From Opitutales bacterium (GTDB taxonomy: Bacteria; Verrucomicrobiota; Verrucomicrobiia; Opitutales; UBA953): 34,103 nucleotides of DNA. The notes under the pieces were generated by a model that was given only the letters and a program-made list of their open reading frames with translations, had not been told where the DNA came from and ran no database searches. Positions within the stretch are counted from its first letter, which is position 1. Every line of letters begins with the position of its first letter. The translations under genes were made by a program, and so were the position numbers. The stretch is from NCBI GenBank assembly GCA_017935025.1, contig JAGBIL010000012.1, forward strand, positions 1 through 34,103, read 5' to 3'. Positions 1 through 34,103 of this stretch are shown here, piece after piece.

Positions 1-2
1 AG

Positions 3-371
3 CAAAAATATCGGGAAGTCATGCTCCAGAATGAGCAGTTGAAGCGCGAAATCGCGCTTTTGCGGGAACGCCTCGCCTCCGCGGGAACGCCGAGAGCAGG
101 CGGTGTTTCTTCCGGTCCTGCGTCCGCCGTTCCGGAAGCTGCCGCGCCCGCCGAAGAACCGGCTCCTGTTGCCGTTGCCCCGTCGCGGCCCGAACCGCCT
201 CCCGTTCCCGCGACGCACACCGTGGTCGCCGGCGACACGCTTTCTTCCATCAGCAAAAAATACTACGGGACGGCTGCTCGCTGGCGTGATATTTACAACG
301 CGAACCGCGTGACGATGAGTTCGCCCAGCGCGTTGCGAATCGGCATGGTGCTGAAATTGCCGCGCCCGTAG
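3..371 (+). CDS. LysM-domain protein, 5' end cut by window edge
   Basis: The frame is open from the left edge, so the gene begins outside the window; the first ATG inside it (base 21) is probably internal. The visible part begins with a charged heptad-like stretch (QLKREIALLRERLA) that looks like the end of a coiled coil. A proline/alanine-rich linker follows, then a C-terminal LysM domain starting at HTVVAGDTLSSISKKYYG and ending at GMVLKLPRP. LysM domains bind peptidoglycan, so the protein is probably periplasmic or envelope-associated and attached to the cell wall. Its enzymatic part, if any, is not visible. The stop lies 25 bases before recF. Three copies of the GGGAACG/CGTTCCC motif fall in this short fragment. 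Confidence 0.8.
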   Translation, partial: QKYREVMLQNEQLKREIALLRERLASAGTPRAGGVSSGPASAVPEAAAPAEEPAPVAVAPSRPEPPPVPATHTVVAGDTLSSISKKYYGTAARWRDIYNANRVTMSSPSALRIGMVLKLPRP

Positions 372-396
372 AACTTACTCACCGAGCTGTTCCGAA

Positions 397-1485
397 ATGC
401 GTGTTGCGCGACTCAGAGTTGCGGATTTTCGCAATGTCGAATTCGCCGATTTGGATTTCGGGGAAGCCCGCCGGATTTTTCTTGTCGGGAAAAACGGACA
501 GGGTAAGACGAATTTGCTGGAAACGTTGAGTTTGCTCACGGCGCTGCGTTCGTTCCGCACGCGCGACACACGTTTGCTCGTGAAATCCGGGAAAAAACTC
601 GCGCAGATTTTTGTCGCACTCGACCACGAAAACGAAGGCGAAACCGAGCTTATGCTGGCGCTCTCGTCAAGCGGAACCAAAACCGTTGAAACGGGCGCGG
701 GAACGCAGATAAAGCGGCTGAGCGAATTTGTCGGGCGTTTTCCCGCCGTCGTGTTTTCGTCCGACGATATTGCGCTTCTGCGCGGTTCTCCGTCCGGGCG
801 GCGGCGTTGGTTGGATTTGACGCTCTCGACCGTCAATGCGGATTATTTTCTGCAGTTGCAACGTTACCATCGCGCGTTGGAATCACGGAACCGGCTTTTA
901 AAGATGCCGAACTCGACGGATGCACAGTTTGAGGCTTTTGAAAAAATCCTTGCGGAAAGCGGATGCCGCATCGTCGAAATCCGTTCCCGCGAAATGGAAA
1001 AAATTTCGGTGCTGTTTGCCGGATTCGCGGCGAAAATCGCCCGCATCGAAGAGGAGGCTCGGCTGGTTTATTCCGCGTCGCTCGCGGAGGCGGAACCCGC
1101 CGCGTGGAGCGAGGTTTTCCGGCGTTCCCGCGTGCAGGACCGACTGTTGCGCTCGACGCAAAAAGGACCGCACCGCGACGATTTCGGCTTCCGGATTTTG
1201 GGACACGCGGCGGAGGATTTCGCTTCCGAAGGGCAACAGCGCGGGATGACGCTGAGCCTCGGTTTGGCGCAACTTTCGTTGTTTCGCGAGCGGCTCGGCG
1301 TCGCTCCCGTCGTTTTGGCGGACGATGTGCTCGGCGAGCTCGATGCGGAGCGCAAGGCGGGATTTTGGAGCGCCGTCGGTGCGGATTTGCAAATTATTGC
1401 CACGGGAACGCTTTTGCCGGAAAATGTCGAAACGTGGAAGGTTTTTTTCGTGGAAAACGGCGCTTATACCATGCAGACAAATTAG
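397..1485 (+). CDS. recF: DNA replication and repair protein RecF
   Basis: RecF is an SMC-like ATPase that works with RecO and RecR to load RecA onto gapped single-stranded DNA in recombinational repair. The 362-residue length is normal for the family. The N-terminus MRVARLRVADFRNV matches the family start. Walker A is GKNGQGKT (about residues 31-38), the ABC-type signature is SEGQQRGMT (about 278-286), and Walker B is VVLADD followed by VLGELD (about 305-316). Between them is the helical arm typical of RecF. ATG 397 is the start because the conserved first strand begins there. No clear Shine-Dalgarno sequence is visible. It is not next to dnaA/dnaN within the window, unlike the classical dnaA-dnaN-recF order. 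Confidence 0.95.
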   Translation: MRVARLRVADFRNVEFADLDFGEARRIFLVGKNGQGKTNLLETLSLLTALRSFRTRDTRLLVKSGKKLAQIFVALDHENEGETELMLALSSSGTKTVETGAGTQIKRLSEFVGRFPAVVFSSDDIALLRGSPSGRRRWLDLTLSTVNADYFLQLQRYHRALESRNRLLKMPNSTDAQFEAFEKILAESGCRIVEIRSREMEKISVLFAGFAAKIARIEEEARLVYSASLAEAEPAAWSEVFRRSRVQDRLLRSTQKGPHRDDFGFRILGHAAEDFASEGQQRGMTLSLGLAQLSLFRERLGVAPVVLADDVLGELDAERKAGFWSAVGADLQIIATGTLLPENVETWKVFFVENGAYTMQTN

Positions 1486-1540
1486 CGTGTTCCCGCCGCT
1501 TTCGGGGCGCTCCGTTTGAAAGACGTTTTATTTCATCAGC

Positions 1541-1546
1541 AAAGGA
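1541..1546 (+). promoter_or_regulatory. Ribosome binding site of the outer-membrane protein gene
   Basis: AAAGGA lies six bases before ATG 1553. It is one of the few recognisable purine-rich sites in the window and supports that start codon over in-frame alternatives. Confidence 0.5.
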
Positions 1547-1552
1547 AAAATA

Positions 1553-2182
1553 ATGAACATTACAAAAAATCTCTTGAAAATATTCCGGATTTCCGCCGTT
1601 GCGGCGGCGATTTGTCCGTTCGTTGGCGCGTCGGAAGTTACGCCTGTCGAGGACGTTCCCGCGTCGTATTCGCTTTCGCTGGAGGCGGTTTACGCGAACG
1701 CGTTTAAAAGAGCGGAGCGCGGCGGCGTCGATATGGGCGGTGCGGATTTTCGCTGGAATTACAATATTGATGCGGAAAATCAGTTTTCGCTGGGCGTACT
1801 GATGCTTGCGGGAAGCGAAAATATTGCGGCGAATTGGGATTTGGATACGAGCAATCTCGGACTGCTTGCCGGCTATCGTTTTTCGTTCCCGCTGGTGAAG
1901 GACAAGCTGAGCTTTCACGCGGGCGTGCGCGTCGGAATGGCGTTCGTCGATTACACGATTGATTCCGGGCGCACAGGCGGCTGGGACCATTACCGCTCAG
2001 ACTCGGATTTTTGCGCAATTTACACGGGTGAACTCGGACTTTCTTTCGCACTCAACGAGCAATGGGCAATTCGCGGCGGCTACGAACTTTACGGGAACAC
2101 GGCAAAAATCGGCGGTTCGGATGCGAAGTTTAACGAACAGCAATACCACCTTTTCCAACTCGGCGCGGAATACAAATTCTGA
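1553..2182 (+). CDS. Outer-membrane beta-barrel protein
   Basis: This 209-residue protein starts with a signal peptide (MNITKNLLKIFRISAVAAAI, cleavage probably after VGA near residue 25). The rest is made of alternating amphipathic strands rich in Tyr, Phe and Gly, such as FSLGVLMLAG, LGLLAGYRFSF, LSFHAGVRVGMAF and WAIRGGYELYG. It ends in LFQLGAEYKF, with the C-terminal aromatic residue recognised by the Bam machinery. The size suits an 8-stranded barrel of the OmpA-N/OmpW/Omp85-independent kind, but I cannot assign a specific family or substrate. It follows recF by 67 bases. The small membrane protein gene follows 56 bases later, so cotranscription is possible. Confidence 0.75.
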   Translation: MNITKNLLKIFRISAVAAAICPFVGASEVTPVEDVPASYSLSLEAVYANAFKRAERGGVDMGGADFRWNYNIDAENQFSLGVLMLAGSENIAANWDLDTSNLGLLAGYRFSFPLVKDKLSFHAGVRVGMAFVDYTIDSGRTGGWDHYRSDSDFCAIYTGELGLSFALNEQWAIRGGYELYGNTAKIGGSDAKFNEQQYHLFQLGAEYKF

Positions 2183-2238
2183 TTTGTTTCCGGGTCCCAT
2201 CCTTTTTCCGATCCCTCATTCCTCATTTTTTCCAAATT

Positions 2239-2535
2239 ATGAAATTCGACAAGGCTACTATTCTCTCGTCGCTCGGCTTGAGCGTTATTCACTTCGTTCT
2301 TGTGCTTGCGGGAACGCAATTTCGCCCGGATTTTCTCAAATCCGGAAACGCGGGAACGATCACGGATAAAATCGAAAGCGTTCTGACGCAACCCGGTATA
2401 TGGGTCACGGATTTTATGGGCTGTATTCCGGAAAAACCGATGTGGTGGATTTTCCTCGTGCTCAATTCCGTGCTTTGGGGAAACGTTATCGCGTACCTGT
2501 TACGCACGTTTTTCAAAGGTTCCGGCGCGAAGTAA
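2239..2535 (+). CDS. Small two-helix membrane protein of unknown function
   Basis: The 98-residue product has a hydrophobic segment near residues 9-27 (ILSSLGLSVIHFVLVLAG) and a second near 67-90 (MWWIFLVLNSVLWGNVIAYL). A polar loop between them contains a single cysteine. It ends in a short basic tail (FFKGSGAK). I do not recognise a family. Two GGGAACG motifs occur within the reading frame (near 2309 and 2351), as in neighbouring real genes, and codon use matches the surroundings, which supports it being genuine. The start ATG 2239 follows a T-rich tract and a CCTCATTCCTCATT text related to intergenic repeats elsewhere. Confidence 0.65.
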   Translation: MKFDKATILSSLGLSVIHFVLVLAGTQFRPDFLKSGNAGTITDKIESVLTQPGIWVTDFMGCIPEKPMWWIFLVLNSVLWGNVIAYLLRTFFKGSGAK

Positions 2536-2561
2536 AACGCCGTCGGATATTTTTACGGGAG

Positions 2562-2600
2562 GAATGAGAGAAAAAGGTGCTTTCCTGTTTTTCTCATTTC
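2562..2600 (+). terminator. Imperfect hairpin, possible terminator after the small membrane protein
   Basis: An imperfect inverted repeat pairs AATGAGAGAAAAAGG with CCTGTTTTTCTCATT around a six-base loop. It lies 27 bases after the preceding stop and ahead of ligA. The stem has one or two bulges and no long T run follows, so its role as a terminator is uncertain. Confidence 0.35.
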
Positions 2601-2639
2601 TCATAGCCCCGTCGCTGGAGAAAAAGCGTTTTGCGGTGA

Positions 2640-4883
<2,244 letters not shown>

Positions 4884-5220
4884 ACGCGAAGAACGCAGAG
4901 TTTTGTCGGCGTGAAACGGCATTTTGCGGAAATTCGTCTGCTTTGCGGAGAAGACCGTTGAATCTGTTGCGCCGGGAAAAGGAAAAAATCGGCTTGCAAT
5001 CGTGCAGGCTTTGTTAGAGAGTTCCCGTGTTTTCAGGGAATTCGGCAGGTTGCCGTTCCCGCCGCCTTTTTCCGCGTGAGCGCGGAGAGAGCGCTTCTCA
5101 GGAAATGCTTTTTTTTTCACAAGAAAAAGAAGGTTGCCATGTCGTTTTACGACAAACAATGCGTTCCCGCGGAAAGGCAAAAACATTTTTTTTCTGTTTA
5201 ATTTTTTAGCTAAACAACCC
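4884..5220. other. Gene-free gap and rho leader
   Basis: This 337-base gap separates ligA from rho. It begins with GAAGAACGCAGAG, resembling the dispersed CGCAGAG text seen near 8520. It carries two GGGAACG-type motifs (near 5054 and 5163), a short perfect hairpin TCCGCG-TGAG-CGCGGA at 5071-5086, and T-rich runs just before rho. A 29-codon in-frame extension of rho exists but looks non-conserved. Long leaders with autoregulatory termination are known for rho genes; nothing in the sequence proves that here. Confidence 0.4.
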
Positions 5221-6597
5221 ATGAGCGAAAATAATTCGCAGGCGCCGCAACCGCCTAAGTTTCGCCCGAAGTTCAACAAATTCGGGAAGAACAAAAACCA
5301 CAAGAAACCGTTTCACGGGAACGCGAACGGCGGATTTTCGAATCCGAACAAGAAGAAAAACTTCGGGAAAAACGGAGGGAAGGGACCGCGTCCGCCGCAA
5401 CCGCCGAAGGCGAAGAAACCGCAGGGCCCTGCGGGAAATCCGCCGGCGCCGAAGCCGAAGATCATCAATCCGGATTTACCGGTGGAAGAATTTGAAACGG
5501 CGGGCGTGCTTGTCGTTGACGAACACAACAACGGAATGTTGCGTTCTCCGGCACGGTGCGGAAAATCCTATCCGACGGATGTTTTTGTAGGAAAAGATTT
5601 GGTAAAACGCTTCAAAATGAAGACCGGAAGCTGGATCGCCGGAAAAGCACAGCGTAACGTCGGCGCGATGGAATCTAAGCTCGCGTATGTGGACGGAATC
5701 GACGGTGTCAATCCGAACGAACGACACCGCCGACCGCAATTCCAGCAACTGACAAGCATTGCACCGGACAAACAACTGCGTCTCGAAACGAAGGACGGAC
5801 GCATGACGACGCGCGTCATCGACCTGTTTTGCCCGGTAGGAAAAGGGCAGCGCGGACTGATTGTCGCACCGCCGCGCACCGGAAAAACGACTTTGCTCAA
5901 AGACATCGCCGCCGGGGTGATTGAAAATTATCCGGAATGTAAGGTGATTGTTTTGCTCGTGGACGAACGCCCGGAAGAAGTAACGGATTTTAAGCGCGAC
6001 CTGCCTGCGGCGGAACTTTACGCGTCCTCTAACGACGAAGAAGCAAAAAATCACGTTGCCGTTGCCGAGCTTTGCATCGAGCGTTCCCGTCGTCTCGTGG
6101 AAACGGGGCACGACGTTGTTTTGCTCGTCGATTCCATCACACGCCTCACGCGTGCGTACAACAACGCGAAAACGGGCTCCGGGCGCACGATGACGGGCGG
6201 GCTGGATTCCCGCGCGATGGAAAAACCGCGCCAGATTTTTTCTTCCGCCCGTAATACGGAAGAGGCGGGAAGTCTCACAATTATCGCTTCCGCGCTGATT
6301 CAAACGGGTTCAAAAATGGACGATTTGATTTTTGAAGAGTTCAAAGGTACGGGAAATATGGAAATGGTGCTGGACCGAAAAGTTGCCGAATTACGTATTT
6401 GGCCGGCGTTTAATCTCGCCGCGTCGGGAACGCGCAAAGAGGAGCTGATCCTCGCTCCGGATGCGCTCGAAGCCGCGTCTTTTCTGCGCCGCGCCATGGT
6501 CGGAGGAAAAATCGAAGACGTCGCCGAAGCAATGATTGAGCGCTTGAAAAAAACCAAGACGAACGCGGAATTTATTCGACTAATCCGTTCCAATTAG
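5221..6597 (+). CDS. rho: Transcription termination factor Rho
   Basis: Rho is a hexameric RNA-dependent ATPase that terminates transcription. ATG 5221 is chosen because an upstream extension is a run of unconserved residues; the product is 458 residues. The usual helical Rho_N domain is replaced by about 85 residues of low complexity rich in Asn, Lys, Pro, Gly and Phe. The RNA-binding cold-shock-like domain follows (about 90-165, FETAGVLVVDEHNNGMLR). Then comes the ATPase core with GKGQRGLIVAPPRTGKTT (Walker A about 216-224), LLVDERPEEVTDF, VLLVDSITRLTRAYN (Walker B), and GTGNMEMVLDRKVAELRIWPA. At the position of E. coli PPKAGKT it reads PPRTGKT. No Shine-Dalgarno sequence is visible. Confidence 0.95.
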   Translation: MSENNSQAPQPPKFRPKFNKFGKNKNHKKPFHGNANGGFSNPNKKKNFGKNGGKGPRPPQPPKAKKPQGPAGNPPAPKPKIINPDLPVEEFETAGVLVVDEHNNGMLRSPARCGKSYPTDVFVGKDLVKRFKMKTGSWIAGKAQRNVGAMESKLAYVDGIDGVNPNERHRRPQFQQLTSIAPDKQLRLETKDGRMTTRVIDLFCPVGKGQRGLIVAPPRTGKTTLLKDIAAGVIENYPECKVIVLLVDERPEEVTDFKRDLPAAELYASSNDEEAKNHVAVAELCIERSRRLVETGHDVVLLVDSITRLTRAYNNAKTGSGRTMTGGLDSRAMEKPRQIFSSARNTEEAGSLTIIASALIQTGSKMDDLIFEEFKGTGNMEMVLDRKVAELRIWPAFNLAASGTRKEELILAPDALEAASFLRRAMVGGKIEDVAEAMIERLKKTKTNAEFIRLIRSN

Positions 6598-6638
6598 AGA
6601 TAATTTCAGAACCTCTTTTTTATAGAACCCTGATTCAG

Positions 6639-8420
6639 ATGCATAATTTTGCTGATCAATGTTTGGACATGGCTCGTGTGATTTTGAGCCATAATATCGG
6701 CGCCATCAATGCGGACGGCTCCATTGAACCGACCCCGGGAGAGCTCGGGCGCTCCGACGAATCGGGGCACGCAGCACTCGCCCTCGGCGAGTTTTATCGC
6801 GCGACGCAGGAAACACGCATCGGGCAGGCGGACATCGTCGAACTCGTTGCCCGTTGCGTTTCCTCTCAGCTCACCCAGGAAACGAAGTGTGAAAACGGAC
6901 TTGCGTACGCTGCGCTCGGACTGCTTTCGTTCGGTCCGTCAAAAGAACGCAATGCCCCGTGGGCATTGCTCAGCGAAGCGACACGAGAGCTGTTGGATAA
7001 TCGTCTCCTCGTGCGCACGGACTACAACGATCACCGCCAAGCCTTTAATATCGGAAAAGCCGTTACACGTTATTCTCTCGGGCTTTCCAAAAAAGACGAA
7101 ACGGGGCGCCTCATTGAGCGCTTCATTGATCGGATTAAAAGCAACAGTACGGGCGGGTTTTGCGACGATTTGCCGCGTACGCCGGAGAACTTAGACGTTC
7201 TCGGCGGGTGCTACGACCTGCACGGCGTTATGCAGTACGTATTTATCCGCCAGTCGCTCCAACTGCATTCTAACATTCACTTGCGGGAACGTAAGTTGCC
7301 GACGCTTCGTACCTACGCCGAAAAGTATCTGAAAATGTTGCCGGATATTGTCCGCACGGACGGACTCGGTTGGTGTACCGGGACGTGTACGGGTGCTTAC
7401 GGGCAGATGCATCTGATCAGCCTTATCCTGCAGTCCATGCGCGACGGTTGGATTACGTCCGATAAAATGCCGCTTTATAAGGATTTGCTTCGCAAACTTT
7501 TCCTGTTCTTCTTCATGACGTTTATCGATCAGGAGCAGGGCGTGTTGGTGATTCGCGACGGCGAACGCGACACGGACGCAATCCACACGACACGCGTCGC
7601 CAATTTCGACGCAGCACGCTATCTTTGCCAGTGGTCCCGCCTCGCGAAGACCGTCGGCGGTGCACTTGATGATGTCAAGCCCGTTCCCGCGAACGGCAAA
7701 GCAAGCTGCCGCGTTATTACGCTCGACCGCAGCGGACGCAAAGAGCAGGGGATCTGCGTTTACCGCAATCCGGAAAACGGTTTGCACGTGCAAATTCCGT
7801 TGGTGTCCGGCGGCGCACGCGGAGATTCCGATTCGCTTGCGTTCCCGCATATGCCGGGTGTTTTTGATACGCCGGTAGCGCGCTACGTCCCTGCGTTCAT
7901 TCCGGAATGGACTATCGGCGAAAACACGTTTACGCCGTCGTTCTACGGAAAAAATATTGCCGTGGGTTTGGGCATGAAAAACGCCTTCCGCTTCACTTAT
8001 GAACAGCCGGAACTCATCACGAAAGACGAGAAAATCGTTCCCGGCGTGGGCTCCTGCCGCGTTGAGTGGGAATTCCTCGGCGGAAAAATGATGGCGCGCT
8101 ACACGCTTCAAGTCAAGCAACGTGTTCAGTTGAGCTTGATGCGCTTCGTGATGCCGATTGCCGCCGCCCACAGCCGCTATCACCTGGCATCGTCTTTCCG
8201 TCTCGGGGAAAAGAGCTACGGTTGCACTGTTCCGAAAGATGACTTCCAGGGCGCTTGGCTTGATTACGAAAATGTTTCCGAAGATCCGGAACAGCGCACG
8301 CGTTACGGCAAGGTTTACTACTATCAAACCTTTGTCCGCTCGACGCCGATACACCTCCGTCCGGGTACGCCTTATCGTATCGAAATTTCTTTCGAGCCCG
8401 ATATTGCAACCATCGGATAA
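6639..8420 (+). CDS. Conserved protein of unknown function, possible alpha-toroid plus beta-sandwich
   Basis: This 593-residue protein has no signal peptide or membrane segment and is probably cytoplasmic. The first two thirds are helical with aromatic and histidine-rich motifs (ESGHAALALGEFYRAT, YNDHRQAFNIGKA, LGWCTGTCTGAYGQMHL, IHTTRVANFDAARYLCQW). The last third is strand-rich (VEWEFLGGKMMARYTLQV, KVYYYQTFVRSTPIHLRPG). That order of a helical toroid followed by a beta sandwich resembles polysaccharide lyases and some glycosidases. The family assignment is my inference and no catalytic set can be named. It starts 41 bases after rho and ends 17 bases before a strong terminator, so it may be cotranscribed with rho. 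Confidence 0.6.
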   Translation: MHNFADQCLDMARVILSHNIGAINADGSIEPTPGELGRSDESGHAALALGEFYRATQETRIGQADIVELVARCVSSQLTQETKCENGLAYAALGLLSFGPSKERNAPWALLSEATRELLDNRLLVRTDYNDHRQAFNIGKAVTRYSLGLSKKDETGRLIERFIDRIKSNSTGGFCDDLPRTPENLDVLGGCYDLHGVMQYVFIRQSLQLHSNIHLRERKLPTLRTYAEKYLKMLPDIVRTDGLGWCTGTCTGAYGQMHLISLILQSMRDGWITSDKMPLYKDLLRKLFLFFFMTFIDQEQGVLVIRDGERDTDAIHTTRVANFDAARYLCQWSRLAKTVGGALDDVKPVPANGKASCRVITLDRSGRKEQGICVYRNPENGLHVQIPLVSGGARGDSDSLAFPHMPGVFDTPVARYVPAFIPEWTIGENTFTPSFYGKNIAVGLGMKNAFRFTYEQPELITKDEKIVPGVGSCRVEWEFLGGKMMARYTLQVKQRVQLSLMRFVMPIAAAHSRYHLASSFRLGEKSYGCTVPKDDFQGAWLDYENVSEDPEQRTRYGKVYYYQTFVRSTPIHLRPGTPYRIEISFEPDIATIG

Positions 8421-8437
8421 AACGCGTTCCCGCGAGT

Positions 8438-8469
8438 AAAAAAGACCGCTCTCCGGCGGTCTTTTTTTT
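8438..8469 (+). terminator. Intrinsic terminator after the 593-residue gene
   Basis: A perfect 12-bp stem (AAAAAAGACCGC with GCGGTCTTTTTT) closes a six-base loop TCTCCG and continues into eight Ts. A CGTTCCCG motif lies directly upstream at 8425. The symmetric A and T runs mean it could also stop transcription coming from the right. Confidence 0.9.
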
Positions 8470-8518
8470 ATGGGAAAGGAGGAATGTTCTCGTTTTCAGA
8501 GTTATCCTTGAGAGATCT

Positions 8519-8548
8519 TAACGCAGAGAACGCAAAGACTCTAAAGGA
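8519..8548. repeat. Dispersed intergenic text of the CGCAGAG/CGCAAAG type
   Basis: ACGCAGAGAACGCAAAGAC lies just downstream of the acyltransferase gene, and a similar GAAGAACGCAGAG follows ligA at about 4888. Repeats of this wording are common in gaps of many bacterial genomes. Here it marks the right-hand side of a likely inserted block. Confidence 0.4.
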
Positions 8549-8573
8549 AAATATTTCGAGTCTTTACGAGAAT

Positions 8574-9572
8574 CTATCGGATGCCGATTAGTTTTGAGAG
8601 ACTTGTTCCGATAATTTTTTCTGCGCCCTTGCAGGCAAGAAACGTAATACCAACACATATACCGCCTTGCATGATTTTGACGAAGGGGAGAATTTCCGGA
8701 AAGAAAATCATGCGGGAACAAACAAAAGCTAACGGTGTCATCCAAAACATATGGAATGCGTATATTCCGAACGAATAGTCTCCGAGCTTAGAGAAAAATC
8801 TGTTGGGCGGCGGGTTCGTGCTTTTCAGACATAAAATCAGATTTATTATCGCGAGAGAAAAAAGTACGGAGCCGAAGCGAATTTGTGAAATCGCTAACGA
8901 AAAAATTTCCGTGCCGGTTTGTCCGTAGATTACAAATCCTTCCCAAATGGCGATGAAAAGAGCGGTGAATGCAAGCATAATTGCCGTCGGCAATCCGGTA
9001 AAACCGTTGTGCGAAATCTTCCCATTCGCGCACAATAAACCGAGATAGTAGAGCGTAAACCACGCAAAACACGGAAGATTATAGTGCGGCAACATTTTTC
9101 CCGCAGAAAAATCATACGCATATAGAGCGAGAATGTATAAAGGCGTAATGCCGAGAAGCCCCCATTTTAAACCGGAAACGAACTTCGATTCGGAGCGAAT
9201 GATTTTCACCAAAATCGGTGTAATTATTGTGAGTTGAAGCAAAACATGCAGAAAGTAGAGCGGACCGGCTGCCGTTCCTGCAAGAAAAGACTTGGGAATA
9301 CGAAGTAGGTCGAAAGGCTTTCCCGCAATTTTGCAAAGGATAAAACCGACGCAAAGGTAAAACGTCGTCCAAAAAATGTAGGGAACCAAAAGCCGTACGA
9401 CGCGGGAAACAAATTTCCCATTCGCTTCACCGAAATAATGATCGGTCGATTTGTTAAAAAATCCCGAAAGAAAGAAAAAAACAGCGACCGGAAAATTTAT
9501 AAAACCTCTGGTGAGGATGAGAAGATAGCTTTCTTCCGTGCCTGTCGGAGCTCCGACCGTATGAATCAGCAC
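8574..9572 (-). CDS. Acyltransferase-3 family membrane protein, probably phase-variable
   Basis: The product is an integral membrane O-acyltransferase of the kind that acetylates surface sugars such as O-antigen, capsule or exopolysaccharide; the substrate is not known. The open frame from GTG 9572 encodes 332 residues with about ten hydrophobic segments (for example FINFPVAVFFFLSGFF, LVPYIFWTTFYLCVGFIL, YSFGIYAFHMFWMTPLAFV). The family's R-X10-H motif reads RGICIIAVVLIH: the Arg codon is at 9594-9596 and the His codon at 9561-9563. The Arg and first helix thus lie upstream of GTG 9572, so that codon is unlikely to be the true start. The frame stays open upstream to a C tract (9645-9657 on this strand) and then meets a stop at 9660-9662. 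An ATG at 9691 joins it if the tract gains one base or loses two. No GGGAACG motif occurs from 8432 to 9831. Confidence 0.8.
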   Translation of the reverse strand: MLIHTVGAPTGTEESYLLILTRGFINFPVAVFFFLSGFFNKSTDHYFGEANGKFVSRVVRLLVPYIFWTTFYLCVGFILCKIAGKPFDLLRIPKSFLAGTAAGPLYFLHVLLQLTIITPILVKIIRSESKFVSGLKWGLLGITPLYILALYAYDFSAGKMLPHYNLPCFAWFTLYYLGLLCANGKISHNGFTGLPTAIMLAFTALFIAIWEGFVIYGQTGTEIFSLAISQIRFGSVLFSLAIINLILCLKSTNPPPNRFFSKLGDYSFGIYAFHMFWMTPLAFVCSRMIFFPEILPFVKIMQGGICVGITFLACKGAEKIIGTSLSKLIGIR

Positions 9573-9644
9573 GACCGCAATGATGCAAATACCTCGAATC
9601 TGTTGCAGAAATTCAGAGTGCTGATTTTGATGTTGTAAAACCTT

Positions 9645-9657
9645 GGGGGGGGGGGGG
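9645..9657 (-). repeat. Homopolymeric tract of 13 cytosines in the acyltransferase 5' coding region
   Basis: Thirteen Gs on the plus strand read as 13 Cs in the sense of the acyltransferase gene. Tracts of this kind change length by slipped-strand mispairing and switch surface-structure genes in Neisseria, Helicobacter, Campylobacter and Bacteroidota. With 13 Cs the ATG at 9691 is out of frame with the acyltransferase; with 14 or 11 it is in frame, and the tract encodes a short polyproline stretch. The exact count in an assembly is error-prone, and the population may be mixed. Confidence 0.85.
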
Positions 9658-9691
9658 TATTATGTCGGATTTCGTTTTTTGTATTATTCAT
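9658..9691 (-). other. Detached 5' coding segment of the acyltransferase gene
   Basis: ATG at 9689-9691 begins a frame MNNTKNEIRHNT leading straight into the C tract with no stop. In the present 13-C state translation continues out of frame and ends at a TGA near 9570. In a 14-C state it would read through into KVLQHQNQHSEFLQQIRGI and the complete acyltransferase of about 372 residues, a normal family length. No strong Shine-Dalgarno sequence is visible. Confidence 0.65.
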
Positions 9692-9733
9692 AGCGGATAT
9701 GAGACGTTGTTTGATGAAAAGCGTTTGTGTTTA

Positions 9734-9780
9734 CGACAAAAGCATTCGTGTTCATTAGTGTTAATTCGTGGTTTCTTCCT
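9734..9780. repeat. Dispersed intergenic repeat, CACGAAT/ATTCGTG type
   Basis: This stretch contains GCATTCGTGTTCATTAGTG and TTAATTCGTGG. In reverse complement it reads like the AACACGAATTC units at 25549-25578 and 25742-25771 and is related to the ATCCGTG text near 33284-33312. It lies between the phase-variable gene and the neighbouring minus-strand gene. Confidence 0.5.
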
Positions 9781-9783
9781 CTG

Positions 9784-10905
9784 TTAGTCGTATTTGCGTT
9801 TGACGAAGGGGGAAAGTCCGGTCGGAACGACGGGAACGGGTTCTTTGACTTTCGTGATGAGTGAGGAGGCAATCAGCCCGAAGTAGTGCCAATGTTCCGG
9901 CTTTGCAGAGAGAAGCCAGCGCAGTACCGACCAGAAAAACGAAATTTCGCTTCGGAGCGTTTCCGCTTGGAGGCGGAAGCGGCGGAAGCCGAGCGCGTAA
10001 ATCGCGGCGAGTTCTTCGCGGGAAAGAAGTGCGGCGCAGGGCGCGTCGGGACCGGATTGCACGGAGACGTCCTCGCACTTGGCTTCGGCGAGAATCCGGT
10101 GGCGTTCCCGAAGAGGAGCCGCATCCCAGGGATTTTGGCGGATTTTCGCGAGTGCGGCGAGGTGGCGTTCCCGCACGGGGCAGTTGCGCAGGCAGGAATC
10201 GTTGACCGTGATTTCAAATTTTTCGGGACCGGAGCTTTCCGCAAGTTTTTTCAGAAGACTGAGGTTTGAAATATCGTCCGGATGGAGCGCGACGACGGAA
10301 AAGCGCTTCGCCGCTTCGATGTAGTAATCGGCGTTCCCGCGGCCGCTTTCGACAACGGCTTTGTTTGCGCCTGCGCGTACGGAAAGCGTGGGGAATTTCC
10401 TGCGAATGTAATCCGCGAGGCGGTCGGACGCGACGGAAACGGATGCACGCGGCATTTGCGTGGCGTAGCTCAGGAGCGTGTTTCCGATGGCATCGCTCAA
10501 CATTTCTTCGGAAATGTGCGGATTGTCGAATTGCAAAACAAAGTGCGCGGGCTTGGCGGCGATTTTTTTGAGTGTTGCCGTGATGTCGCCGGGCGGGGTC
10601 AGCGGGCGCGATTGAAACCATTCGAGCGTCCAGATGCAGGGCGGAGCGCCGTGAGTTTCGGCAATAAAATTTCTGCGGTCAAAATTTTCCTGAACAAAAT
10701 CGCAGAGAATCGTTCGCACCTGTTCGTAAAGGAAAACGCCGCCGACGTTCCAGCGGGCTTCGGGAAAATCCGTGTCGGCGAGGACGGCGAGTTTTTTCTC
10801 CTGCGGCGCGGCGGGCGAAAGCAGCGTGAACGGAACGCGCGTTCCCGTGCCGGTTGCGTTCGGCGAGAGGGAAATAAAATTGCTCGGAGTGGAAATGTTG
10901 CTCAT
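9784..10905 (-). CDS. Divergent U32-peptidase-like protein with CX3C motif (paralogue 1)
   Basis: I do not recognise this 373-residue protein with certainty. It is a paralogue of the next gene upstream: both share GRGNADYY (188-195 here), HPDD (208-211), a CX3C pair inside NDSCLRNCPVRE (Cys238, Cys242), a later single cysteine (Cys290) and a GFRRFRLQAE strand (306-315). The order of a cysteine cluster followed by a strand resembling the KIEGR motif recalls the U32 family of TIM-barrel proteins, some of which (UbiU/UbiV) bind an iron-sulfur cluster; this is inference. There is no signal peptide, so it is probably cytoplasmic. A gap of 52 bases separates it from its paralogue, suggesting an operon of two subunits. 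The C-terminal tail (VVPTGLSPFVKRKYD) is absent from the paralogue. Confidence 0.65.
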   Translation of the reverse strand: MSNISTPSNFISLSPNATGTGTRVPFTLLSPAAPQEKKLAVLADTDFPEARWNVGGVFLYEQVRTILCDFVQENFDRRNFIAETHGAPPCIWTLEWFQSRPLTPPGDITATLKKIAAKPAHFVLQFDNPHISEEMLSDAIGNTLLSYATQMPRASVSVASDRLADYIRRKFPTLSVRAGANKAVVESGRGNADYYIEAAKRFSVVALHPDDISNLSLLKKLAESSGPEKFEITVNDSCLRNCPVRERHLAALAKIRQNPWDAAPLRERHRILAEAKCEDVSVQSGPDAPCAALLSREELAAIYALGFRRFRLQAETLRSEISFFWSVLRWLLSAKPEHWHYFGLIASSLITKVKEPVPVVPTGLSPFVKRKYD

Positions 10906-10957
10906 GTCGTTGAGGCTTTTTTTGAGATTGAAAAAAAAAACGTTCCCGCGTGCAGCG

Positions 10958-11932
10958 TCAGACGGCGGGTGTGAGCGTGGACGTGGCTTCGAGGAATTGA
11001 AGTTTGAGCCGCTGAATGTAGTTTTCGCCCGGAGCGTCTTCCCGCAGGGCGAGTCGGAGCAAATCGTAAAGCACGCCGGCGCCGTTGAGCATTCCGCGTC
11101 CCTGTACCTTGAATTTTCGGAATCCGAGGTCGTAGAGACGTTTAATTTCGTCTTGTGTGAGTGCGGCGCAGTTACGCTCGGGATCGCCGACGAGCACGTT
11201 CAGGTCGGAGCAACCGTTGTTTTTCCAGCGTTCGTCAAATTTCTGATCGACGTGTCCGAAGTAATTCATCGCGAGGCTGGAAAGGTATTTGTAGTGCCAC
11301 GGACGGATTTTGCAGCCGCGAATGCAGTATTCGTTGACGAGGATTTCGTAGCGGTCCTTGTCTTCGAGTTGGGCAAGCATTTCGAAGTTGGTCGAATCGT
11401 CCGGGTGCACCATCACTTTGTCAAAGCGCTCGGCGAGTTTGCGGTAGTAATCGGCGTTCCCGCGACCGTTTTCGACGGTAACTTTAAGGATGGAAGAAAC
11501 ACGTTTGAGCTTCGGATAATTTTTCCCGACGTGCTCGAAAAGCGCGTCCGACGCGCAAATGACGGCGTTGTTTCCGGTCGGGTTTTGCCTTTCAAAAAAG
11601 TTCAAAAGCGCGTTCCCGGTCGGGTCTGAAACGTGTTCTTCCTTGAGCAAGTGGTTCGTGAAAGTGAGATCGACGGCGATTCCGCGTCGCGCGTAGGCGA
11701 GGCCGGCATCTCGCATTTGCTCTGCGGTGCAGGCGGCGCGGGGCAAAACGCGTCCGCTGTTCCAGAGGAAAAGCGGAGAACCGTGGACGAGTTTCAGAAT
11801 TTTGATGCCTGTCGTTTGCAGGAAAAAATCGTGAAACAAAAGTAGCTCGCGGTCGTTGACGAATGCGCCGGAAACGTCCCAAAACGCGTCGGGCCAAAGC
11901 GGATTAACAAAGGAAGAAATCGGGGAAGCCAT
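10958..11932 (-). CDS. Divergent U32-peptidase-like protein with CX3C motif (paralogue 2)
   Basis: This 324-residue protein is the first gene of the minus-strand pair. It shows GRGNADYY (156-163), HPDD (176-179), the CX3C pair NEYCIRGCKIRPWHY (Cys203, Cys207), a third conserved cysteine (Cys255, ERNCAALTQDEI) and GFRKFKVQGR (270-279), which is close to the GxxxfKIEGR strand of U32 proteins. Conserved cysteines and the absence of a secretion signal suggest a cytoplasmic metal- or iron-sulfur-binding barrel, perhaps acting as a heterodimer with its paralogue. UbiU/UbiV, for comparison, act as a pair in oxygen-independent hydroxylation. That parallel is inference; no ubiquinone or menaquinone genes are near. 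ATG 11932 is the first start after a divergent gap shared with tatA. Confidence 0.65.
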   Translation of the reverse strand: MASPISSFVNPLWPDAFWDVSGAFVNDRELLLFHDFFLQTTGIKILKLVHGSPLFLWNSGRVLPRAACTAEQMRDAGLAYARRGIAVDLTFTNHLLKEEHVSDPTGNALLNFFERQNPTGNNAVICASDALFEHVGKNYPKLKRVSSILKVTVENGRGNADYYRKLAERFDKVMVHPDDSTNFEMLAQLEDKDRYEILVNEYCIRGCKIRPWHYKYLSSLAMNYFGHVDQKFDERWKNNGCSDLNVLVGDPERNCAALTQDEIKRLYDLGFRKFKVQGRGMLNGAGVLYDLLRLALREDAPGENYIQRLKLQFLEATSTLTPAV

Positions 11933-12098
11933 TTTGCAGAAAAATAACGCGTTCCCGTGCGTTCCCGCAAATTGAAATTTAGCGAAGAACGCTTCCGCAA
12001 AAAAACAAATTCACGTCACGGGAACGCTGAGTTTTTGTGAAAATGCGTTGCCGCACACTTGATGGCTCGCATAATATAACCACAAAGTAAAACGAACG

Positions 12099-12398
12099 AT
12101 GCAAACATTATCCCACATCGAAATTCTGGCGACAATAACGCCGACGACCATTATCATTGTTCTGGTGCTGATTCTGCTGATTTTCGGCGGAAAAAAACTG
12201 CCGGAACTTGCTCGCGGGCTTGGGAAAGCCCGCCGCGAATTTAAGCGCGCAAGTGAAGAAATTGACGAGGAGGTAAAATCCGCGATTGAGGCTGACGAGC
12301 GCGCCGACGTGCGCCGCAAGCTCATCGAAGAAGAGGAGCGTAAAAAAATCCGTGAACGCATTGAAGCGGAAGAACGGGCAAAACTGGAAAACAAATAA
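12099..12398 (+). CDS. tatA: Twin-arginine translocase subunit TatA/TatB-like
   Basis: TatA forms the pore of the Tat pathway, which exports folded proteins across the inner membrane. The 99-residue product has an N-terminal transmembrane helix ([15 protein letters not shown], about 17-31), the family hinge [14 protein letters not shown] (about 30-43), an amphipathic helix (KARREFKRA) and a long charged helical tail rich in Glu, Arg and Lys. No TatC is in the window, so the partner must be elsewhere. TatB proteins are similar but usually have a different hinge; the FGGKKLPEL wording favours TatA. The following gene starts 42 bases later, and dsbD follows it. Confidence 0.9.
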
Positions 12399-12440
12399 AA
12401 CTCAACCGGCAAGGAACAGAAGTAAAAAAAGATTTTTTGC

Positions 12441-12824
12441 GTGGAAGACGAAGCGCTTTTCAAAGAAATTCTAAATGCCGCTTTTGCGGTTCATTCCGCA
12501 TTGGGTCCGGGGTTGTTGGAGTCCGCTTATGCTCGATGTTTGGCAGTAGAACTTGCGGAACGCGGAATTTCTGCCGAAGCCGAGGTCGTTTTGCCGATAA
12601 ATTATCGTTCCCGCAAAATTGAGTCCGCTTTTCGCGTTGATTTGCTTGTAGAAAAACGAATTGTCGTCGAACTCAAATCCGTCGTGGAATTAACGCCGCT
12701 TCACCTTGCCCAAGTATTGACTTATTTAAAACTTCTAAATCTGCCTTCCGGCTTGCTCATCAATTTTAATACTGTACGGTTAAAAGACGGAATTCGTCGT
12801 ATTTTTAATAATTTTTCCAAGTAA
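12441..12824 (+). CDS. GxxExxY family protein
   Basis: This 127-residue protein shows the family signature GPGLLESAY (about 24-32), preceded by AAFAVHSAL. The predicted core includes FRVDLLVEKRIVVELKSV, with the D...ExK arrangement of PD-(D/E)XK nuclease-like folds, and ends HLAQVLTYLKLLNLPSGLLINF. The family is widespread in Verrucomicrobiota, Planctomycetota and Bacteroidota and its function is not established; a nuclease role is inferred from the fold only. GTG 12441 is taken as the start because the conserved N-terminus begins there. The gene is AT-richer than tatA and dsbD and sits between them, which may mean insertion into an existing unit. Confidence 0.85.
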   Translation: MEDEALFKEILNAAFAVHSALGPGLLESAYARCLAVELAERGISAEAEVVLPINYRSRKIESAFRVDLLVEKRIVVELKSVVELTPLHLAQVLTYLKLLNLPSGLLINFNTVRLKDGIRRIFNNFSK

Positions 12825-12870
12825 AAATCCTTCTTTTTCTTCTGTTACTTTCCGGTAAAAAAAAAATCTT

Positions 12871-15042
12871 ATGAAAAAAATTCTTTCTCTTCTCCTTGTT
12901 TGGGCGTCGGCGTACGCGGGAACGACCGCGTCGGCGCAAGATTCCGAATTTTCCTTTGCGGATACGCCGTTTGCGGCATTCGGAGCTCCCGCACAGTCCG
13001 CGCAAACGACCGACGTCGAAGTGCTCGGCGTGGCGGAAAGCGGCGGCGAGAACGATTCGGAGCGCTATTTTTCCGTGCTCCTTAAAATGACGATGCAGCC
13101 CGGCTGGCATCTTTACTGGAAAAATCCGGGCGAAGCCGGAATGCCGCTCAGCGTCGAGTGGAAGAGCGTTCCCGCAGGCATAACTCTCGCCGGATGGGAT
13201 TGGAGCACGCCGAAATATTACGAACTTCAAGGGCTCGCGAGCTACGTTTACGAAAACGTTGCCTACGTCCAAATCAATTTCTTCGTTCCGAAAAATTTCC
13301 CTGAGAAAAAACTCGCGCTCACGGGAACGGCGTCGTGGCTTGCGTGCGACGACAACGGCTGTTTCCCTCAGGACAAGGAAATTTCCGTCGAAATCGACCT
13401 CACGAAAAATTTCCGCGAAGCTAATTCTCCGGAATTTCTCGAGGCGCAAAAAGCGTTCCCGCTGGGTTCCGATCACTTTACGGCGACATTTTCGGAAAAG
13501 CCCGACGCGGTTGAAATTTCTTTGAAGCCGCGCGAAGGCGGCGGTGTGTTTCCCGCCGATTCCCGTTTCTTCCCGGAAAGCGAGAAATTTGAGGCGTCGG
13601 CGGCGACGGTCGTTCCCGTCGCGAAAAACGGTGCGTTAGTTTTCACGCTTCCGCTTCGCAAAGGCGAAAAAATTTCCGACGCAAGCGAACTTGCCGGCGT
13701 GCTCGTTGCGCCCGACGGGAACGCGGTCGCAATCTACGAAAACACGTTTTCTGCCGGAAACGCGCAGGCGGACGCGGAGGCGGGGATGACGGAAGAGCCT
13801 GCGGCTCCCGCTTCGGAATTTTCGTTTGATCTGGCATTTGTCGGTTTGCTCGCCCTCGCGTTCGCGGGCGGACTGATTTTGAACCTGATGCCCTGCGTTT
13901 TTCCGGTTCTCGGGCTGAAAATTATGCACTTCGTCGGCAAAGCGGGTTCGGACAAAAAGAAAATTGCGCGCCATGGTTTTGTTTTCGGTGCGGGCGTGCT
14001 GATTTCGTTCTGGATTCTCGCGGGAGCGCTGGCGGTTTTGCGCAGCGGCGGCGAACAGCTCGGCTGGGGCTTTCAGTTGCAGGAGCCGGGCTTCGTTTAC
14101 GGCATGATTTTGCTGATGCTTGTTTTCGGACTGTCGATGTCGGGCGTGTTTGAATTCGGCGTCGGAGCAACGAGCGTGGGCGGCTCGCTCACGGAAAAAT
14201 CCGGCTACGCAGGCTCGTTTTTCTCCGGCGTTTTGGCGGTGATTATCGCTACGCCGTGCGCGGCGCCGTTCCTCGCTCCCGCGCTCGGGAGCGCGCTGAC
14301 GTTGCCGCTCGTGCCGTCGTTTGCTCTGTTTACGGCAATTGCGGTGGGGCTTGCCGCGCCGTATGTGATTTTGTCCTGTGTTCCTGCGTTGCTGAAGTTT
14401 TTGCCGAAACCCGGCGCGTGGATGGAAACGTTTAAGCAGGCGATGGCCTTTTTGCTCTACGCGCCCGCGTTGTATTTCGTCTGGGTGCTGATGGGGCAGG
14501 TGGAAGATGCGTTTGCGCAACGCGATTTGTTGCTCTCGCTCTCCGTGGTCGCGCTCGCGTGCTGGATTTACGGGAAATGGGCTACGCCGTGGCGTTCCCG
14601 TTTTGCGCGCGTTGCGGGAACGCTCGTCGCCGTGGTGCTTTTCGTGGGAACGGTGTTTTACGCGTTGAATTTGCTTTACGGGAAAAAGTCCGAAGGCTGG
14701 GTTGCGTGGTCGCCCGAAGCGCAGGCGGAAGCGTTGGAAGACGGAAAAATCGTTTACATCGATTTTACGGCGCGTTGGTGTGCGACTTGCCAAGTCAACA
14801 AGCGCGTTTACGATGATCCCGTGCTGAAAAAAGAACTTTCGGATGCCGACGTGGTGAAAATGCGTGCCGATTGGACGAACAAAAATGCGACTATCGCAAA
14901 CGAGTTGAGCAAATACGGCCGCGCTGCCGTTCCCGTGAACGTTTTCCTCAAAGAGGGCAAGGAGCCCGTCATTCTCGGTGAACTCTTTTCCGGCCCCGGA
15001 ACCGTTTCAGCCGGATTGCAGGAAATTTCCGCAGACAAGTAA
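12871..15042 (+). CDS. dsbD: Protein-disulfide reductase DsbD (ScsB-like, with N-terminal DsbD-alpha-type domain)
   Basis: DsbD carries electrons from cytoplasmic thioredoxin across the inner membrane to periplasmic disulfide isomerases and to cytochrome c maturation. The 723-residue product starts with a signal peptide (MKKILSLLLVWASAYAG, cleavage near ASA/QDS). A periplasmic domain follows with the cysteine pair in WLACDDNGCFP. The membrane domain has about eight helices and the two conserved cysteine motifs LMPCVFPVLGLK and IATPCAAPFLAPALG. A C-terminal thioredoxin domain carries the active site DFTARWCATCQVNK (near residue 637). All three cysteine pairs are present, so the electron relay looks complete. 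The N-terminal domain resembles the ScsB/DUF255-free type rather than E. coli DsbD-alpha. It follows the GxxExxY gene by 46 bases and contains at least ten GGGAACG-type motifs. Confidence 0.93.
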   Translation: MKKILSLLLVWASAYAGTTASAQDSEFSFADTPFAAFGAPAQSAQTTDVEVLGVAESGGENDSERYFSVLLKMTMQPGWHLYWKNPGEAGMPLSVEWKSVPAGITLAGWDWSTPKYYELQGLASYVYENVAYVQINFFVPKNFPEKKLALTGTASWLACDDNGCFPQDKEISVEIDLTKNFREANSPEFLEAQKAFPLGSDHFTATFSEKPDAVEISLKPREGGGVFPADSRFFPESEKFEASAATVVPVAKNGALVFTLPLRKGEKISDASELAGVLVAPDGNAVAIYENTFSAGNAQADAEAGMTEEPAAPASEFSFDLAFVGLLALAFAGGLILNLMPCVFPVLGLKIMHFVGKAGSDKKKIARHGFVFGAGVLISFWILAGALAVLRSGGEQLGWGFQLQEPGFVYGMILLMLVFGLSMSGVFEFGVGATSVGGSLTEKSGYAGSFFSGVLAVIIATPCAAPFLAPALGSALTLPLVPSFALFTAIAVGLAAPYVILSCVPALLKFLPKPGAWMETFKQAMAFLLYAPALYFVWVLMGQVEDAFAQRDLLLSLSVVALACWIYGKWATPWRSRFARVAGTLVAVVLFVGTVFYALNLLYGKKSEGWVAWSPEAQAEALEDGKIVYIDFTARWCATCQVNKRVYDDPVLKKELSDADVVKMRADWTNKNATIANELSKYGRAAVPVNVFLKEGKEPVILGELFSGPGTVSAGLQEISADK

Positions 15043-15185
15043 GGCAAGAATGTTCCCTTTATTCGGCGTTTATAGGTCGGGATTAATTGAAATCTGCCAC
15101 GTCTAATTTCCACTAATCTCGCTTATTCCCTTGAACGAAAAGGGTATTTTTGTGAAAATCCCCCTCATTCCCCAAACATTTTCCT

Positions 15186-18100
15186 ATGAGCCCTAATTTT
15201 TTTGAAAAACGTTCCCGCCGAGGGTTTTCGTTGGTCGTATCGCTGGTGATGATGGCATTGATGCTGATGATTGCCATTACACTCGTTTCGTTTGTTTATG
15301 TGCAAGCGCGCCTGACGGAAAGCAAGTTGAAGCGCTCTCAGGCACAGATTAATGCTATCAGCGGGATGCGTGTCGCGTTGGGACAACTTCAACTTCTGAC
15401 GGGCGACGACCAGCGCGTTACTGCGACGGCGGATCTCTTCGGCGAGGCAGAAAACAGCTCTTTGCCCGCCGGCGAAGCTTTTAACGGAAAACGTTTTTGG
15501 ACCGGCGTCTGGGCGACGGGCGGTTTGGACAAAACAAAGATTCGCGACTGGAGCATTTATTCTCCGGACAGGAAACCGTTCCTCGGATGGCTCGTTTCCG
15601 ATTACGACGAAAACAAGGAAGTTTACGCACCGAACGAAAGCCCGGTGAATCGGAACTCCGCTGCGCAGTCCAATGCTACACTACTCAAAGTCGCGCAGAG
15701 CGAATTTCGTGTGGATGACGAAAAAATTGATGTCGTTACGCTTGTCGGCAAAGGATCTTTGGGGGCAAATCGCGATGCGGCGGACGAGCTTTCTTTCAAC
15801 GAACGCGAAGTAAAAGTGCGCCGCGTCCCGCTGATGAAATACTCGGCGGCATCGAACGAGGAAATCCGCCCGATTACGGGCTCATTTGCTTATTGGGTCG
15901 GCGACGAAGGCGTGAAGGCTCGTGTAAATATTCCGGACGCGACAGACGAAAAATTCCTTCAGAAACCGGATTGGAATCGCCGTTATAACATTGTAGCCCA
16001 GCGCAACGGCGTTTCGCTTGTCGAAGGGCTGGAGCGCTTTGAATCATGGTGGGAAAAAGACGTGGAAGCCGCGAACACGGCATCCGCGACTCGCTTGGGC
16101 TACGTTTCCAACGCGGGAACGCTTCCGGTTTACGTTGAAGCTCTCGGCGGGAACGCTGCCGAAATAAAGGAAGGTGCGCGCAGGCTCTTCCACGATGTTT
16201 CCTTCGTTTCTCAAGGGATTTTCACCGACACCTACAACGGCGGCTTGAAAACCGACCTTTCCCTGGCGTTTGAAATGCCTTGGTTTAGCGAAGGTTCATG
16301 GAAAAAAGGTTTCCGCGATATCAAGCAATTCCACGGGAGCGGCGAAAAGAACGATCTGAACTTGCTCAGCAAATTCAAAGTTCCCGGCGATGAAATATGG
16401 TGGACGACACAGCCGGACGACGGGCTCGGCTATCTTTACGAAATCACGACCGGGGAAACAACGCGCAACGGGAACAATAACGTTGATTATCTGCGCGGAC
16501 CGACTTGGGACCTCGTACGAAATTACTACCGCCTTTACAAGCGCGAAGACGAACAGAAAGGTTTCCGCGGACTCAAGCCGCGTGAAAAAGACTCTTGGAT
16601 TGCGGTCGGCAGTAAACCGTACTCCTACCTTGCAGGGGCGGAAAACGACCAAAACCGCGGGAGTACTCTTGGCGGGTATTTCGGTCCGAAGGGAAATTAC
16701 GCGCTCATCTCCGCCAGACACACGCTGAAGTACTGGAACAGTCGCGGCGCTCTTCTTCCCGAATTTCACGGAAAAGACCGGAAAATGACCAGCGACGGTC
16801 GAGGCTACGATTTTCCGCTGATTATCCCGCAATCGATGCGTATTGCGCCGATTGTGCGCCGCATGGTCATCCGCTGCTCGATTATCATGAATCAGGACAC
16901 GGCGGCGCTTTGCTTTGACCCGATTTTCACGATTCACAATCCGTATAACGTACCGATGGAGTTTTACGGCTTTGGCGGGTATTGGACAAAATTTTATCCG
17001 TTCCATTTCCGCCTGAAGCGAACCGATACGGACGAAGACGGAAAGGCGAAAAACTGGCCGGGCACAAGCAGTTCCATTTTGGATTGCAACTTCCTCAGTA
17101 TTATGGGGCAAAACTCAGGAGACATTGTTTGCACGGCGCGTGTTTTAGCGGGAACGGACGATGTAAACAAAGCGTCGAGCGGAACTATTCGTCTGGAACC
17201 GGGCGAAGTCAAAGTCGTGTTCCCGACATCTTCCGCACTCACGAACTCCGGACTCGCCAACGGCAACATGGTCATTTCCATCGGGGATTTTGATTATGAA
17301 GAAAAGGGCGCGGCGGCGATCCGTTTGCCGGGTATTAATTTGAGCCAGCTCTCGCAGGGTGGAACGCAGGAAGCGCTGAACTTTGAAATTGATTACGGTC
17401 CGTTTGAAAGCGTCCCGAACACGAATTCGCTCTACAACGACTTGGACCAGGTCGCGTTCAATCTTTACTACCCGATTGCCTCAACGGGAGAAAATCTGGA
17501 AACGCGAAACGGTGTCCAGCGTATTTGGCGGCGCCCGATGGACCTCGTCGATATTTCCGACGAAAATCTTACGCAGGTGATTGCCTTCCGACGATTCCTC
17601 CAGCCGGACGGAGGCTGGCGCAACAACGTCGCAACCGGTCAGCAAACGGGCGGAACCGGAGTTCTTAATTCCGAAAAAACGTTTTTCGCCTACATCGACG
17701 TTTTCAACCAAACGTCAAAGGCATCTCCGTTGGTCGGTCCGCTCGTCACGAATCCGCGTGCGTGGGTGGTGGACCCGCGCGCGTGGGACGCAAACATGAA
17801 GGAGCGCAATGTCGCACTCGGTTGGAAAAAGACAATCGAGACGGATTCCGGCATCAGCCCGGTGCAGTATTCCTCTAAAAAAGGCTTCTGGGGCGATGGT
17901 CTCGGGCAAGGCGAAGGTCAGACGAATATTGTTTTATTTGAAATTCCGACTGCGCCGTTGCTTTCGCTCGGGCAGCTTCAGCACGTGGAATGTTCCGTTC
18001 TCGACACGGAGCCGGGCTACGTTATCGGAAATTCCTACCCGAACATAGGAATTGAAGATTTGAGCGAAATCTTTTTCTGGCCGGAAGAAGGCTATATGCG

Positions 18101-19265
18101 AGACGGCGCTCACGAGCGCGTGTCCAATCTGCATTCTCCGCAACCGCGCGCCGATACGCCGTTTGCCGCAAACATTAATCTGTTTGACCGCTACTTCTTC
18201 TCCGGGATCAACTTCGGGAAGGCGGATTCCTCACAGGAAAATGATATTGATGCGTTTGTCGAAAAGGTTTTCTCCGCCGACGAAAAAGTTTCTCCGTTCC
18301 CGAACAAGCGTGTCGGGCTGATTCGCGATTTCGGCAGCCGCAAGGAAGCGGACGTGCGGAAGGATTTTTACGATCCCGAAAAAGTTGCGCGCAATCTGCT
18401 TCTCAACGGCTCTTTCAACATCAACTCAACGAGCGTCGAGGCGTGGGTCGCCGTGCTTTCCGGCTTGCAGGGGAAAATGTTGCTCGTCGACGGCAAGTTT
18501 AAGGAAATTTCGGAAACGCCGTTTGCCCGCTTCATTTCTCTGATCGGAAAATCCGTTGGCGGTTTCGGGTCTGCCGCCGATAACGCCGGCGACGACGGGA
18601 ACGGCTGGCGCTGGTATGTGGAAGCGAACGAAGACGAAATTCGCAAGCTCGCCGAATCCATGGTCGAGCAGGTCAAAAAACGCGGTCCGTTCATGTCGAT
18701 GGGCGATTTCGTCAACCGCCGTCTCGCCAAGGGCAACAACGGTCAAGCCGGAGCTCTGCAGGCTGCGATTGACGATTCGAAAATCAACAGGAGCCGTGCC
18801 GGGAGTTTCGGCGATACCGGAGCGAGCAATCCGGACACATCGCGCTACCCGAATCTTTTCTCTACGGGTGAAAAAACCGACAAGAAGGGCGTTCCCGGCT
18901 ACGTTACGCAAGGTGACATCCTCGCAAACGTCGGTTCTGCGTTCTCGGCGCGTTCGGATACGTTCACGATCCGCGCTTACGGCGATATTTCCGGGGTTAC
19001 GGGAACGCCGGAAGCTCGTGCATGGTGCGAAGCCGTCGTTCAGCGTGTTCCCGAATTTTTCGTTCCGCAGGAAGATGAAAACGAGGAAATGATCGATAGT
19101 GTAAAATTCTTGGAAAACTACCGAGATCGTCAACCCGACGGGCAACCGAAAAACCACGTTCTCGAAAAATGGGAACGCAACGAGAAACTTTCCCCGGTAA
19201 ACGCGCTTTTCGGGCGACGCTACAAGATTATTTCGTTCCGTTGGCTTTCGCAGGACGAAATCTAA
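15186..19265 (+). CDS. Verru_Chthon cassette protein A-like, pseudopilin-type N-terminus
   Basis: This 1359-residue protein begins with a prepilin-like leader RRGFSLVVSLVMMALMLM, a hydrophobic helix and an amphipathic continuation (QARLTESKLKRSQAQINAI SGM). Residue +5 after the likely cleavage at G/F is Val rather than Glu, as in tip subunits such as GspK/PilX. The motif ALGQLQLLTGDDQRVTATADL and the following domain (KRFWTGVW, FLGWLVSD, YWVGDEGVKARVN) match what I know of the Verru_Chthon cassette protein A family. That family usually sits with smaller B, C and D pseudopilins. Here none of those flanks it. Upstream is dsbD (143 bases), downstream two paralogous exported proteins. It is probably exposed in the periplasm or outer surface as part of a type II/IV-like fibre, function unknown. 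Confidence 0.8.
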   Translation: MSPNFFEKRSRRGFSLVVSLVMMALMLMIAITLVSFVYVQARLTESKLKRSQAQINAISGMRVALGQLQLLTGDDQRVTATADLFGEAENSSLPAGEAFNGKRFWTGVWATGGLDKTKIRDWSIYSPDRKPFLGWLVSDYDENKEVYAPNESPVNRNSAAQSNATLLKVAQSEFRVDDEKIDVVTLVGKGSLGANRDAADELSFNEREVKVRRVPLMKYSAASNEEIRPITGSFAYWVGDEGVKARVNIPDATDEKFLQKPDWNRRYNIVAQRNGVSLVEGLERFESWWEKDVEAANTASATRLGYVSNAGTLPVYVEALGGNAAEIKEGARRLFHDVSFVSQGIFTDTYNGGLKTDLSLAFEMPWFSEGSWKKGFRDIKQFHGSGEKNDLNLLSKFKVPGDEIWWTTQPDDGLGYLYEITTGETTRNGNNNVDYLRGPTWDLVRNYYRLYKREDEQKGFRGLKPREKDSWIAVGSKPYSYLAGAENDQNRGSTLGGYFGPKGNYALISARHTLKYWNSRGALLPEFHGKDRKMTSDGRGYDFPLIIPQSMRIAPIVRRMVIRCSIIMNQDTAALCFDPIFTIHNPYNVPMEFYGFGGYWTKFYPFHFRLKRTDTDEDGKAKNWPGTSSSILDCNFLSIMGQNSGDIVCTARVLAGTDDVNKASSGTIRLEPGEVKVVFPTSSALTNSGLANGNMVISIGDFDYEEKGAAAIRLPGINLSQLSQGGTQEALNFEIDYGPFESVPNTNSLYNDLDQVAFNLYYPIASTGENLETRNGVQRIWRRPMDLVDISDENLTQVIAFRRFLQPDGGWRNNVATGQQTGGTGVLNSEKTFFAYIDVFNQTSKASPLVGPLVTNPRAWVVDPRAWDANMKERNVALGWKKTIETDSGISPVQYSSKKGFWGDGLGQGEGQTNIVLFEIPTAPLLSLGQLQHVECSVLDTEPGYVIGNSYPNIGIEDLSEIFFWPEEGYMRDGAHERVSNLHSPQPRADTPFAANINLFDRYFFSGINFGKADSSQENDIDAFVEKVFSADEKVSPFPNKRVGLIRDFGSRKEADVRKDFYDPEKVARNLLLNGSFNINSTSVEAWVAVLSGLQGKMLLVDGKFKEISETPFARFISLIGKSVGGFGSAADNAGDDGNGWRWYVEANEDEIRKLAESMVEQVKKRGPFMSMGDFVNRRLAKGNNGQAGALQAAIDDSKINRSRAGSFGDTGASNPDTSRYPNLFSTGEKTDKKGVPGYVTQGDILANVGSAFSARSDTFTIRAYGDISGVTGTPEARAWCEAVVQRVPEFFVPQEDENEEMIDSVKFLENYRDRQPDGQPKNHVLEKWERNEKLSPVNALFGRRYKIISFRWLSQDEI

Positions 19266-19278
19266 GTCAATGAATATT

Positions 19279-19320
19279 GGATAACGGATAATGTGAAAAA
19301 TTCTCATTATCCGATTATCC
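19279..19320. repeat. Palindromic intergenic element, GGATAACGGATAATG
   Basis: GGATAACGGATAATG (19279-19293) pairs with CATTATCCGATTATCC (19305-19320) across an 11-base loop, with a single bulged A. It lies between the cassette A-like gene and the next exported protein. No T run follows immediately, although T-rich sequence appears ten bases later. It may act as a transcription attenuator or processing hairpin, or be a member of a dispersed repeat family. Confidence 0.55.
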
Positions 19321-19350
19321 GCTAATGTTTTTTTTCTGATTTTTTTTTTT

Positions 19351-20184
19351 ATGAAATACTTCAAATACTTGATTATCGGGTTGCTCGGTGTGCTTTCTGC
19401 GGTAACAGCGGAAGCGCAGGCGCGTCGCGGCCTCGCTCCCGTAGCGGAAACGGATACGGTAACGTTTCGTTGCGCGTATTGGGAAAAACCGGCAAATGCT
19501 CCTCAGCTTTTCGTCAAAGAAGGGCGGGATTACGTCTATCTCAATGTTCTGAAAATGGCGTTTGCCCGTCCTTACAAGTATCGTGGTGCCTTGCCGATTC
19601 CGGTTTTCCGCAAAGCAACGCCGGAAGAAGTCGCTCAACGCAAGGCGGAAGGCGTGAAGGCAGCGGACTTGGAGTATGTGCCGCTACTCGCCATCAACCC
19701 GCGCGGTATGAAGGACATCGGTGTCATTTTCCTGCCGGGAGCGTTGGAACGGAAGACAGAAGATACCCAACTTGTTTTCGACTACAGCGAAAAGGCGTTC
19801 CCGTACGGATCCGTTCGAGTGCTCAATTTTTCCGGACGCGCGTTGTTGGGACGGTTGATTCCGAAAGACGATGAAAAAAAAGGCGAAAACTTTCGTCTGA
19901 AAAATCGCGAGGCATTTCTTTCCAAACCTTTTGATGACGAACGTCAAATTTACGAAATTCAGCTCGCTGCCGTCGTAAATAAAAAACCGATGAAAGTCTA
20001 TTCGTCCGCCGCAGCGTTTTACAAAACCAACCGTGTCCTGCTTTTCATCGTTCCCGCAGACAGCAAGTCGGCAAAAGATCCGAACGGTATTCCGCAGTTG
20101 GACTTCCGCATGATTAAGGACCAACGTCCGCTGATTCCGCCGAAGCCCGAAAACGCGCCTGCGTCCAAGCCTGCCGCCCGCTAA
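19351..20184 (+). CDS. Exported protein of unknown function, RCAYWEKP paralogue 1
   Basis: A signal peptide (MKYFKYLIIGLLGVLSAV, cleavage probably after AEA at about residue 22) leads a 277-residue protein. The mature part begins with a domain sharing many blocks with the next gene. These are TVTFRCAYWEKPANA, a PRGMKDIGVIFLP block (CGMDNLAAVILP in the paralogue), KAFPYGSVRVLNFSG (QSFPRGSIKIVNWSG in the paralogue), and a late NRVLLFIV block. It ends in a proline/alanine-rich tail. I do not recognise a named family. The location directly after the cassette A-like gene suggests a role in the same envelope structure. The start ATG 19351 follows a T-rich tract without a Shine-Dalgarno sequence. 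Confidence 0.7.
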   Translation: MKYFKYLIIGLLGVLSAVTAEAQARRGLAPVAETDTVTFRCAYWEKPANAPQLFVKEGRDYVYLNVLKMAFARPYKYRGALPIPVFRKATPEEVAQRKAEGVKAADLEYVPLLAINPRGMKDIGVIFLPGALERKTEDTQLVFDYSEKAFPYGSVRVLNFSGRALLGRLIPKDDEKKGENFRLKNREAFLSKPFDDERQIYEIQLAAVVNKKPMKVYSSAAAFYKTNRVLLFIVPADSKSAKDPNGIPQLDFRMIKDQRPLIPPKPENAPASKPAAR

Positions 20185-20230
20185 TTTTCACTTCTGATTT
20201 TACCCCGTTTAAACTTCAACACCAACGCCC

Positions 20231-21187
20231 ATGAATAAACGCCTCCAACTTGCGGCCGCTCTTTGCTGTTCCGTGATTTTATCCGTCGCGTGCTCGACTA
20301 AGCCCGCGGCGCCCGAAAAACCCGTTCCCGTGGTAACGGTCACGTCCGTCCAGGCAAAACCGACGCCCGCACCGAAAGCGGAAACACCGAAACCTGCGCC
20401 GAGCGCGGAAAAACCGAGCGTTCCCGCGCCGAAACAAAAGGCGGACAATGCGAAAAAAGCTCCTCCTGCACCGCCTCCGCCGAAGAAAGAAGACGTAGCC
20501 CCGCAGAAAAAAGCGGAACCGCCCAAGCCTGCTCCCGCACCGGAAAAAGTGGAGAAAAAAGAACCGCTCCCGCCGCCCGCAAAAACGATTAAATTCCGTT
20601 GCGCGTATTGGGAAAAACCGGACAACGCTTACGACATTTACGTTCGTCAAAACGGAAAATTCCAGCGTTGCCAGCTCTTCGAACTCGTCTTTTCGCAGAC
20701 GATGACTCCGGAGATCGATTCGAACGGCACCGTTACAATCTATCGAAAAGCGGACGGCGATTATCTCCCGATTTTCTCCATCGACCCGTGCGGTATGGAT
20801 AATCTCGCCGCCGTGATTTTGCCGAAATTCAATCCCGATAGCCCGAACGGTGCCTACGTTCAGCTTCTTGATCTCGATGAACAGTCTTTCCCGAGAGGTT
20901 CGATTAAAATCGTAAATTGGTCCGGAAAAGACATCAACGGAGACCTCTTGTTCCGTGAATCCGAAGAGAAGCAACATTTTACTTTGCGATACGGAGAATT
21001 TTACGTCTCGGATGAACTTTCCTGCAATCGCGACATCTGTAATATCCGCCTCTTTGATGAAAAAAATCCGGAACGCGCCGTGTACGAATCCGCATTCAGT
21101 CTCTTTAGAGGCAATCAAACTCTGCTTTTCATCTTGAAGAACGAAACCGAGAGCGGATTCGACTTCAAAATGAGCAAAGTTCGCTAA
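20231..21187 (+). CDS. Putative lipoprotein of unknown function, RCAYWEKP paralogue 2
   Basis: This 318-residue protein has a lipoprotein-type signal (MNKRLQLAAALCCSVILSVA followed by Cys21). A linker of about 90 residues is very rich in Pro, Lys and Ala and probably spans the peptidoglycan. The C-terminal domain (from about residue 118, TIKFRCAYWEKPDNA) is paralogous to the preceding protein. It keeps FPRGSIKIVNWSGKDINGDL and NQTLLFIL. At DNA level 25 bases are identical between the two genes at 19468-19492 and 20596-20620, more than the rest of the alignment would predict. The product is probably a membrane-anchored partner of the upstream protein and of the pseudopilin-like gene. No known function. 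Confidence 0.7.
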   Translation: MNKRLQLAAALCCSVILSVACSTKPAAPEKPVPVVTVTSVQAKPTPAPKAETPKPAPSAEKPSVPAPKQKADNAKKAPPAPPPPKKEDVAPQKKAEPPKPAPAPEKVEKKEPLPPPAKTIKFRCAYWEKPDNAYDIYVRQNGKFQRCQLFELVFSQTMTPEIDSNGTVTIYRKADGDYLPIFSIDPCGMDNLAAVILPKFNPDSPNGAYVQLLDLDEQSFPRGSIKIVNWSGKDINGDLLFRESEEKQHFTLRYGEFYVSDELSCNRDICNIRLFDEKNPERAVYESAFSLFRGNQTLLFILKNETESGFDFKMSKVR

Positions 21188-21199
21188 GATTTTTTCTTC

Positions 21200-22042
21200 G
21201 TGGCTTCATTTGAAAAAATAACGTCACGGCAAAATCCGCGCGTATTGCGGCTCGTGAAATTGCGGGAACGCGCGGCGCGGGTTGCCGAAGGTGTTTTTTT
21301 GCTGGAAGGTTTGCGCGAGCTTGAACGTGCGCTGGCAAGCGGGATTGTTTTTACGGAGTTCTACTTTTGCCCGGAACTCATCCGCAACCCGCTTGCGGAA
21401 AAAGTTTTTTCGGAAGTGAAAAATATTCTTCCCGTATCGGCGATTGTGGAGCTTTCGCGTCCGGCGTTTGAAAAAATTTCCTATCGGGAAAAACCGGAAG
21501 GCGTGCTCGCCGTTGCCGAAATGCGGAAACACGGCTTGGACTCGCTGTCCGTTCCCGCAGGCGCAGGAAAAGCTCCGTTGTTTCTCGTTGCGGAATCCAT
21601 CGAGAAACCCGGAAACCTCGGTGCGCTTTTGCGCACGGCGGATTCCGCCGGCTGTACCGCGCTGATTTGTTGCGGCGACGCGGGAACGGATGTTTACAAC
21701 CCGAATGCCGTGCGCGCTTCTCAGGGAACGCTCTTTTCCATGCCGCTTGCCGTTGCGGATGCTGCGTCCGTCTACGCTTGGCTCTCCGAACGCGGCGTGA
21801 CGATTTTTGCGACCTCTCCGGCGGCGGAAAAAACTTATTGGGATTGCGATTTCCGCGTTCCCGCCGCGATTTTGATGGGAACGGAAGCGACCGGACTGAC
21901 GGATTTTTGGCTCGGAAAAAATGAAGGCGAGGGCGTTGTTCCCGTTTCGATTCCGCAGGAAGGTTTGGCGGATTCACTCAACGTTTCCACGGCGGCGGCA
22001 ATTTGCCTGTTTGAAGCCGTACGGCAGAGAAAAGTTTCTTAA
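21200..22042 (+). CDS. TrmH/SpoU family RNA 2'-O-methyltransferase
   Basis: These SPOUT-fold enzymes transfer a methyl group from S-adenosylmethionine to ribose 2'-OH in rRNA or tRNA. The 280-residue protein starts at GTG 21200 with an N-terminal substrate-binding region (ITSRQNPRVLRLVKLRERAA, related to the L30e-like SpoU_sub_bind domain). The catalytic domain shows motif 1 EKPGNLGALLRTADSAG with the key Asn and Arg, motif 2 ILMGTEATGL, and motif 3 VSIPQEGLADSLNVSTAAAI. That combination resembles RlmB and related rRNA enzymes, but the exact RNA target cannot be told from sequence alone. It starts 12 bases after the preceding stop and ends 20 bases before a motif-built terminator. At least six uptake-like motifs occur within it. 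Confidence 0.88.
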   Translation: MASFEKITSRQNPRVLRLVKLRERAARVAEGVFLLEGLRELERALASGIVFTEFYFCPELIRNPLAEKVFSEVKNILPVSAIVELSRPAFEKISYREKPEGVLAVAEMRKHGLDSLSVPAGAGKAPLFLVAESIEKPGNLGALLRTADSAGCTALICCGDAGTDVYNPNAVRASQGTLFSMPLAVADAASVYAWLSERGVTIFATSPAAEKTYWDCDFRVPAAILMGTEATGLTDFWLGKNEGEGVVPVSIPQEGLADSLNVSTAAAICLFEAVRQRKVS

Positions 22043-22062
22043 ATAAGCCCTACCAAAATCAT

Positions 22063-22103
22063 AAAAAAAACGTTCCCGCCGATTTGACGGGAACGTTTTT
22101 TTT
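22063..22103. terminator. Bidirectional terminator built from an inverted pair of the CGTTCCCG motif
   Basis: AAAAAAAACGTTCCCG (22063-22078) pairs perfectly over 16 bp with CGGGAACGTTTTTTTT (22088-22103) around a nine-base loop. The stem core is exactly two inverted copies of the over-represented 8-mer, and the A and T runs give a U tail in either direction. It lies between two convergent genes (RNA methyltransferase and RRM protein), so it can serve both. Inverted uptake-sequence pairs used as terminators are well known in Neisseria and Haemophilus. Confidence 0.92.
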
Positions 22104-22115
22104 GGGAGAAGAATC

Positions 22116-22541
22116 TTAGCGTTCTTCGCCGCCTTCAAACGATCGGGTTCCGTTGCGACGCGGGCCGCCGAAATTACGGCGAGGACCGCGATTGAAACCG
22201 CCGCGATTTCCGCCGCTGAAGCCTCCGCGCTGGGAGTTCCCGCCGAAACGCGGACGAAAACCGCCGTTCCCGCGACGCGCAGGAGGCTGGTCTTCGCGCG
22301 GACGCGCAACATTGACTTTGAGCGGACGCCCTTGAAATTCACGTCCTTCGGTGTTTTCGATCGCTTTTTGCGCATCTTCCGCCGTTGCCATAACGACAAA
22401 CGCAAAACCGCGCGCACGTCCCGTGAACTTATCGCGAAGAACTTCCACGGACTCAACCGTGCCGAATTGCCCGAAGTAGGCAGTGAGGTCATCTTCCGTG
22501 GTCGCCCAGGCAAGATTTCCTACGAATAACTTATTATCCAT
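22116..22541 (-). CDS. RRM-type RNA-binding protein with Gly/Arg-rich tail
   Basis: The 141-residue protein has one RNA recognition motif at residues 1-80 with RNP2 LFVGNL (5-10) and RNP1 RGFAFVVM (about 44-51), each with the expected aromatic residues for stacking on RNA bases. The tail is rich in Gly, Arg, Asn and Phe (RGNGGFRPRFGGN and similar RGG-like repeats). This plan matches the Rbp-type proteins of cyanobacteria and other bacteria, often linked to cold response or RNA chaperone activity; the role here is inferred. It converges on the methyltransferase gene and shares its terminator. Confidence 0.9.
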   Translation of the reverse strand: MDNKLFVGNLAWATTEDDLTAYFGQFGTVESVEVLRDKFTGRARGFAFVVMATAEDAQKAIENTEGREFQGRPLKVNVARPREDQPPARRGNGGFRPRFGGNSQRGGFSGGNRGGFNRGPRRNFGGPRRNGTRSFEGGEER

Positions 22542-22736
22542 TTAATTGATTTCTATCTATCGTCTTCAATCGCTTTGCGCCCGTTCCCGACCGTCGGGTT
22601 TCAAAATCGACGATTTCATATTCCATCGATTTTCCGGCGCGCACCGCGAAATTCCCATAAGGGAAAGACGGCGCATAATTCTCTGCTTTCGCCGAAATTT
22701 ATCAAGCCGCAAATGAGCAAAATTTCGGCGAATCGT

Positions 22737-24185
22737 TTACTTCATCGCCAGCGCCATTTTGTTGGCGGTGATGACGCCGTAATTGATGGTGCCGAGCCAG
22801 CCCGACATAATGATGCCGACCGAGCCCGCGTGGTAGAGACCGCGCACTTTTTCCGGCAACTCCATCGAAATTTTCAGGCCTTCAAACTTCGTGCCGAACG
22901 ACGTTCCGTCACGGTGGCGGACGTAGCGCCTGACGGTGCGCGGCGTGGCGGCTTCGACCCAATCGACCTTCGCGCGAATGTCCGGAATGTATTTTTCCAA
23001 ACCGGCGAAAGATTCTTCGATAATGCGTTTTTTCTCCGCTTCGTACTCCTCGGCGGAAAGATTTTCCCAATTAGAAAAACGCTGGTTAATCGACGTAACA
23101 ATCGCGTAGTGCGGGATTTTGCGTTGCGGGCGCGTGTCCGGATAGTAAACGGAGTAGGTGCGGGAAGTCGTGTGCAAATCGACGAGGTCGTCGCTGTCGA
23201 ACTTCGGCGCTTCCGAGGTGAAAACGAGGTCGCCGATGTGCGGAATCGTTTCGCCTTCGCGGATACCCATATAGACCTGGCAGGAGGAGGTGTTTACGCG
23301 GACGGCTTCGGATTCTGCAAGGAAATCGGCGGGAACGGTGCCGGGGTCGAGCATTTCTTCCACGGTGTTGCGGATGTTCGCGTTGGAAAGAACGGATTTA
23401 CAGGAAATTTCCGCAACTTCGCCGAAGCGCATATCGCGCACGCGAACACCGCGCACGACGGGAACGCCGTCGGCTCCGGCTTCGGTCAGAATTTTTTCCG
23501 CGAGGCAATTCCGGCGAATGTCGACACCGTTTTTATTGAGCTCTTCAGTCATTTTTTGAATGAGCAAATCCGTTCCGCCTTGGAAAATATAAACGCCCTT
23601 GCTCATGAAGTTGGAGAAAACGATTCCGTAGGTGATAGCGGGTTCGTTGAGTGTGGAGCCGTTTGCGTAGGCGATCGGCTCGAGGAGCAGGCGCCAAACG
23701 TCGGTGCGTCCGGGGAAAAATTCCTCGAAGAGTTCCCGCGTCGTACGTTTGTCGTTGTCGTAGTAATTCATCTGCGCAAGATGTTCGAAAAATCCGTGCA
23801 CGCGCTCTGCGGGAACGCCGAATTTTTCGATGAGAATGCGCGTGAAGTCTTCGCGGTCAAAAGTCGTTTGGATATTGAATTCCGGATTGATGAAGCGGAT
23901 GTCTTTGAGCTGGTGAATCGAGTCTGCGATTTCTTTGCTCCAGTATTTGCGGCAGGACTTGATCATGCCGTGCGGGAAACCGTGGAGCGAAATATCGAAA
24001 ATATGTCCGCCGGGACGTTTAAAATACGTCGCCAACCCGCCGAGCTGGTAGTGGTGTTCAAGGAGCAAAACCGAGTGCCCCGCCTTGGCGAGATAGTTCG
24101 CACCGGTAAGCCCGGCGAGACCGCTGCCGATGACGATCGCGTCGTAATATTTCTGAATGCCGAAAAGCGGATTTTTTGCGTCCAT
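22737..24185 (-). CDS. CrtI/CrtISO/RetSat-like FAD-dependent oxidoreductase
   Basis: The 482-residue product starts at ATG 24185 ([20 protein letters not shown]); an upstream extension is unconserved and hydrophobic. The dinucleotide-binding motif is [22 protein letters not shown] (starting about residue 15) followed by the acidic residue in LLLEHH and GGLATYF, as in phytoene desaturases, carotenoid isomerases and retinol saturases. Further family blocks are [16 protein letters not shown] and the C-terminal [17 protein letters not shown]. It probably acts on a polyene or isoprenoid lipid at the membrane. No other carotenoid gene is in the window, so the substrate is uncertain. The gene is monocistronic, with ruvB divergent on the other side. 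Confidence 0.85.
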
Positions 24186-24430
24186 TTGCGTCGTGAAGGA
24201 TGAAAATGTGAGAAAAACCAGACATTGGCACATATTCCAAACTGCCGCAAATTGAAATTTGCCGAACGCCGAGCCGGGAAAACCTATTTACACCGATTTC
24301 CCCGGATGATTATTCCTTCAAAATCTTTTTGTCTTTTCGTCTCGTGATAGACTGTTCGGAATTTGAACAAAAGGACGTTTCGCATTCCTTTTTCGGCGGG
24401 AACGCGCTATCTTTCTTTCAAAATTCTCCG

Positions 24431-25492
24431 ATGGCGAAGAAAAAAACAGAGCAAAACGGATACGCGGACGACGCGCCGCGCAGTTATTTTGAAGACGCGC
24501 TCGCGCGCAAGGATGCAACGCTGGATCAGGCGTTGCGCCCGCCGAATTTCGACGATTTTACCGGGCAACCGCGCACGATTGAGCGTCTTCGCGTGATGGT
24601 CGGCGCGGCGCGGCGGGAACGCCGGGCGCTCGACCACATTTTGCTTCACGGTCCGCCGGGTTTGGGCAAAACGACGCTCGCGCTGATTCTCGCCGAGGAA
24701 ATGGGTACGAAAGTGAAAATCACGTCCGGTCCCGTCATCGAAAAACCCGCCGATCTCGCCGGGTTGCTCACCGCGCTCGAAGAGGGCGAAATCCTTTTCA
24801 TCGACGAAATTCACCGCATTTCCAAAGTCGTGGAAGAATTCCTCTACTCGGCGATGGAAGATTTTCGCATCGACATCATGATCGACCAGGGACCGAACGC
24901 GCGTAGCGTGCGCCTGTCGATCCCGCGCTTTACGCTGGTCGGCGCGACGACGCGCACGGGACTGCTCACCGCGCCGATGCGTTCCCGCTTCACGCTCCAA
25001 ACGCGCCTCGATTATTACACGCACGAAGATTTGTTCAAAATCGTCAAACGCAACTGCGCAAAGCTCGGTATCGCGGCGGACGACGGCGGCGCCATGGAAA
25101 TTGCCCGCCGTGCGCGCGGCACGCCGCGTATCGTGAACAACCTCATCCGCTTTGCGCGCGACTACGCGCTTGAACGCGGGAACGGCGCCATTGACCAAAA
25201 AACCGCCGCCGCCGCGCTCGAATTGCTCGAAATCGATCGCCACGGCTTGGACGATATGGACAAACGCATTTTGCGCACGCTCGCTCTCAACTACAATGGC
25301 GGTCCTGTCGGGCTCGGCACCATCGGTGTCGCCGTCGGTGAAGATGAACACACGCTCGAAGAAGTCCACGAGCCGTACCTGATTCAGGAAGGCTATATCG
25401 CGCGCACGCCTCAAGGGCGCGTACTCACGGAAAAAGGCTGGGGCGTTTGCGGCGTGGAGCGCGAATTCGGCAAGCAGAGCACGCTATTTTAG
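24431..25492 (+). CDS. ruvB: Holliday junction branch-migration ATPase RuvB
   Basis: RuvB is the hexameric AAA+ motor that, with RuvA, moves Holliday junctions for resolution by RuvC. The start is ATG 24431 (MAKKKTEQNGYADDAP), since a 34-codon upstream extension is unconserved; the 353-residue length is typical. LRPPNFDDFTGQ is followed by Walker A HGPPGLGKTTLAL (about 74-81), Walker B ILFIDEIHRI (about 121-130), sensor VGATTRTGLLT, the arginine finger region APMRSRFTLQTRLDYY, and the C-terminal winged-helix domain with RGTPRIVNNLIRFARDYA and GPVGLGTIGVAVGED. All motifs are intact. It stands alone here, without ruvA or ruvC nearby. Confidence 0.96.
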   Translation: MAKKKTEQNGYADDAPRSYFEDALARKDATLDQALRPPNFDDFTGQPRTIERLRVMVGAARRERRALDHILLHGPPGLGKTTLALILAEEMGTKVKITSGPVIEKPADLAGLLTALEEGEILFIDEIHRISKVVEEFLYSAMEDFRIDIMIDQGPNARSVRLSIPRFTLVGATTRTGLLTAPMRSRFTLQTRLDYYTHEDLFKIVKRNCAKLGIAADDGGAMEIARRARGTPRIVNNLIRFARDYALERGNGAIDQKTAAAALELLEIDRHGLDDMDKRILRTLALNYNGGPVGLGTIGVAVGEDEHTLEEVHEPYLIQEGYIARTPQGRVLTEKGWGVCGVEREFGKQSTLF

Positions 25493-25494
25493 AC

Positions 25495-25867
25495 GGGAGG
25501 AAGCGACACTCCTGTCGCTTCCGGGAAACTTACGAAAAACAAATCAGCCCACGGGTAAACACGAATTCTTACGGATAGTTATTCTTTTACACAGAGCTTT
25601 TCTCTCATTTTGTTTTGCGTTAAAAGACTTCGCATGTCATTCGGAAGCGGCAAGATGCCGCTTCTCCCAAAGAGCGAAAGTTTTTTTATGGGAGAAGCGG
25701 TTCTCTAAACCGCTTCCGTGGGATTTACGAAGTTTTTTTCTCCCACGGATGAACACGAATTCTCACGGATAATTTATTTTTTGTTATGAAAACGATATTA
25801 ATTTCCGAAATTAAATTGAGCGGAAAGCGTTCGCTTTTCCGGAAGCGACAGGAGTGTCGCTTCTCCC
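25495..25867. repeat. Cluster of REP-like hairpins and direct repeats filling the ruvB-hemX gap
   Basis: Four hairpins of one type occur, each GAAGCG(A/G)CA or GAAGCGGTT with its complement: 25499-25522, 25644-25664, 25694-25716 and 25841-25864. Most carry a GGGAG or CTCCC on one flank. The first and last are reverse complements over 23 of 24 bases and bracket the gap. Between them lie two direct copies of CCCACGG(G/A)T(A/G)AACACGAATTC at 25549-25578 and 25742-25771. No gene is seen in the gap. The elements could be REP/MITE-like sequences moved by a transposase elsewhere, or transcription-processing hairpins. Confidence 0.75.
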
Positions 25868-25883
25868 GAATTTAAAGTTTCCG

Positions 25884-26792
25884 ATGAACGAAATATTTGA
25901 AAACAGAGAACTTTTTGCGTGCGCCGCAGGCATTTTCCTTGCGGCGGCGGCGGTCGGATTGTTTTCGGCGCGACGGAGCGGCGGGAACGGCGCCGGGCGC
26001 GCCCGGCGCGTTGCGGAACTGTTTTTGGCGGCGGCGGCGTGGACGCTTTTGAGTTGCGCGCTCGGAGAACGCGGTTCGCGCGGCGGGCATTTGCCGGTTT
26101 CTAATATTTTCGAAATCTTTCAGGCGCTCGGTTGGTGTGCGGTGTTTTCGGCGGTGTTTTTGCGCGCGGTTTGGGCGTTGCGCGTTCCCGTGTTTTTTGC
26201 GACGGGAACGGCGGGCTTGCTTTGCGCACTCGGCTTCGCGAACGTGCGCGGCTGGGATATTTTGCCGGTCTCCGCCGATGCGTTTACGGGAACGCCGTGG
26301 ATCGGCGTTCACGCGGCGTTTGCCACAATCGGTTATGCGTGTTTTTCTGCGGCGGCGATGGTTTGGTGGATTTTTCTCCTGCAAAATTCGGCTCTGCGAA
26401 AACGCCGCACGCACCGTTTTTTTTCAAGGCTTCCGGATTTGTCTACGCTGGACAGAATTTCGACGCGGCTTTGCTCGGCGGGGCTGGTATTTTTCGGCGT
26501 CGGCGTGGCGGTCGGCGTCGCGGCACTTGCGGGAAATTTTACGCTGAGTTCGACGCTTGCGGTTTATAAAACCGGGCTTTCCGTGCTGATTTTCTTCGGC
26601 TTTGCCGGAGTGCGGATTTTGCGCGGACAAAATAAAATTTCCGCTTTAAAATTTGCGCGCGCGGGAACGGCGATTTTTGTCGCGGCGATTGTTTTGCTCG
26701 GAGGAATGGCGTGTCTGCGCGACGACAACGGCGCACATCCCGCCGCGATTATTTCGCACGGGGAAAAAACGGGTTCGGAGGTCGCGAAATGA
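25884..26792 (+). CDS. HemX/CcsA-like membrane protein of cytochrome c assembly
   Basis: The 302-residue product starts at ATG 25884, just after the repeats. It has about eight transmembrane helices (LFACAAGIFLAAAAVGLF, ALGWCAVFSAVFLRAVWAL, FATIGYACFSAAAMVWWIFL, SAGLVFFGVGVAVGVAAL and others). The sequence WIGVHAAFATIGYACF matches the conserved WxxxH region of the CcsA/CcmC/HemX superfamily, which handle haem on the periplasmic face. The last 4 bases overlap hemA (ATGA at 26789-26792), so the two are translationally coupled. A HemX-type regulator or haem-handling role fits that context, but CcsA of cytochrome c biogenesis System II is equally possible; a large ResB-like partner is not in the window. 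Confidence 0.82.
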   Translation: MNEIFENRELFACAAGIFLAAAAVGLFSARRSGGNGAGRARRVAELFLAAAAWTLLSCALGERGSRGGHLPVSNIFEIFQALGWCAVFSAVFLRAVWALRVPVFFATGTAGLLCALGFANVRGWDILPVSADAFTGTPWIGVHAAFATIGYACFSAAAMVWWIFLLQNSALRKRRTHRFFSRLPDLSTLDRISTRLCSAGLVFFGVGVAVGVAALAGNFTLSSTLAVYKTGLSVLIFFGFAGVRILRGQNKISALKFARAGTAIFVAAIVLLGGMACLRDDNGAHPAAIISHGEKTGSEVAK

Positions 26793-27787
26793 AGGTTTTT
26801 GCGCTTTCGTGCAATTTCCGGACGGCGGAGCTGTCCGTTTTGGAGCGGTTGTCTTGTTCGCGGGAACGCCTCGCAGAACTTTACGCGGAGGGCGCATTTG
26901 CCGGATTTCCGGAATGTGCGGTGCTTTCGACCTGCAACCGCGTGGAATTTTACGCTGCGGGAACGCAAATTTCCGCCGAAGCCGTCGCGGAAAAACTCGC
27001 CGATATTTTCGGCGTTTCCGCTGACGCAATTTTGGCGAATGCCGAAACTTTTTCCGATGCCGCCGCCGTGCGACACTTGTTTGAAGTCGCGGCGGGGCTG
27101 GATTCCCGCATGGTCGGCGAAGCGGAAATTCTCGGTCAGGTCAAACAGGCCTACGAGGCGGCGTTTGCGGCGGGAACGACCGGCGTGGTGCTGAATCGCA
27201 TTTTTCAAAAAAGTTTTCAGGCGGCGAAGTGGGCGAGGGCGAACACGGGCATTTCTCAAGGGCAAATCAGCGTGGGCAATGTCGCCGTGGAGCTCGCCGG
27301 ACGGATTTTCGGAGATTTGGGGCGGTGCGCGGTGCTCGTGGTGGGAACGGGCGAAGCGGGGCGGAAAACGGCGCAGTCGTTCGTCTCGCGCGGTGCGGGA
27401 AATGTCCTGGTGGCGAGCCGCAATTTTGAGCGTGCGCGCAGTTTTGCGGCGGAAATCGGTGCGGGAGCCGTCGAATTGGATTCGGTAGCGGCGCGTGCCG
27501 TGCACGCGGATGTCGTGGTCGGGTGTGCGAGCGTTTCCGAGCCGCTGATTTCGGAAAAAACGCTGCGGAGCGTGTTGCGTTCCCGTGGCGACCGACCGTT
27601 ATTTCTCATCGATTTGGGAATGCCGAGAAATTTTCCCGACGGCGTGGAATCCGACGATTTGTGGATTTACGGTTTGGCGGATTTGGCGGCGATTGCAAAC
27701 GAAAATCTTTCCGCACGGGAACGCGAAGCCGCGCTCTGCCGCGAAGAACTCTCCGCCCGCGCCGCACGCCTCTTTGAAAAACTTTAA
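26789..27787 (+). CDS. hemA: Glutamyl-tRNA reductase HemA, short form
   Basis: HemA reduces glutamyl-tRNA(Glu) to glutamate-1-semialdehyde, the first step of tetrapyrrole synthesis by the C5 route. ATG 26789 overlaps the preceding stop and begins MKVFALSCNFRTAELSVLERL; an in-frame extension upstream lies within the previous gene and is rejected. The catalytic cysteine is Cys49 in LSTCNRVEFY. Substrate-recognition SRMVGEAEILGQVKQAY and the NADPH-binding VLVVGTGEAGRKTAQ are present. At 332 residues it is about 90 shorter than the E. coli enzyme and ends soon after the NADPH domain in LSARAARLFEKL, so most of the C-terminal dimerisation domain is missing. Short HemA forms are known in the Chlamydiae-Verrucomicrobia group. 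Confidence 0.93.
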   Translation: MKVFALSCNFRTAELSVLERLSCSRERLAELYAEGAFAGFPECAVLSTCNRVEFYAAGTQISAEAVAEKLADIFGVSADAILANAETFSDAAAVRHLFEVAAGLDSRMVGEAEILGQVKQAYEAAFAAGTTGVVLNRIFQKSFQAAKWARANTGISQGQISVGNVAVELAGRIFGDLGRCAVLVVGTGEAGRKTAQSFVSRGAGNVLVASRNFERARSFAAEIGAGAVELDSVAARAVHADVVVGCASVSEPLISEKTLRSVLRSRGDRPLFLIDLGMPRNFPDGVESDDLWIYGLADLAAIANENLSAREREAALCREELSARAARLFEKL

Positions 27788-28110
27788 GCGCGCCGACGCT
27801 TCGGCAATCCCCGCTTCGCTTTTCTCGCGCCCTCACTCCGCTTTCTATTGCCGTCAAATCTTGCGGAGTAAACGCGCTCTAATCTCCGCAAGTCTGATTG
27901 AAATCACTGCGATTTTCCCACGTTCCCGCAAAACTTTGTGGTCGGCTCAAAAATCGCACCGCGTTCCCGCTTAAAATGCCCGTTTTCCGCTTTTCTCTTG
28001 AAAACCGTTTTTTTTTGTAACATCGGAGACACTCAAAAACGGGGCGTTTTTGTCGCGAAAATCGCCTACGCGTTTTTGAAAACAACATTAATCGCAAGCA
28101 AACAAAAATC
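27788..28110. other. Gene-free gap after hemA
   Basis: This 323-base stretch has no convincing gene; its short open frames lack start context and conserved wording. It holds two direct CGTTCCCG motifs (near 27923 and 27963) and an inverted repeat CTTGCGGAG / CTCCGCAAG at 27860-27868 and 27884-27892 with a 15-base loop and no T run. The right half turns AT-rich, marking the shift to the accessory genes that follow. Confidence 0.5.
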
Positions 28111-29196
28111 ATGTGTACGTCAAATCCGGAGAACTCTTCTGAAAACCCATCGCTCTATCGTTATATTTCTTTTGAAAAAGCTATCTCCCTGTTTACGAAT
28201 GGCTTTTATGTTCCAATCGCAAAATCGTTTGAGGATTTGAACGAATGCGAAATTAAGCACCTCCCGAATTATCTCGAGAAAGATATAGAAAGTCGGGTGG
28301 AAGATTGTTTCAAAAAAATAAAAGAATTACTGTGCAACACCTCAAATTCCATAAATTCTGCAAACTTAGCGGAGCACTACAAAGAGTGTTTTGGAGAAAT
28401 TTTCGACGCTACAGATGCCAAAGAGATTCCCTGTAGGTCTTGGGAGAGCATTTTCGGAATAATTTCATCTGCCGTTTCTGACTACGGGAAGACTCACACA
28501 ATTGCTAATTTCCCGAGAGAAAACATTAGATGTTGCGCTAGTGCATTTCGTATGCCGCAAAATGATGAGGAATGCAAAAGTAAGCTACGCAGACTATTCG
28601 AAAATTTGGCGAAAGAAGATCTTAAGGGAGCGTTAATTAGTTGTTGGACGAAAAATCCAAAGGAATCCTACGTTCTTTGGAGGTCATATGCAGAAAAGAA
28701 AGGGATACGAATAAAAACGAACAAAGAAAAATTAGAAAAATTCCTAAAGAGTAAATCTGCAGGAACGGGAGATTGGCCGGAAGATAAAAAGGATTTTTTC
28801 TTTTCCGGAGAGTTTAGTGTAAAATCTGAGGACGTCACTTATCTCACGGAGGACGACCTGAGAAAAGAGCTAGAAGCGAATTCTCTCAGAGATATTAAGA
28901 CCCGAAAAGAACTATTGGAAAAAGTGTCGTTTTTGAAATCTGATATTTACAGAAGCGAAGAAGAATTCCGTGTTCTCTTGTACGGAGACGCGTGGGAATC
29001 GGGAAAACTTACAGGAATTGTAAGTCCGCAAATTGGAGTTTCGTTCCCGTTAGGCGACAACCCTGGGGCGCTCTTGGATGAGATTATGCTCTCTCCGTTT
29101 TTATCCGAATTTGAGATAAAATCATACATGGAATTATTCACTAAACTCTTTCCCGGCGTGAAGCCTTGCCGGTCAAAAATTGAGATAAAAATCTGA
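28111..29196 (+). CDS. DUF2971 family protein
   Basis: This 361-residue cytoplasmic protein starts LYRYISFEKAISLFTNGFYV, the opening typical of DUF2971. It then has the block ALISCWTKNPKESYVLWRSYAEKKGIRIKT (about residues 170-199) with the family pattern CW...(M/L)W..Y and an ending SDIYRSEEEFRVLLY. Function is unknown; the family is often found in variable genomic regions. The base composition and codon use (many AAA, GAA, ATA, AGA) are AT-richer than ruvB or hemA, and only one uptake-like motif occurs (near 29043, towards the 3' end), which points to later acquisition. ATG 28111 is the first start after an AT-rich leader; a Shine-Dalgarno sequence is not obvious. The next gene follows after 44 bases. 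Confidence 0.78.
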   Translation: MCTSNPENSSENPSLYRYISFEKAISLFTNGFYVPIAKSFEDLNECEIKHLPNYLEKDIESRVEDCFKKIKELLCNTSNSINSANLAEHYKECFGEIFDATDAKEIPCRSWESIFGIISSAVSDYGKTHTIANFPRENIRCCASAFRMPQNDEECKSKLRRLFENLAKEDLKGALISCWTKNPKESYVLWRSYAEKKGIRIKTNKEKLEKFLKSKSAGTGDWPEDKKDFFFSGEFSVKSEDVTYLTEDDLRKELEANSLRDIKTRKELLEKVSFLKSDIYRSEEEFRVLLYGDAWESGKLTGIVSPQIGVSFPLGDNPGALLDEIMLSPFLSEFEIKSYMELFTKLFPGVKPCRSKIEIKI

Positions 29197-29240
29197 CTTT
29201 AAATTTAAACGAGAACCTCAACCAAAAAACAACAATCACC

Positions 29241-30371
29241 ATGAAAACATTACTCAAAATCGCATTGATTACACTGCTCTCGTGCCAACTTGCTTTTGCA
29301 GAAACGGATGCTGAAAAGTTGTCGCAACTTCAAAAAGAGGTAGCGACACGTGCTGAAGCAGGGGTCTTAAACCCTAACGAGCTGGATAACATTGATAAGA
29401 AACTAAGAGTCGCATTTCCCGAACTTTGTGAAAAATTAGATAAACTTCCAGACATCAAAGAGCCAGACCTATGGTTGCAAATATCAACGTTGGAGCTTGT
29501 GTTGGCAATAAATGACGGAAGATGGGGTAAGGTGGAAGAAATTATGGAAAGTTGGATAGAACGATACTCCCCTAAGCAAAAAACAGTTTTAGACGATAAA
29601 ATCCGAAAACAGCCTGATTCACAATTAGAGACAAAATCTGCAGGAACACTTGACCCATTTACTCTCGCCTTGCCGGACGGGACGAAAATGGAATTTATAC
29701 CTATTCCCGCGGGAACGTTTATGATGGGTTCTCCGGAAGACGAGGAAGGACGCAGCGACGATGAAAATCAGGTCCGTGTAAATATCACAAACGCGTTTTA
29801 TATGGGAAAAACGGAAGTGACGGAAGCTCAGTATTCAGCTGTGATGAACGATGACGCCCCGTCGAATAACGGAGAGAACGAACCTGTGACGAAGGTTTGT
29901 TGGGGTGATGCGATGTCTTTTTGTAAACAGTTGACGGCCTGGGCGCATTCGCAGGGGAAAATGCTTGGGTGGAAGTTTACGCTCCCGACCGAAGCACAAT
30001 GGGAGTACGCATGTCGTGCTGGAACGACGACTATATATTATTCGGGTGATAAAATTCGTGATCTTAAGCGTGTTGCGTGGTACACGGACACACCAGGATT
30101 TGGAACGAGTCCGGTAGGAAAAAAAGTGCCGAATGCGTGGGGGCTTTACGATATGCACGGGAACGTATGGGAATGGTGTTCGGATTGGTACGATCGTAAA
30201 CTACAGGGAGGAGAGAATCCTATAGGACCGAAATCGGGCTTGAACCGCGTGAATCGCGGCGGGAGCTGGAGTAACGAAGCGTCGCGTTGCCGCTCTGCGG
30301 AACGCGACTACGATTCACCCAGTACTTGCCTCTTCAACCTCGGCTTCCGCGTAGCTTTAGTTCGGGAATAA
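29241..30371 (+). CDS. Exported SUMF1/formylglycine-generating-enzyme-like domain protein
   Basis: The 376-residue product has a signal sequence (MKTLLKIALITLLSC...AFA); LLSC could be a lipobox, otherwise cleavage follows AFA at about residue 20. An N-terminal AT-rich, helical region (to about residue 130) leads to a SUMF1 domain with the blocks FIPIPAGTFMMGSPEDEEG, YMGKTEVTEAQYSAVM, LPTEAQWEYACRAGT, LYDMHGNVWEWCSDWY and VNRGGSWSNEASRCRSAERD. In the human enzyme two cysteines drive formylglycine formation. Here the first falls on a Cys but the second position is Arg, so sulfatase-activating chemistry is unlikely; SUMF1 domains also serve as binding or non-haem-iron folds. It ends NLGFRVALVRE. 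The 5' and 3' parts differ in base composition. Confidence 0.85.
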   Translation: MKTLLKIALITLLSCQLAFAETDAEKLSQLQKEVATRAEAGVLNPNELDNIDKKLRVAFPELCEKLDKLPDIKEPDLWLQISTLELVLAINDGRWGKVEEIMESWIERYSPKQKTVLDDKIRKQPDSQLETKSAGTLDPFTLALPDGTKMEFIPIPAGTFMMGSPEDEEGRSDDENQVRVNITNAFYMGKTEVTEAQYSAVMNDDAPSNNGENEPVTKVCWGDAMSFCKQLTAWAHSQGKMLGWKFTLPTEAQWEYACRAGTTTIYYSGDKIRDLKRVAWYTDTPGFGTSPVGKKVPNAWGLYDMHGNVWEWCSDWYDRKLQGGENPIGPKSGLNRVNRGGSWSNEASRCRSAERDYDSPSTCLFNLGFRVALVRE

Positions 30372-30642
30372 AAATCTTCCGTTAACTTCTTTTCCTTTGC
30401 GGTTAAATTTGTAGGTTGAGAGAACTGAAACATAGTTGCGATGTGAAAAGAAGTTCGCGGATGACTGAAATATTTTCGACTCATGATATCGGGAAAACGG
30501 TTAGAAATCGGCTTAAGGCGAGCTGAAAAGGGCGTGTTTTTGAGCCGATTTGTTTTTGTAAATAACTTCTCTTTGCGGGGAGGCGGGGACGGGAATATGC
30601 TTCCCGTCTCTTTAATTTCATTAAAATAAACTTTTTTCAGAT
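30372..30642. other. Gap before the Sel1 gene with two hairpins
   Basis: No gene is seen here. AAATCGGCT (30505-30513) pairs with AGCCGATTT (30543-30551) over a 29-base loop and is followed by GTTTTTG. GACGGGAA (30588-30595) pairs with TTCCCGTC (30601-30608) around TATGC, followed by TCTTT. The second is the better terminator candidate for transcription arriving from the SUMF1 gene, although it sits close to the Sel1 gene start. Confidence 0.45.
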
Positions 30643-33027
30643 ATGATACTCTCTAAGATTTCACAAATGTTTTGGTGCGGAGCGTTGGCACTTGCGATTT
30701 GCGTTCCCGCGGTGCGGGCGCAGGACGACTCGGGGACGGCGGAAAGTGTTCCCGAGTCGGAAACGGCTTCTTCGGAGCTTGGGGCGGGCATTGATTTAGA
30801 TTTAGACGCTGTGCTGAAAGCTGCAGAAGCCGGCGACGCAGAGGCGCAATTCAGACTTTATCTCTATTATACTCTTTCGGGAACAGGAGACGGAAAAAAA
30901 TCCTTAAAATGGCTCATTCGTGCGGCGGAAAGCGAACACGCAGACGCGCAAAATATTCTCGCCTCACGGCATATGCGGGAACACAGCATTGAAAATGCGT
31001 TGAAGTGGTGGGAAAAAGCAGCGCGAAACGGTCATCCGGTTGCTCAGTTTTGGTTCGGTCGTTATCTTGCCACGGGGATTGAGGATTGTCTGGAAGCAGA
31101 TGTGTCCAGGGCTTTAACTTTGATTTCAGATTCGGCGGTGTCCGGTTACGAATCGGCCCGGATCTGGCTCGGGAACGCGTATTGGAACGGTGAATTTGTC
31201 GAACAAAACTACGAGCTCGCCGTAACGTGGTTTCTCTCCGCTGCAGAACAAGGAAACGCTGATGCGCAGTATCGTCTCGCGCAGGCTTATTATACCGGAC
31301 TTGGAGTGGACAAGAACTCCGTCGAATACTCTGTGTGGCTTCGCAAAGCCGCAGAAAACGGTCACGCGGAAGCGCAAGGCTATTTAGCTTATGATTATTT
31401 TGTCGGCGATGTTGTCGAACAAAACTACGAAAAAGCGGCGGAGTGGTGGAGAAAATCTGCGGAACAGGGCGAGCCGCGTGCGCAACACAGTTTGGCGCTA
31501 TGTTATCTCAAGGGCAACGGCGTTCCCGCAGACAAGGCGAAAGCCCTGGAATGGTTCAGAAAAGCAGCCGAACAAAATCATGCGGAGGCGCAAATGGCTC
31601 TCGCGCTGGCTTACCGTGACGGCGATGGTGTTCCCGCAGATCTGACGGAGGGCTTGCGGTGGATGGTGCGTGCCTATGTTCACGGTTGTGAGAACGCACG
31701 GGAACGGTTTTGGGCACCGTTGGCGGGTGATATGGAAATAGTACTGAAAGATTTGGAAGCTGCCGCCGAAGCGGGTGATGTGGATGCCCAAAAACAGTTG
31801 GCGGAAACCTATTATCTCGGAGAGCTTGTTCCCGCCGATAAGGAAAAGGCGATTGCGTGGTACCTTCGTGCAGCGAATCAGGGTGATGCGGAGGCACAGC
31901 GGGTGCTCGCGATAATTTATCGGGATCGCGGGAACAAGCAGGAGGCCTTTTCCTGGGCTCGGAAAGCGGCGGAACAGGGCGACGGGGACGGTCAATGTTT
32001 CTTGGGCTTATATTACCTGAGCGAGGGAAACGAATCGCTCGGCATCGAGTATCTGAAAAAGTCAGCGGAACAGGGGAACACATTCGCGCAGTGGCGTTTA
32101 GGGGTGTGCTACTACAACGGGGACTGTGTTCCCGTTAATGCCGAAGAGGCTGTGCGGTGGTGGGGGCTCGCCGCAGAAAAAGGCTTTCCGGATGCGTTTT
32201 GGGGCTTGGGAAGAGCTTACGAAGCCGGGATAGGTGTTGAAAAGGACTTGGCACGCGCGGCAGAGATGTATGAACAAGCAGCCTATCGCGGGCATGCCGA
32301 TGCGCAATTTATGATGGGGCGGTGCTACGGAGACGGCATCGGCGTGGCTCCGGATCCGGAACGTTCTGCAGACTGGTATGAGAAATCTGCCGAAAACGGG
32401 CATTTGCGCGGACAGTTGCAGACCGGGCTTATCTGTCTTAGCGGCGACGTTGGTCCCGTCCGCACGGAAGAGGGCATGGCATGGATTGAACGTTCTGCGG
32501 AAGGCGGTTGGTGGATGGCACAGGGTGCGTTGTTTGATATTTATTATTTCGGACGCTACGGAGTTGAGGTTGATAAAGAAAAAGGCGTTTATTGGTTGCG
32601 GCAACTTGCGGAAATGGAGCCGGATGACAACGATTCCGACAAAATCCCCACAGAACGAGCCGGCGTGTATCGCTCGATGTACGGGACGTATTTGCTCGAC
32701 GAGGGCAAACCTGAAGAAGCCGCAAAATGGTTTGAAAAGTCTGCGAAGCTCGGGCATCCGGACGGGCAATATGAGTTAGGTTGTCTTTATTTTTACGGGA
32801 AAGGCGTTCCCGAGGATAAGGCGCAGGCGGCAGAACTTTTCCGCTTGGCGGCGGAGCAGGGTTATGACAAAGCGCAGTACAACCTCGGTATCTGCTACCT
32901 TAAAGGGCACGGTGTGCCTAAAGATCCGGAAGAGTCCGCGCGTTGGATACAAAAAGCGGCGGAACAGGGCGACGAAGGCGCTCAACGGTTTTTGAAAGAC
33001 TTCGAGGCGGATTCGGCAAAAAGGTAA
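30643..33027 (+). CDS. Exported Sel1-repeat protein
   Basis: A signal peptide (MILSKISQMFWCGALALAIC...VRA, cleavage before QDD near residue 27) precedes about 19 tandem Sel1-like repeats of about 36 residues. They follow the pattern GxxxAQxxLGxxYxxGxGVxxDxxKAxxWxxKAAEQG, as in NADAQYRLAQAYYTGLGVDK and DKAQYNLGICYLKGHGVPKD. Such alpha-solenoids bind other proteins. Exported forms in other bacteria assist envelope complexes or act on host cells, but nothing here shows which. The final repeats are closest to consensus, and the first and those near 2040-2110 of the coding frame are degenerate. Repeat structure makes the length prone to change by recombination. Near-copies of the uptake-like motif (TGTTCCCG) are common between repeats, where they encode VPA. 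Confidence 0.9.
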   Translation: MILSKISQMFWCGALALAICVPAVRAQDDSGTAESVPESETASSELGAGIDLDLDAVLKAAEAGDAEAQFRLYLYYTLSGTGDGKKSLKWLIRAAESEHADAQNILASRHMREHSIENALKWWEKAARNGHPVAQFWFGRYLATGIEDCLEADVSRALTLISDSAVSGYESARIWLGNAYWNGEFVEQNYELAVTWFLSAAEQGNADAQYRLAQAYYTGLGVDKNSVEYSVWLRKAAENGHAEAQGYLAYDYFVGDVVEQNYEKAAEWWRKSAEQGEPRAQHSLALCYLKGNGVPADKAKALEWFRKAAEQNHAEAQMALALAYRDGDGVPADLTEGLRWMVRAYVHGCENARERFWAPLAGDMEIVLKDLEAAAEAGDVDAQKQLAETYYLGELVPADKEKAIAWYLRAANQGDAEAQRVLAIIYRDRGNKQEAFSWARKAAEQGDGDGQCFLGLYYLSEGNESLGIEYLKKSAEQGNTFAQWRLGVCYYNGDCVPVNAEEAVRWWGLAAEKGFPDAFWGLGRAYEAGIGVEKDLARAAEMYEQAAYRGHADAQFMMGRCYGDGIGVAPDPERSADWYEKSAENGHLRGQLQTGLICLSGDVGPVRTEEGMAWIERSAEGGWWMAQGALFDIYYFGRYGVEVDKEKGVYWLRQLAEMEPDDNDSDKIPTERAGVYRSMYGTYLLDEGKPEEAAKWFEKSAKLGHPDGQYELGCLYFYGKGVPEDKAQAAELFRLAAEQGYDKAQYNLGICYLKGHGVPKDPEESARWIQKAAEQGDEGAQRFLKDFEADSAKR

Positions 33028-33419
33028 GGAAAACGATAAAGAATGAGGAGAGAGGAATTAGGAATGAGAAGGCTAAACCTTTGCGGGGTTTGATGTGCTT
33101 TGCGAGAGTTTTTTGTTCCATTGCGCCGCGAGAGCGTCAGGGAGCAAAAATACGTCGTTCCCGCAGCGCGGTTTTGTTTGTCCTTATCCCCAAGCTCCGG
33201 AAGGAACGCTCCTCCGGCGCTTTGAATTTTCCCGTAAAAGAAAACAAAAAGGGACAGCCGGGACGGCGGTCCTCCATGACCGAATCCGTGAAATTTGTGT
33301 GAATCCGTGAGAGATTTTGTGTTCCGGCGGGGATAAACTTCCCGTGTTCCCGCCGGCTTCTCGATGTTGCGTTTCGCGGGGTTTTCGGCGATAAATGGAG
33401 CATTCGCGTTTTTTTTAAG
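33028..33419. other. Gene-free gap with dispersed repeats, upstream of ettA
   Basis: This 392-base gap begins with AATGAGGAGAGAGGAATTAG, related to the CCTCATTCCTCATT text at 2214. Further on is GGGACAGCCGGGACGGCGG with CCTCCATGACCG, resembling a degraded REP hairpin, then GAATCCGTGAAATTTGTG and GAATCCGTGAG, related to the CACGAAT repeats. CCGGCGGG (33324-33331) pairs with CCCGCCGG (33349-33356). An uptake-like motif is at about 33157. No gene is supported. Confidence 0.5.
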
Positions 33420-34103
33420 ATGTCAGAGGAAAAAATCATTTACACGATGTCGCGGCTCTCGAAGGGATTCGAGAAAAAGCCGATTCTGAAAGATATTTCG
33501 CTTTCGTATTTTTACGGGGCAAAAATCGGCGTGCTCGGACTGAACGGCTCGGGAAAATCCACGCTCCTGAAAATCATGGCGGGCGTAGACAAACAATACG
33601 AAGGAGATATTTCCTGCGTTCCCGGCTACACGATCGGCTACCTTGAACAGGAGCCGAAGCTCGATCCCGCGAAAACCGTGCGCGAATGCGTCGAAGAAGG
33701 CGTTGCGGAAACGCGCAAGCTCCTCGACGACTACGACGAAACGTTTATCCTGCTCGGCGAAACCGACGATCCCGCCGAGCAGGAAAAAATCCTCGCACGG
33801 CAAGGCGAAATTCAGGAAAAACTCGACGCCACGGGCGCGTGGGACCTCGATTCCCGTATCGAAATGGCGATGGACGCGCTCCGCTGTCCCGACGAAAACG
33901 CGCTCGCCGCAAACCTTTCCGGCGGGGAAAAACGCCGCGTTGCGCTCTGCCGCCTCCTTTTGAAAGAGCCGGATATTTTGCTCCTTGACGAACCGACCAA
34001 CCACCTCGACGCGGAAACCATCGACTGGCTCGAACGCCACCTGCACCAATACAAGGGCACGGTCATCGCCATTACGCACGACCGTTACTTCCTCGACAAC
34101 GTG
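33420..34103 (+). CDS. ettA: Energy-dependent translational throttle protein EttA, 3' end cut by window edge
   Basis: EttA is an ABC-F ATPase that binds the ribosomal E site and gates translation according to ATP/ADP. The frame starts at ATG 33420 (MSEEKIIYTMSRLSKGFEKK) and stays open to the window end, giving 228 residues of about 555. The first ABC domain is complete: Walker A GLNGSGKSTLLKIMAG, the EttA-typical IGYLEQEPKLDPAKTVREC, the arm region, signature ANLSGGEKRRVALCRLLL, Walker B ILLLDEPTNHLDAETIDWLE and the switch TVIAITHDRYFLDNV. The match to EttA is closer than to other ABC-F members such as Uup or YheS, especially in the YTM...GAKIGVLGLNG opening. Confidence 0.95.
   Translation, partial: MSEEKIIYTMSRLSKGFEKKPILKDISLSYFYGAKIGVLGLNGSGKSTLLKIMAGVDKQYEGDISCVPGYTIGYLEQEPKLDPAKTVRECVEEGVAETRKLLDDYDETFILLGETDDPAEQEKILARQGEIQEKLDATGAWDLDSRIEMAMDALRCPDENALAANLSGGEKRRVALCRLLLKEPDILLLDEPTNHLDAETIDWLERHLHQYKGTVIAITHDRYFLDNV

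Follow-up and report, generated by a model that had tools for sequence, protein, structure and literature searches.

The minus strand of the window, by which we mean the whole 34,103-nucleotide stretch of the Opitutales bacterium assembly GCA_017935025.1 (contig JAGBIL010000012.1) analyzed here, carries an acyltransferase reading frame that runs back, at its 5′ end, into a homopolymer of 13 cytosines. The locus raises the question of where the protein begins, and whether the tract is a switch, an error of the assembly or the mark of a gene in decay.

Table 1. Features of the acyltransferase locus (window positions).
Feature	Position	Strand	Remark
Accessory insert holding the gene, ~1.3 kb	8485–9783	.	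bounds approximate; flanking genes adjacent in G005 and G003
Leader, 11 codons plus one base (MNNTKNEIRHN)	9658–9691	-	ATG 9691 up to the tract
C13 homopolymer	9645–9657	-	proposed slippage site
Acyltransferase-3 (AT3) frame 3′ of the tract, 357 codons plus stop	8574–9647	-	single-domain AT3 (PF01757)
GTG, only in-frame common start	9570–9572	-	protein would lack R18 and the N-terminal half of TM helix 1
R-X10-H motif (R18, H29), first hydrophobic helix	9561–9596	-	invariant between G000 and G003
RXXR motif (R82, R85) of AT3	9393–9404	-	invariant in the two homologues, G000 and G003

The reading frame and its tract

Read along the minus strand, ATG 9691 is followed by AATAATACAAAAAACGAAATCCGACATAATA, the 13 C (9657–9645) and AAGGTTTTACAA. 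As the initial annotation had stated, this ATG enters the C13 tract out of frame with the acyltransferase ORF; its own frame reads MNNTKNEIRHNTPPPPRFYNIKISTLNFCNRFEVFASLRSC and then meets a stop, giving a product of 41 aa, and the acyltransferase frame is bounded by a TAA directly 5′ of the tract. The same annotation had calculated that a tract of 14 or 11 Cs would yield one protein of about 372 residues, and the frame arithmetic agrees: the gain of one C, or the loss of two, puts ATG 9691 in frame with the ORF that ends at 8574. At this position, one base decides between the full-length and the shortened product. The C13 is the only C/G run of at least 6 in the window, with no runs of 6–12. 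In a MAG built from short reads, the assembled length of the C13 may be off by about one base, and “OFF” describes the consensus state only.

The frame 3′ of the tract matches the Pfam family Acyl_transf_3 (PF01757; 2.8e-27, 96.1 bits against a curated cut-off of 31). Both AT3 motifs are present, R-X10-H within TM helix 1 and RXXR close to TM helix 3; the former is described as absolutely conserved in AT3 enzymes, with its residues functionally identified by experiment, and the latter was described in the same work (PMC9833829). No SGNH domain was found in the window acyltransferase, the only NCBIfam match was a weak one to MdoC, far below the cut-off, and a phmmer search of the PDB sequences gave no match up to E 10. 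An AlphaFold model of the 357-residue frame, built on a two-sequence alignment only, reached a pLDDT of 39 and was discarded. Judged by its AT3 family, which suggests both the acyl group and the acceptor, the protein most likely transfers an acetyl (acyl) group through the inner membrane to a glycan of the cell surface or the periplasm.

Where translation starts

The acyltransferase frame contains no ATG, GTG or TTG upstream of GTG 9572, and a start at this codon would lose R18 of the R-X10-H motif while retaining H29. With the frame counted from 9647, the Pfam domain begins at residue 13, ~13 residues above the GTG (residue 26). It was therefore correct to place the 5′ part of the acyltransferase, with the R of R-X10-H, upstream of GTG 9572 and back to the C13. 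A homologue in the congeneric genome G003 (SUVQ01000009.1; MAG Verrucomicrobia bacterium SIG76), 67% identical to the window gene, allows this stretch to be compared codon by codon. Over the 15 codons that can be aligned between the start of the frame and the GTG, we counted 9 synonymous and 3 conservative nonsynonymous changes (pS 0.84, pN 0.09), and the peptide SEFLQQIRG is identical in the two proteins with five of its nine codons different. Such a pattern is that of purifying selection, and the stretch above the GTG is thus translated, if not always, in the acyltransferase frame. In G003, a valine codon stands in place of GTG 9572, one that is not GTG, and the first in-frame common start of that homologue is a TTG located elsewhere. 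On the extent of the domain, the constraint above the codon and its non-conservation in G003, we reject GTG 9572 as the start.

Relatives of the gene within the genus

The G003 homologue has an 11-codon leader (MNEVVANKTNC) followed by a C13 tract, again out of frame, and it lies at a different locus, where the gene upstream of it was named, by its sequence, as glutaminyl-tRNA-synthetase-like. Between the two copies, dN is 0.29 against a dS of ~2. Genome G006 holds two tandem, more distant AT3 genes, in which a 12-codon leader and a C9 tract precede the domain, also out of frame. In these three AT3 genes of the genus, the leader measures 33–37 nt. By these comparisons, the tract goes with the gene rather than with the locus. 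To restore the frame, the window gene and both G006 genes need one additional base, and the G003 gene one fewer. All four AT3 genes with a 5′ tract are out of frame in the assemblies, an outcome with a chance of ~0.2 and hence unremarkable, which would also fit decay or rescue by slippage. Elsewhere in AT3 genes of the genus, a mid-gene G13 splits the frames in G004 and a mid-gene G10 is in frame in G002. No C/G run of at least 8 is present at the 5′ end of the core AT3 genes of the genus (types HYELLDGLRG and WIDCARW); in one of them, from G002, a C/G10 lies close to the 3′ end. Relatives of the window gene were also sought among viral contigs, and none was found.

The gene has a GC content of 43%, compared with 53% for the window. 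The distance between its flanking genes is only 105 bp in G005 and 125 bp in G003, with no acyltransferase in between, and we therefore regard it as an accessory insert. At its edges, window positions 8520–8537 and 9744–9770, lie phrases (CTTTGCGTTCTCTGCGTT and CACGAATTAACACTAATGAACACGAAT) resembling the intergenic repeats of other bacteria. A search for a repeat-like motif (CACGAATTAACAC...) adjoining the gene gave nothing.

Long C/G tracts in the genome and the genus

The initial annotation had suggested looking, genome-wide, for other long homopolymers at the 5′ ends of surface genes, and long C/G tracts are indeed in excess. The 2.03-Mb genome contains 14 C/G runs of at least 10, where ~0.6 would be expected, and 3 of at least 13, where the expectation is 0.004. 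These expectations derive from 147 kb of the genome, in which the number of C/G runs changes by a factor of ~0.19 with each extra base; this sample is centred on tract regions, and runs of up to 8 were not selected for. Tracts of at least 10 occur in all eight genomes of the genus, as do tracts of at least 11, which average several per genome. In a sister genus of the same family, tracts of at least 11 were found in 10 of 37 genomes, mostly as single cases. MutS1 and MutL are encoded in all genomes of the genus, so that no general repair defect lies behind the tracts, and missing mismatch repair is ruled out as their cause.

A Pfam run on the reading frames touching tracts, across the genus, returned Methylase_S, MmeI, EcoRI_methylase, Hexapep, PglD_N, GNAT, Glycos_transf, DUF4422, Wzy, PS_pyruv_trans and Epimerase, in addition to AT3. 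The corresponding functions are type I specificity subunits, MmeI- and EcoRI-type methylases, acetyltransferases, glycosyltransferases, an O-antigen polymerase, a polysaccharide pyruvyl transferase and epimerases; surface-sugar and DNA-modification genes are thus among the carriers, and known contingency repertoires consist of the same main classes. Other tracts touch genes for Fic, PEP-CTERM proteins, octopine dehydrogenase or MlaE, or no recognisable gene, and some of the tracts in the genus are probably neutral.

Several tract genes outside the AT3 family are of interest in their own right. At L046 (G000, contig C35, 49108–50430), Methylase_S domains stand in a row in different frames, with C/G tracts of 12 and 11 between them, an arrangement that might act as a modular switch of DNA specificity; the sequence of the contig stops ~250 bases beyond. 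An MmeI-type restriction-modification enzyme (L037; G000, contig C14, 36022–39078) has an in-frame tract of 15 C just 5′ of its methyltransferase domain, and its relative in G002 (L082) has one of 10 C elsewhere, immediately 5′ of the C-terminal domain. In G005, a C/G tract lies at the 5′ end of the frame in both of two genes for EcoRI-type adenine methylases (L060 on contig C6 and L063 on contig C15).

In G016, G010, G041 and G006 there are dozens of long C runs, many of them clustered at contig ends, and these look like poly-G sequencing artefacts built into the assemblies. The raw tract counts of artefact-prone genomes (G006 and several of another genus) are untrustworthy; the tracts on which we rely lie within contigs, flanked on either side by coding sequence.

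Tract lengths also differ between species. G003 and G005 share a polysaccharide locus with 95–99% DNA identity and five gap positions over ~7.9 kb aligned. Orthologous tracts in these two genomes measure C10 and C11 in one case and C12 and C14 in another, within loci 97–99% identical; a third tract (C14) falls on a scaffold gap in G003. A tract in an acetyltransferase gene is C9 in G000 and C11 in G005, with flanks 92% identical. With one genome per species, the differences are between species rather than within a population. Assembly error may account for part of them, but they are what hypermutable tracts would predict. In an ATP-grasp gene (L056 on contig C14 of G003 and L059 on contig C4 of G005; DNA ~98% identical), the 12-C tract of G003 ends the frame, and the 14-C tract of G005 fuses it to a further 248 codons.

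Phase variation and its alternatives

Taken together, the shared layout of leader, poly-C and AT3, the genus-wide set of tracts and the length differences between species support a switch. The window gene is very probably a contingency (phase-variable) locus, in which slippage at the C13 would alternate an AT3 enzyme (ON) with a 41-residue peptide (OFF). Translation would start at ATG 9691, pass through the short leader, read the poly-C as prolines and continue into the AT3 domain if the frames match. Slipped-strand mispairing during replication would add or remove single Cs, so that daughter cells would alternate between the full AT3 enzyme and the dead peptide, and the population would be mixed in its surface acylation; the assembled C13 would be an OFF length. 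The tract, the frames, the domain, the selection above the GTG, the layout repeated in relatives, the tract set of the genus and the length differences at other tracts are observed; slippage in the window gene, mixed populations, the acetyl group and the glycan acceptor are inferred. Where the initial annotation saw an OFF state of a surface-modification switch, the switch gains comparative support, the OFF length stands for the consensus, and the words “surface modification” reflect the AT3 family only.

Other explanations account for parts of these data. Slippage on long homopolymers is known in bacteria, and transcriptional slippage or ribosomal frameshifting on the tract might supply some full-length enzyme at any tract length, leaving the gene always on at a low level, with little effect of the DNA length; that the four AT3 genes with a 5′ tract are out of frame and yet open, as selected coding sequence, fits this. 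However, the required shift is opposite in sign between the window and G006 genes on the one hand and G003 on the other, and tract lengths vary between species. As the sign differs between the window gene and G003, a directed ribosomal frameshift is unlikely. The explanation as a whole is improbable as a replacement for slippage of the DNA, with which it is also compatible, and transcriptional slippage could add a leaky product to the switch. A C13 is hard for short reads, and with poly-C artefacts present in some related MAGs, the tract length might simply be wrong in a gene that is normally in frame and constant. This is very unlikely: the long tract is real either way, being found at the same place in G003, internal to its contig and genus-wide in selected gene classes, and hypermutability would still be expected of a tract with one base more or less.

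The gene sits in an accessory insert of low GC that G005 and G003 lack at this locus, and it is now out of frame; this would also fit an acquired acyltransferase that an indel in the tract has inactivated and that is decaying. However, the frame is otherwise open over 357 codons, dN is low relative to dS, constraint is strong right up to the tract, and the homologue at another locus carries the same tract. Decay is very unlikely. Hardly credible, finally, is a shortened working enzyme translated from GTG 9572, with the tract untranslated or regulatory. Its appeal lies in the GTG being the only in-frame common start; against it, the enzyme would lose its essential Arg together with half of TM helix 1, the codons above are constrained at the protein level, and G003, without a GTG at the aligned position, has its first in-frame common start at the TTG elsewhere.

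Comparison with known systems and implications

The closest parallels to the proposed slippage switch come from the same phylum. In Akkermansia muciniphila, the exopolysaccharide gene Amuc_1413 (EPS, G9) gained a G that frameshifted it and abolished the binding of mucin; between genomes, this tract is variable (PMC13055324). The 2011 genome paper lists Amuc_2098 as an acyltransferase with a C10 repeat (PMC3048395). Like the window gene, these are surface-polysaccharide genes with a long G/C tract. They belong, however, to another lineage of the phylum, and Amuc_2098 is compared here by its description as an acyltransferase only; the window gene differs from both in being an accessory insert and in its longer tract, sited between a short leader and the domain. 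The lipooligosaccharide (LOS) O-acetyltransferase gene oafA of Haemophilus influenzae, which is phase-variable through an in-gene repeat (reviewed in PMC9558356), has in common with the window gene an AT3 enzyme and a repeat in the gene, but the repeat is a tetranucleotide rather than a homopolymer, and the acceptor is a known LOS heptose. The Campylobacter phasome (PMC8355987, PMC6321876) includes G/C homopolymers in surface-glycan and other genes that turn ON or OFF by frame; these poly-G/poly-C contingency genes show the same tract type and frame logic, in a different phylum, whereas the present genus has MutS1 and MutL. Salmonella oafB likewise confers phase-variable AT3 O-antigen acetylation, but through an epigenetic, DNA-methylation-dependent switch acting on an AT3–SGNH fusion (PMC9558356, PMC9833829). 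The titles and abstracts of the literature found held nothing pertinent to phase variation in rumen Verrucomicrobia.

Homopolymer switching as such is already known; what is less expected here is its scale in an uncultured genus and the repeated leader–tract–AT3 layout at different loci. Slippage switching of surface glycans and DNA methylation, best known from the pathogens Neisseria, Haemophilus and Campylobacter and lately from Akkermansia, would be extended to an uncultured genus of the Verrucomicrobiota, genus-wide. We tentatively suggest, as an idea with somewhat less than an even chance of being right, that the genus runs a Campylobacter-like phasome despite MutS/MutL, in which glycan enzymes, type I specificity subunits carrying poly-G between their recognition domains and MmeI/EcoRI-type methylases switch independently and the AT3 cassette is mobile. 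The AT3 gene would then move between loci as a ready-made switchable cassette of short ATG leader, poly-C and enzyme, and newly acquired surface modifications would arrive already switchable. Randomly switching surface acylation would matter for attack by phages and for interactions with the host or the diet. For genome annotation, it matters that gene calls in such MAGs miss or shorten switched genes, and the tract set of the genus makes the question testable with existing metagenome reads.

Two A/T tracts in the window could affect initiation: a T11 at 19340–19350, directly 5′ of ATG 19351, and an A10 at 12857–12866, just 5′ of ATG 12871 of a DsbD-like gene (named from its sequence).

Follow-up and report, generated by a model that had tools for sequence, protein, structure and literature searches.

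Within the window, by which we mean the whole 34,103-nucleotide stretch analysed here, from the genome of a gut bacterium of the Opitutales (Verrucomicrobiota), two convergent genes meet tail to tail around a short inverted repeat. The stop codon of the plus-strand gene lies at 22040-22042 and that of the minus-strand gene at 22116, so that the repeat stands between two facing stop codons. The features of the locus, each with the evidence for it, are these:

21200-22042, plus strand: gene for a SpoU/TrmH-family RNA 2'-O-methyltransferase, the upstream transcription unit on this strand (Pfam PF00588, 1.7e-30; PF22435)
22063-22103, no single strand: predicted bidirectional intrinsic terminator with a perfect 16-bp stem and a 9-nt loop (sequence, fold, scan, conservation in G005, G003 and G007)
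22063-22070, plus strand: A8 tract, the U8 tail of a minus-strand transcript (sequence)
22071-22078, plus strand: 5' arm, a copy of the motif CGTTCCCG (sequence, window motif count)
22079-22087, plus strand: loop CCGATTTGA, not kept in G003 and G007 (sequence, congener comparison)
22088-22095, minus strand: 3' arm, an inverse copy of the motif, reading CGGGAACG on the plus strand (sequence, window motif count)
22096-22103, plus strand: T8 tract, the U8 tail of a plus-strand transcript (sequence)
22116-22541, minus strand: gene for an RRM-type RNA-binding protein, the upstream transcription unit on this strand (Pfam PF00076, 3.7e-23)

The original prediction had described a perfect 16-bp stem with the motif as its core and A8/T8 runs at its base, lying between convergent genes, and both its coordinates and its sequence proved exact. 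Folded as RNA (61 nt), the hairpin reaches -23.2 kcal/mol, compared with -10.8 +/- 2.6 kcal/mol for shuffles of the same 61-mer (z -4.7, with 0 of 200 as low), and it tops the list of terminator-like sites in a scan of 15001-34103. It combines the GC-rich stem, short loop, U tract and position after a stop codon that characterize intrinsic terminators. The symmetric A8 and T8 tracts fit termination of both transcripts.

The window contains 102 copies of the 8-bp word that forms the arms, CGTTCCCG, where shuffles contain 4.0. In the 2.03-Mb genome (G000) there are 5,434 copies, against 91 of the reversed control word; 2,708 are on one strand and 2,726 on the other, the density is about 2.7 copies per kb, and no 8-mer is more over-represented. 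Spacing is random (CV 0.92, tested for even spacing). For closer study we used a G000 sample of 834 kb, consisting of the window and 40 stretches of 20 kb, in which genes were called by a simple, codon-based home-made caller, so that some distances and contexts are approximate. Within the genes of this sample the word occurs 2.6 times per kb, in both orientations. In coding alignments between G000 and G003, 73.5% of its sites are identical, compared with 39% for words of the same composition. Over the 834 kb, its orientation covaries with GC skew (r -0.42) and with gene strand (r -0.33), and genes hold 1,061 antisense and 833 sense copies. The orientation correlations arise partly by construction, and a bias in replication direction may contribute.

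Among the genomes compared, richness in the word is confined to members of the same genus, and other genera are at background. Six of the eight genus members, G000 included, carry about 5,190-6,550 copies; the other two are motif-poor, with 1,362 copies in G001 and 546 in G006. The closest named relatives at this locus are MAGs assigned to Opitutales/Verrucomicrobia, of which two came from the rectum of goat and sheep.

Because the word is so dense, inverted pairs are not rare by themselves. Genome-wide, at gaps of 2-20 nt, 143 pairs read CGTTCCCG..CGGGAACG and 41 read CGGGAACG..CGTTCCCG, where random placement, computed from the genome's word counts, gives about 69 per order; roughly half of the favoured-order pairs, mostly those in genes, therefore need no function. 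Pairs take up about 5% of all copies. The window has three CGTTCCCG..CGGGAACG pairs within 20 nt, two of them inside predicted genes (14593-14622 and 26183-26210) and of the chance type.

Inverted pairs had been predicted to be enriched 3' of genes, and across the genome sample the outcome was strongly positive in stop-codon proximity, tracts and gene context alike. Intergenic CGTTCCCG..CGGGAACG pairs number 36 in the 834 kb, where shifting yields 5.8 +/- 2.4 (never more than 14 in 1,000 shifts), and 4 have the opposite order, an excess of sixfold and an order bias of ninefold. Depending on the count, the intergenic total is 36-37. The neighbouring genes could be classified for 35 of these, giving 13 convergent and 22 codirectional contexts and not one divergent (chi-square p 3e-10 relative to intergenic bases). 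A same-strand stop codon lies upstream within 66 nt of 36 of the 37, at a median of 23 nt, and the mean fold is -24.5 kcal/mol. Pairs are enriched after genes, most of all between genes lying tail to tail, and prefer one order, the pattern of terminators built from inverted uptake words.

The flanks of these pairs are equally distinctive. With a tract defined as six or more T or A among the ten bases next to the pair, T/A tracts accompany 33 of 37 intergenic pairs, compared with 1 of 13 pairs in genes and 0 of 14 in the opposite order. In codirectional contexts the downstream T tract (7.1 of 10) is longer than the upstream A tract (5.1), and in convergent contexts both are long (6.9 and 6.9). 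No A-rich flank was found at single copies of CGTTCCCG, which means that the tracts do not simply come along with a longer motif. Nor does an A-rich extension account for the order bias, both orders giving stems of the same pairs.

Strong post-stop terminators were also collected with a simple detector in five genomes. The word is present in 43 of 93 (46%) in G000, 29 of 58 in G003 and 7 of 19 in G001, in none of the 4 detected in the 127-kb sample of G006 and in none of the 8 detected in G008, a member of another genus. About half of the strong predicted terminators in this genus thus appear to be built from inverted CGTTCCCG.

Comparison with congeners separates what is kept from what changes. 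Both arms and both tracts of the SpoU-RRM hairpin are kept in G005, G003 and G007, and in the latter two the loop and flanks have changed. In G001, G004, G006 and other genera we found neither a hairpin of this kind following SpoU nor an RRM match beside it. Not every motif terminator is conserved, since several from G000 lacked a counterpart in the ortholog comparison with G003 or were matched to a paralogue; the minus-strand comparisons at L022 and L028, where this happened, were useless and were set aside.

As a class, the pairs are in excess in all eight genus members. Favoured and opposite orders number 74/7 in G001, 185/98 in G002, 182/61 in G003, 175/83 in G004, 146/46 in G005, 15/0 in G006 and 134/36 in G007, with 0/0 in G008; arithmetic from word counts gives a random expectation of about 4 pairs in G001 and about 1 in G006. 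Seven of the eight species, among them G001 with its quarter of the single copies, hold about 60-90 pairs more than expected, and in G001 and G006 every one of the 18 pairs inspected carries T/A tracts and is terminator-like. Because pairs persist in two species where singles are few, termination can be treated as a role apart from whatever spreads the single copies. The SpoU and ComEC gene trees, which disagree in detail, place motif-poor G001 among motif-rich species, and loss of single copies rather than incomplete gain is likely in its case. The simplest account would be that in G001 and G006 single copies have eroded, or never accumulated, and terminators have been held by selection.

The two motif-poor congeners have other peculiarities. 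Both carry an extra full-length T2SSE-family ATPase (G001:C66:11190-12365 and G006:C75:8714-9889), of a kind that is also present in the other genera searched (G008-G011) and absent from the six motif-rich species. Several G006 stretches (L063-L066, L116-L120) contain clusters of an imperfect interspersed repeat around GGGTTGGTGGTG, with 94 copies of GTTGGTGG in 127 kb, in both orientations; many of the clusters lie at the ends of contigs, and inside them a distance of about 18 nt between copies is common.

We are confident in reading 22063-22103 as a bidirectional rho-independent terminator whose stem appears to have been recruited from a genome-wide word. We propose a model where some other process spreads the 8-bp word to its present density and two copies that come to lie face to face would offer a ready-made stem. 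Selection for termination would then keep both arms, add the A/T tracts and prefer the order CGTTCCCG..CGGGAACG. RNA polymerase leaving either convergent gene would transcribe the GC-cored hairpin, then U8, and release. Intergenic pairs in general very probably act as intrinsic terminators, retained for that function irrespective of what the scattered word does, because they are enriched after stop codons, carry tracts, are in excess in congeners and persist where singles are few. The claim that the hairpin is an intrinsic terminator gains support from its fold, from pair enrichment after stops and from the repetition of the pair excess in congeners; that transcription actually ends at these predicted sites, and how efficiently, we infer from sequence.

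Chance and composition alone would let some inverted pairs adjoin at 2.7 copies per kb and fold into hairpins without function. For the surplus-free half of the genome-wide pairs, and for two of the three in the window, this is explanation enough, but chance does not account for the intergenic excess, the order, the tracts or the stop-codon context. The sixfold excess and ninefold bias contradict it, tracts and stop-codon context are near-universal outside genes and missing inside them, and 74 and 15 pairs in G001 and G006 stand far above the few expected; as a general explanation it is scarcely credible. It is also very unlikely that the hairpins are a dispersed palindromic element (REP- or MITE-like) inserted downstream of genes and not stems built on the spot from separate motif copies. 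A subset does have a longer inner stem in common (CGTTCCCGCGAGGA..TCCTCGCGGGAACG type), as such an element would, but the longer inner word CGTTCCCGCGAGGA has only 11 occurrences in the sample, loops of 2-17 nt are mostly unrelated, the flanks are unrelated, and at the SpoU-RRM locus the arms stayed through a turnover of loop and flanks.

The role of the scattered word is a separate matter. The hairpin had been taken to support the motif as an uptake-type sequence and to reveal a second function; the terminator function stands, and the support for uptake is weaker, since any abundant word could be recruited in this way. Like DUS and USS, CGTTCCCG is extremely over-represented, occurs in both orientations, lies mostly in genes and is restricted to one clade. 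An uptake word fits because of this abundance and genus restriction, the conservation of the word and the T4P, ComEC and DprA genes. Every genus member has ComEC, PilB/PilT-type ATPases and DprA; the first two also occur in relatives without the word, and such competence genes are found in well-known species that lack it too. The random spacing of the word does not favour uptake either, and a PF12836 search recognised no ComEA among genus members; its one strong match per member falls in an open frame of about 770-830 aa that is probably Tex and was not taken to indicate competence. Single copies may have been spread by sequence-biased DNA uptake, a weaker claim than termination; filing CGTTCCCG as a DUS or USS is not justified, and we call it a candidate uptake word. 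It is tempting to speculate that the genus arrived at a DNA-uptake language of its own, separately from Neisseriaceae and Pasteurellaceae, and built about half of its strong terminators from it, and that the drive stopped in G001 and G006, where singles erode and terminators stay by selection. We hold this account tentatively, at a little under an even chance.

A serious competitor, which we likewise place somewhat short of even, leaves the terminators as they are and makes the scattered word a non-uptake site (Chi-like, methylation or nucleoid-protein) or the secondary offshoot of a word that began as a terminator stem. It would suit the relatively better retention of pairs than singles in G001 and G006, the correlation of orientation with GC skew, partly built in as this is, and the Tex-like nature of the only strong PF12836 matches, with no ComEA-type protein recognised. 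The word is, however, far denser than Chi-type sites, termination cannot explain its frequency in genes in both orientations or its conservation there, and ComEC, PilB/PilT-type ATPases and DprA are found throughout the genus. Two words considered as dialects elsewhere were rejected: CGTACCCG in G008 is concentrated in one 20-kb stretch and one orientation, GAGGGTGC in G011 likewise, and both are repeats, probably inside a long gene. The first of the stretches concerned (G008:C2:1-20000, L070) has 31 copies of CGTACCCG and the second (G011:C1:1-20000, L073) 31 of GAGGGTGC, with all or almost all pointing the same way; each is probably part of a very long repetitive gene.

Inverted uptake words serving as terminators have been reported from only two families of Proteobacteria, and a 2026 survey covering over 40 million predicted terminators (PMC13020248) gives the same picture. 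The likeness first drawn to the Neisseria and Haemophilus cases is supported by the enrichment of our pairs after stop codons. In Neisseriaceae, DUS pairs (GCCGTCTGAA..TTCAGACGGC) similarly form a rho-independent terminator stem from an inverted abundant word (PMC1852404, PMC2397512, PMC3630211) and are concentrated between convergent genes, in a preferred order and with A/T tracts. The share of terminators is alike, 54-57% of the best post-gene terminators in Neisseria holding DUS (PMC1852404) against 46% here, as found by different detectors. CGTTCCCG is an unrelated motif from a different phylum, a candidate uptake word, and its single copies lack an A-rich extension, whereas in Neisseria and Haemophilus such an extension could yield T tails passively, as Kingsford et al. 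cautioned (PMC1852404). The Pasteurellaceae USS (AAGTGCGGT) is another abundant word recruited into terminators, held by 17-29% of them in most of the family, the standard USS users (PMC1852404). CGTTCCCG is unrelated to it, lacks its long AT-rich 3' extension and is about three times denser, with 5,434 copies in 2.03 Mb against 1,471 USS in 1.83 Mb of H. influenzae (PMC1852404). Comparable extreme density is seen in the kingDUS of Kingella oralis, 5,918 copies in 2.4 Mb and called the highest of any DUS (PMC3630211), although CGTTCCCG is a shorter word, an 8-mer to which chance contributes a little more, and its uptake role is only a candidate one.

A literature search for CGTTCCCG itself returned only unrelated primers and similar sequences, and a full-text search of open-licence papers turned up neither a description of an uptake word in Verrucomicrobia nor a paper about natural transformation in Opitutales. 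The terminator trick is already known; what is new is the motif and the phylum, and a candidate uptake word is now flagged in Verrucomicrobiota, for which that search found none. Being the third of its kind, and involving an unrelated word and another phylum, it suggests that any word at very high density may be recruited into terminators. The species with few singles and many pairs allow the terminator and scattered-word roles to be told apart and, because pairs stay where singles are rare, termination alone can hold the word in place.
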